The notes under the pieces are model-generated. The model was not told the origin of the DNA. It did no database searches and saw nothing but the letters and a program-made list of their open reading frames with translations. A stretch of DNA of 64,000 bases from Mesodorylaimus sp. YZB2_4 (lineage: Eukaryota > Nematoda > Enoplea > Dorylaimida > Dorylaimidae). Both the position numbers and the translations under genes were made by a program. The DNA lies in the NCBI GenBank assembly GCA_030248295.1, contig JASANH010000104.1:496001-560000 (forward strand), in the 5' to 3' direction. Shown here piece by piece: positions 1-64,000 of the stretch. Positions within the stretch are counted from its first letter, which is position 1. Each line of letters begins with the position of its first letter.

Positions 1-3000
1 TGATCCCCCTTTGACCCGACCGATATGCTCTTGAATAAATCCGATCTCTGATCCCACGAGAACAAACCGAGAGGCATCAATCGTGTTTCGAAACCTGTCG
101 ACACAGCCACCAGAACGGCCGCTGTCAATTGCCAATGCAAGTGGATCTTGTTCTTGCTATTGGCCGGTTGCCTGGACAATAGATCCCACAACGACTCCCG
201 ATTGCTTGCCCGTTCGTCAGATACGTCATGTCGAAATGCCAGGAAAAAGTTGTTCAAGAAATCTTCCGTTTCGTACCGTTTCGATGCGTCCTCTTGCCAT
301 CGTTCCACGCTTTCCTTCATCACATTGAACAGCGTGTAGACGAAACGCACTAACTCCAATAAACTCGTAGCCGGCACGCCAGTTTCGCGTTCGAACGCGT
401 CGCTGCAGTCCTTTCCACTCGAGGCCATCATCAAGCTGCACAATTTCTCGTAGTGTTGACGAAAGAACGTACGCCAAGCCAAACTGGCAAATCCTTGACG
501 ATGGCGTTCATCCTGTACGTCGCCGAGTAGATTACTTGCTGCCGACAAACAGTCCACACGGTTCGGTGTCTTGTGCCACACTCGAACATACTCCCATAAA
601 ACTCCAAGAACCAATCGCTCTGTTTCCAAACTCAATGGCAGCAGTTGCCTCGCTCTGGTCAAAGCCGTCAGCCACGACGACTTGGCATCGCCTCCATTCA
701 AGTTGTCGAACTGACTCCCATCTACCAATCGATCAGCCACGACGAATGACTTGGCCAGGTGCTCGCTCAAGTATCCAGCACCAGTCACTAATAACTGATG
801 CAAAGAAATCGGCTCCGCATCTTTCCCCTTCTCATCCGAAATAACACAGCGGCAACAAGTGTCGACCAAAAGGACGCTATGAAGAGTAGTCTGAAGAAGA
901 TCCCAATCCTCAACGTCCTTCTCGATCTTCATCCAATCCGATGATTCGTTCTCATCAGACGCAGTATTCTTGACCATGGCACGTACTACCATACACAACG
1001 AAAGAGCCTCTGCGATTCTTGAACAGTCGATAATCAATCGCCGCACTTCTCGGAGGAATTCATTCACCAATGCTCGACCTCCGTCGTCGCGTTCCGATAG
1101 GACACGAAACAAATTGTACAGCCTGAGGGGGTGCACTGAATACGATCGATTCTTATGCAACCAATACGAACAGAACAGACGAGTCCAATCTCGATCCACT
1201 AATCCCAACAGTGTCCGCGCATTTCGACTGAATTCATTTACCGAACACGTTCCATCCAAAAACGGCTTGAATACAAAATCGCCCAATTCAGCCAGAACAT
1301 TCGCGTCGTCAACTTCTCTTCGGAATCGTAATCTTAGCGTATGCTCGGACGCGGTCGGAGTGGGTGTGAATGGAATGTGTGATAATAATCGATAATCAAT
1401 AGCCGACAAGAATTCTTGAAGAACACCGGACGAATCCAATGACTTCGATTCCGCGTTGCTTAAACAAAGTCTGATCCTCAAATTTGCATCCAAATCGGCT
1501 AACAGTGCATCCAATTCGTCGGGTGATCGCAGCGCTAGGAGCTTATGAATATCGTCCTCATTCTCCTCATTTTCTTCATCGTCTCCTCGATAGTTCGGGT
1601 CGTGGTACTTCAGTAGCAAGGCTGCAAAATGAGTGATCTGCCTGTACGCCAGGCATCGAGCGTACAGCGATCGAACGTCCGGATGTTGATCTTGATCTTT
1701 CGTCAGACGGGTGACGACAGCGTCGACGAAACGGACGAATAGCTTGTAATCGATTTTGGACGCCCCGACCACGTGGTCCACCAAATACGCAATATCCTTC
1801 GCCCACATTACTCGGCCCAGTGTCTCCGATAGAGCAGCCAATTGCGATTCCTCCACCAATTGATTGGCCCATCGCTTCCGAAAATCCTCCTTTGCTGGCA
1901 CGGTCCAATAGGTAGACGTCTCGTGCGGCTCGATAACCACGCTTGACGATATATCGATATGGAAGAAGTGCCCATTTGAATCAAGGAATCGTGTGGCTTG
2001 CGAAAAATCGATAGATCCAGATTTTGTCAGTGCTGTGGCGGGGCAATAAACCAACATGCCCTGTCGATCGACGTTGAAAGCGGCAGCCCTTCTGCCGTTT
2101 TGAGCTGACCACACTTCTAGAATTCCGCGTCTCGGTGCATAAATGACCAGACACAGAACGTTACACCGATTTTTCTCGTCATCCTTCTTCTCCTGTCCAG
2201 AATAAGGCAGTTCTATCCAAGCACACTGCGCATCTCGATATCCTTTCCACATTCGAAGCAGCAATCGTCGATGCACATCCACCAATGACACACGCCCCAA
2301 GTCATCGCATATGGCAGCCAATCGATCGCCTGGTGCTAAGACCAATCGCTCCCCGATTCGGCCGTTGTCTGGTAAGTGGCTACGTTGAGGCACGTCTCGA
2401 CCAGTGATAGGTGCTGGGTGCGCGGCTGACGACGCGTCTGATGCTTTAGCTGACGGTCTTGAGGGCGACCACCAGGACGAGAAAATTGGAACGCTGACAC
2501 TTGATTTTAACTTGCTGGCTAATCCTGCCAATATGTTTGGCGGCGTCTCGTCCGTCCACCAATTGAATGACACAAAATTTTTGGTATTGGTTGCGCAGTA
2601 CGTTTCATAGGACGGCTGCCGACTGCTAATGCTGGCGTTGAAACCACCTGAAATGCGAACCAAGTAAGCGTTTGAACAGTGGAGGAGCATTGAAAAGACG
2701 CAGTCATCCTCCAGCCGTGAACTGATTCCCGGCAGGCCAGTGTGGAAACTGAAAAGCATCGCCCAGAACAGCCTGCCAGCCCACGCAGGCCTAAACCGCA
2801 GAGGCTGCGAATTTTTTGAACTCCCTGCGTAGGCCTTATGCTTAGAGGCCACTAATCTGCAGGCTAGATGCGCTATTCGTCAGGGAACCTGAGATCGCAG
2901 TGCGTGAAGGTAAAGTCCGACCGCCTGAGACACCACTTACAGACAACCCACCTTACCTTTCACACTTGCAGTCACCATTTTCTCCCAAATACTCGTTCGA

Positions 3001-3996
3001 TGCGGCCCAGTGGCAGCTACAGAAATCGGTTGATTGACATTTTCCAATCGCCAAAATTCGTGAACTAACTGAGATTCGGTTGACGGGAATGAATCGCCTC
3101 GTTCTAAACCACGGTGGTGCCGAAGTATTCGTTGTCGACTCGCCTTGAGTAAAGCCAACAATGTCAATCCGCTTACAGCAGTCAGATAGTCAGGGTAGGT
3201 GACGAATAACTGATCGGCTTGCAACCGCAGTTCTACGATAGGCTTCGTATGGAATCGATGGCTGAGCAACTCGTCGCCTCGTTCATTCAGTGCAGTGAGT
3301 TGACCATCTTCTGTGCCTGAAATTTTGCAAAGGTATCAGATCAGTGTTGCAATCACAACCCATCCAGGCCAGCACCGGCAAAAACGCCCAGAATAGGATG
3401 GGTCTTGGACGAGGCCGGTGGCTGTTGTCCACAAATGCAAGTGGACAACAACCATCACCTGTCGATCGTGGTCTGCCCACATTGGACATTTATCCAAGAC
3501 AGCACAAGCATGACTTCCTTCACATTCCCAGATATCACTTACCAACCAAGACGGCCGTCCATTCGTAGGGTCTCGGATCGGTCATCCTCGTCGGGGCCAC
3601 GGGTAAACACGACACAGCCGTAACCTCCGCTTTCATTTCCTTTTGATAAAGAACTTTCCATTGTTCGTTTCCTCCCATCGATTCCAGAACCACTACTCTT
3701 TTCTCAAACGCAAAAACGTACACTTCGAATGTGGGAATAGTTGCCACGAAAATATTTTGTAACCACGATTTCTCTTTTCGATTTAATATCGAAGAAACTG
3801 GTGCTGGATGTTCATTTTTCAACAGGTTTTCTTTGGATAAATCACTTTCCGTCTCCACATCCTCCCATTGATTACTATCATCTTTGGTCGTGTTCAACTC
3901 GTCATCCGTTTCTTCCTCGTCCAGTAAATATCCATGAATCAAACGCCACTGCGACGATTCGATCGGCGACGAAATACGTTTTAGTGATGGTGCCAT
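1..3996 (-). CDS. RAB3GAP2: Rab3 GTPase-activating protein non-catalytic subunit (RAB3GAP2), 3' end beyond the window
   Basis: The regulatory subunit of the Rab3GAP heterodimer, which with RAB3GAP1 acts on Rab3 and as an exchange factor for Rab18. It is identified from blocks shared with animal RAB3GAP2: KTSWLQ-like KSWLQN near residue 80, GGFNA just after the second intron, MWKGYRDAQ, and VIYAPRRGILEVW. I place three exons: 3996-3543, 3316-2957 and 2647 down to base 1. All joins keep frame (phase 1 at both introns). The third exon stays open for more than 880 codons and leaves the window without a stop, so the C-terminus is missing here. The start is the first ATG before an acidic N-terminus. 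VPS36 lies head-to-head about 530 bp upstream. Confidence is high for identity and good for splice sites. Confidence 0.93.
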
Positions 3997-4522
3997 TGTT
4001 GAAGGGCATAAAAAATTACAAATTTTATGTTATCTTGGCAATTTTTTCGGTTTTGGCAGAACGGGAACACGAAACACGCGACAACGCGAGACAACGTTCC
4101 CACGGCTAACTTATATGCATCATGAGCACACGCCACACGTGTTTCGGTTAGCCGTGCCCAGATGTGGCGAACCAGCTTTTAGCGGTCGATTTCGATATTT
4201 GATTGCCATTACGCCAGACAGATAGGTACAGGAAAAAATACCTGCAATATTTGGAACACGATCAGTATGGCCAGCGGTGGTTTTCCTAGTAAGGATCTAA
4301 TTATTGATTCTTAGCGGTGAAGTAACGGAGGAGGCGTGCCTTTTTTGGTTTCCGCACAGCACTCTTTCCTTTTTATCAGTGATGCCTGTCATAATTTCTT
4401 GCATTCATTGCGGACTCACCTACCCTATAGATCGTCTAAAATCGTTGCAAATGCGTTTTCATCATGAAAGTCATTGAAAATCGATACTTTCCGAAAAGTA
4501 GATCTGTGGACAATAATACATC
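3997..4522. promoter_or_regulatory. Shared upstream region between RAB3GAP2 and VPS36
   Basis: About 0.5 kb between two divergently transcribed genes, so it probably holds both promoters. I see no TATA box I would defend. A short open stretch at 4381-4467 could be a first exon of VPS36: with a weak GT donor at 4468 and the acceptor at 4540 the phases agree. Its 29 codons match nothing I recognise. Confidence 0.4.
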
Positions 4523-6037
4523 ATGGCATTCTTTATTTCAGATCGCCGATTACGTGCAGGAATTGTGGGAATCGAAAGAGAGATCGAGGAGAAACAGTTG
4601 ACAACGTCCCGTAATATCAGTCAGGCATTTGAAGATTTGTCGAATCTGATGACCATGGTGAACTCAACTTTGCTTCCCCTGTGTTTTCTCAAGTCATCTG
4701 GGTGTCTTTTATTATTTTCCTTGATGTAATTCGTTTCTAGGCCAAAGACATGGTGAATACTGCGAAGCGTATTTCGGAGAAAATGAGGGCGAAGACGGGG
4801 GCGATATCGGATGACGAGGTTTGTCACGGCCACTCAAACAGCGATGATTGATTAGCCACAGTTCGAGTTATAGACTATCCAATTCAAATCATATTTACTC
4901 AGTTTGGGCGTCGACGATCCGGTGACAAGAGAAGGCTCCAAGTCCATGTACTTCGCTGATTTGGCCAAAGAAATATCACGCGTGTTGGTCAAGCCTGTTC
5001 AGGTGGGCGTATTATAGGTTTAGTTATGTATAAGGCGAGGGTATCTTGCTCCATTCACAAGCAATTTTTTTAAAAATGCATTCTTTTTTAGGAAACTGGT
5101 GGAGTGATGGTGCTGACGGATGCGTATTGTAGGATAAACCGTGCGAGAGGACTAGAGGTATACGACATGCTGTGTATGCCTGCTGCATGGAGGGACTGTC
5201 TCGAAGGAGTTAGGTTACTGGGTTTCTGGTTTTACATTCGCGGATCATGTTCCTTTAACCTACTGTATGTACGGTTGGTCTATTTCTAGCTCATTTCACC
5301 AGCGGACATGTTGGACGCATGCATTTTGATGGAGCCGCTAAAACTGCCAATGAGGTGAGTGTACACACGGGCTGCTTCCGTCCCCTCGTTCCTCGTACGC
5401 ACGATCAGGGATCTGTTTCAGGCTAGTGAAGTTCCGAAGTGGTGTCATGGTTCTTCAGCTGGCCGATTTCAATGACGAAGCTGCAGCTGAGGACACTGAG
5501 CAGCGGGTATGGAGTTTTGTTTGGTGGTTGTCGATATTTTGTTCGTAACTAGCAGTTATCGTAGGTAAAAGAAAATGTGGCCTTATCTGCAGAAGAATTC
5601 GCACGGATATCTGGCTTGCCCGTCGTATTGGCCAAGGAACGGTACGTGGCGCACGTTGTAGCCTCCTACTTTATTTGGTGAATGAAGTCCTTAATGCATT
5701 ACACTATGCACAGTACACAGCAAAGAAACCAGGCAGCGCAAAAATGGAGTCTCCCAAAGGCTTAGGTGTTCCTGGGTGTTCCTATGGAAGGCATGGAATC
5801 AGAGCTTTACTAACTTAGTTACCAAGAAACCTTGGTCTGAGCCGAACCAGCCGTGCCTGGTTCTATTTCTGATCACGTTTAGGTACGCCTACCCATATGT
5901 CGCTGCTACTGGCTTAATGCAATGTTGACTTTTTCAGCCTACTGATGGCCGAACAGTATGGTCGACTGTGTCGTGACGAGACGATTGAAGGGCTACGTTT
6001 TTATCCCAACTATATCGTTAACGTAGATGGTTTGTGA
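4523..6037 (+). CDS. VPS36: ESCRT-II subunit VPS36, C-terminal winged-helix part; GLUE domain not found
   Basis: VPS36 is part of ESCRT-II, which sorts ubiquitinated membrane proteins into multivesicular bodies. The sequence follows animal VPS36 from the motif [10 protein letters not shown] onward, with [33 protein letters not shown] and the end [11 protein letters not shown], covering the EAP30 winged-helix pair. Exons: 4523(or 4541)-4657, 4741-4818, 4874-5002, 5092-5157, 5290-5354, 5422-5506, 5565-5641, 5938-6037; all phases agree. The family normally starts with a GLUE domain of about 130 residues that binds PI3P and ubiquitin. Nothing like it fits in the 540 bp before the first recognised exon. 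The ATG at 4523 lies in a typical acceptor sequence, so the true start is uncertain and an upstream or trans-spliced exon is possible. Confidence 0.88.
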
Positions 6038-6814
6038 TACATTAGCCTCTTGACTACTGCTCTCGCTGTGTTGGAGTATACCCGCGCAGGAATGTGCGCG
6101 CTTGGGCTTCCCTGTTTGTACCTGTACATAATAGATAGATTGTTTGGCCCGAACTCAGAGCTAGGCACTCCAGACGCGAGACCAACCATCAGGAGAAAGT
6201 CATTTAGGTGAGCGGGCCATGGGCGCAGCAAGAGAGACGTTTTTCACATGAAAGGTTAAGAAAGAGCTAATTTAGTAGAGTGCTGACACAAAGTCGATTG
6301 AGTTGGAAAGGAGCAGGGCGCAAGTAGAGCCATCTTGCGTTTGCTGTTGTCGAGTTCCTCATTCTCCAAAGCGTGCCCGAGAGACCATGGGCGTGTCGGG
6401 ACGGGAACGAGACGATGGGCAGAATCAGAAAACGAAGTTTTTTAAACTTGTTCGAGTAAGTTTTTTGGAATGCTGTTGAAAGCGGTTGGCTTACGAGTCC
6501 CTGTCCGGTAAGCAATCTCCTCCCAGCTCATTACATTGCCCGCATTCACGCCTTAGGGGATTAAAAAATAACAGCTTTCCCCTTCAAACACGATGGCCCA
6601 ATTCAGTGTGCAGGGGCCGGGGGTGAGTTGACGGGCGTAATAGGTATCCATTTCATGCAAGCAATCAATCGGGCCGGCCTCGCCCTATTTCCTCGCTGGC
6701 CCATATCGCCCTGCGCCATCCGGTTCCGAGTTGAACCGACGAGTGCTCGGAGATCATATAAAGCTAGTTAGCAAAAACCTTGCCGGCCTACACGCAGCCC
6801 GGGGCTCTGATTGA
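6038..6814. other. Intergenic region between VPS36 and the first K2P channel
   Basis: No gene recognised. The 3' part is the likely promoter of the channel gene; a TATA-like CATATAAAG lies at about 6756-6764, some 50 bp before the proposed start codon. Confidence 0.4.
6756..6764 (+). promoter_or_regulatory. TATA-like element upstream of the first K2P-FN3 channel
   Basis: CATATAAAG about 50 bp upstream of the proposed start codon at 6815. Position and sequence suit a TATA box, but short AT-rich matches are common by chance. Confidence 0.25.
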
Positions 6815-9800
6815 ATGGCGCCGACGAAGAGGAAGACCGTAAGCAGCGGGGAGGTGCCTTATTTCGGATTGACCAAGTTTCTGGTAATCACAGGTTTGGA
6901 CTGACCTTGTCACAATGTCTTGGTAACCTTGACTTGTCTCTCTGCTTCCCTATCTCCGCCGCAGTCGACTAGCCCCAGCTGACGCGGTCACTTTCAGGTT
7001 ATCAAGCTCGCACTTCCTCACGTTTGCCTGTGGTCCTTGTCGATCCTGTACTGCGTCGGCGGTGCCTTGATGTTCATGCACTTGGAGGGCAGGGAAAGTC
7101 TGGCAGCGTCCCGCTTCGTCAATAGCTCCATCAACAGGACGAGCCAAGCCGTCACCTGGCAGCTCTTCAACCTGACCAGACCGTTGGACGGACAGCAGCG
7201 AGTCAACAAGTCCAGATGGAAGGCCATCGGAGACGAGACTATGAGACAATTCGCCACCCAGATCTACGACCTGCACAAGAAGTTGGATCAGTCGAGTTTG
7301 GACGCGGGCGTGGCGGACAAATGGGAGTTCGGCAGAGCCTTCTTTTTCGCTGCTACCACCTTGACTTCCATAGGTACGATGGTGGTCGCGTGCGCTGGCC
7401 GATGGACGCTTCTGTCCATGGTGCAGATCCTTCTCTGTGCAGTAATGTTGCTTCAAAGTCCCAACCGGGTCCCATTCGAAGGTCATTCAGACTGCATCCC
7501 TCTCAATTTAGGTTACGGAAACCAAACGCCAGCCACTCGAGGCGGGAAGGTCTTCTGCATATTCTACGCGCTCTTTGTGAGTACGCCGCAGAATGTTACA
7601 GCTACGGTACGATCTCATGGCCGCCTCTGTTCTAGGGCCTGCCTCTCGTGGTCATCACAATCGCCGACATCGCCAAGTTTCTGTCCCACTTTATCCTCTG
7701 GTGTTTTATCAGATACTTAATGGTCAAGTGGAAGGTCCGTGCCTGGTACCGAACGTGGAGACTGAAGCGGAGGGAGAGGAGAGAGAGTCTTAGATTGCAG
7801 CGTCTGCACGGATTGTCACCAGCCGCTGCTGCTGCCATCGTATCGCCAAAAGGGCACAGTGATGAAGAAGTGGCTGAGTTCTTGTGGGTCAACTTGGTCA
7901 ACGCCGAGTTTGTGGAGGTGAGTTGCATGTGGAGTGCTGAGTACCCACTTGGTAATTTGGTTAACATCGTCTTCTGTTGCATCAGGTAATATTTTCCAGA
8001 TTACCCGATGTAAAAAACTAAACGCCATTGGGCCTCCACCCTTGAATGACGGATGTTTGTTTTTCAGGTCCCAGCATCCCTTATGTTCGCTTTGATCTCG
8101 TCTTATGTGGCACTGGGCGGATTTTACTTTCGATCAGTTGAAAATGATTGGACGTTCTTTGAAGGCTTCTACTTTTCGCTAATCAGTATCCTGGCTATTG
8201 GCTTCGGCGACTACACGCCCAGGAATGAGCGTTTTATCTATGTCTCCCTTCTCTACGTCATCATGGGCATCGTGTTGACCACAACGTGCATCGATATTGT
8301 GGGCGTAGACTACATCAACAAATTGCATTTCTGGGGACGTCAATTGCACAAAGTAGATCCGCTTCAATGGCTGAAAGAAGTGCAAGAGAAACGACTGAGG
8401 AATATGAAACGGAAAGCTATGGCTGCACTGATCAATACTTTGACCGCCTTGCACTACATGAGGCTTGGTATGTGCTTCTGGCAGAACCTCCATAACCTGG
8501 GACACGGGATCTAGGATGCAGGGTCTCTTGTGGAAGGTATTGCCTTCTGTAGCCTAACTTTATGCTGCAATTCAGTGAATACCTCCAGGGATCCTGAAGA
8601 CTATGCAACACATTGCTCTATGTACCTCACGAGCCAGGTCTCTCACCATCAGGAAACTGTTTGACTGCGACTAAACCTAACATGCGTCTTGCCTGTTTCA
8701 GACCCGGCTTTACTCAATAACATGAAAACATTGCTGGCGGAAAATCCTGAGTCAGGAGAGAGTGGCCAAGGCATATCCAATGCCACAATAGCCAGTCCAA
8801 CCTCGCAAAACTCATTAAGTCAGAAAGAATACGACCAGTCGAAATCTCAAGCCATACCTGAATCTATCTCACTGGCCGTTACGACGACCTCGGCGCAGCG
8901 AATGGAACAAAGTCAGAAATTGTCATGGCCAGAAGTCACAGTTCACTACCTTCACCTTTTTAGAAGCTGTTCCAAGTCCACCTCGCAATTTCCGGGCCAT
9001 CAGCATCAGTGTGCACTCGGTCACCTTGAAGTGGGAGCCACCGTTGAGTGGTGTGACCGAGGATATGTACTATAGTGTCTCCTATCGTCTCAGGTAACCC
9101 TGTCTCTTAACCCCACTCGTCCGCATGACTGTTTGCCCTTTTTCCTTCCCTTTGCTTATGCCGCTTCTCCTATCAGGACAGTCTGTGATCATAATCTGAG
9201 ACGGCATGCTGACAGTGATCGTCCAACTTCCATTGTGCACGATCTGATAGCATCGTCCCTCGGCCTCATGACCTATCCAACCGAGTGCATCAACCTGTCC
9301 GACGTGGACGAGGCGGACGAATCTGCAGCCGAGGAGGTGTCGACCTCGCGCAGCACACCTCGATTCAGGTTTGCTATGCTTATTGCTTGTGGTGCGCGCT
9401 TTCCCCTGTTTGGTGCGGGGGGTCATTGCCTGAACTGCTCGAAGAGGCTTCCAGTTCCTGTACGTGTGGGTATCTAGGTATCAATTGCCTGAAGAGCAGT
9501 TTCCTCACTGCATGTCTCATCGTCAGTGTTGATCCTTTGTGGTGGGTGATGCATTTGGAGGAGACTGGTGCGCCTAAGTAACTTACTGGAAAATGATGAT
9601 GGGCACCAAGACGCAGCGATAAAGCTCAATCTATGCACTTGGACTTTCCTTCAGGTTGGCTCCTCGCCGTGTGGGCATGACTGGCATCGAGCGCGTGCCC
9701 AACACGACAACTTCGTTCACTGTGAATGGCCTCAAGTCATTCGCCCTTTACCAGTTCTCCTTGGTTGCTATCAATAAGAATGGAAGGAGCAGATCTGTGC

Positions 9801-10373
9801 ACACCCAGGAATACACAGGTATGAGGATAGATCAGCTGTCTAAGTGTTGACTCCTGCGTAACATTCTAGAACCGAGCACTGTACCATTGAACATTCGTGC
9901 AGCCACGATCTCGGACACGATGGCGAAGATAGTGTGGGACCCACCAGTCAGAAACAAGTTGGGACCCAGGGTAAGACTTATTACTTATCCCTGCTCATTC
10001 AAACTCTGGGTTTCTTCTTCAGCGCTACACATTGCACATAACCTCCGATTCGAGCACACCATTCAGTGAATGGCACAAGGTCGAAACTGCAGCCGACGAA
10101 CACCAACTCGATTTACTAGACCTCCAGCCTATGACGTCATACGTGCTTTGTATTTCGGCCAATCATAATCGGGGCCTGGCAACCTTCTCCCGCTCGTTGC
10201 AATTAGCCACTCTGGCCTCGCCAGCCGACAATACACCAATTGGAATCGGAGATATCAGCAGCGATGCTTCACCTAAGGCCGTGGATTCTACGCGAATATC
10301 TTCAATGGGACGATCGAGCAGTTCGAATTGGTCAACCGACTTCCACACGTCTGAAACTGGTGCCAGGTTCTGA
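6815..10373 (+). CDS. Two-pore-domain (TWK/K2P) potassium channel with two C-terminal fibronectin type III domains
   Basis: A leak potassium channel subunit. Eleven exons join in phase: 6815-6883, 6998-7373, 7512-7576, 7636-7917, 8068-8467, 8702-8911, 8964-9093, 9177-9368, 9655-9818, 9870-9970, 10023-10373, giving about 779 residues. Visible in order: a short N-terminus, TM1, a long extracellular cap with NSS and NLT sequons, pore 1 with filter TTLTSIGYGN, TM2-TM3, pore 2 with ILAIGFGDYTP, TM4, then a tail with two FN3 domains. These start at PSPPRNFRAISISVHSVTLK and at PSTVPLNIRAATISDTMAK, with the usual Trp and Tyr (ALYQFSLVAIN, TSYVLCISAN). K2P tails are cytoplasmic, so the FN3 pair should be intracellular. 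FN3 domains are not part of any K2P architecture I know. Exon 9177-9368 is an insert inside the first FN3 domain. The small intron 8912-8963 is my least certain junction. Confidence 0.87.
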
Positions 10374-11930
10374 ACGAGATAGGTTATTGTAGTTCCCAGT
10401 AGAGCTTGTAGTTCGATAAACATGTTGCGCACATTGTCGGAATCGGCCTGGTGTACTGTACTGTGTTAGGAATTAGAGCTGACGTGAAGGTACGATTCGG
10501 CATAATTATGTCCCGCATGTGGTAGGTGTGTTTGGCCTGAGAAGAAGGTAGTGTATAAGGCTGCCTTTACTGGCCGCCTTATGCACGGAGCAGTATGTGA
10601 TTGCCTTGACTGGCCGCCGCATACAGCGTATCAGTTGCCTTCGTTGGCCGCTCGATACACTCATCCAGGTGAAGCTGAAACCCGTCGGGTTGATGTCCCA
10701 GGTGACCTGCCTACGACTAGGTGACCTGCCTGAAGGGTTTTTGTGTCCATCCGCTCCCCGCGGTATCTTCTCCAATGTAGACCTATTCCGCCTATTACAC
10801 GCATATTGCAGCACAAGCACATCCGGACCTAGTACAATCGTGAACCATAACTGCAATTCGACTGACTGCCCTGACATTGCAGTCGCAATATTAGTGGTCA
10901 CAAACAAGTGCTGACTTCTTATTCTGCATGGCGTCATGTTCACACTGACTGGGAATTCTCGGCAGTCGAAGGAACCTCAGCACGCGGAATAAGGAAGTCT
11001 GCATGAATATCGTGATGACAAGACCAAACCAAAAGACCAGACTGAGAGACCAAATGACAAAATAATATCGGTCGAGGCATATAACAAGTGAATAAGTGAT
11101 TAATGGTCCACGACACTAGTACAAGTGGGAACAAAAGTTGCCTGAGCTGTCCAGAAGAGATAGTTTGCGAATAGATCTACAAAAAACCTCATCGTACGAA
11201 TTGTTACACGCGGCAGTTCGCCAGTCCATAAATCGATGCGAAACCACCGCGTTGTGTGTATAAGTTGGGCTACCATTTAAAAGACGCTCTGATCAGATTC
11301 GCTCTTACTCGCTAAGACGCTCTACCCGTTAGCCAAATAACGCCTCTTGGCTAGAAGCCCCTGACCCGCAGGACAAATCCGACGGGTGATGATGATACTG
11401 TAAGCCCGTTGACTAACCCTATTCACTTCTCCTTTTTGCTGGCAAGTATTCAAGCTTTGCCGCCGTGGGGGCCTGTCACACGGCAGCGTCCACATCCGTA
11501 CCTCCGCATCATGGAAAGTTCCTCGCACAATGGGGTTAAGACTGTACATTCATCTGCCTTCCGACTCGAAACACCTTTTGACTGTACCAGATGAGTTACT
11601 GGGACCTGGCCAAGGTCAGTGAGCGCTGTTGGCTTATAAACCGGCCTCCATAGCCTGGGATTGAAGACAGGACGACCCTAGCCGCCCTTCACAGCATCAC
11701 GCACACAAATACAAACGCCAAACCACTGTAGCCCTGCGGATGATTACCGAAGTAACATCTGTATTATGCGCGCATTGCACTTCCCTAGTTCTCGGGATCT
11801 AGCTAGTGTTTGCAAGGCCTGCTTCTAAAATACAGTATTTATTCCCCACCAAAGTAATATCCTGTACTCAGAGAAATCAGGAGCGTATTAGTAAGCATCC
11901 CAAACACCAACTCATTCCATTCACATTCAT
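10374..11930. other. Intergenic region with short imperfect direct repeats
   Basis: No gene recognised. At 10562, 10602 and 10636 the motif TGCCTTNNNTGGCCGCY recurs three times with spacings of 40 and 34 bp, and GGTGACCTGCCT occurs twice near 10700-10730. The rest looks unique. The 3' end (about 11830-11930) holds the likely polyadenylation region of the minus-strand gene that follows, with AATAAA on the minus strand near 11840. Confidence 0.5.
10562..10655 (+). repeat. Three imperfect copies of a TGGCCGC-containing motif
   Basis: Motif starts at 10562, 10602 and 10636; each reads TGCCTT, three variable bases, then TGGCCGC. Too short and too few copies to call a satellite. Confidence 0.4.
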
Positions 11931-13214
11931 TCATTGCGCCAAATGGCCGTCGAGATCGATCCCAGTCGCTCGTCGAAAGCGATCGCTGCTCGTCCCAGCC
12001 AATGCAGGGTACGCAGTGAAGAGGGCTTGCGAGGCTAGCATACGCAGCGTTTGTACCTGGAACCTAAACCTGGTTCGCATGATCACTGTGTTCGCGTTTG
12101 TGGACAGCACCGCCTCCCGGTCGGTCAGAACGGACGGAGTGCAGTAGTTCAGGTAGGACGAACCGCCGGTCATTCGATGGTCATAGTACTCGCGTACAAC
12201 ACTGTCCGAGGCCACGAAATCTTCCTGACGCCGAAATAGTTCAAACCGACTCGTGCGAGTGTTAAAGACGACGATGCGCTGGGGATTCCGCTGGTAGACG
12301 CCGAATCGGTGATCGGACGATCGGATTTTCAGGCTCAGCGCCCACGAGAATATCAAGTCTTCCTGGTGGAGTACTGTCGACGACTGAGGGTCAGAGATGG
12401 ACAAGTCGAGCACAACGTTCACAAAAAGAGTTCGTGCTCGGTGTGCGACTTCCTCGATCTTGACCGCAGTGCCCAGAAATCGAATCCGCCATCCATCCAC
12501 GACCCACCTGCCTCCGACTCGTCTCATCCGACGTCCCAGGCAGAGAATGGCCACTGGGCGAGTGTATTTTCCGATACGCAGTGACTCGGATAAGTTGAAC
12601 TCTGCCCATTTCTTGTGTCGGATATCGTAGACCAACAGGACGCTGCACGGGCGACGTTCAGGCCGACGCACTCGGCTCAGGTAGACGAAGACTACGCCGC
12701 GGCTTTGGCATGCGAAGAGTGGAAAGCGGATAGTATTGACGGAAGGGAACAAGTCAAACTGGTTGAAATGCATCAGATACGATCGCCGGCCGGTCAGTGT
12801 GGAGACTCGCCATACGGTGACAGTGCGCAAATACGACCCGCGTTGTTTGACGCTGACCACGTTGAGCGCGGACGCGTGGGGATGGAGAGGATCGTCGATC
12901 GGATCCGAATCGCACAACATTAACTTGTGAAGTATTTCGTTCGACGAAGATGTCAATCGGGCCGCAATTTGCCAGTGGGGCCACGGACTGATGTCTTCAG
13001 TTGGTAGTGGCTGTTGACCATCCTGCCAAGCAGTCACGATTTCCGAGTAAATAAAGTCGGTGAGAAAGCGCGTGCCGAAATCGATTAGGCCGATTGCTAG
13101 CGGGATGCCGATGCTGATGAAGGCGGCAGACAACAGTAGGAGGAGCAGAACGAAGACAACTTTCGTCGTCCAGCAGACTGTGAACCCCAGAAGAGCGTAC
13201 AGCAGCACAGACAT
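11931..13214 (-). CDS. Unknown membrane-anchored family protein, intact copy (427 residues)
   Basis: I do not recognise the family. The single-exon frame gives 427 residues. The N-terminus has two hydrophobic stretches (about residues 3-20 and 20-45), consistent with a signal anchor or two membrane passes. The following 370 residues are soluble, rich in Arg and beta-prone segments such as SVLLVYDIRHKKWAEFNL and RIVVFNTRTSRFELF, which superficially resemble propeller blades. A C-terminal helix-like block (QTLRMLASQALFTAYPALAG) precedes the stop. An AATAAA lies roughly 90 bp after the stop. A copy at 61741-63022, in opposite orientation, is almost identical through the coding part and the 3' flank, but the sequence upstream of the ATG diverges. 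A decayed relative lies at 16160-17260. At least three copies in 50 kb show an expanding family. Long antisense open frames over this gene are shadows. Confidence 0.75.
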   Translation of the reverse strand: MSVLLYALLGFTVCWTTKVVFVLLLLLLSAAFISIGIPLAIGLIDFGTRFLTDFIYSEIVTAWQDGQQPLPTEDISPWPHWQIAARLTSSSNEILHKLMLCDSDPIDDPLHPHASALNVVSVKQRGSYLRTVTVWRVSTLTGRRSYLMHFNQFDLFPSVNTIRFPLFACQSRGVVFVYLSRVRRPERRPCSVLLVYDIRHKKWAEFNLSESLRIGKYTRPVAILCLGRRMRRVGGRWVVDGWRIRFLGTAVKIEEVAHRARTLFVNVVLDLSISDPQSSTVLHQEDLIFSWALSLKIRSSDHRFGVYQRNPQRIVVFNTRTSRFELFRRQEDFVASDSVVREYYDHRMTGGSSYLNYCTPSVLTDREAVLSTNANTVIMRTRFRFQVQTLRMLASQALFTAYPALAGTSSDRFRRATGIDLDGHLAQ

Positions 13215-14085
13215 GGCGACTGCTCACCATAACAGCGCTGGGATACTTGCTGGAGACATCTGCTAACTGTGATCGCGTTTATTGTACACTGCACTTGGGA
13301 TCCTTCTAGACACACTGAAAAGTCAACAACGCAGCTTTCTGTTTGCGAAAGTTTAAGGTCATTAGGAGCGCATCGCAGTTTAAAGGTCTGCACTCTGATG
13401 CGAGCTGTACGTAGTTCGTAGAGATGCGTCGTCATCTTCTTTATATTGAACATATTTTATTCAAATCTGCTGGTGCAGATAGTGAAGGTCCATCTGAACT
13501 CCTTCCACTGCGCATTTGTGATTTTGAGCTTCCTGTGAAATACGATGTTGGGCGCAAGTGCAAATCCGAAGCTCCCTTGACAAATATCATGCAATTTGAG
13601 ATCTCGAACTGTCAGACTAGACTGATGGATTGGAAGTCTTATTTTGAGTTGTAGTTTTTGATTATCTTACCCTTTCGAAGACTGCCAGGTAGTATGTTCG
13701 GATAAATGATACATCTTGCTGACGTCGCATGACTGGAGTGATCGGCGCCTATTCTCTGCTGTCTTCACTGGTTCAATGAACCAGTTTTTTTTTGTAGGTG
13801 CAGATCGACGCTTATTCTGCCGCAGACGATCAGGTTCTGTCAGGTACCTACTGTGCATATCTGGCACACGTGATTTCACGAGATCTTCACAATTTACCTG
13901 CTGCAACAGTCTGACATGACACGAGAAGTACAGTATAGTGCGCACAATTACATACTCCGCTGATCCGTTCTGGTATGCACATCCGACAAGGTGCGCAAAA
14001 GAGTTCATATTTTGAGATTCAGATAGCAACAAGCCACAACTAACCCACTGTCCACTACTGCAAACACCGCCACATGCAAAGCTTT
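13215..14085. other. Intergenic region between the unknown family gene and the MYND gene
   Basis: No gene or repeat recognised. It includes the 5' flank of the unknown family gene (3' part of that promoter near 13215-13320). Confidence 0.4.
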
Positions 14086-15027
14086 TCAAATGACGTTAGG
14101 ATGCTGGTCACCAGTCAAGACAGGACCACAGATAACAGTATGTAAGGCCCGCAGGTCTTCGATGGCTGTCCTCGGGTCCCCGTACCGATCCAATTCCAGA
14201 CCCTTGCCCTCAGCGATATCACCCACTTTAAATCTATAAACCGCTTCGTTCCGGGTGGCCATGAAGTCTAACTTTTTGAAATCTGGTGGCAATAGTTTGG
14301 CTCCTAAAAGAGGAATAGTACACATTCAGAAAGCACACGTCTCGTGCTGCAAACACAGTCTCGGATCTGATATTGAGAGCACTTAGGCGTGCGCTGGAGG
14401 GTGAAACTCTATCAACCCAACCACAGCTGACGGTCCATTCCTGGCCTTACCTTTGGCAGCGTGAAGAAACCTCAGGAACTTTGAGGGAACATCCTCGTGC
14501 TTCGGCAGAGCGCCACAAATCTGCTGTTCATCCAAACAACGTAATCGAAAAGCGTCTACCAAGTAAGCTGTCAGTTCGTCATCGGGTAAGTGTAGGAACC
14601 ACGACTCCACCTTCTGGCGATACTTCGGCTGGAAATGCGTGGGATTCTTCAACTTGCACGGTTTCTTATGGCGGGACCAGTCCAACTGCTGGCACTCCTT
14701 ACTGCAGTAGGCAGCCGCCCGACAATTTCCACACAAGCACAAGAGGCATTCGGCGTTAGCGCAATACGAACACTGATAATCAGTCAGTCCGGACAACTTG
14801 TACAGACTGCGGCACGCTCTACTCATCATTTTGGCATCGCTTAGTCCACTTCGGGAACTGGTCCCGCCCTCGCTACCACCACTGCTCGTACTCATCTCCC
14901 CCAATGAACGATACATGAATGATACGCTGGCCACGAACCCTGCCTCTGCAGGTCCCGAACTGGAAATGGAGGACTGAATTAGTCGAACTGGCGTGGCAGA
15001 CAGCCACCAGCTGCGTCCATTGGCCAC
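14086..15027 (-). CDS. MYND-type zinc finger protein
   Basis: Two exons, 15027-14451 and 14303-14086, join in phase 1 to give 264 residues. A MYND finger is clear around residues 85-123: CSYCANAEC, LCGNCRAAAYCSKEC, WSRHKKPC, holding the zinc-binding Cys/His set. MYND fingers bind proline-rich peptides and often recruit co-repressors. The N-terminal 80 residues are Ser/Gly rich and low in complexity. The C-terminal part has a helical block (WFLHLPDDELTAYLVDAFRL) and a conserved-looking second exon (DFKKLDFMATRNEAVYRF), without a SET domain. I cannot name an orthologue. The start is the first ATG of the frame; a downstream Met (MSTSSGG) is also possible. Confidence 0.8.
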
Positions 15028-16159
15028 TTAGGACTCGGAGGCAGGGCCCGTCGTTGCAACTAGATTGCCTTTTTTCTCTCGAAACTCGAACGGCTAGTTT
15101 ATTGAAGGTTTTGCCTTACTCATACCACCCGCATTCTGTTTAGGCGCTAGCGAGTTTCCTTGATCCTATAAGACTCTGTTTGCCGCGAGAATCGATGCCA
15201 CAATGACGCCAGCCACATCAGCGCTGCTTGCTGAGGCAATGCTGGAATGAGGGAGTGAATCAAATCTTGGTAGTCACTCTCTACAATGTTAACGCACCTC
15301 TAGCTGATGGGACAAAGAGGAAACACAGAGTGATGAATTGTGCAAGAAACGACTTCGATGTCGATTGGCAGTACGAGGTCAGGATTTTATGATAGCTGAC
15401 GACTTTGAGTTTGCCGAGAAATGAAAAAGAATTAAGTGATACATGAACAGAGTTGACCAGCTACTAACCGTACAGAAATCTCTTGAGACTTCGCAGCGGC
15501 AGGAGTAGACAAACTTCGGCTCTGACGAAATCTTTAGAGTTTTGGTCTTTACTTGCGGGACATTTCATCCTCGTAAGTGGATGAAAATAGGAGATCTGCC
15601 CGACAAATGCGAGGTAGACACAGCCCTGTCAAGCGAGAGCTCGGATATCACATCTATAGAAACCTCAAACAATTTGGCTAGTACGGATACATGATCCCCG
15701 TACGCAGCTTATGACTTTCTTCATCAAAAAGATTTGTTTGACGGTTTGAACTCAATTATAGGGAAAATTCTTCTAGAAATTGCACCGAGGGTACTGCAAA
15801 AACTCATCATGTTTAATCTGCAGTATGTGGCCATAGAACTATTCAACGGAAACAAAACTACGAGCATGCATTGGGGTGCGGGGTATGTGCAGTACTGTAT
15901 GAATATGTAGGCAAAAACTCTAGCGACTGAATTGCAGCGTACTGTACGGGAAGGGGTCTTCATACTTTGCATGTAGCCCTTGTACATATCATGTAGCACG
16001 ATCGCAAATATGGTCTTGACTCTGTCCAGCTTCATCACCGTGAATGTCGCTGCTTTGCTTGTCTTTGCTGATGCTCGCTCTTCAGGGTTCATAGCTGATG
16101 GATGACGGAAGTCTCCCTCCTCTGCGCTCCTGCCTGGTTTTGCCGGTTTCTGGTAAAGT
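15028..16159. other. Intergenic region
   Basis: No gene or repeat recognised. A minus-strand open frame at 15724-16092 has no recognisable domain and odd composition, so I do not call it. Confidence 0.4.
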
Positions 16160-17260
16160 CTGAGGGGTCTGAGAATGCGCTTTGTTACCGACTTTATTTC
16201 CTCAGAAATCGTGGCAGGACAGTCAACAGTCCGTACCAGCGGAAGCGATTACTCCGTGCACTGGGAATCTTCTGCAAGTCTACAAGCGATTTAGATCCTA
16301 TCGACGATCTTATCCATCCACACGCGTCCGTGGTCAGTATCAAACAACGTGGACGCATTTGCGCACTGTCATCATATTGCGAGTCCCCACGCTTATTGAC
16401 CGGTGATCGTTTTTGGTGCAAATGCATCATTCCTGGGTAGTTGGGGAATCAAAGCTCTCCCTGGCAGGAAGTGATCAGGCCAGCCAGTTTGACGTTTTAG
16501 CCGTTTCCTATTCACCTCAATAGATGTCTCAGAGACTTCTCATAACTGTCTCCCTCCGCCTGTGTGCGCTGGTTACATTGGCGTCACAAACCTACTGTAA
16601 GGGCTGCTTCATGTATGAGCCCCTGCGGCCGCGGTGGTGCAGCGGCAGTCCAGCATTCCGTATTGCTCAGTAGCAAGTGGCTGGGCTCGTCCTGGGTCCA
16701 ATCCTTCGGTGATGGAGGTCGGTTTGCGAACCATGAACCCTCGCTGAGGTGCTCCGAGTGGACAGTCTGGGCTGTCGAATACCGACAGGGTTACAGACCA
16801 CCCAACATCGTCTGAGGAAGTCGATGTCCAGTCCAGGATGGTGTCCCTAGTAGACGTTTTAGCCGCCGACGGACACTGCTGTGTGCGCTGGTCTCTTGCT
16901 TACAAGGTTTGACTTCTGGCCGGCTATCGGCAAAAACGGCTCCCTCTAAACCAAATATACTGGCCTGATGCATCCATGCTGGGGAAGAGTTTTGATCTCA
17001 CGATCAGGAATGTTGGTTAAACATCTCGACATCAGCCAATTCGACTTGTTTCCGTCATCAATACTATCTGGAATTTCGAACTTGAAGAAGCGAATGATTG
17101 GGGCCCGCCCACCAGTTGCCATGATGGCAGAGCCTGCTGCTCTCTTGTTTACAGCCCCTGAAAAACATAAATTCAGAGGCATCGTACATTATTTTTCGGA
17201 CAATGTCCTGAGAATTGGTCTTTTCACGAAGCCCACGCACAAGGGCCTTAATCCCCAAAA
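16160..17260 (+). pseudogene. Decayed copy of the unknown membrane-anchored family, interrupted by about 0.5 kb
   Basis: Bases about 16185-16430 resemble the intact family genes: DPIDD-IHPHAS, VSVKQRG and LTGR-type blocks are readable but in shifting frames. Similarity resumes at about 17020 with QFDLFPS and continues with a weak match around 17160-17250 (LRIG and TKPT blocks). Between about 16440 and 17010 the sequence is unrelated and contains a tRNA-like stretch. Several frameshifts and missing segments mean it cannot encode the full protein. It is more diverged than the two near-identical copies, so it is an older duplicate. Confidence 0.65.
16627..16712 (+). repeat. tRNA-like stretch, possible SINE head, inside the decayed family copy
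   Basis: TGGTGCAGCGG at 16635-16645 resembles a Pol III A box, and GGGTCCAATCC at about 16694-16704 resembles a B box, some 55 bp apart. It lies in the block that interrupts the decayed family copy. I cannot fold a clean cloverleaf, and only one copy is seen in this window. Confidence 0.35.
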
Positions 17261-17663
17261 AGCCAATGCGCTTCGAGCAGTTTCGTCCTCTCTGCTTTGA
17301 GCAAGGATAATAAAGGCAAAAATCAAATAGCGACGTCCAAGAATAACAGCTTAAGAGGCACTCGGAGGACAAGCGGGACGCGAGGATAAGACGCGGCTCG
17401 AAGACATTTCGTTTTCGCCGCAGTCCCGTGTCGACCATGAAAAAGGACTAGTATGGAAAAAGCAACCGCAGCCTAATTTCCCGGCCCGAAGTTAGGCGCA
17501 TCGTCTAGCTCTTTTCGTAGAGACGAAGCAGAAAGCAGCGAGGCGTGAGTAAAACGGTCATTGAAGTTACTCACTGAAGTTTCGAACACTTTTTCTTGTC
17601 TCAGATTGAGCGAGGAGGTCACTTTCCGTTTCCGCACCAGCAACGACTTCCGATTTGTCGATT
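17261..17663. promoter_or_regulatory. Upstream region of the second K2P-FN3 channel
   Basis: No coding signal. It probably holds the promoter and 5' untranslated region of the channel that starts at 17664. Confidence 0.35.
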
Positions 17664-20600
17664 ATGAACACTTCTCTGGACGATAGCAGTCTGCGTCGAT
17701 TGATGATGACCAGCCAAACGACCGAGCACGAGTCGGGGGCCAGCGACTCACACCATTTGGCCACGACAGTCACGACCGAGACGAGGCTCGAGGACGAGGA
17801 AGACGGAGAAGAGGACACCACCGCGTCCACCAGACTGATCATGGATGCTGAATCGCAAGAGGATAAGAAAGTGTGCACTAAGGAGGCCTCGCACGCTGTG
17901 GCTGTGGCAGCTGTTGCTGCAGTACTCAGTCATGGCTTAGTGCCGATGTCCGACTCACATCAGCCACCAACACCACCACCCAAAGATGAGATCGAAGAAG
18001 AGAAGCAGCCGCTGACCGCAGATGGACAAGACGCGTTGGTGAAAAAACCAGAACTGACTTGGAAAGGGGTAAGTCAGCGTTATTTCGAGCTCACAGGGTC
18101 TAGCCGTCTGGTATATTTTATACGTTCTCACTTTCAAGCACTTTTCGACGCTGGTGTATCTTTTCGAAATGTGCCTTGCTATTACAGATTTCCCTAAAAC
18201 AATAAGCCTAGACAAGATTCCACTTTGAAGAGCTCACTTATTCATTTCGTCCCTGTGACCTTTTCAGATCCTCCGCACCGCAGCCCCACATTTGGGTTTG
18301 CTTCTCCTCTCCCTCATCTATACATTCATTGGTGCTGCAGTGTTCATCCGTCTGGAAGAGCCCTACGCCCGAGACCTGCAGAAGGATAGGGCACTTAAGA
18401 TCAAGGAGAACCGCGATGAGTTATTGAACAATTTGTACCAATTGAGTCGAGATGGTCGTCCGATCGAGGAGGGAGAAAAGGAGTTCGAGCGATTCGCTGT
18501 CACTCTGCACTCGTTGCATCAAGCAGGAAAATGGAAAGGCGAAAATGACGAAGCCAGGTCGACCAAACGATGGATGGACGAATGGAACTTTGGTGCTGCC
18601 GTATTTTTTGTCTTTACTACCCTGACTACCATTGGTAAGTTTGACTCCTCAATGGAGTCGGATTTAGCCTCATGTTTTCTTAATACTTGTATGGTGACAA
18701 AGCTCGCGCATGTTGACCCTCGTTCATCTGAAGTCCAGACTGCACACTTCATTTCAGGCTACGGCAACGTAGTCCCAGCCACTCAAGCTGGTCGCATCTT
18801 CTGCATGTGCTACGGCCTCATTGGTGTACCCCTGCTTCTGGTCACCACCGCCGACATAGCCAAATTTATGTCGTCTGGTCTGACTCGCCTGTACATCCAT
18901 TACCTAAAGTGGAAGGCGCAAGCTGCGGACAAATTCAATCGACTTATTCTTCGGCGAAAGTCGCACGAGTTGCACGTGGACGACACTGAGAGTATGGCCG
19001 AGTATGTGTGGAACAATGTGGACTCGGTCCACTACGTCAAGATACACGCTGGCATCATTCTGGTCATCATATTGGCTTATACGAGCATGGGTGGGTGGCT
19101 GTTCAGCCGGTACGAGCAGTGGACATTCTTCGAAGCCTTCTACTTCTCTTTCATCAGCATACTAAAGGTGGGATTTGGTGATTTATTGCCAGCCAATCGC
19201 AACTATTCCTGGCTTTCCATCCTCTACATCTTCTTCGGCCTGACAGTGGCCACCATGTGCGTCGATATTGCAGGCTCGCAGTACCTGGAAAGAATCCATC
19301 AGCTGGGTAAGCCTCTTCTCAACAGTGTTCACAGCACTGAACGGGTTCCATTTAAGGAAGACAGATGAAACATGCGGACTACCTGAGCGTCATTCAAAGA
19401 GCCAAGTACCGTCGAAAGCGAAGAGAGGCGGTAAGAGACACAGGGAGACCATCCTACATGAGGCGCTCTTGTACCCCTTCCGTGGCCTCCTGGTACCTTT
19501 ACTCCCACAAGGGGTAAGAATGCCTAACGGTAATAGAAAGGCCCCTGAATCCTTAGTTTAGTTTATAAAGTACGCGTTCTTAATTGGGATATATACCCAT
19601 AGCAGTAGCTGCCTTGACCCATTAATATGCCCGCCTGATGTGTGAGATACGGTCAGTGAAGCCCCTCCTACAGCAATTGGCCAAGCTTTCTGTTGCTTGA
19701 TGAAGTTCTTGCAATACCTGAGTTTGCTCGACCCTTACAGATGAAATCGCTGATGACCGTGCTGACGTTGGTCAATAGAATGCGTTTTCCCCCAGGTACA
19801 ATTGATGCTCAATTCTGATAAAACAGATGCTAAAGATGGTTTTCGTTGCAGGAACTCTATTGAGGAAAGAAATGGAGGAACTGAAACGTAAGTCCATCCC
19901 TTATATGGTCCCGCGACCTTGTCTGATGTTTCCTCGCGCATTTAGTGCCACCACCTCCCCCGACCGAAGTCCGAGTCACCAACATCACCCCGTACTCGAT
20001 CAAGCTTATTTGGACTCGCCCCAATGCACCCACCAAAGCCAAATATGTTCTTAAATACAAAATGAAGTATGTGCAGAGTCATATCTTGAGCGAAGGAGGT
20101 GTATATCTTCTGTCTTGCCATTAGACACAGCAAGAGTGAAAGCACTGTGAACATCTCCAACATCTGCGAGGGTGAGATCGAGATCAAGAACCTGAAGTCG
20201 TTTTCCATTTACGAAATTAGCTTGTCTTGTGTGAATCGAGTGGGACGCAGCAATTCGGTCAAACTGATACAGATTACGGGTAAGTAGGTACATGCACTGC
20301 ACATAAGACCCCGGGTAGCCACTGCATCCCATACCTGTAACGCGTGTCAATGGCACCAGTAAAACGCAGGCGCTTTAGTTCTTGCATCAATAGCTCTCAT
20401 CGTTAGCCGCGCATGGCTTCAGTGGGGGAAAAGCCTATCGCCTTTTTCTGCGACACCATGTACATGCATTTTTCTGGTACCCAGAACCCGAAACATCACC
20501 CCAAGACTTGGCGGTAGAAGTGCTCGGCCCCACGTCGGTTTCCTTGACTTGGAAACCGCCATATAAGAAACAGAAGGACGTGAAAGTAAGCCCCTTTTCG

Positions 20601-21277
20601 GCACATTCCCGAAAGGCACTAACAGCGTGTGTACGTTCAGAAATACGCAATCTACTACAGCAGCAATCCAGAACAACCGTTCGAGCGATGGACGAAAATA
20701 ATAGTGGATGCCAGCGAACACAAGTTACGACTGGATGACTTGTCCGAGGGGGCTGCCCAATACGCCTTCTGCATCAGCAGTGTCTACGATCGGGGTCATT
20801 CGCCCATCTCACGCACCGTCTACGCGGCTAGTGTTTCGTCGAGTCGTAAAACGTCCGTCGCCACTGCGGCGTCTGGATACGCCAGTAGCGCCAGTGTTCG
20901 AGGTGTGTATAGAAGACGTAGTGGGTACGCAGGGCAGCCTACTGTAGAGCTGTAGAGCACGCCATCTAGCCTGTAGCACACGCAGCATGCGCAACGGCAT
21001 GCGTGTACAGTATAGGAACCACTTTACACTTTCAGCTGTAACAGCAAGTGTGCGGCGTGGATATCGTCGCTTGTCGAGAAGTGTGCAATCTGTAAGTAAG
21101 CCAGGCATGCGCGGCACCGACTGCACCATGTCCCATGAGTCAGACCGTCACCACCACACGTGTGCACACTGTACACCACCGACTGCTAATTACGTTCACG
21201 CTTTCCTTTTGTTTCAGATGAAAATGCAAACAGTAGTTTTGCAGCCGCAGCAGTTCGAAAACTCAGTTCAACTTTGA
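17664..21277 (+). CDS. Second two-pore-domain (TWK/K2P) potassium channel with two C-terminal fibronectin type III domains
   Basis: A paralogue of the channel at 6815-10373. Twelve exons join in phase: 17664-18068, 18268-18634, 18758-19306, 19357-19430, 19741-19795, 19852-19887, 19946-20066, 20125-20279, 20485-20585, 20641-20902, 21036-21091, 21218-21277 (about 746 residues). It has a 135-residue acidic, Ser/Thr-rich cytoplasmic N-terminus, TM1, cap, pore 1 (TTLTTIGYGNVVP), TM2-TM3, pore 2 (ILKVGFGDLLP), TM4, a basic linker (RAKYRRKRREA), then two FN3 domains (LPPPPTEVRVTNITPYSIKL and SPQDLAVEVLGPTSVSLTWK). Intron positions and phases match the first channel across both the pore and FN3 regions, so the fusion came before the duplication. 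It lacks the extra FN3 exon. The last two exons are less certain. An uninterrupted frame across 18292-19368 simply reads through the intron 18635-18757. Confidence 0.88.
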
Positions 21278-21568
21278 CTTCGGATACTCGAATCCCGGTC
21301 GATGTGTCGCTGTGATTAGAGTGATGCGCGCGTCTATGCACCCAGCGATTGGTATCGTTTTATAATAGTTGTATATTATGCTTGGCAGCACTGACATAGA
21401 ATCAGTGATACCCCTCCCCAGAGTTACCCAGTCCACCTGACCCAACTACTTCATCATATTCCCAACACGCATAATTTATCGAATCATAAAATTTTTGCAA
21501 AGCCACGACATTAAAACACAGATATTCCCATAATCACCAAGACACCTACACCCTGTTCAGTGCTCACT

Positions 21569-22492
21569 TCACAGCCTGCTCACAGTTTGGATCTGTTCCA
21601 TGCGTCGTGCCAGGTACGTATTGAGTAGTCGTTCCCACTCGCCCATCAGCTGATCGAAAGGCAATGACATCTCCTCGGCTTCGAATAAGTACATGGGAAA
21701 TGACGGGCTCCTCTGGTACACTAGCATTGCTGCCCACATGCACACCACAGCCGTGATTCCAAACGTGACCTGCACTTCGCCGTTGACACGATCCTCGAAG
21801 AAATGCGCCAAGAATTCGCGCCCACTTTGCTCAGCTCGGAATTTGCGCACATAATGACCATGATCGGACAAGAAACGTTTCAAGGGCAACTTGAAGCATT
21901 TGGCCACTTCCTCGTTGCAGACAGGTTCGAAGTCCGGTTCAGTTATGTATCCGATCACCGGGTAGATCAGAAAATCATGCCGAGTCAGCAATGGAATCAA
22001 GGCCGCACCGACCGTGACGTACTCGTATGGCAAGCCCACCTCTTCGTACGCTTCTCGCAAAGCCGTCTCCACGGGTCCGTGATCAGTCCGATCCCTAACT
22101 CCGCCCGGGAATGCCACTTCGCCTTTATGAGATCGGACTAACTGACTCCGTTGAGTCAGCAGTACTTCCAGTTGTCCATTCGATCGATCACGAAGCAACG
22201 GCACCAAAACGGCCGCTTCTCGAGTAATGAACGGATACTTCTGAGCCAACGGACTTAGGTGATTCGGTCCGTAGAAATGTTCCGGAGCGTGGAATTTCTT
22301 CAAACGCCGAAGCATAGCTCGCACGGCGGCCATATCTCCGGTGAGATGTGAGTCGTCCTCTTGCCCAACCGATCCGACTTGGATTGAGTTGCGTTGTGAC
22401 GGTTGGAAATCTTCAACTACACTATACGCCTCCACGTCTTCAGTTCCTTCTCGCCTCTCCCCATTCCGCCCATCTCTCGATTCCGATGTCAT
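21569..22492 (-). CDS. Nudix hydrolase of the CoA diphosphatase type (NUDT7/NUDT8-like)
   Basis: Intronless, 307 residues. The Nudix box is complete: GGVRDRTDHG followed by ETALREAYEEVGL, giving the GX5EX7REUXEEXGU pattern with its metal-binding Glu residues. Just before it lies KGEVAFPGG, part of the UPF0035/CoA-type signature found in NUDT7, NUDT8 and yeast PCD1, which cleave CoA and acyl-CoAs to phosphopantetheine and 3',5'-ADP. The protein ends in SRL, a canonical PTS1 peroxisomal signal. This favours a peroxisomal NUDT7-type role over the mitochondrial NUDT8 type. The first 60 residues are charged and not conserved; an internal Met at about residue 54 could be an alternative start. Confidence 0.88.
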   Translation of the reverse strand: MTSESRDGRNGERREGTEDVEAYSVVEDFQPSQRNSIQVGSVGQEDDSHLTGDMAAVRAMLRRLKKFHAPEHFYGPNHLSPLAQKYPFITREAAVLVPLLRDRSNGQLEVLLTQRSQLVRSHKGEVAFPGGVRDRTDHGPVETALREAYEEVGLPYEYVTVGAALIPLLTRHDFLIYPVIGYITEPDFEPVCNEEVAKCFKLPLKRFLSDHGHYVRKFRAEQSGREFLAHFFEDRVNGEVQVTFGITAVVCMWAAMLVYQRSPSFPMYLFEAEEMSLPFDQLMGEWERLLNTYLARRMEQIQTVSRL

Positions 22493-22979
22493 TTTAGTCG
22501 CCCGCCACTCGAACTGTACCCGAACCGAATATCGACCAACCAGAACAAGACGACCTTTGCGTCACCCGCACGCCCTTGCAACTGTATCGGACAAGTCGGG
22601 CGCCTAAGAGAATAGTCCTCAAAGTCACTCCGCAAAAACACAACCACTTCGAGTATCAGGATGAGACCTAATCCAGTCAATTATCATATCAGACACGCCA
22701 TAAAACTTTTACTTTCTCTTTCACAAACAGTGCCCAAGGTCAATGCCACAAAAAACCTACATGCATAAGAAAGGGGAACGTGGGTGAGGGAGAGTACGCA
22801 ACGAGACGCAGGCATAATCGGGACACCGAACTAGATCACATTCATCGCATCCACTCTTGCACTACAGTCTAACGCCGGGGAAACTTTACCCTCGGGCAGG
22901 GAACTTCTCAAAACGGAGGATGTCGTCCTACTCAACAGGTTCAAATTTCAAAGTGCACAAACGTGGCACGCCAGCACAT
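22493..22979. other. Intergenic region between the Nudix gene and HACD3
   Basis: Both genes are on the minus strand, so this holds the Nudix promoter and the HACD3 3' end. Nothing else recognised. Confidence 0.4.
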
Positions 22980-25207
22980 TTAGTGACTCTTTGTCTTCCC
23001 ACCTTTCTTTCCACACAGTTTTGCCACCCGCTGTTTCCGCATGTGTTGCAACAAGTAGATCATGCCTGCAAAGCAAAAACACAGTTTTCACGAGACCATA
23101 GAAAGACCAATTACAGAATGCCTCACCTGGTAGAAACAAAGCCACCAGATAAAACCGAAGGAACAAGCCGAAGTCGAAAGACATGTTTAACGCGTTCGGC
23201 AAGGAAAGACTGAACTTGCCAGTTTCATCGTAATATAACAAGGCCCGGATAATGATCACACCTACAAACTCAAGGCATATTTATAGGGTCGATCGAGGAA
23301 AGGAGTACGTACCTTCGCACAGAAATCCTAGGGGGTACAATGGAATCCACATTGTGTAACGCAGCCAAGTGATTAATCCAATGTTCTTTTTCAGTACCGC
23401 AAAAAAGTAAAATGGGTATCTATAAGTCAAAATCGAATCAATAAGAATCTGTCAAGGAAAGCGACCAAAATGATGCTTACCTGACCACTTCTATTAAAGA
23501 CCATGCCGCAAATAAATAAAAGATAAACGGCTTATCGTGAAGACGCGGTTCGGGTGTGAGGACCAAGAAAAGAACAATACCGCGTCCGAAAACCTGAAAC
23601 ATCCACGTACATAAAATGCTTCAGACAGCATTACAGTGGCCTATTCAGTGCCCCTACAGTACATGTACCTCATACAAATAAGCAAGCCAAGGAACCCTTC
23701 TAACTTCCCGTAAAACCCTTGCATAAACGCGAGCCAAATCAGATCGAATCATACCTGCATAAATGGGGCTGTCCAAGGAGTCTTTACGTATCCGACTAAA
23801 GAATGAAGAATTTCGAAAAACTGCGCCATTTGACAGCAAATCATTTTTGAACTTGTATCGCTCCAGGCTTGTGCAAAGTAATCTAAAAAATATCTAGTAA
23901 ATTAAAGTAATAGAATAATCTCAAATCATACTAACCTGGTCCATCGCGAGAATAACCCTGGATCAATTGACAAAGTATGATCAGATATCCGAAAAACATT
24001 GCAGCATTGTACGTCAACAAATACATCTTCGTCAGATGAGGGGCTGAAATAGAAAAACATCAGAGTTCAGAGACGCAAATTAACAGCAGTTTCTTTACGT
24101 TTCACAAACAGAGGCGGTCTCCCTGACCCGTCTTTCTCCATATCTTGACGTAGCTGTTCGTACATTTCCTTAGCTTGTCGTTCCTGAACAAAAACAGACA
24201 GAATAAGTGTACGCACTAGGTGAAAGAGTGTTGCTGCTGATTGCGAGAAAAATGGTTGAAAAAAGGCGTACTAGGGAGTCTCAAACAAAAAACCAAGAAC
24301 TACGTTCAGTGTGCCAACCAATGCACCTAATCGTAAGAGACCTCGAAAGTGTATTCAGGCGTGCTCAGGCGTGAATACGTCTATCGCAGAAGTGTATTCC
24401 CGATTGCCTACCTCGTAGCCATTCATGTCGAAACCGCCCATCATCTTCTTCATAGGATCGTCCTCCTCCGAAGTCCCTTCTGCATCAGGGTCTTTCCATT
24501 TGTCAAAATCAATTTTCAGCCATGAATATCTTTGCTGATTGAACGTCAGACGTGGCCACCACTTATCCCCTGCACGATTCTGCTTTCTCAACGTGAATTC
24601 GAGACCGCGATGAGTCAACTTGTAAACGCTGTCCTGAAAGCAAAGAAGGAAACAGTGAGTTATGGCCTGGTGAATCACTGGACTATTTGCAGGAACAATG
24701 AAGGTAATGGAGGCCTATGGACTCCAAAACGGCGTCGGGAACATGTGAACATTTCTACGTTTCGGTAGGCCTGCGCTGCAAGCTTACAATAGGTAGACAT
24801 ACCAATGGCAATGCAACCCCTCTCCAGGCACCTAACAAACTACAAGGGGGGACGGGGGGTGGGGGGATTCAAGGATTTACAACAAAGTATTACAGAGCGG
24901 CCTGGAGGATCGTAATCCCATCCAGGAAGCAAAACCTTACATCAGCATCAATCGGTGCAAAGAATTCCAACGCAAAATTGTACTGATTACGCCCCTTGGC
25001 ACCTTCTCCAACTGCTTCAAATATCAGTCGCTTCTCTCGTATAGTTACTTCCGGATTCTAAAAAAACGGATCCCAACTAAAAAACAAAAGTAATATAAAT
25101 GGGACCGAAAGACCTTTACTTACGTCCACATTTCTCAAGTCTACCCGAAGAAATATGTTCGTTTCATCTTGCGCCCAATAAACAAATGGAAATAATATTT
25201 CACCCAT
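22980..25207 (-). CDS. HACD3: Very-long-chain 3-hydroxyacyl-CoA dehydratase 3 with N-terminal CS domain
   Basis: HACD3 catalyses the third step of the endoplasmic-reticulum fatty-acid elongation cycle, dehydrating 3-hydroxyacyl-CoA. Exons run 25207-25124, 25057-24941, 24633-24412, then about 24184-24100, 24044-23936 and further short exons to the stop at 22980. The N-terminus has a p23/CS domain (PFVYWAQDET, VYKLTHRGLEFTLRK, WWPRL), which marks HACD3 rather than HACD1, 2 or 4. The membrane part shows LTYNAAMFFGYLI, WSLIEVVRYPFYF, WLRYTMWIPLYPLGFL and DETGKFSLSLP, with the family's conserved Tyr and Glu around RYPFY and GFLCEG. The tail is lysine-rich (KKGGKTKSH), a plausible ER-retrieval signal. 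Splice sites in the middle exons were read by eye and some are approximate. Confidence 0.9.
24846..24866 (+). other. G-rich tract with G-quadruplex potential in a HACD3 intron
   Basis: Three runs of six G separated by AC and T on the plus strand (the non-template strand is minus). It can supply four short G-runs, so a quadruplex or an assembly-prone homopolymer is possible. Confidence 0.5.
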
Positions 25208-27166
25208 TTTTAGCAAACTGATTTTCTATAAATGGATCTCGCTTTCGTTCTCTCCAAAGAAAGATATGTCTGCGAAAGGGCGGGAGAAACGATATTTCTG
25301 ACTGAGTAAATATTGAATTCGGGTAAAATTTTTAAAACATTGTTTTCATTTTTGTAACATCTAGATATATGCTCAAGTTGCAATTTCTTTGAATTTAGTG
25401 CAATCAGCTCTTGTTTATATCTTAAACAAACCGAAAAATGTGCTAAAAAGTTGGCTGAATCTGAATCTTACACCGGAAGTTATCTTGTGCGTCATGGCCG
25501 CTGCTCGCTCGCTTGGCTGCTTCGAAGGCTCTGCGCAACCGGTTGGCCGTCGTTACGCCATAGCATTGTGTGGGGTTGTCTAATTCCCATCGGCCGTTAT
25601 TTACTTTTATCTAAACAGCGTGGTCAGTTGTCTTCGCCTGTGTCAACATTTCTTCAGCCGTACGGGATTCCAGGTGCGCATTAGCCGTAAATTGCGACAC
25701 ATGCCATAAAAACAACATAAAGCTTTACTCCCGTATCCCAATCGTCGTTCGCGTTTTTGGAAGAAACGAGTGTCATTGCGGCAGTATCGGATTAAGATAG
25801 ATACTGGGGTAAGTGCTGCATTGATTTGGCTGCTGCAGTTGAATTTACGCACTGACTAAATGCCTACATACAGTTGGCGGAATCGGAGTCTACTGCTTGC
25901 TATGAAGGAGGCGAGACTTCTTGGATGTCTGTAACATTACCGGGTTTTGTTCTCTTCGCATATGTCGGTCGTCGTGCTTGTCTGACTGGAAAAATCTCAG
26001 CGTTTTTTAGAGCGAGTCTGCGCTCGTGAGTAGTGAACGTCCTTCGCACCATATTTTTTATGCCATGACGTGCTGACTGACAATCTGTCATACACGTGAG
26101 TCGGCGAATCGGGTTTGTATCCCTTGTTTTTGCACTATTTCTCTCCTAGATCTAAATTCTTGGTCCTTTTATTCGTTTCGTTTATAACCTAGCTTATGCA
26201 ACTGGCATGCGTGATGCGCCGTTTTCTTGCCTAATGGACGGACGTGTTGTTGCAATAGCTAATTGAGCTAGGGAGGCTTCCAACTTCGCCATGAATACAA
26301 ATAGAGGGCAATAAGGTTAACGACTCGGAGGAGCAAAGCAATGAAGTCGTTCCTATACTCGGATAGTAATTATTTATGATGGTATCCAGATTTCCGCTTT
26401 AGTGCTTTTGATGCAGCGCCGTTGTCCAATTAATGTAATTGACAACAATTTCGTTTGATTTATTGCCCGTTCTCGTCAAACGTGTATCCGTGACTGATTG
26501 TTCCATGCCTCGAACAGGTCCATATGTCGCATTTCCTTATTGGTTTCTTGGCTACTGGCCGACCCGCTAGTTACCTCACCCCTTGTCCGGTGGCTTGCTC
26601 TGACTGCGCGCGCGGTCGTTTTGGGGCTGTTGAGGGGTAAGTAAACGGAAATCGGGTTTTGTATTGAGCTTTTGACTCATCTCTAGTATCGACCGATTGT
26701 ACGCGTTGCTGGCTTAGGCAATTGTGAGCTGGCTTGGTCTGACGATGAGGAACGAGAGGCGTTTGTCTAAAAACGGTCAGACCGACTGACTGGGGGTTGC
26801 CGTTTTGAAAACGGCCTTTCCTTCCCATCGCCAGTGTGTTTGCGAACGTACCAGATTTCCTTTCAATTCATTAAACGATTACTTCTCTTTTATGGCATCA
26901 GTTCGCAGACTGGCTGGACGCGGGCGAAGACGCGTCAACCGTTTTGCTCTTTGTATCCTTTTGCCGAGGGACGTCGAAGGAGGATTCTCTGGGGTTTATG
27001 TCCCGCTCTCTCGAACAAGTTGATAAGTTGGGAATGGAAGTATATGACTGATTGGAGTGTGTAATGGAGACTTATTTACGGATGTTTTCCTTTTCAGACA
27101 TTGGTTATTGCGTTAAATTTGGGCTGCGTGTGCTGGTGAGAAAAGAAATATGCACGCGACAATTGG
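25208..27166. other. Head-to-head intergenic region between HACD3 and the SH2 adaptor gene
   Basis: About 2 kb with no recognised gene. It must contain the promoters and 5' untranslated exons of both neighbours. A CTTTTCAG at about 27091-27098 before the SH2 gene could be an acceptor for a non-coding first exon or a trans-spliced leader. Confidence 0.4.
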
Positions 27167-29853
27167 ATGGGAGTTTACGGAAACGAAATCGATTTCATGA
27201 CGATGAAAACTTTGCGGGAAAATGAAGGCTACGACGTACCGTGGGAATTCGTTAGGCGTCGAGCCACCAGATCACCGGCTGGCACCAATTCAACGATGCC
27301 CATGGTCGAGGCGGGCTCAACAACGTTGGCGGCTGGAATTGGTGTCGGCCGAAGTAGCAACAATGAAAACGACATTTTCCAACAAGCGGCCCGCGCCGAG
27401 GGAATCGTTATTGGGAAACGAACGAAGGGACGCTTCTCGGCTGGCGAAGATACGTCTGTGAACGGATGCAAAAAAGACAATGAACCGAATAATCGTGATA
27501 TAAAGAAGCCTCCAATTGTTGCTCCTAAACCGTCAATAATTTCGAATGGTGGTGATTTCAGTTCGGCTTGCTCGTCCGCGTCGACTTGCATTTTCAATAA
27601 ATTACCCGGTGATTCAGTGAACAGCGTTATTAATACGCCGCCGTGCGGCATACGAGCTCAACGCATTCGCAAAGAGAGATACGCTAGTGGGGGATGTACA
27701 CCCGTGGGAACCGTATCCAGCCCGGCATTATCGAAGAATACCAGTGCGGCTGAGACATCGGACGAATTAGCCAGTTGCGTGGTTTGGGAATACCGGAAAC
27801 CAGAACACGATGCCCGCCCATCCTGCGAGTACGACGCGCCTTGGGACTGTAAACGCCTTTCGTCTGGTCGCGAGACACCGTCCTGTCTGTGTCCCGTTTC
27901 CGATGGCGCTACTGGGGTGCGCAAGTCCACCGACGGCGACGCAATTTACGACGAACCGTGGGACGTGAACAAGAGCGCCGATCCGATTAGGAAAGCCGTT
28001 CTCGGTCTGTCGTCAAGGGCGAGTCGAGACAGTACTGGCGGTTTGGGTAGCAACAATTCACCTTCGTCAACATCGCGATCGAGTGATAGTCGAGGAAGCG
28101 CCATCACGGCAAGTTCGAACGACAGCGATCGACCGGACGTCAGGAGATCGGTTCCTCAAATGATCAGTGAGCAGTATCCGGATGTGGTCGTGACCAAAAA
28201 CAGTTTTGCGATCACGGCAAATGGACGGAACGGGACTGAGAAGAGGACGAATGGTAGCGCCAGGACTCCTATCCATGTGGAAACAGCGTTCTGCTCAAAA
28301 CCGTCTCCTTCAACGATGGCGACGAGCGGGTCGAAGAAAAAGGTGCAAGACACGGACAAGCTCATACAACAACTATGCAGTGGTGACGCGGTGGTTGCCC
28401 CAGTACGTCAGAGCAGCGCGAGGAGAAGTGTGAACAATTCGAGGCACTCGGCTGAAGTGCAAAGCAAAGATCGACGACTTGTGGACGAAGGGCGGCGAAG
28501 TGACCACGTGGGCGTGGTGATCGCGTCGAGGAGCGTGGACAGTGATGAGAACCGAGTACGGAAAATGGCGGCAGGGAGAACGGAGGTGATCGAACAAGAA
28601 CCCATGCCCGATTACGACACGCCTTGGGAATTCACCAGCTCACCTGAAACTGCAAAAATGGTCAGAGATTTGCAAAATACTCAGCAGCCATCGCAGCAAG
28701 CAGGTATGATACAACTGTTCCGAACTGGGATATTGTGTGTGTAGGTCCGTAGCGTGGCTAGTTGCAGTCTTTCATATGAAGGAATTGGTTTCTAATGGCT
28801 TTATTTTTTAGCCATTTTTAAAAAACCAGAATCAAAATCGAAACTTAATCGACAACATCTTTCATTGAATTTCGGCTGCGCTGGTCTGAATCCGACGTCA
28901 GCAAAAATTGATACTGCCTTGCCTTTGAACGAGCAGATGTAAGTTAGATGCGAAGATATTGGGGGTGGGGGACTGACTAAGACTCGATGGCGAATTTGGT
29001 ACCTCGAGCAGTAGAAAATGTAGGACTCATTGTGTAAGTTTGCTTCTGACCGCGTGGCCAGGAGTGACTGATTATCAGTGACCGACGATATGCTGTTGAC
29101 GAGGCGGATAATCGGCCTCTAGCTCTCAGTCATTACTGACCGAAGGACTGCTAAAAGTGCAGACTGCGTCCCTTGGTATATTTCAGTACCTGTCGTGGTT
29201 CAAGCTTTGAGTAGTTGCCTTATGAGATAATGTACGCTAATGCGCGCCCTTTTCAGGTGGTATCATGGTAACATAACGCGGGCTGAAGCTGAGCAGCGTT
29301 TGTCAAAGGCTGTTGAAGGCTCGTTTCTCGTTCGAGTTTGCGAAAGCTCAATTCGTCAAGGCGAGGAATACGCCTTATCTCTCAAGTGAGTCATTTATCA
29401 TTTGGTTAGAGGGACTCAGGGGAAAGAGAAGTAGGGAGGTGCGTCTGGTTTAAGTGACGCGCGGGTTGTACGTAGGAGATAGTAGGGAAGTTATGCGTAG
29501 CCGTTTAGCCAATGCCGAACTTCCTTGATGGACCAAAAAAAGGTTTACGGAGAGTTCGGTGGAGTGGAATAAGGCTGCCTTTTCGGAGTATAATAGTGGG
29601 CGCTGGATTTGCTTGGGGACATACTTGGTGCTGGTTCGATAACTTTCGATGTTTTGTTGGTTTCAGAAGCGCCAAGGGTTTTATGCATATGAAAATTCAG
29701 CAGGATGAGAAGAGTAATTGGATATTAGGATATTTCAGTCAACCGTTCGAATCGATTCCCGTAATGATACGCTACTACTCCGTTAACAAGCTCCCCATCA
29801 AAGGTGCCGAGCACATGCGTCTTCTTCGTCCGGTCGCTGACCAAGTGCTTTGA
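27167..29853 (+). CDS. SHB-family SH2 adaptor with four YDxPW tyrosine motifs
   Basis: Four exons, 27167-28703, 28812-28938, 29257-29385 and 29667-29853, join in phase to give about 659 residues. The C-terminal 105 residues are an SH2 domain: WYHGNITRAEAEQRL, the phosphotyrosine-binding Arg in FLVRV, and the end KLPIKGAEHMRLLRPV, which is the SHB/SHD/SHE/SHF signature. The long N-terminal region is disordered and carries four regular phosphotyrosine candidates: YDVPWEF at residue 22, YDAPWD at 222, YDEPWD at 261 and YDTPWEF at 483. There is also a proline-rich patch (KKPPIVAPKPS) that could bind SH3 domains. The family links receptor tyrosine kinases to downstream signalling. The start is the first ATG after a stop in frame, and the first YDVPW motif follows soon after it. 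Confidence 0.88.
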
Positions 29854-32443
29854 GTTATGAGATTATGGTGATTGTGTACAGTAATGTGGTGGGCATTCCT
29901 TATGGCTTTGTAAGTCGTGCGGCTTCGCTTATGTTCACGCATTGGTGTTGTTTGTTAGCCTTTCTCGCTTCTCTTCTAGGGCTATGCCAGATGTCTTATG
30001 AGTGCCCTCGATATGTGATTGCATGCGGTGTGAGGCAGTGGGTAATTGTGCGCAATAAGGTTGTATATCATGCTAGGATGTACACGATGCAAAGAGTATA
30101 CTCGACGTGTGATAGGGGATTCGAATGGCGGGACAACGTGGCTGCGGGCTTGTCTTGGGACAGGTCTTTGGATAAGCAGATGTCTGCGAGACTGCGAAAG
30201 TACTGTGTGTGGCGAGAGATGGTCCGCAAAAAACACTCGAGATAGGCCTAGAGGGGTACTTGCCTCGCATTGAGAGAGTGTATCGACGAGTCAACGAAGG
30301 CGAGTTATGGCTCTTCCCCGTGTATAAGGTAGGGATAGTGCACATAGTATAAGGCAACCAAGTGCACAACCAAACACGCCTGTTATACGCGTCTAGAGAA
30401 TGATGTCCGTGGGTACTTGCAAGGAAGTATTGTATGCTGTGCTGCTCTGGTCGACAGCTGAGGCGGTGAGGCCAAATGTTGCCTAATAACACCAAAGTCC
30501 AGGAATGATCTGCAGGCCATACCGAGTGCGAGTGCCCTTAGTGCAGATCGGTGGCATGTAATGTTTGGTCCCTGAAGCATGGCTGGTATCAAGGATACAC
30601 GTGAGAGAATAACACACTCCCTCCGTAGTTTATAAGCCTGTAGCCCCTTAAACTTCTTAGTCCCAGCCCTTGTCAGAGAAATTTTTCTCACCGCCCACAT
30701 TCTATCTGCCGAGAGGCCTTCTCGGTAGAGTTTAGACAGCTGCTTACAATTCAGAGGGGACTTGCACCATAAGACGACACCTGCTCACTCTACCACGGTC
30801 CACACGGCTGGCTGCTGGCTTTAGACAGTGCTGCAGAGGCTCGTCTGGCAATCGATCCTCCGCACGGAGCCGGCAGCTGGGTCACTCGTCAGCCATGGAC
30901 TGGTTGGAAGACTGGTTGGCTGCCCTGGGTGTTTGGTGTGGTACAAAAGCTTCTGCAGGGACGTGCAGGGACGTATGGTGCTTCTGGGGCACATGGTGGG
31001 AATCAAGCCAATGGCGGGCACTGCCTGATCATCTTTCGAGGCCACTCAGAAAATATGCCAAGACGGTACCGGTGGGCCCATCATGTGTTGGACTGTGAAG
31101 TATGATGTTGGCAAACATTGAATAAGGGCGGCTGTGAGTCTGGGCTATTCGTCATCGTATCAACCATGGACTCATCCTTCTGCCCCTGCTATTCCGAGAT
31201 GAAAACTAATCAAAGCCAGCAAAGAATCTCATGCTTTCTTATTTGGCGTAAATAGGATGTCAGGAAACACCCCGTCCAGGACACCGCAGTCACTTCAGTG
31301 GCAGCTGGGAGTTGCGATGCCCTTATCCCATTCTACGGGATGGACCTGTATTATTGCTTGTTTACTGCAAGTTTATTAGCGCAGGCAACACACTTCAAGG
31401 GGGTTGCACAGCTACACGCTGGTGTTCCAGAGTTTTTCGAACGTATCTAATTTGCCAGTGGATTCGACCACATGCCATTGGTCAAGTAAAAAGCGTTTTA
31501 GCATCAGGATGAACGCAATAATATCCGTAATGGTAGCTCGTTCTGTGTCGTGCACACGTGCAATTTGGCTAACGCTACAGTACAGTGGTATAGCCTGTGG
31601 CTACTGGGCTCATGGCCTGGTGTGACTTAGTGTCTGCCTCTCACGCCAGCTGCGTAGTTATGGGCGAGTGTTCGACTTGCGGCCCGGCTAATCCTTTCGT
31701 CTCGTGCATGGTCCCGTTCACCCTCGAGTGCGCATGAGCGTTTGGTGAAACATGAACAAAGCCGATGAGTACGCTCGCATATGTGTAAGCTGTGGTGTTT
31801 GTGATCTGTGGCGACCCTGCACCTATTGTCATCACCGACTGCTTACCACAGCATCGTGTCTGGTCGACATTATTCAGTTAAAAACAATATCAACAGAATC
31901 AGTCGTGTCAGCGGTCCCAGCAGCTTAGAAACGGATGATGCAGGCAGCGGTGCCACTTCAGCCTGTGATTAGCATGGTCAGTCGCAGGGGAAACGGAGCG
32001 AAAAGAAGTTTTTTCTGCTTCTCATGATGTCGTGGCCGCGGGCCAGGCGTGAGCCCTCCGACCGACAGCCGCTGCCTTGGGAGCAGATCTCGCGGCTGCC
32101 CTCAGACTTGGGAGGACGAAGCTGCGGGTCTTCGTGTTAAAAGTCCTTTACCGCATTCTGGTTGCTCCATCCAAGCTCCGACTATAAGGCTTCCGAAATG
32201 ACAGTGAGTGTGTGTGATGCCGCAGACGATACTATTGGCACATGCTGGTGTCCTGCGTGGCGTCGCGACCGCATGAACTAGGTGGCTTGACAATAAAGAG
32301 CAGGTCGAGTTCGAGTGGCCAGCTGATCAACTGTCCACTCGACCTCCTGACCATACATACCCCCTGAAGATGTGCGCAAACGTTTGAACACGGTTGTATA
32401 GTCAGCGAAACATTATGTGTGCAGTCAACGGAGTACATAGTGG

Positions 32444-32582
32444 TCCCATCTCCGTCCAGCCAGCGACTCGTTGTGGCCAGAATCCCCTTATGGCCAGCGT
32501 CCCTTTTTGGCCAGTGTCTCGTTTCGACCGGACTCCTTTTACGGCCAGTCCCGATTCAGCCAGCGTCCCTTTCCGGCCAGGC
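32444..32582 (-). repeat. 17-bp minisatellite array, about 8 copies
   Basis: Read on the plus strand the units end in GGCCA: GCGACTCGTTGTGGCCA, GAATCCCCTTATGGCCA, GCGTCCCTTTTTGGCCA, then four more, nearly all 17 bp with one of 15. The same unit, in reverse complement, forms the array at 33319-33490. Confidence 0.8.
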
Positions 32583-33318
32583 TGCAAGGTGCGCAGTCCA
32601 TGCGTTGTTGTTTGAAGAATCACAGCAAAGGATGGCGACCAGTTAGTGATAATTAGTGTCTAGGTGAATTGAACTAAATGCGCGGTTCTGACTCTGCTAT
32701 AGTCGGCCGTTTCTCTTTTTTCTCCAATTGCAACTAGCGTTTTAACGTGACCATGGCTGCAAATTTTGGCCGGGCGCAATTCGTCCTGACAAAATATACA
32801 TATAAAATCGCAGATCCTTGATTACGTGCATCCTGCGAATCTATGCAACTATTTTTTTTTAAACGACTTAGAGTCAACCATAATGTCGATGCGACTTAGT
32901 AAACCATAATAGTGACCATAATCGAGAAGGAAAAGCTCGGGTTACTGTACAAAACGGTCGAATCGTTACTTATCCGATTATCGGTCATCGCGAGCAATGT
33001 CAAATGGTCACAAAAGCGGAGTTGGAGGTGTGCCCATTACAGCCCAGCCCCTTGGGTTTGGGAGGTGATACTCATAAGAAACAAATTTTTAGATTATAAA
33101 AATCACTCGCACTGCAAGGAAACAATGCCGCGACGACGGAATGCGGCCCTTAGCGTCACATCAAACTGCACTTGACGAGATTGCCCGCCAGATACCTGAC
33201 AAGCGAGAACAAGCTGATATTGCTATCAGCATGCCACCATTCAAGAAGATTCGAAGCTCTTTATACAGTGACCCCATAAGACACTGTGTTCTTGGTTTAT
33301 AGTTTCTTTCGCAATACC

Positions 33319-33490
33319 TAGCTGGCCGAAACGGGACTGGCTGAACCAGCGTTCTGGCTGAACTGGGACTGGCCGAAAGGGGACCCTGGCCAAAAAACGA
33401 TCCTGGCCGAATCGGGACACTGGCTGGATTGGGAATTTTTTTGGCCGGAGCGGGATACTGGCTGAAACGGGTCACTGGCCGAAACGGGAA
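33319..33490 (+). repeat. 17-bp minisatellite array, about 10 copies, inverted relative to the array at 32.5 kb
   Basis: Units start with TGGC: TGGCCGAAAGGGGACCC, TGGCCAAAAAACGATCC, TGGCCGAATCGGGACAC, TGGCTGAAACGGGTCAC and others; most are 17 bp, with variants of 15 and 21. Consensus is close to TGGCCGAAACGGGACAC. Confidence 0.82.
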
Positions 33491-33958
33491 ACAATCCTGC
33501 ATAGTCCTATACATTATCTGTAGTTGGGTTCAACGTCGCGCTGAAGCGGTACCTGTTTCATCAGTGGCGTGTTTCTCGGAGTCTGAGTGTTCGAGAATCT
33601 GAGAAATTGTGGCGAAGCTACAGTATCTCTTCTAGGCTTCTTCCCACCTTCCTGTAATAATAATGAGCCTGCGAATAGTCTAGAACAAGAGAACCAGAGC
33701 GTTGATATTTGTGTTCTCTGCAGATCACCACAGGTGGACGTGCCTGCCTTGTCTCTGCTCACAGTCGTTCAGTGAGTATTGAGACGCATTGCACACATGT
33801 CCATGCAAGACTTGTGTCTTCGTTTGCTCGCAGTGCAAAGTTGATTTGCTGGCGGCTACACGTTGAACAGAATATTTTAGATCTGGCGCCCAGATCAACG
33901 GCACTGTGACAGTGGATAAAATCCTAATCAGCAAGACAGTTCAAGTACCTGGGATTCC

Positions 33959-34386
33959 ATGGCGGCCGACACTGACACCTTGGCGGTATTTCGAATGGAC
34001 AAAGCACAATCGATTCACGGACAAAACTGCACCATGTCATCTCCACAATATTCTGTACTCTTTACACACCCTGCCTAGCCTATCAGGTCTCCCCCTCGGG
34101 CTGCTTCGTGTTCGCGACAGTATTGTCCATGTGCTCGATTCGCGCCAGCACACCTCGCCATGCTTCCATGGTTGTGCAGGAGACAAGCGTGATCAAGGTC
34201 TCTTCTGCAAGCGAGCATGGCAGCTATGGTGTCGCATTCCCAACTCCAGATTGGCAGCCATTTCTAGGGCGGACGTGGTGTCAGACCACGGACATCCATC
34301 CCAACCACTCGAATTTTATTCCCGTTTACACAATAAGGCACTTGAGAAGGCGACAATCAAAATTACCTCAAGACGAATCGAAATGA
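33959..34386 (+). CDS. Possible small hypothetical gene
   Basis: An ATG in a good context (CCATGG) at 33959 opens a frame with coding-like composition to a stop at about 34077. A second open stretch starts after a CAG at about 34086 and ends with TGA at 34386. Joining them needs an intron of only about 34 bp, below the roughly 50-bp minimum seen elsewhere in this window. No domain is recognised. It may equally be chance open sequence next to the CHSY1 3' end. Confidence 0.22.
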
Positions 34387-34455
34387 AAAACTCCACAAGA
34401 ATGGCACTTCAAATAAAATATTACCAAAAAATACGAAATCCTGAAACTTGAGCTT

Positions 34456-37400
34456 CTACAAAAATTCTTTCAACATTCTCGCGGTCATCTTCTTTGACAG
34501 ATGTCGCTGCTCGTTCTCACTAGCACCATTCGAAACGAGTGAAAAGAATTGAGCCCAATCATAAAATGCCTCCGCTAATGTCTGCACACTGGCCAAACTG
34601 GCCGCCTTCGACCCCCGACACATTTCGTATTGACCGGGTGGTAGCTGAGAATCGCACGTGATCGGGTGATACACGTGGACCAGGTCCGGTTCGGGCGCTC
34701 TTACAATACTCAAATTACTCTTCTTAACGAACTTATCGAACAATTCCACGTCCTCCATTCCCCACCCACGAATGTTCAAATCGAATCCACCAACAGCATC
34801 GAAATCACTGCGATACAATCCAACAAGGCCGTAGCCAAAATGACGAAAGTATCCATTCTGAGAATCATAATCGAATCGTACGAAATCACCACCACTCGCG
34901 ATTGCATTTCTCCATTTGGATAGTGCATACTGACTAAAGACGACTGGAAAATAAATTCTACGTCCTCGAATCGTATTCAATCGAACTCGACGAATAAAGT
35001 CTCTCGTAAACGCCACATCCACGTCCGTAAAGAACATTAGGGCATCGGGGGGACATTGAGAAGCACCATACGATAAAGCCTTGCCACGGCTAAAGTTCCC
35101 AGTCATGTCGAATAAGCGAATATCGTGAGACCGTCCGTAATTGTCTTGCAATCGTCGAATCGATTCTCGAATCACTCGATCGTCCGTAAAGTTATTCGAT
35201 GCAAACAGGACGATGTACAGTTTGATAAGCTCGCCACTCTTCAAGCACGTCTCTTCCAACAAATCGGTAAAACGTTGAAATGTCGATGAACGACCGCACA
35301 AAGGCAGAATTATATGAACCAGCTGCTTGTCACTCGGCCTCACCGAACCCGCGTTATCTTCCAGTTGTCTCATGGCGTCGTCCTCAATCAGTTGCAAACG
35401 TCCAAAACTTTGTTGCAAATAAGCGTGACGACGTACTGGTATGGTCACCCGACGCCCTTTAAATTTCTTATAAAGTAATAAAAGATCGAAAACGTAGTCG
35501 ACGCCGTGCAAAGGATCCACGCGTCGATAGCCGTAAAGAACGTCTTGATACTCCAATATACGACCCCGTTGACGAGCGTATTTATTCACTATGTCCATGA
35601 CCTAAAATGGACAAAATACAGGAAATGCTTTCAATCAGGCGGAAGAGGGTACAAAAGAATGAAAAGCGGACCAAACCATCCTGCTGACGATAAACCAAGT
35701 ACCCGCAACTAAACCCCTTACTGGGATATCCCAAACACAAATCTGCACATACTTGCCGAATCACATTGGTCGTCGCATAGCGCCAATAAGATTCAATATT
35801 GTGACGAGGGCAATTCGGGGCGCCCAGACAAAAGGCGATAGTTGGTGACAGGAATTCCCAGCTGAGCAAATCTTCGTGTTTCGAAGGAATAAATTTGGTC
35901 AACGACGGAGTTTGTGCATAGTCCGAAACTGAAAGAAAGAAGGAAAATGATCATTTTCAAAAAGTACACACTTCGTAACAAATCCAAGTTGTCAAGAGAC
36001 TCGTTTTTCGATCCTTCTTGATTTTTATCTGCATTATCCTATTTTTGCTTACTGGTTAGACTAGGCCGACTCAGACATCAGACAGGATGTCAACCCTTCG
36101 ATTCATCCTCAAGGGGGCCCCCATAAGTAATATCGCAATGCGAAGCGGAATAATAACATGAACCATTTCCCAAGCTTCATACAACTAAAAATTCGAATTT
36201 CCCGCAGTCAGCCGCTTGTGACAGCTCTATAGGGATAAAAAATTTCTTCTAAAAACCATAACCGTGTCTGGCCGTGTCTCTTCTACAAGCTCACGCACTC
36301 CAACTTCGAAGTGCGGTACGTTTCATCATATGTATGTCAAACTGTCATAGACGAACAGTGGAAAATTCAAATTTTGCGTTGTACAAGACCTGTGAAATAG
36401 TTTTTGTACAGAACGTCAGGTTATGAAACCAGTCCCACACCTCATATAAAATATGACACCCATACTCTGCCAGCTACGTGTGAAACTAAACCCAACCAAA
36501 TATCACTCCGTAAGTATATAAAGTGACCCACACCAGTAAACAGAAGTATGCACTGTAGCAGTAGCAAACAGCTTACCTTTACTGAGTTCTTCCTCCACAG
36601 ATGGAATATTGATCGCTTCAAGCTCTTGTATGCTCATCAGCACGTCTCGATTCAACTGCATTGACCGGAACCTGAAATTCCGACACGGCTGTAAAGATGG
36701 ACCGCACCATGCACTCATAATCAGTCAGGGACCTCCCGAGCATCGACGTCTGGACTCTCAATCCGCTACAAGTATGGCTTCTGATCAACCAGGAGATCTC
36801 CCACCACAAAACAGATACGGGGTCAGACAGGATTATGTCAGCAGGCAACACTCTCTATCCATATTCTACTGTAACGTGCACTTTACAATGTGGGTAGAGA
36901 ATGCAAAGTGGTAAAGGGGGTTAAGGGAAGGTAGTGGTGTAAGGGGATAGAGGGGTAAGGCGCATGTGCACCTTACAATATCTTAGTCATCCGATTGTGT
37001 CTCCTCGTTCTGGCTTCACATACCAGTTCTGCTGATGAAGACTGTATAATACGGTCAAAAAGCTTCAGCTTTCTCCCCTGATTGGCTTTGAGTAAACAGT
37101 ATCAAGAATATTACAGAATTTGATAGCCAGCTACGGGAGCTGTTTTGAGTTCTATCTCCACCCACATAGATCGATTAGGAAAACCTTGCTTGCCTGGCTG
37201 TGCGTGAATCCCCCATACTCTCGAGACGGAGCTGTCCGAGCTGAACGACGGAAGCTAAGCGAGTAGACAGTCCAGGGGAAATGCCACTGCCTAAGCACAC
37301 TGGTGTCTGGTACAGGAAGCCGCATGGGGTGCTTCCCACCACTGCAGGACGAGAGGCTACAAACAGAACGGACTTGAGCCCCCAAAAATTCAAGATATGC

Positions 37401-39042
37401 ATGAAACAGACTCTTTGGTCCTAGTTACTATGTGTGACAGAACCAGTCCCAAACACCACTTACCTTAAATCCGATAACTTCAAGCCCCGCATAAAACTAT
37501 GCAGCCTTCGCATGGTCGTCTGCTGTTTAACTGGATGTAAAGTAAAGGAATGATGAACTTCAGGTACGTTCAAATCGCCCGTATACGCCGACAGACCACT
37601 TTGATTATTGTAGAACACGGTTTGCATCTGCAACAAGCACACATTAGAATTAGAACTAGACTGGCACTCCTAGCTGTCATTGCACACCCCACACTACAGC
37701 GAATGTACGCCGTCAAGTAAGCCTTATTTCGAGCACAGTTGAAATACGGTCTGTTCAAACGGCCTGCATTGATCTCGGGGGCGAGTATCAGTCAACGTCG
37801 AACACACTCATCGACGCCACCTTCTTCAACCCCCGCTGCTCCTACCCTTCCTTGCCATGGATCATTAATATTGCATGATCCATCGACCAGACAACCATGC
37901 GCATTTTGTGATGAGCTGGCGCATGGTTGTCTAGACATAAAAGCATCTGCTGCTGATCGCGAATCCGGCCCGAACATCCCAGGTGCCGAGAAAACCCATC
38001 TCGCATTCACATTGCTCTTCCCTCCTTCCCATTCGACCCATCGCAGACTCGGAATAGAAAACAGTACGGTACCTCGTACGACCACGTGCACGTAATTCCA
38101 GCAAACTGTTTCACGCATCGTCCCACTTCCACGTCCTCGTGCGTTGTCAGCATGGAGCTTAGACACTGGTCGATATGCGGCCCAATAAGCCTGAGTGTCT
38201 CGCGACTGAGTATGATTCCAGTGCCGCCTAAACACACAATTTAATAGACCCATCATCAGTTTCAAAAATGTAAACACAAACAACTCACCCATGCAATAAT
38301 TTTCGTCATTTCCCAAACTCAACTGGCCGTACTCCTCGGGCGTACCCAATCCGGCTTGACCAATAAACAGAGGTTGGCTACTATTGAGCGATCGTAAAAA
38401 CACTTCCAGTTTATCCAGCCGAACGTAGACATCGTCGTCGGCTCTCATAAACCATTCGTATTGATTTAAAAGATGATCGTAGAAATATTTTAGCATACTA
38501 AACGACTTCTTCTGGGGCGGGTATGAATCATCCACGTTACGTAATCGTATCAAAGGCATCGACACGCCGGCCAGTCGACTCTCCGTGCTCGAACTGACGA
38601 AAAAACCCAGACTTCCATTTGCTAATAAACTTTGAGCCCAGGTGGCATAGATCTCGAATGCTCGACTATCCACGTACTTCTGTGCCGTCATAACTCCTAC
38701 GAAGAGTAGGTTTCTTGGAGGACGGGAGAAACTGGCACCGTCCACACCATCTTGTCCCGCAATAACATCTGGTGGATGTTGATCTGTCGACGAGACTGAC
38801 TCCCCATCGGCGACTCCAGTCCTGGCCGATGCTGCACACCCGAGCGGGCCATTGTGAATGGGCGAAGTTTGGAGAGCGTGCAAGCACATGGTCACCGATA
38901 GGCCCAATGCAGCACCAGTGATCGTAAGGATGACCGTACGAACCAGCTGGCGATTGGCTCGGCGCATACTACGTTGTAGATGGCAGACGAGTAAACACTG
39001 TAGAAGTGATAGCAGTGGGAAATGGTCGACACGAAATCGCAT
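34456..39042 (-). CDS. CHSY1: Chondroitin sulfate synthase 1
   Basis: A Golgi type II membrane enzyme that polymerises chondroitin by alternately adding GlcA and GalNAc. Six exons join in phase: 39042-38289, 38227-38073, 37627-37464, 36671-36577, 35928-35753, 35601-34456 (about 829 residues; human CHSY1 is 802). A single membrane anchor lies near residues 35-60. The N-terminal fringe-like domain shows LLFVGVMTAQKYVDSRA, DDSYPPQKKSF, the metal motif RADDDVY, and THEDVEVGRCV. The C-terminal GalNAc-transferase domain shows VPVRRHAYLQQ-like PVRRHAYLQQSFG, the second metal motif FFTDVDVAF, and GGFDLNIRGWGMEDVELF. Both catalytic DxD sites are intact. An internal Met (MRRANRQ) closer to the anchor is an alternative start. 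Confidence 0.94.
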
Positions 39043-41443
39043 AGCATGTTAGGCAGCGACGAAACTAGTCGACGCGGTCGTGTCCCAACAATGTTCGCCC
39101 TCCTCGTCAATGAGTAAATCCAATTCAAAGAATGAAAATGTCAGCCAAATCGAATCCGGTCGAAAAACGCAATAAAACTGAAGACCTAAATAGCTACGCC
39201 TCGGTGAAAGAAAAGAGCTTGAGCAAATTGCCGACCTCCACGAATCGAAGACGACCCAATTGATGGAGCTCGTTGGCGCGTCCGTTCGACCCTTCTAGTC
39301 TAACGCATAATTGTGCACACAGGCACCTTGGCCCGAGTCGGTAATGGCAGTCCAACAGAGGTCAAATACGGGTCCACATAGCGTTGGCTCGTTCATATAT
39401 TCACTACTTTTTCCTTACTCGGCTCAACCGAATCGGACCAATGACGAGACGAGTAAAAAGCCTTTTTCTACTTGGCTTTGTGGCGATTCCCGTTTCGGCC
39501 GCTACGGATGAATAAAACGATTAGGAAGGGCGCCGAGTCGGCTCGCCGGACAAGTTGAGGGTGTCGGCGGTGCTGAAAGTGTAATCAACTATATTCCATA
39601 TCTGAATACCAAAGTTCACCGCTCAGAATAAAGACTCAAACATGCTACTGCATTCAAGTGCAAGAGGTTGAGCGGGGCCCACCAGCAAGAATACGTCATT
39701 ACTACGATAGTTCTTCCGTTTCAAAAAAGTTTCTTTCGGGTAGCGATGGATTCCCCTCGACATACCACAAACTAGGAGCCCACACAGGCAAACCTCCAGC
39801 GATACAAATGGGCGGAAATTTGATACGACTAGCACAAACAAAATTGCAACACCTTTGATAACACGGCCCGAATCCTCGCAGTCTTCAACACCAGATAGCA
39901 CAGCTGTTGTCCAAACTGAATAGGGGCCGTTGAGGGATCACTTCTCCCACTAGGTCAACCTACGATACAAAGTGCAGACATAGCTTCTCCAAAAGCAATG
40001 CATCTTGCGACCAGCTGATGGATCGTTTATAAGCCTAAGAAAAGCCGATAAGTTATAGGACTTAGACAAGCTGTAAAAACCATTCATCAATCGAAATTGG
40101 TCCATTAGCTCGGCGAACAACGTCCAAGTCGGTACCAAAGTGCCGAGTGGGCTAATCTAAGCCGGCATAAGTAAACAAATTCGTGTACTCATAGGCTCTC
40201 AACCCAGAAAATACGACGTCCAAACCCGAGGACGAACCCGGTATTACCCACAGGCCTACACCCAGGGCACTGGCGACATGAGAACTAATACGAGCATTCA
40301 AATCGCAAGAACGCTAATGTGTCCCTGGGCTTCCGTTGGCTCAAAAAGTTTAAAAATTTCCCGATTTAAATACCTACAACCTTTCTAGAAAGTCCGATGC
40401 CATCTGGTTCAAAGGGAGGAATAAAACACGAGAAATGACTAGTTCTAATGCTTTAGCAATAAAAAACCAAGCTCAGCCCAGCCAGTTGGAGTAAAAACAA
40501 ACGCGAATACCAGTCCGAAGAAACCCATCGTCACGAAAACGCAATAAGTTTGTCACCGACAAGCAAACCCCGACTCGATCACGCAATAAGAGCACCTTTG
40601 CCTGCCCTCTTCATTTTTCTTTCTCTAGAGACAGCCAGGCTAGCTGTGAAAGAGGATCGCCGCGCGGGTCCAGTTTCGGCGATAAATACGGTACCGAAAG
40701 CCTCTTCTCTCAAAGCGTGACGAATGAAAAAGCAGCCTCGAACAACTCGCCCGACAAATGATGGATTCGAACAATGGACACTTACACCTATACACACTAC
40801 TCAATGCCACCACAAGAAACGCTCTAGTTCCAGTGGTAGGGGCCTATTCCACCAAAAACCTTCCCATTCCTTCGCCTAGTACACCGCGAAAAATGGCCCT
40901 TTCAAAAAAGTTTCATTTTTCGGAGAAGTATGGTATGTATACTATAAACAACGGAAGTCGGCAGCGCGTTGGGGCAGCGAGTTTTGTAGAGACAGTGGTA
41001 CAGCAGCCGTGGATATACTAGATATAACAGGATATGCGACCGGGCAGAAATGAACGTATATCCATTACAGTGGGCAGGAAGCAAAAATTACCTGGCGCTT
41101 AGCAGCAGACAACTAGAGTGGTGCGCGTCAGTTTTGTCATAAGTAGCGTGTCTGTGCGCAACTATCCACTTGACTCCAAATCCATCGACGTTGTGATTTA
41201 TTCACTGTAAATGATCTTGTGTGGTTGATCGATCGATCTTAATAAAATAAGCCTTGATATTTCCGTATCGATAAATTTATAAGTTTTAAAGAACGTAAGC
41301 TAAGGTACAGTAGGCTACGTAAGGCTTCCTATGCATTTCGCTTTCAATATTTTGTGATCGCTGGCAGTTTTTCAAGTAGGCTAATGCAGCGTTTTGGAGC
41401 CATGTCGGAGCTCGTCACCAAAATATACATTTAGGGTGGACTG
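39043..41443. other. Head-to-head intergenic region between CHSY1 and the zinc-finger gene
   Basis: 2.4 kb with no recognised gene. It should contain both promoters. An open frame at 40758-41021 has no recognisable domain. Sequence near 41220-41290 is AT-rich and may be part of the zinc-finger promoter. Confidence 0.4.
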
Positions 41444-44400
41444 ATGGCGGGAACACCGTTATTCGTCGCGGCGCCGTATTCCGCTCCCTTGGAATCGAGT
41501 TCCGAGACATACTTCCTGCTGCCCTTCTCCGCTGTGACGACGACAGTCGGTGGAAACAACATCAATATCCTCGACGTCGATTCTACATCCGGTTCTATGG
41601 TGCAAAATGTTTTTGTGGATAATGTAAGCGTTCTGTGATTTTGAACATTCGGGGCTGCGAGTCGTTCACGAGGAAGATAAAAGGCGTACGCAGCCCGCGG
41701 ACTATCTGAATATTATCGCGGGCCCGCTCTACAAATCCTAAGTTCCTTCTGGGCCGCGTTTCATGCACTGGTGGGCGTGGAATCGTCCCCATACTCCACG
41801 TTACTGCAGCTGGTAACGGACCACCCTGAACCGTGACCAGTGAACTTCTCACTTTCAGCGGGACTTACAACGCTAGCTTCTTGGGCCTCCCGATATTGCT
41901 GCCGGTTTTGCCGCTCAGGGTGAAAGAGGCTCAGAATAAACAAGATACATAATTCCAGGGCCCTAGTTCGATTTCTCCTCAGAGCTCAATTTTTTAATTG
42001 TGCCTTGACTGGTAATGTTTGAATTTTACATTTCAGCAAGCGTTAGCTGCGCTGCCATTAGATTCAGTTCATATAATTTCTACATCGGATCTGGTGACTT
42101 CAACGGGAATAAGAAACTTCACCTTATCCTTGCCCGACGACGCAGCAGTGGGGTCGTCAAATTATGCGGCAGAAGATAGCGTGTGTTTGCTTAATCCACC
42201 GTCGACTAGCAGAGCTGATGATGAAAGCGCAGGTAAGCATGGTAAAACATTACGATCCGGAATTTTGACAAGGTTATCCAGTCTTGTAATTTAGGCAGTT
42301 TCTATTCACCCAACTGCCTGGAGACGACAGAGGTCGAGGGCGGCGACGTTGCACGAAGCGAAGAATCTTCAATTCCCTTTGGCGAAGCGTCAATTTTATT
42401 TGTGAGTTTGAATTTTATCTTGTATTGACACCAATAACTTTGCTTTTCTTTTAAAGGTTTGTCCTGTTTGCGGATATCGAACGGATAATGCCAAGCACTT
42501 CGATGAACATCAGCTGAAATGGGATGGTGCAAGACATTACAGGTAATGTCAGTCGCTTTTCGAAATACTAGGTTTCGGCTCAGAACATACACTTTTGAAA
42601 CAGTTCTTGTGGTTTTTATGGAAACAACAGTCGAGAAGTATCGGTTTTTATGAATTTTTGTCAATTTTTTAGGTGTGATGTGTGCGAATCGATTTTCGAT
42701 CAAGTGGAGAAGTTGACAGCGCATGAAAAACAGTGTCGTTTTTCGAAACCATTCAGGTAAGACGAAACTGATGGCTGCCCAAGTTTAGTAAATTAATGGC
42801 AAGTGATTTTCAGATGTGACGAGTGCGGGGAAATGTTTAATCGCGAAGTCAATTATTCGGTTCATTTAGCAACGCATAATTTGTCGGGCAAAGAGCTACG
42901 CTGTCCTTTGTGCCAAGAAACGTTCCGTCGTGTGGCTTCCTTTCGGTGCCATTTGAAATTGCACGCTGTGGATGATGTGGTCACTTGTATCCTATGCAAA
43001 GAAGATTTCGCTAGTAATGTAAGTTCAAGTGTATTATTCGTCAAGTGGAAACCGAGTTTCACATGTCGGGTTTTTAAGGACGAACTACGGCATCACATGA
43101 AGACTGCGCACGCGACCACCAAACCGTCAGCTCCAGTGAATTTATGCAAACAATGTGGTGCTGTGTTCAAGCGGCCTTTGGAATTGGCCGAGCATATGAT
43201 CACGCACAAGAAGATTAAGTACGGATAAGTTTTGTCAAGTTTCTGATTCTCGTATTGGAAATATGTATTTCTTTAGAGAGACTTTACGGACGAGCTATCG
43301 TCGAAAGCGGAATGCTAAAGCTAAAGGTACTGCCGGAAAATATTCGTGCGCTGTGTGCTCGAAGACGTTTGAGAAGAAGAGCACTTACGATCGGCATCAA
43401 CTTATTCATACAGGTGAGTGATACAGAGCCTTGTTGAGCGTGGGATTGTACATTGAACTATTCTTCGGTAATGGACGCATACTAGTTATCCGATGACATG
43501 AGATCAAAGGCGGGACCACGTTGCTGTTGAGGAGCGCTATCTAAGTATTACTTTCATCGCAGGCGAGCGCCCATTCGAGTGTAAGACGTGTGGCAAATCG
43601 TTCAATCAGAAAGGGGCCTTGATGTTCCACGAGGCTAAACATCTTCCGCAAAAGCCTCATAAATGCCAACTGTGCGGTGCTGGATTTAGTCAACGTGGCA
43701 ATCTTCGTACTCACGTCAAACGTGTCCATCCTGCGTCAGTGGCCGACAGTGACACTATGTTGGAATGTCCGCTGTGCTCGTGCTGGTTCAAGTCGTCGCA
43801 GTCATTGCAAGCTCACTTGTCAAAAAGGCATAACGAACGTATGAGTGCTACTCCAAACGTTCCGCTGGGACCGCCCGATAGCGTTGATGGTGGTAGAAAC
43901 GGTAAGTGAAGGGATGCTTTGTTAGGCACCGTAGAATTTTATGACTTGGTATTTCAGATGTAGAATCACACGAGGCGTCATCATCGAAGGCGCAGAATGA
44001 GTTAAAACTACGGAAAGGGAAATCTGACGAAGGATCGGGTGAACAACAGAGTCTGATGGGGCCATTGAAGAGGAAGCAGAAATGTCGCCGTCCAGACCCC
44101 ATTAGTGTCGACGTTTTGGATTCATTGGCTTCGCAAGGTGGTCGTCGAATCGAGTCGTCATCCGGCTACGTCTGGCAATGTGGACGATGCGAGAAGACAT
44201 TCGGCAAATTATCTGATTTGACTCGTCATAATCGAACCCACACTGGTGAAAAGCCATTCGCTTGCGAGATGTGCCACCTCAGGTTTGCTCTTCGTACGAC
44301 GTTGGATAAGCACGTAAGGAGCAAGCATCTGCAATTGAAGTCGGCACGATGTTACATTTGCTGGAAGGAACTGTCGAACAGTTTCACGTTAGCCAGGCAT

Positions 44401-47400
44401 TTGCGCGTTCATGCTCGAGAATCAGTCGCATGCGAACTTTGCTCAAGAACGTTTCGTACCAATTCGGATCTGCAACGTCATTTGAAGAAAGCACATTCCA
44501 GTGCGGTTGATGAGCATGAAAAGAATACGACATCAGCGGGCTTATCGAACCTTCGGCAGCCGTTGGTCGAAACTGAAATGGGCGTTATGGAAATGGCGGA
44601 GAAAGGAAGTGCGAATGATGTACGAACGTTGCCGTTGGTGGACGAAAGTGGGAATTTGTTGAGGCCGTACGCCTGCCAATATTGTCCCATGAGATTCAAG
44701 AAACGATCGCATTTGGACGAGCATGCGAGAATGCACGAGAATTTGCGACCGTATACTTGCAGATTTGGTTCGTGTCGACGTCAGTTCTTCAGCGCGAGTG
44801 CATTGCGAGATCACGCACTCACGCATGGCGGAATCCGGAAGCATATTTGCGGGGTGTGCAAAAAAGCCTTTTTGACTCGGCGATCACTGACGAGGCACAT
44901 GTTCGTGCATTCCGATCCGTCTATTCGTCCGTTTATTTGTCCGTATTGCGGAAAACGATTCAAAAGAGGCGTATTGTGTAGAAGGCATATTAAGACCCAC
45001 AAATCGGATTTGAAGCTCGTCGAAAGAACTGACGAAATACAGTCTGCTGCGACAACTTGGAATGCGATGCTGGGAGAAGGGCAAGATGTTAGTGTTGGTC
45101 AAAATCAAGGTGGCCCCTACGGTCTGGATCAAGCACCGCAGACGAATTGCGGAGTATGGAACGATGTTCAACATGATCTCAACGAATTTACGAACACTGC
45201 GGATGCCAGTTCAGCGTACAGACACGAAGGACAGCAGTTGCAAGCCCCGATACCCGCCAGCGGATACTCTTCGAGCGAGGCTTCTTTCATGATTGAGAAT
45301 CGTCCCACGGTCAGCTCGTATTTGCCAGTTTGGGATTCGATAGATCACACCACAGCGCCTGTTCCAGTGGAATGCTCGACGCAATCGGTGGCGCCTCAAA
45401 GTCAAGAATCGTTGTTGCACATTCCCGATGTCATCGGATTGAATGACTCGATGCCATCAAATCACTTGCAGCTCTCGTTTCCATCGATGCAGCATTCGAC
45501 GCCAGTGTGCGTTTGCGAATTATGCTCGGAGACGTTTCGCGACCACGTGCAGTTGGAGGAGCATACGAGAACGATTCATTGCCATCAAGAGGCTAATTAC
45601 GATATGGTACAGCAGACGGACCAGACCATGTATCAACCGGCGCCTAGTCATCTCGTAGATTACGTCGAGCAGCCCTCGCACTTATCGATCGAGCTGGCTG
45701 AACCTTGGAGACAAACGAACGGTGGGCAACTGTTTTCTTGCCCCGAATGTGGTCTGCATTTCCGAAAGGCCGTGTACTTGACTCGGCACGTCTTCGAGGC
45801 CCACCCGAATACGAATTCAACCTGGAACAAGCAGGCGCCGGAGACTGCGACAAGTGGGAATACAACAAATTCGTTGCACGAGTCTGGTTTTATGCAAGGA
45901 ACGTCGATCGGACAAAATGGGAATGAGATGAGATATGAAAACGTGACGGAGGAACATCGTCGAGCGGTTCTGAACATGACAGGACAAATTCCAGTAGTTC
46001 AGATCAACAGTGATCACTTTTGGGGAGCAAACAGTTATCAGCAGCAGTCGACCAGGACGAGAGGGATCGATGAAAGCTCTGGCTCGGGAAACAGTGGGAA
46101 GCTTCGAATTTGTCCTTGTTGTAGTAAATCGTTCAAGAAACCGAGTGATTTGGTGAGGCATATTCGGACGCATACAGGTAAGTGTTCGAGCGAGTGGTTT
46201 TTGCCGACCTTGATAGAAATAGGACCAGCACTGATATTCTTGCTGTTTTAGACGAAAGACCTTTCGTGTGCGAATGTGGCCGAGCATTCAAAGTGAAGAC
46301 GGCATTGGTATCGCATAGGCAAACGCACGAGTTGAATCGATCGGCCATGCATCGATGTCAAGTGTGCAGCAAGATGCTGGCCTCGCTGGGAGCATTGAAG
46401 ATTCATCTGCGGCAACATACGAGTCCGAGATTGATCCGATGTCCACAGTGCACGCGCGAATTTAGGTCGAACCCCCTGCTCAAACAACATCTAATAAGAA
46501 GTCACGGATTGAGTCAGCAGCAGTCGGATGAATTGGTTTATCAGCAAATGCAGTCTACGAATCCACTCAACTCGGGCGAGTCGTCAGCGTTCTCCCAAGT
46601 TTTACCAGGGCGCAGTAACGCCGTGCTGAGTCAAGGTTTGTTGAACACGGATCGATTGGCCCTGGCTCTATTGTACAACGCTAACAATGAACTGGAGTTG
46701 AACGTGAGGCGGGTTTCGAGTGCCTACGATCAAGGGCACGATGGTGGCATTGTAATGGATGTGGGATTTCTGCGAGGACTCGCGGCTCAAGGATTAACAT
46801 TGTCGATTCCGTTCAATGAAGGGGGAACTGAGAGGAGCATCTCGGTTGCCCCCGCTGTCCTATTGCAGCAAGGACTGCACGAGACGTCATCTCAGTTGGT
46901 CAATAGTGGATCGATGTTCAATCAGACATCGAGCAGTCGTCTTCCGGAGCCACCCACACCGTCGGCCTACCTGACTACGTTCCCGTCCGTGGAAACTGGC
47001 GATCACGATTTCGGACAGCAAGTCACGACATCGACGGCGGCCAACGAAACCAGTAGTTTCATCGTGGAGTGCAAGATCTGCGATTTGAAATTCTCCAACG
47101 TGCAAGAGTCGAGGTTGCATTTCCAGTCAGCCGACCACGAGACTGCGATGAGCGTGCAGAGGCAAACGGGAGGACCAACTCATCTGTGCGATGTGTGCGG
47201 CAAGCTATTCGCTACGAGGATACGATTGCTGAGGCATTTGAGATCACATACGGGAGAGAGGTAAGTGTCAATGGGGTGCTTCCTCCACTCTACTCTCGAC
47301 TCTATCCTGTACAGCCTAAACTCAATGCCGGATGGTTCTCAAAAAATCCTAGATGGGTCTTTTTTCTAACTCGCGTCGCTATTTCAGACCGTTCCAATGC

Positions 47401-47637
47401 ACTGTGTGTGGCGAGTGTTTCACGCAGACGAATTCGTTGAAAAAGCATTACATATCCAAGCATACCCAGGAGCGTCCATTCGCGTGCCCGTGTTGCGATC
47501 GTCGATTCACATTGAAGTACAATATGGAAACGCATATTCGCCGCGTCCACGGCCAGACCAGTTCGAACGAGAATGTGATTGCTGTGGAAGCTGAAAATTC
47601 CAGTCAAAGAGCGCGAACTTATTTGCTTAGCCTGTAA
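41444..47637 (+). CDS. Large multi-C2H2 zinc finger protein, ZNF236-like
   Basis: Twelve exons join in phase: 41444-41623, 42037-42232, 42295-42401, 42457-42542, 42673-42756, 42814-43018, 43079-43218, 43277-43413, 43563-43901, 43958-46177, 46252-47260, 47388-47637, giving about 1650 residues. Roughly 25 C2H2 fingers occur in clusters separated by long low-complexity linkers rich in Gln and Ser. The layout and several fingers resemble vertebrate ZNF236: RPFICPYCGKRFKRGVLCRR, CCSKSFKKPSDLVRHIRTHT, and the last pair PFQCTVCGECFTQTNSLKKH followed by PFACPCCDRRF. Several fingers lack the standard TGEKP linker or have odd spacing. It is a nuclear DNA-binding protein whose targets are unknown. Orthology to ZNF236 is an inference; the multi-finger identity is certain. 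Confidence 0.88.
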
Positions 47638-47789
47638 AATATTTGAAAGGATTCAATCATGCGAAGAGTTGAATAGTTTTGTGTGCATGAATTACAATTA
47701 AGCAGTAAAAAGGTGAAATTCAGGCAGTAATAAACTGTAAAATTCACATCCCGTTCGTTGTAAAACTGTTCGCTCTTGTCACTCGACCA

Positions 47790-49189
47790 TCAAACTTTGG
47801 TTTCTCTCATTTCGATGCGACAACGAGCCTCGATATCGCCAGTGAATTCGATGGTGACCCGTTTCGTGTTGGTTTCGAAACGCCTGCAGAGAAGGTTTGA
47901 GATACAGTAATGCCGTACGGCTGAGGACTCGACTTACTCGTATTTGACGCCGCATATGTCGAAGAGTCGCTTACTGGCTTGCATTTCGGGTTTATCTGGC
48001 TTGTCTCGCATGTATACCACTTTCTGAATCCCCGATTGAATAATCAGTTTAGCGCATTCGTTGCATGGGAACATGGTCACGTAGATCGTACATCGTTTCA
48101 CGTCGGCTGAGTTTTTGTTCATGATTGCTGGAAAACAAGAGTTTGGTGTCTTGCAGTCTTGATTTGAAGATTAGTGAAAAGTCGCCTAATCTAAGATGTA
48201 CATGTGTCCATAGCAAAGAGCCAGCAGGTTCCGAAATAGTAGTCTTATGGTGAACGATGTGCAGCTTCCGAATAGTCTGATCCCTACTTCTCCCAGGAGC
48301 TCGAATATCGCAATCATACTAACCATTCATTTCGGCGTGGCACACGTAAGGGTACTTGGTATCCAACGGTGATCCGTTAGACATTTTGTTCCAAGGCATC
48401 GTGTCGTCGCTGCACCCATTCGGCATGCCGTTGTATCCGACCCCGACAATCTTCTTTTCTTCGTTTACAATGCACGCACCCACCTGAACGCACACTCGTC
48501 CACTACAGGGCGTGGATATTTATGGAAACTGGTACCTGGGTGTGAGGATCTTTGCTACGCTGAGCCGAAAGGCAGGCAACGGCCATGTAATAGTCGGGCC
48601 ACGATATGTAATCATCTCGTTTCGATCCTCGTAGAAGCGAGGAGACATCTTTGCCGCCTAGTTTGGTATGTGGCACCCTAAATAAGTAACGGTTGCAAGG
48701 ACTTGACCTCATCTATCCAGTATCTGTGTTGACCAAGGATGCTTGCATGTCCACACAGGCTCAAGTAAACCACGTAACGACCTGACCCTAAACTTGATAA
48801 GAACCCATTGCCCTCTGCTTCGATGTATAAGATAAAAATGTTAGATTCAAGCTTTCGCAGCATGTAGTCTGCAATAATGCCAATCGAAAGTGGGTAGATC
48901 CGGCTGGTTCCGTGTGGGGAGGGCCATCGGTTTCTACAATTTCCATAGATTTCCTTCAAATTCTCGCTCTGAATTTCCTAGCTTCCTTAATTCCCCAGTT
49001 GTACTGACATGCCCACTGTCTTCGCGTGTTTCCGCTTCACTGCATAGGCCTACGCTACGAAACATTATGACAGACCCTCCACACAGCAGATCGCCACTGT
49101 CCAGTCGGGAACAACGCTACTCACTCATCGAGTTCGTCCTGCTTGCTCGTCGAGGTCGTCTCCACGGTGTCATCAATGTTGTTGGCCAT
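47790..49189 (-). CDS. DCTD: Deoxycytidylate (dCMP) deaminase
   Basis: Converts dCMP to dUMP, supplying thymidylate synthesis; allosterically controlled by dCTP and dTTP in the family. Five exons join in phase: 49189-49125, 48677-48536, 48483-48324, 48127-47938, 47883-47790 (216 residues). The zinc site is complete: CHAEMNAI (zinc-binding His and catalytic Glu) and PCNECAK (two Cys). Flanking blocks [32 protein letters not shown] and [12 protein letters not shown] match animal DCTD closely. The N-terminal extension of about 45 residues, containing the first exon, is less conserved. It is convergent with the zinc-finger gene, with only about 150 bp between stop codons. Confidence 0.95.
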
Positions 49190-49959
49190 CACGTATCGCA
49201 GATCCTGTTCGATGGGGTTATGACTTGCGGTACTCACTCAATCCTGCGGCTGCCGGTCGTGACTCAAACAAAAAGAACGCATGCTCGAGGCAAGTGTAGC
49301 AGACAAGTCATGCAAAGGTATCCACAGGCGCGATATTCAAATTTATGCTAATGCTAATGAGGTTTCGTAAACACAAAAGATACAGAGGGGTAGTTGTATT
49401 TACTGAGGCCAGCAGAGACCTACAGTACTACAGAATGTGGGTAGCCCGCCTTCGAGGGTAGACTTCAGGCTTCAGAGAACCAGACCACTCTTCGCTTGCT
49501 TACTCGCCCAACATGCCATTGCTTGCGACAAACTTGTCAATTTCAAAATTTTGGTAGAACTCATTTAGCGGTCAGACAAACCAGCACTTGTCACATCTGT
49601 CAGAGCCAATGTGGCGATGAACCTTGGTGCACTGTAATGGCCACGTAATGATGATCTCAGGCGTCTTACTGTCAGACGGTCGGATGCTTCTGCGGTGGTT
49701 TGATTGATTGTGAGTCAGGTTAGGCGGTGGCTATTAAATCCTTTCGACTACTTTACTCATTCATAAAACTGCTAGCACCTGCTGCGCGAGAGTCAGTCTG
49801 GTAGAGTGAACTTGGCTATAATGATATACGATGCCCGGCAACGATATCCAGCGTCCCAGTTTACACTTCCCAAGACTGTCTCACCAAACTTCGGCTGGGG
49901 GCTATTTTGTGATCAGCGTGTGTGCGGTGCAGCTGCGTGCGTTTCTCCTGTTGATGACG
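49190..49959. promoter_or_regulatory. Intergenic region upstream of the H2A-like gene
   Basis: Divergent promoters for DCTD (-) and the histone-fold gene (+). The open frame continues upstream of the proposed start to 49831, but that stretch is hydrophobic and unlike the rest of the protein. Confidence 0.35.
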
Positions 49960-51807
49960 ATGAGTGAGAATCTGCCCTCGACCAGCCAAGGCCGCAAAGG
50001 CTTGTGGTTCATGACGGAAAAAGGGCACTTCTTTCGATCCGAAGGCTTCGTGCGTCGAGTCGCGGGCGAAAATCGGATTCACTTCAAAGGTTGGTGCATC
50101 CTCAAAGACGCGCCTAAACGGAAGCTACAAGTGGAAGGCAATGCCATGGTCGCCATGGACAGGAAAGGTGCTGATTCTGGAATCGCGACTCAACCTCCGA
50201 TGGATTCCGACGACAAGGACCATCCTCAGTTGAAAACTTGTGTAGAGACCGACGACGACAACAATCCGCAGGTCAAGACGTGCGAGGAAGCCAACGACCT
50301 GCCTTCGCCAACACCGAGCCTCAAAGAGGACCAGAATTCGGTCCTGTCGTTCCTGCAAGATGATCGCGAGTACGCTTTCCGATCCGAAGGGTTCGTGCGC
50401 CGAATCGAGGGCGAAGAAAATCAAGTCGAATTCCAAGGTTTGTGCATTCTCAAAGAACTCCCTGATCGGCCTCTGAATGTTGGAGGCATCGCCGCCGTCA
50501 ACGTGATCGACGAGACAGAGGTCAGCAGCGGTGCGGAAGTTCCTGGCTCACCATTGATTGCTTGGGAAGAAACCAATGCTCCGTCAGCGGAACCAGAGGC
50601 CGAGAGTTACCTCGCGCGACTTGGTCGGGCTATGTTTCAACGTGTGGGGAAGACCGTTCAAGGGGCACAGCCTGAATGCAATGAGCACGAAACGAGCGGC
50701 GAGGCGCCAGAATCCAAAGTCGATGCCGGCACACCAGACATGGAGAAGGACGGCGTTTCCAAAGAGCAAAACGAAACACCACAGAGCGATGGCGCCATGG
50801 ATGTGGTGCTACAGCGTTTGAGCGAAGCCGTTCGACGAGGCCACATCATCGTGAAGCGTAGGGGACGAAGAGCCGCAGCGGCGACGCCAGAATCTGATTT
50901 GGAAGAAACGGAGCAGCACAATGAGTCGAAATCCGAACGATCACCGGCTGCAAGAACGCAGTCGAGTCCTCGAGCCAGGAAGCCCATCCGTCGTCTGAAA
51001 AGGGCCATCGGTCGTGGGCACATCGAGACGCAACGTGGGACCGTGAAGCAAGGAGGCAGTAGGACAACTTCTTCGACTGAAGAAGAAAAAGGCAAAGCGG
51101 ATCGAGCGAGTGGATCGACTGACCACTCTTCCTTGGTATCGCCTTTGCGACGTGTTGGGCGAGACCATGAAAACGAGGATGATCCAAACCAGTGGACACC
51201 ACTGCGGTTTGTAACCTCTGACTTGGCTGACGAAACTGGCGATACTCCCGACTTGGTGTCGCCCATTCGTCGCATTCGAGTGGATCCCGGACAAGTGGAA
51301 GAGGATAATGCGTTCCAGGTGTCGCCCATTCCGCCCCGAATCCGACTCGTCCACCGAAGTCCTTTACTCGCTCAAGAAGCTTCACCCGACGACTCTCGCC
51401 CTGGTCCATCTCGAGCGCGCTTCCCAATTGAGCAAGCCCGTGTACCCTCCAGCGGTGGGAAGACACGCCGTGGTGTCGGCAGGCTGGAAGCAAGCTCGGA
51501 CGAGAGTGAAATGGACTGGTGGGATGATGAAAGCGAAGACGGATTGGCCTTTCCCGTCGACCTGGTCCGTGAGGTCCTCATGGAAAAGTCGTACTACGCT
51601 TTCGGAGTGAGCTACGAAACGGCTGCCTTTGTGTCCGGCCTGATCGAATCGCTGACGGCCTACGTATTGGACAAAGCTGGTCGCGAAACTCGTGTGATCC
51701 GTCGCCTGGACGTGGAGCGAGCCTTGCTCGACGCCAATGAGGAATTGACCCATCTTCTGAAGGATGTCATCATCCCAGGAAATCCTGTGGTCGAACGTGA
51801 ACCGTGA
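49960..51807 (+). CDS. Large intronless protein with a C-terminal H2A-like histone fold and duplicated N-terminal modules
   Basis: A 615-residue frame with no intron. The last 80 residues (51556-51786) resemble a histone H2A fold: LVREVLMEKSYYAFGVSYE, a middle helix SGLIESLTAYVLDKAG, then RRLDVERALLDANEELTHLL, matching the H2A pattern of the long helix, the Arg-rich loop and the NDEELNKLL-like end. Before it are 500 disordered, charged residues. Two copies of a module of about 45 residues sit at 50023-50145 and 50368-50500, sharing FRSEGFVRR, GE, F-G-CILK and P-R-L-V. Further on come RRGHI-type basic repeats (SEAVRRGHI, KRAIGRGHI) and SPLRR, SPIRR and SPIPPRIR motifs, like the SPKK DNA-minor-groove motifs of linker and sperm histones. 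I know of no named family with this arrangement. I chose the ATG at 49960 (49954 also possible) because upstream residues look untranslated. Confidence 0.72.
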   Translation: MSENLPSTSQGRKGLWFMTEKGHFFRSEGFVRRVAGENRIHFKGWCILKDAPKRKLQVEGNAMVAMDRKGADSGIATQPPMDSDDKDHPQLKTCVETDDDNNPQVKTCEEANDLPSPTPSLKEDQNSVLSFLQDDREYAFRSEGFVRRIEGEENQVEFQGLCILKELPDRPLNVGGIAAVNVIDETEVSSGAEVPGSPLIAWEETNAPSAEPEAESYLARLGRAMFQRVGKTVQGAQPECNEHETSGEAPESKVDAGTPDMEKDGVSKEQNETPQSDGAMDVVLQRLSEAVRRGHIIVKRRGRRAAAATPESDLEETEQHNESKSERSPAARTQSSPRARKPIRRLKRAIGRGHIETQRGTVKQGGSRTTSSTEEEKGKADRASGSTDHSSLVSPLRRVGRDHENEDDPNQWTPLRFVTSDLADETGDTPDLVSPIRRIRVDPGQVEEDNAFQVSPIPPRIRLVHRSPLLAQEASPDDSRPGPSRARFPIEQARVPSSGGKTRRGVGRLEASSDESEMDWWDDESEDGLAFPVDLVREVLMEKSYYAFGVSYETAAFVSGLIESLTAYVLDKAGRETRVIRRLDVERALLDANEELTHLLKDVIIPGNPVVEREP

Positions 51808-52096
51808 TTCTAGAGCTTACTTTTCTGACTCTCGATCTCGTCTCTGCTCGTTTGGGTAATGCTTGCAAAAAATGTCGAAGTAGCGTTTAAAAATTCAGGC
51901 AGCAGCGTCGCACTGCAGCAGCTAAATTTAAAAAGCTATGGCTCATACTATATGCGTGGCCATCGATTCTTTTTTGCTGACCTATACTCATCGGGCAAGA
52001 GCGTGTTGCCCAGTTGCCATGGTGAGGATATACTCCGCTGGCTTGCAAGTCCACAGAATTGCTATGCGAATTTCGACTAATTTTGGTAATTAAATC
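51808..52096. other. Short intergenic region before IFT88
   Basis: The 3' flank of the histone-fold gene and promoter of IFT88. No canonical histone stem-loop sequence is seen after the stop at 51807. Confidence 0.4.
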
Positions 52097-55000
52097 ATGT
52101 CGAACCTGAGAAATGTTCATTTAGCAAGGGGTGAAGATGAGGAAGAAGACCTGTACGGTGGATTCAACGATCACAATGCCTTGAATACTGAGGTACAGTA
52201 TTGTCTTGTGCAGTGCCAAATCTATCGTGCTATGTGAGTTCTCTTTGTCCTAGGACCTGGTGAACGACGAAAACTTTCAACAAGCTGTGGCCAGGACCAG
52301 TTATGGAAGACGTCCAGTAAGGATTTTTCTATCAAACGCACTCCAATACGTACCATGGTGGAGACCCCTGACCCTCGACCCATCATTGAGATTGGCTAAT
52401 CAACCTTTGCTTGCAGCAATCAAGTAAAGTTGGAACGATGGCAGTGGGAAGAACAGCTGCGGGCAGAATGGCCACGAGCAGCGGACGAGCCGTCGGCACC
52501 ACTGGTAGACCAATGACCACGACACAGGTAGCCATGTTTCCTTGTATAGGTATAGCATCTGACAACAGTATTATTTCAGCCGAAAACGGCAGCCCGACCA
52601 ATGACAGCGGTCCGCGGCGCTGGATACGTTTCCAGTGGGCGAAGTAAGAGAAGAACATGAACGTGGAGAGTGTCAGGACTAGAAACCAAAACAAAGTTAA
52701 AACCTTTAGCTCTGAACGGGAATCGAACCCACACTCAGTAGCCAGTATAACCGAATCCCTTACCAGCCTTCATGCAGTATAACAGCAGACAAAATTCCGT
52801 TTCTTTCAGCTGCCTCCTATGATCCGCTAAAGAGCGGCCCTGCGGCAAAAATTGAGGAAAAGTAACATCATTCGTCCTCGCCCTGAGTGACTTGCGATGA
52901 ATTTTACTGTTCTCCTTCTTCAGCCCTGAAGAGAAGTGCAAACAGTTGGAAAAAAAAGTGAACGAACTTTTAGAGGAAAGCATTATGTCCTACGACAGGA
53001 TGGATTATAAAGTGGTAAGCTTTCATCAGCCCGTGCTCTCGTAAGACAGAGACATGCTGTTTCTGATCAGGCCCTCGAAAAGGCGAAAGAAGCTGGCCGT
53101 AAGGAACGCGCGGCTGTCAAACTGAGGGAACAATTGAACCTGATGGACCAAGTGAATTTGGATTTGACCTTCAATGTAAGTAGTAGACCCCCCCCCCCCG
53201 GTGGTATGGAGCAGACATGATGTTCTGACCTGACTTCAGGTCTTGTTCAATCTTGCTCACCAATATGTTGCCAGCGAAATGTACACGGAGGCATTGAACA
53301 CGTACCAGGTCATTGTGAAGAATAAGATGTTCTCGAATGCGGGTAGCACAGTTGACTCTGTGGTCATGCTCTGGTCAGACAGTGCCTGGTGTCTTTAGGA
53401 AGACTCCGCGTGAATATCGGCAACATATATTTCAAGAAGAAAGATTACGAGAAAGCCATCAAATCGTACCGGATGGCACTGGACCAGGTTCCGAATATAC
53501 AAAAAGAAACGAGGTAAGGGATCTGAGCAGCATTTGTTTTAGCAAGGGTCTTGCAGGGTCTCCTGAGGCGGTCCATGCCTTGAGGCCATCTGTAGACAGT
53601 GCCTCTCACTTATATCGCTGGTTCGATGCACCAGGGATATCAAGCAAGGATTTTTGGTGCACACATCGTTGTGACTTGGCTTCCTGCAGGATCAAGATCA
53701 TGAACAATATCGGTGTCGCTTTTGTCCGTATGGGCAAATATGACGAAGCGGTCAGCACATTTGACCATTGCATGGACGAAAAGTCGGACTATCGTACTGG
53801 ATTGAACCTTCTCCTTTGCGCGTACACGTTGGACGATAAAGATAAGATGAAGGAGACATTTCAGCGATTGATCGAAGTGCCACTGGACACCGACGATGAC
53901 GAAAAATACTTGTCTCATAGTGTAAGCCATGATGACAGTTGGTTCTTCAAAGGGTCATGCACGTGCTATGAGTGAGGTTTCTACTTATTTCTTCTTTAAG
54001 AACGACCCGAGCGAAAATCTGATCCTAGAGGTGATAAAAAACGATTCTCTGCGTCAATGGGAAAAAGCCAGACGTCAAGAAGCCGAACGCATTATCTTGA
54101 CGGCAGCGAAGCTAATTTCGCCAGCCATAGCGTCCACATTTACTGATGGATACGCCTGGTGAGACCCCATCGTGATCTGTCTGTTGCAGCGCTATCACCA
54201 CTCTCATTTAGGTGCGTCGAAATGATAAAGCAATCCAGCTACGCCGAGTTGGCCAGCGACTTGGAGATCAACAAGGCCATTCGGTATCTGAGGGACCAAG
54301 ACTTGAGTGCGGCTACCGAAGTCTTGAAATCATTCGAAAAGAAGGACAGCAAAGTGGCTAGTGCTGCGGCTAATAACCTGGCCTTTGTATTCTACTTGGT
54401 AAGATGACGATCACGGAGTTGATTTGTTGTTGTTGGTGGAGGGCGCACAGGATGTGTTCAGCGGTTGGATATGTGTATTGAGCGAACTGGGGAGGGGTAC
54501 CACGGGTCAACCTGCGTGTGAGGGGGATCTGGGCCCAAACGTTTCTAGAGGATATGCGCCGTTACGGTGCCATTTTCTTATCCAGCAACAAGACTACAAG
54601 CAGGCTGAGCGATACGCGGATGCAGCGTTGAACAACGATCGGTATAATCCGAACGCCTTGGTCAATAAAGGTAACATATGCTATGCTCGCGGCGAATACG
54701 ACAAGGCTCGGGAGTTTTATCGAGAAGCCTTCACCAACGAGGCGTCTTGCGTGGAAGCACTTTTCAATCTCGGTAAGTATTCTCGAATAGCATACCTTTC
54801 CTGAAGTGACCTTGCCGTATTTCAGGTTTGACCAGTAAGAAAATGGGGAAACTAGATGAAGCCTTGGATTGTTTTCATAAGCTGCATAACATCCTGCGAA
54901 ACAACGCCCAGGTGCTGTACCAGATCGGGAGCATGTGAGTTTGGCCGATGATGGGCGCTTTTGTCTTTACTAATACCTGCGAGTACATATGATTTACAGA

Positions 55001-56190
55001 TACGAGATGTTAGAAGACGTCACGCAGGCCATCGAGTGGTATACGCAGGCCAACAGTATGGCGCCGACTGATCCTGCCATATTGGCCAAACTGGGCGAGC
55101 TGTTCGATAGGGAAGGCGACAAGTCGCAAGCGTTCCAATATCACTACGATGTAAGGGTACCGTATGTGCCATTCTTGGGTCCTGACTTGAGAACATAAAT
55201 ACTATGGAAGGGACGCATAGCCTTTAGCCAGGTCCAATTCTGACGACGAATGATCGTCATCTCCGGCAAGGTTCAGTGTCATCTCCCCGTTGCTTCAGAG
55301 TTACCGTTTCTATCCGTCCAACATCGACGTTATCGAGTGGTTGGGAGCGTACTATATCGATGCCCAATTCTGTGAGAAGGCAGTTAACTATTTCGAAAAG
55401 GCGTCCTTGATACAGTATGTATCCATCGTCAGCCCAATTGTGATGCTATTGATCCCCACAATCCAATTTTAGGCCTCACGAAGTCAAATGGCAACTCATG
55501 ATGTAAGTGGGTCTCCCTGTACAGTAGGGGCTCATTTGCACACCACCTCACTTGTAGTGCGAGCTGCCACCGGCGATCGGGCAACTACCACAAGGCCCTC
55601 GACACATACAAGTACATACACAAGAAGTTCCCTGAAAATATCGAGTGTAAGGATGCCCCTTCTTACTTACTGTTAGTCTTATGACTTCTGTGAGATGTCC
55701 TGCAGGTTTGAAGTTCTTGGTCCGTCTCTCGACCGATATGGGATTGCCTGAGGCACCCGAATACGTCAATAAGCTAAAGAGGGCTGAGAAACTGCGAGAA
55801 CTACGCGACCAGGTAAGGACATCAAGCACGAGCGATACAGTCATGCATTGTGGCCTGCCTTTAGCGGAACAGTGCACCTGCTCGGGGCAGTGCTCCCTAC
55901 GGATCTCCGTCTGGAAGTGGCCGACCTACCAGCTCCCGTGGCAGTTCTCGTGGACCCAGTGGCAGAGTTGCCTTCGACAAGGACGCGGGTCAGAAACAAG
56001 ATTACGGTATTTATTGCCTGCGTCTCTTATTAGCTACCAAGTCTCAGAGTCTGTCCCTTTGCCTTCAGACGTCAGCTACACGGATCCAATGGGCCCGGCT
56101 CCCGAACGACCAAAAACGACCATGCGTCGTCGGCAAGACGAGGAAGACTTTGAGCACGAGGAGATCGGGGATGATTTGTTGCCTGAATAG
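52097..56190 (+). CDS. IFT88: Intraflagellar transport protein 88 (Tg737/OSM-5/Polaris)
   Basis: A TPR-rich core subunit of the IFT-B complex needed to build cilia. About 20 small exons follow human IFT88 almost from end to end: the N-terminus NVHLARGEDEEEDLYGGFND, the basic RPMTAVRGAGY region, EKAKEAGRKERA, ALNTYQVIVKNKMFSNAGRL, YRMALDQVPN, KLGELFDREGDKSQAFQY, IEWLGAYYID, and the C-terminal acidic block DPMGPAPERPKTT with the end EEIGDDLLPE. First exons: 52097-52192, 52254-52316, 52417-52527, 52580-52643, 52811-52862, 52924-53014, 53071-53175, 53240-53342, 53399-53513. Later exons are placed only roughly. At least ten TPR units are readable. Presence of IFT88 implies ciliated cells, for example sensory neurons in nematodes. 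Confidence 0.94.
52706..52775 (-). repeat. tRNA-like stretch in an IFT88 intron, possible SINE remnant
   Basis: On the minus strand there is a perfect Pol III B box, GGTTCGATTCC, within a T-arm-like stem GTGGG..CCCGT, preceded about 40 bp earlier by an A-box-like TGGTAAGGG. The acceptor stem does not pair, so it is not a functional tRNA; a tRNA-derived SINE or a tRNA relic fits better. Confidence 0.4.
53188..53199 (+). repeat. Poly-C run of about 12 in an IFT88 intron
   Basis: A homopolymer of about 12 C directly after the exon ending at 53175. It is close to the donor site and is the type of tract that miscounts in sequencing. Confidence 0.7.
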
Positions 56191-56970
56191 TGTTAGGAGA
56201 GTCTGAGGTTATCGGCAATACTAGACTGGTTGGCCCTCTCGATCTAGTTATTAGTACGTAGGTCATGCTTCTAGCCATCACCACTGTGGCTCCGTCCATA
56301 CCAATCTGTTTGCACTGTGTTCTCCTATCGTTTGCACGCTTTTCCGCCTATGCGATCTTTTCTGGTAAGCTATATCTGTGCCCCGTGGGACACTGCATGA
56401 TAGATGTTTCGTCAACACCCTGTTGACGCAGATAGCTCGAGTAGGCTCCCATGCGAGGCATAATGAAAGAAGCCATCGAAAGCCGATCGATTCACCACTA
56501 GCTAGAACCACCGCCAAAGGCCTGAGCCTGAACTATCAAAGAGCCCGTTTCAAGAGCGGACTAGTTCTCATGCTTCTCCTGACGATGCTGGGTAAGTCGC
56601 CCCAATACCGCTCTGTGTGATGGAGTTGGAGTAGGACCAGTCATTCGTTCTGACACATTGCACTGGAATTTACTGTATCAACAAAAATAGTGGACCCATC
56701 CTTGTATTTGCTCCCGCAGTGTACAAGAGAGATGTCTATAGAAGAACCAGTTCTGCTGGGTCCGAGGTTGTGTATTGAAAATGGTCCCACAAAACTCTAT
56801 TCAGTCACCACGCCTACCCCTCTCTGCAATGTCATCGCTCGGTGCGCTGATTTTGCCAAGGACATTCTTCTACCTCGATAAAGAACGCGTGAAGTAGCGT
56901 CTGTTCGAATCGCCTTTAGGGGCAGTCGTTTGAATATTGCATATTCGACCAAGATCTGCGTAGCCGCACC
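56191..56970. other. Intergenic region between IFT88 and the bestrophin gene
   Basis: No gene recognised. The last part is the likely promoter of the first bestrophin exon. Confidence 0.4.
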
Positions 56971-57622
56971 ATGACCATCACGTACACGGAAGGTGGCGTT
57001 CGACTGTTAAAGCGATGGAGCGGTAGTGTCTGGAGAGCTGTGTGGAAAGAACTGTTGGCTTGGTTGTTCGTTTATTATATAATCCGCTTTATCCTGCACT
57101 ACTGGCCAGTCGATGATGATCAGAGAAAAGATGCTATTAGCGTGGTTCGCATGTTCGATCGATTTTGCGAGAAGATTCCTGTCTCGTTCTTGCTGGGCTT
57201 TTTCGTCGTGCAAGTAGTAAACAGATGGTGGACGCAGATCGTGCACATTCCTTGGCCGGACGAAATCATGGTATTGACCAATACTTATTTCTGGAAGCCA
57301 GAAAAGAAGGCAATTAGGCAGACGATCGCCAGGTGGCTTATTCTTTGTCAGGCCATGGTCTTCCGAAGGATTTCCACTCGCATAAGGCGCAGATTTCCTA
57401 AATTGCAGACTCTGATCGATGCTGGGTTGCTGACCAGTCAGGAGCTAGAGATCATCCGAGGCACTCACTGTATGAACAATAGGTGGCAATTGCCCCTGCA
57501 ATGGATAATGAACAAGTTCGTGGCACCCTCTGACTTGCCACCAGCGTGCATAAACAACTACGTAAACGCCATCGTACGTTTCGGAGACTCATTGAGACGT
57601 TTGTACTTGCATGACTGGATTG
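56971..57622 (+). CDS. Bestrophin first exon, upstream copy (alternative exon or truncated duplicate)
   Basis: An intact frame of 217 codons from MTITYTEGG to HDWIG, the N-terminal half of a bestrophin chloride channel. It has YYIIRFIL, the pore-lining region IPVSFLLGFFVVQVVNRWW, PWPDEIM, and the helical block ISTRIRRRFPKLQTLIDAG. It ends at a good donor (GTAAGTG) in phase 1, exactly like the copy at 58304-58952. No matching downstream bestrophin exons follow before the second copy. It therefore either splices to the shared exons at 59966 and 60207, making an alternative isoform, or is a truncated duplicate. The uninterrupted frame and moderate divergence (roughly 60 per cent by eye) argue for selection. 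Confidence 0.8.
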
Positions 57623-58303
57623 GTAAGTGTAGATTACGTTGCATACCTTTGATTGCGCGCGACAGCTTTGCCGTTTTTCGGAAGCTCCGAAGACTGCGCT
57701 GGGCTCTAAGTTTTGAAAAAGTAAGGAGTCTTGGCCTCTGCACGCCTTATTAGTAGGTGCGCGCATTCAGTAGTCACCTTGTGTATCTTCATTTACATGG
57801 GTTTGACGACAAACCGGTCTGTAGTCTGTCGTCTCAGGCTCCTTCTCTGTCGTCGTTAATTATTACGCTCCGTTTATTATCGGGTAAATAAATTACCAAA
57901 TTACGAAACGCTTGCAAGTCCCGTACTCTGTGCAGGTTCAGGCTCGCTCTTATACCACCTTTTTGATAAGCGTACCTGTTTCATGCAACGCCATAACACT
58001 GTGGTCCTGTACGAAATGCTTGCAGAGCTATTAGGGGCTTATCGAGCATCCTACTGCTCGCAATTCTGTCCACCCTAAACAACCACTTGAAGACATGGCT
58101 CAGAATGCCAGTGTATTGTTCTCTCAATGCCCTCTACTGTTGTTGTCTGGGCAGCCTACTTCCCGGCGGCAGCGAATTTGATGCAATCCCAGGCGCAGTG
58201 ATAAGAATGAACGGGACAGAATGCGTACGCAGAACAGAGCGCTGTCGTCTTTTCTGCTTGATATCTGTTTGTGAAATCGTGCCGTTCTCTCCTGTAATTC
58301 AAA
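57623..58303. other. Spacer between the two bestrophin first exons
   Basis: No bestrophin C-terminal exon and no other gene recognised. It would be intron for the upstream isoform and promoter for the downstream one. Confidence 0.4.
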
Positions 58304-60593
58304 ATGACCATCACCTACTCGGAGGGTATCAAAGGTTTGAAAAAATGGCACGGCAGTGTCTGGAGGGCTGTATGGAAAGAACTGATCCTTTGGCTTATAC
58401 TCTACTACATCATCCGTTTTATCTTCTCCTACACTCCAATGAGCGACATTCAACGCGCTCAAGTTATCAGTATCGTGAAAATGTTCAACAGTTTTTGTGG
58501 GCAGATTCCAGTCTCGTTCCTTCTTGGCTTCTATGTCGGCCAAGTGGTGACCAGGTGGTGGAACCAAGTTTCGTTTATACCTTGGCCTGATGAAATCATG
58601 GCCTTCACTAACGCTTACTTTCGAAAACCCGAGGATCGTTATATTCGTCACACCATTGCTCGTTGGTTGATCTTGTGCCAGGCCATCGTATTCCGACGCA
58701 TCTCTACCAGAATTCGGCGCCGATTTCCTAAGTTTGACACTCTACTGGATGCCGGCCTAATGACTGTGCAGGAGCAAAGGATGATCCGTAATACGCGGTG
58801 CATAAACAATCGCTGGCAAGTGCCTCTGCAATGGGTTGTCAATAAATTCGTGATACAAGCTGGTCTGTCTGCGACTACCGAAAGTGCCTTTATCGCTGCG
58901 GTCAACAAATACGGAGAGTGCATGAGGAAGCTGTTCATTCACGATTGGATTGGTGAGTTGACAGCAGCAAGGGGCATTAATAGTTTGGGTTCGGTACGTA
59001 CTCTCTCTGGGCGAGCGAAAAAGAATGTGCAAGGAAAGCAAAATCGAGCTCGGACTGTTCCCATACAGTAGATGTCACCATTTGCTTGCTTAGGTTTAAA
59101 AGACATCGCTCGGCCTAAGCCTTATCAACCATATCAGTGTTACATCAGATTACCCCCGATCCCTTCCCCTCACCCCAGAACTTGTTCTGCGCTTTAATCT
59201 ATTCTGTACGTTTAGCATAAAGCTTTCCCTGCTTCTTTCTTTGACGGAGTTTTCGTATGCGCGTGCCCCAGCGGTACCAGTCTGTCTTCTAATGTATAGT
59301 TTCTGAAAATTTTATTTTGCATTTTTTTGGATTAGGGCCCATGTGCTGACTGACAGTCGGATTGGCGCATCTCTCAAATTTGGGAGATTTTTCATTTGTA
59401 TTTGCCAATTTGAGAGATTTGCCAAGAATGAAAAGTGAAATCCTTGGCTCGCCCTAGGGCTATCTAGGGCTGACCAAAGGATGGCCCAAGTCAGGAACAG
59501 TACCACGCAGTCCACGGACACCTTGCAATATCGTTTATTAGCCACCACACCACAAGGGCCGTGTAGACTCACAATTCGGGGAGCAGCCGCACGTGCCGGC
59601 CGTCAAAGGGGTTCTGACGGGCCTGACCCGAAGTGCTCACAGAGCAGTTCAGATCAGGTGATCCAGACTAGTTCTCAACCGATGTCTGCAATCAGACCAG
59701 TCACTCGACCTCGACCTCGCTCTCGGTCTCGTGCTGGCCCTGACATAGGAGAGGCGGACCGGTTCCCTGAACCAGTGCACACATAGGCCAGAGGGCATAA
59801 CACATGCCTAGTCCATGCCTATCACAAAAGGGACATATTGAAGGTGAAATGTTTCCGCGCTAATACCTACAGTAAGTGCCGTATGGCATAAAAGCACTAC
59901 ACGTATAAATGTCTCAGCGCAGCATAACATCAGTAACACTCTGGTCAAGACACCTTACTTTCCAGGTGTTCCTCTCGTCTACGCTCAGACGTGCACAGTG
60001 GTCGTCTATGGCTATTTCATATTCTGCGCCATCGGTCATCAGTACATTGGCTCGGCCATGGACTTGTATGTGCCGTGGTTGACCATACTGCAACTAATTT
60101 TCTACGTCGGCTGGCTCAAAGTTGGCCAGGACCTGATGCGTCCATTCGGAGAGGTGAGTGCTCAGCCGTGCTCGTTGCACATTTATTCACGCAGACTCTA
60201 TTTGAGGACGACGATGATGTGGAACTGAACTGCATTCTGGATCGTAACGCAGCCGTGGCTATGAATCTGGCTGATCAAGTGGCCGAAGAAAATCCTGATT
60301 TAATCGAGGACCCTGAAAAGCAAAAAGAATTTGTCGAAAAGATGATGACAAACTTGGCTTACAGTCGGGCGTCGTTAGAAAAGCATCGCGACAGGCCGCC
60401 CAAAATGCACGCCAGTGTAGTTTTGAAGCACTACCAGCAGGAAATGATCTCCAGATCCACATCGACCCCCAATGCCGAAGTCAACGTTTCGTTACAGGGA
60501 GCTGAAATTGGTGAGCCCATGGTCACTGGACTCACGTCAAACTCTGCGACCAACGGAGTGCATAAATTAAAGAAACCGACTAATCTTTTCTAA
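58304..60593 (+). CDS. Bestrophin calcium-activated chloride channel
   Basis: Three exons join in phase: 58304-58952, 59966-60153, 60207-60593, giving 407 residues. The order matches animal bestrophins: MTITYSEG, YYIIRFIF, the neck region IPVSFLLGFYVGQVVTRWWN, PWPDEIM, ISTRIRRRFPKFDTLLDAG, DWIGVPLVYAQTCTVVVYG, WLTILQLIFYVGWLKVGQDL, and PFGEDDDDVE, whose acidic run is the calcium clasp, followed by NCILDRN. Bestrophins are pentameric anion channels of the plasma membrane. The C-terminal tail after the catalytic core is short (about 80 residues). The first intron is unusually long for this window (about 1 kb) and the short open frame inside it (59481-59786) is not recognised. The acceptor before 60207 is TTTGAG. 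Confidence 0.92.
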
Positions 60594-61740
60594 TATGCCC
60601 GTATTCATAAACTTCACTTGAATTTACAGTTTGAGCGGGAAAGTAACTGCTGTGTGCGTGCCATTTATGTTGTCTAGGATGCAGGGAACATTCTTAATGG
60701 TAATTCGCACGGACTTCATCAGCTGCCGATGGGATCCTGTGATGCAACAAGTGGTGATCGGGCAAAACGAGCACACATGTACAGTAGCCCTCGCAGTTTG
60801 TTTTAGTGCTACCTTTATGATCTAACAATGCTAGCCAGCGAGTCTGTCATGCTACGTGGCCGTTAGAAACTGTGTTTCGCCCGTTTCTTTTAGGGTCTCG
60901 TCGTAGAGGTAGTAGCATGGCCCTGCTTTTCAGCAGGTAAAGTAAAAATCAGCACTGATTATTTGTAGGTCCTTGTTTCCCAGTGGCTTTTGGCGGACAC
61001 GAGTAAAACAGCGGCGAGAAACAGCTAGTCTTCCTATTTTATGTGCAGAAACCTATTGTCGGATTTGACTTTACATGTTAGCCGCTCACACATATGCACC
61101 AGATATTCTTGGATAGGAGACATCCACAGCATCAAAAACTGAGGATTTTCTGAAGTCATGATTACATTCTAACATTTTACTGGAGCCTGACTTACTGTAT
61201 GCTACAGCTGTATGCTACCAGACAAATATACAGTATACTGTATACTGTACTTAAAAAAATTCTGAATGAATTTATTGATTTTTGGAGAAATATATTTTTT
61301 AACTCACATGTAGCTCAAGGACATGAATCAGGCTCAATTCAAACACGCAGACTCTGCGGACATTTCATTTACTTACCATTAGCCCTTGCTCCTCCGGGAC
61401 GACGATAAATCCTGCACCAGTTAGTAAGTTCGTCGTGTTCTAATTGACGGGTTCCGTGACAAATTCTGCCACCCTGTGTTCTTTTCTGGTCCCGCAAAGA
61501 AAGCCGAGCCCGATTCGTGAGAAGGCATTCACTCGTACCTCCAGAGCAGTAGAGCTACGAAGCTACAAGACAAAGGTTTGCCATCACAGTAAAGATGGAG
61601 AGCTGGGTGGTTGGCCAGTACAAAGCAGAACCCTGCTGCTGGCCTCCTCGTTCAACAAAACAAACGTACAGTACAGACAGTAACGATGCAGTGCAAGGCT
61701 GCGCTCCTGGTCATTTCACTCTGTCGAACACGGTTCCGCC
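60594..61740. other. Intergenic region with clustered palindromic TACAGTATACTGTA sequence
   Basis: No gene recognised. Bases 61229-61250 contain overlapping TACAGTA and TACTGTA words that make a perfect 14-bp palindrome. The 3' end is the 5' flank of the unknown family copy. Confidence 0.45.
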
Positions 61741-63022
61741 ATGCCTGTGCTGCTGCACGCTCTTCTGGGGTTCACAGTCTGCTGGACGTCGAAAGTTGTC
61801 TTCGTTCTGCTCCTCATACTGTTGTCTGCCGCCTTCATCAGCATCGGCATCCCGCTAGCAATCGGCCTAATCGATTTCGGCACGCGCTTTCTCACCGACT
61901 TTATTTACTCGGAAATCGTGACTGCTTGGCAGGATGGTCAACAGCCACTACCAACTGAAGACATCAGTCCGTGGCCCCACTGGCAAATTGCGGCCCGATT
62001 GACATCTTCGTCGAACGAAATACTTCACAAGTTAATGTTGTGCGATTCGGATCCGATCGACGATCCTCTCCATCCCCACGCGTCCGTGCTCAACGTGGTC
62101 AGCGTCAAACAACGCGGGTCGTATTTGCGCACTGTCACCGTATGGCGAGTCTCCACACTGACCGGCCGGCGATCGTATCTGATGCATTTCAACCAGTTCG
62201 ACTTGTTCCCTTCCGTCAATACTATCCGCTTTCCACTCTTCGCATGCCAAAGCCGCGGCGTAGTCTTCGTCTACCTGAGCCGAGTGCGTCGGCCTGATCG
62301 TCGCCCGTGCAGCGTTCTGTTGGTCTACGATATCCGACACAAGAAATGGGCAGAGTTCAACTTACCCGAGTCACTGCGTATCGGAAAGTACACTCGCCCA
62401 GTGGCCATTCTCTGCCTGGGACGTCGGATGAGACGAGTCGGAGGCAGGTGGGTCGTGGATGGATGGCGGATTCGATTTCTGGGCACTGCGGTCAAGATCG
62501 AGGAAGTCGCACACCGAGCACGAACTCTTTTTGTGAACGTTGTGCTCGACTTGTCCATCTCTGACCCTCAGTCGTCGACAGCTCCACCAGGAAGACTTGA
62601 TATTCTCGTGGGCGCTGAGCCTGAAAATCCGATCGTCCGATCACCGATTCGGCGTCTACCAGCGGAATCCCCAGCGCATCGTCGTCTTTAACACTCGCAC
62701 GAGTCGGTTTGAACTATTTCGGCGTCAGGAAGATTTCGTGGCCTCGGACAGTGTTGTACGCGAGTACTATGACCATCGAATGACCGGCGGTTCGTCCTAC
62801 CTGAACTACTGCACTCCGTCCGTTCTGACCGACCGGGAGGCGGTGCTGTCCACAAACGCGAACACAGTGATCATGCGAACCAGGTTCAAGTTCCAGGCAC
62901 CAACGCTGCGAATGTTAGCCTCGCAAGCCCTCTTTACTGCGTACCCTGCTTTGGCTGGGATGAGCAGTGATCACTTTCGACGAGCGACTGGGATCGATTT
63001 CGACGGCCATTTGGCGCAATGA
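61741..63022 (+). pseudogene. Unknown membrane-anchored family protein, second copy, broken by a 2-bp deletion
   Basis: Nearly identical to the gene at 11931-13214 but in opposite orientation. The frame starts with MPVLLHALLGFTVCW and follows the intact copy to about residue 279. At about 62579-62582 two bases are missing (GACAGCTCC here, GACAGTACTCC in the intact copy), so the frame ends early after 316 residues at 62691. The remaining sequence stays open in the next frame to 63022, ending in the family C-terminus GHLAQ. Homology continues past the stop, through AATAAA at about 63107. Either a young pseudogene, a truncated but expressed protein, or a sequencing or assembly error. Confidence 0.7.
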
Positions 63023-64000
63023 ATGAATGTGAATGGAATGAGTAGGTGTTTGGGATGCTTACTGATATGCTCCTGATTTATCTGAGCACAGGAGGTTACT
63101 TGGTAGGAAATAAATACTTTCAATGTAGATTCTGAAAACATTCGCTGGATCCCGAGAGAACTCGACAAGTGGATGCAATGCGCGCATAAATCGGACGTTA
63201 CTTCGGCGAAAAGGCGTTATCAGCCGTAGAGTTGCAGTGGTTTTCGTACACCACTCATATTTGTGTGCGTGTAACGACAACCACGATGTTACTCGTCTTA
63301 CCGCCTGTCTGCGGGCCCATGTTCTCAAATGGGGTTGATCTTGGCGGCCCTTTGTAGTGAGTGAATGTGACCAGTTGGTCCAATATTTTGCTGAGAGCTT
63401 TATATCGCACCAGGAAGAAATTGCAATCGTTGGTTATGCCAAGTTTGATTTGACGGTTGGCGATGTCCCCCTGTGAGTTTTAAAGTATTAAAGCTATCTC
63501 TGAATAGATTCCTTCCTCTTTTAGCTTGGGTGGTGAAGAATTCGCAACAAATCTGAGCGTCTTCAGTAAATTTTTGAGAAAATAAAGGGCACAGGTATAG
63601 GTGCAGCACGATTTTCAAACCCATACAGGGCTACTTTCCTCTGGCGAGCTAGAAAGCTGCCTCCCTGCTGGGGAAGCATCGACCTTCCGACTGCCCAGCA
63701 GCAATGCTGATACGAAACATTCGCTCACCTTGCACATGTCAGCTCATGTTTGGTGTCCCAGTGGAGAGATGGAGGCCAAAATAGTGATCGTCGAGCAGTG
63801 GTATGGCTTAAAGCCGAGTTAATTTGTCCAGGATGCCCTTATATGGAGGTGCTTCGAGCGGAGATAGAAAAACAAGTTCTCATGCAGTCTGCATCCATGT
63901 TTTTTTTCTCCTCCTCCAAGGTTTGACAACCGGCATACTTGGCAAAGTAAGCGCAAGGATTCACGATACGAAGAACAATGCTTGCCAGTGCGTAACTGTT
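63023..64000. other. Terminal region of the window
   Basis: The first 110 bases are the 3' flank of the family copy, homologous to the flank of the copy at 12 kb. Beyond that no gene or repeat is recognised. Confidence 0.4.

Follow-up and report, generated by a model that had tools for sequence, protein, structure and literature searches.

Two neighbouring K2P-type channel genes of a dorylaimid nematode are predicted to carry a pair of fibronectin type III domains on the tail

Two-pore-domain potassium channels (K2P or KCNK channels; nematode TWK) have cytoplasmic C-termini, and their regulation proceeds largely via the C-terminal tail. To our knowledge these tails usually contain no known folded domain. 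Tandem fibronectin type III (FN3) domains occur in several other proteins. In LAR-type receptor tyrosine phosphatases they are extracellular, and in titin and twitchin, muscle giants with Ig and kinase domains, they are intracellular. Integrin beta-4 is a membrane protein whose cytoplasmic tail carries two FN3 domains in tandem, and this pair anchors the receptor at a scaffold or cytoskeletal site. In open-access texts we found no description of a K2P or other potassium channel with a fibronectin or fn3 tail, in agreement with an earlier note on this DNA, whose author was aware of none. The word 'fibronectin' is absent from the main text of PMC9049526. The architecture may be present, unremarked, in databases.

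The window analysed is a stretch of 64,000 nucleotides of contig JASANH010000104.1 from Mesodorylaimus sp. YZB2_4. It contains two neighbouring, related K2P genes, here called A and B (Table 1). Their exons were joined by hand at GT/AG sites in the window DNA and the joins are predicted; the splice sites are mostly good. As the earlier note had claimed, each gene is predicted to run from the channel into two FN3 domains in a single frame with phase-consistent introns, and both spliced products are open. In Pfam searches each product matched Ion_trans_2 in two stretches above the gathering score (A, 1.1e-31; B, 3.6e-34). The predicted tails matched fn3 twice per gene (A, 4.4e-19; B, 8e-21), with whole-protein scores of 68.9 bits for A, scanned as the 715-aa form that omits exon 9177-9368, and 74.5 bits for B, against a gathering score of 25. 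Chance FN3-like sequence in the tails is ruled out by these matches. Pfam and hydropathy gave four transmembrane segments (TM1 to TM4) and two Ion_trans_2 pore domains (P1 and P2) per chain in both genes, with no further hydrophobic segment past TM4. At the level of sequence the FN3 tails of these K2P genes are thus confirmed, and we regard a fused K2P and FN3-FN3 architecture in both genes as very probable. In the N-terminal region of B, residues 75-97 (17886-17954) form an Ala/Val-rich hydrophobic stretch before TM1 (hydropathy 1.82).

Table 1. Predicted features of the two channel genes (positions in the window)
Feature	Position	Strand	Basis and remarks
Gene A, K2P channel with predicted cytoplasmic FN3 pair	6815..10373	+	spliced translation open throughout, 779 aa; Pfam
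Gene A exons	6815-6883, 6998-7373, 7512-7576, 7636-7917, 8068-8467, 8702-8911, 8964-9093, 9177-9368 (possible cassette), 9655-9818, 9870-9970, 10023-10373	+	
Gene A channel core, TM1-P1-TM2-TM3-P2-TM4	6998..8467	+	splicing, Pfam, hydropathy
Gene A FN3-1	8964..9818	+	split at the phase 2 position that holds the extra exon; best Pfam fn3 stretch, residues 472-557 of the 715-aa form
Gene A extra exon, candidate cassette	9177..9368	+	192 nt (64 codons) with two phase 2 boundaries, separating the FN3-1 halves
Gene A FN3-2	9870..10190 (end approximate)	+	second Pfam fn3 stretch; pairs with gene B FN3-2, 6.6e-20
Gene B, K2P channel with predicted cytoplasmic FN3 pair	17664..20955	+	spliced translation open, 725 aa; Pfam
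Gene B exons	17664-18068, 18268-18634, 18758-19306, 19357-19430, 19741-19795, 19852-19887, 19946-20066, 20125-20279, 20485-20585, 20641-20955	+	
Gene B alternative 3' end	exons 21036-21091 and 21218-21277	+	also open
Gene B channel core	18268..19306	+	splicing, Pfam; aligned to KCNK3/TASK-1
Gene B FN3-1	19946..20279	+	phase 1 introns flanking, phase 2 intron within; Pfam
Gene B FN3-2	20485..20830 (end approximate)	+	phase 1 intron ahead, phase 0 intron within; Pfam

The product of gene A has 779 residues when all exons are used and 715 without exon 9177-9368. This exon sits where B has the single intron of its FN3-1; when it is skipped the frame is kept and FN3-1 is uninterrupted, and it could serve as an alternative cassette. 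Its 64 residues gave no Pfam match of their own. The donor before FN3-1 in gene A is not obvious. We propose a weak site at 8912 (GTCAGA), picked partly for phase, which yields a 52-nt intron of the right phase; a 29-nt intron at 8935-8963 was ruled out by its wrong phase. The 3' end of gene B is ambiguous. The end at 21277 given in the earlier note is open through the two alternative 3' exons, and a stop at 20953-20955, which yields 725 residues, is the other choice; the two ends differ beyond the FN3 pair, and many other junction choices for B are open.

Like nematode TWK/K2P channels, A and B have four transmembrane segments, two pore domains and a long TM1-P1 loop. When the channel region of B was compared with solved structures, KCNK proteins were the top matches (KCNK4, 1.6e-23; KCNK3, 4.1e-22). 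A and B also share with the TWK/K2P channels the TM2 glycine hinge (GLP, GVP), which is followed by a hydrophobic residue at TM2.6 (Val in A, Leu in B). This position is defined in PMC6377628, where Val and Leu are both among the residues given for other K2Ps, and we rejected TM2.6 as a natural hyperactivating residue in A or B. The two genes differ from nematode TWK/K2P channels in the FN3 pair on the tail and in the loss of the P2 filter threonine.

The P1 filter of B (TTIGYGN) fits the TxGYG pattern; in A (TSIGYGN) the filter Thr is replaced by Ser. In P2 the K2P filter threonine (TxGFG) has no match in either gene. Gene A has SILAIGFGD, with Ala at this position (codon 8194-8196), and gene B has SILKVGFGD, with Lys (codon 19165-19167); when B is aligned to KCNK3/TASK-1, this residue falls on the second threonine of TLTTIGFGD. 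Among the 23 paralog loci that could be read here (of 36 sampled), 19 have Thr, two Ser, two Leu and none Lys or Ala, so the threonine is not strictly defining in this genome. The two with Leu are the K2P-like paralogs L044 and L046 (C265, C375).

That both FN3-tailed channels lack the second-pore filter threonine is new here, and it leaves doubt whether the pore is a standard K+-selective one, most of all in gene B. The proteins might be made and yet not be K+ leak channels: they could conduct no current, be less selective or serve heterodimers as regulatory subunits, and the FN3 pair would then have a structural role. The absence of Ala and Lys from the 23 readable paralog loci speaks for this, as do the Thr found at the same position in the nearest paralog, C6, and in the aligned KCNK3. 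Atypical filters occur among the K2Ps of Caenorhabditis elegans, where UNC-58, with an atypical filter residue, passes sodium. On the other hand, the P1 filters keep a hydroxyl residue (Ser in A, Thr in B), the pore domains of both genes still score well in Pfam, the Leu of two paralogs makes the position variable within the genome, and Ala at the filter threonine site is tolerated by some K+ channels. We consider it rather unlikely, though well worth weighing, that A and B are something other than K+ leak channels. The changed P2 filter offers a test of nematode K2P drift from K+ selectivity.

The FN3 tails of A and B would be on the cytoplasmic side, since K2P C-termini lie there and no hydrophobic segment follows TM4; the earlier placement of the FN3 pair inside the cell agrees with both points. 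Compared with solved structures, the tail of B was closest to receptor phosphatase delta (2.3e-20), the best stretch covering residues 3-152 of 194. The tail of A was closest to titin (2.6e-20, summed over titin's repeats) and also matched receptor phosphatase F (3.2e-18, residues 4-157 of 203). For both tails the matches to LAR-type phosphatase and titin FN3 tandems span the boundary between the domains. LAR-type tandems are thus among the best matches of both tails, but they lie outside the cell and A and B have no phosphatase domain. Titin and twitchin share the intracellular location of their FN3 domains, but not the build of an Ig- and kinase-bearing muscle giant. Integrin beta-4 also has two tandem FN3 domains on a cytoplasmic tail; it is a receptor and not a channel, and its match to the tail of B (6e-6) is of a likeness generic for FN3.

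By analogy with integrin beta-4, whose FN3 pair anchors that receptor, the pair of A and B would most likely act as an intracellular protein-binding arm that fixes the channel to a scaffold or to a site on the cytoskeleton, and it might also relay force or cues of position to it. Tethering to a scaffold is the most likely role, held with much lower confidence than the fusion itself, and force gating through the FN3 pair is possible. For the whole account, K2P/TWK subunits whose tail ends in an FN3 pair that acts as a binding or tethering arm, we estimate a probability of about one half. A K2P with a built-in adhesion-type tandem would give a direct handle on leak-channel positioning or on coupling to structure. 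In a speculative extension that we think improbable, a K2P subclass would have acquired the cytoplasmic FN3 pair and given up the P2 filter threonine together, so that a K+ leak channel became a subunit tethered to a scaffold, less selective for K+ and possibly responsive to force.

The comparison of A with B reveals selection on the tail only in part. Identity is 28-38% by region, and 60-70% of residues differ. With synonymous sites near saturation, pN/pS was 0.443/0.697 in the channel core and 0.515/0.695 in FN3-2, so pN is below pS in both; in FN3-1, where the values depend on the alignment, it was 0.571/0.539 and pN is not below pS. The lack of a synonymous excess in FN3-1 is what a passive pair might leave, one kept since the fusion for bulk or stability without binding anything specific. 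Such a passive role is improbable, as both domains were kept in both copies despite the 60-70% residue difference and FN3-2 has pN below pS.

Several features bear on whether channel and FN3 pair are parts of one gene. Seven intron positions correspond between A and B (phases 0, 1, 1, 1, 2, 1 and 0), as judged from phases and alignment, and two of them are offset by one or two residues. The first precedes TM1 (phase 0), the second falls in the P1 filter (1) and the third in the linker (1), where the two genes differ by two residues. The fourth precedes FN3-1 (1; offset by one residue when the proposed A donor is used), the fifth splits FN3-1 (2), the sixth separates the FN3 domains (1) and the seventh splits FN3-2 (0). 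The earlier note had introns at the same places and phases throughout. This holds for the FN3 part, save the extra exon of A, and elsewhere only partly: introns 7577 and 7918 occur in the channel core of A only, and introns 19307 and 19431 follow TM4 in B only. The best partner for the FN3-1 of A is that of B (9.6e-10), and the two FN3-2 domains likewise pair with each other (Table 1). The linker from TM4 to FN3, about 70 residues in B and 125 in A, is partly conserved (GRQ..AMxxL..LT..MR). The open frame that holds FN3-1 (B 19927-20124, A 8819-9097) has no ATG ahead of the domain, and its first one lies within it; since the arrangement is also repeated in both genes, a standalone FN3 product is unlikely. 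That the FN3 exons are separate genes just 3' of two ordinary K2P genes, for example in operons, which nematodes use, and were wrongly joined here could draw on joins predicted from DNA, the weak last donor before FN3-1 in A and a poly-A-like TATAAA at 19564 in B, but it is highly improbable, as the same layout occurs twice with corresponding introns, the small linker exons of B maintain the frame into a linker partly conserved with A, and even a trans-spliced gene would start inside FN3-1, barring unseen upstream exons.

The 145-Mb genome (1067 contigs) was searched for relatives of the fused genes. Its K2P family is large, with at least 150 Ion_trans_2 matches (150 of 258 candidates scored), a count of exons that possibly includes other K+ channels; the scored matches merged into 108 clusters, two of which are genes A and B. 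The closest match outside the window to TM3-TM4 of both genes was the paralog C6 (C6:946426-; 108.7 bits for A, 102.3 for B). Its frame reaches a stop about 135-140 codons past TM4, and no FN3 exon was found in the approximately 1.5 kb beyond that stop. In a TM1-TM4 tree of ten sequences, some of them partial rows and with long-branch warnings from the program, A and B were sisters (98/98), and groupings of A with C6 (p 0.023) and of B with C6 (p 0.0048) were rejected. A tree of the P2 half with 23 sequences supported A plus B at 82/82.

An FN3 profile was built from 35 domains of the same genome. With E up to 10 it detected seven of the eight FN3-bearing exons of the window, missing 9870-9970, and found no FN3 exon at the 36 sampled Ion_trans_2 loci, 33 of which match the core of A or B. 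As two pairs overlap, the 36 loci represent 34 different places, compared with 106 clusters outside the window. Outside the window, none of the FN3 regions listed, whether from searches with the two tails or from a genome fn3 scan (150 of 232 candidates scored), lay in the 10 kb that follow an Ion_trans_2 match on the same strand. The fn3 scan missed the window's own intron-split FN3 domains and so cannot exclude other such tails.

Since the nearest paralog has no FN3 and A and B are sisters, a single FN3 gain before the A/B duplication is the simplest reading. The FN3 pair would have been joined to a K2P tail once, in a single ancestor belonging to a nematode K2P subclade, and duplication of the fused gene would have given A and B, with the nearest paralog retaining a plain tail. 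The same domain order and the corresponding introns also favour the earlier claim that the fusion predates the duplication. Other matches in genome searches with the two tails were generic FN3 regions only. The best outside the window was C87 for the B tail (6e-8), a region where Ig, FN3 and Kunitz frames occur, and C36 for the A tail (1.9e-4), and similarity to the long FN3 genes of this genome is weak. These matches do not single out any one donor gene (LAR-like, DSCAM-like or titin-like) for the pair. By eye the linker after TM4 seemed homologous to relatives' tails, but this found no support beyond 14 columns (probability 5.6). Searches of viral and prokaryote contig collections confirmed no relatives of the gene B product.

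A nematode host is supported by 133 matches in the genome to the nematode cuticle-collagen N-terminal domain, a family we take to be a nematode marker; 14 prokaryote control genomes gave none. The canonical SL1 22-mer is absent from the genome at 0 mismatches. Elsewhere in the window, a 1.5-kb sequence that contains a long open frame and has no Pfam match occurs twice, inverted and 94% identical (11698-13218 and 61737-63271), with a 76% fragment at 16286-16420. Further frames resemble a NUDIX protein (21572-22561, minus strand), Chondroitin N-acetylgalactosaminyltransferase (34459-35601, minus), Fringe (37795-39048, minus) and a multi-C2H2 zinc-finger protein (43945-46248, plus), and two adjoining bestrophin-like frames (Pfam, 1.2e-51 and 5.3e-52) occupy 56920-59068.
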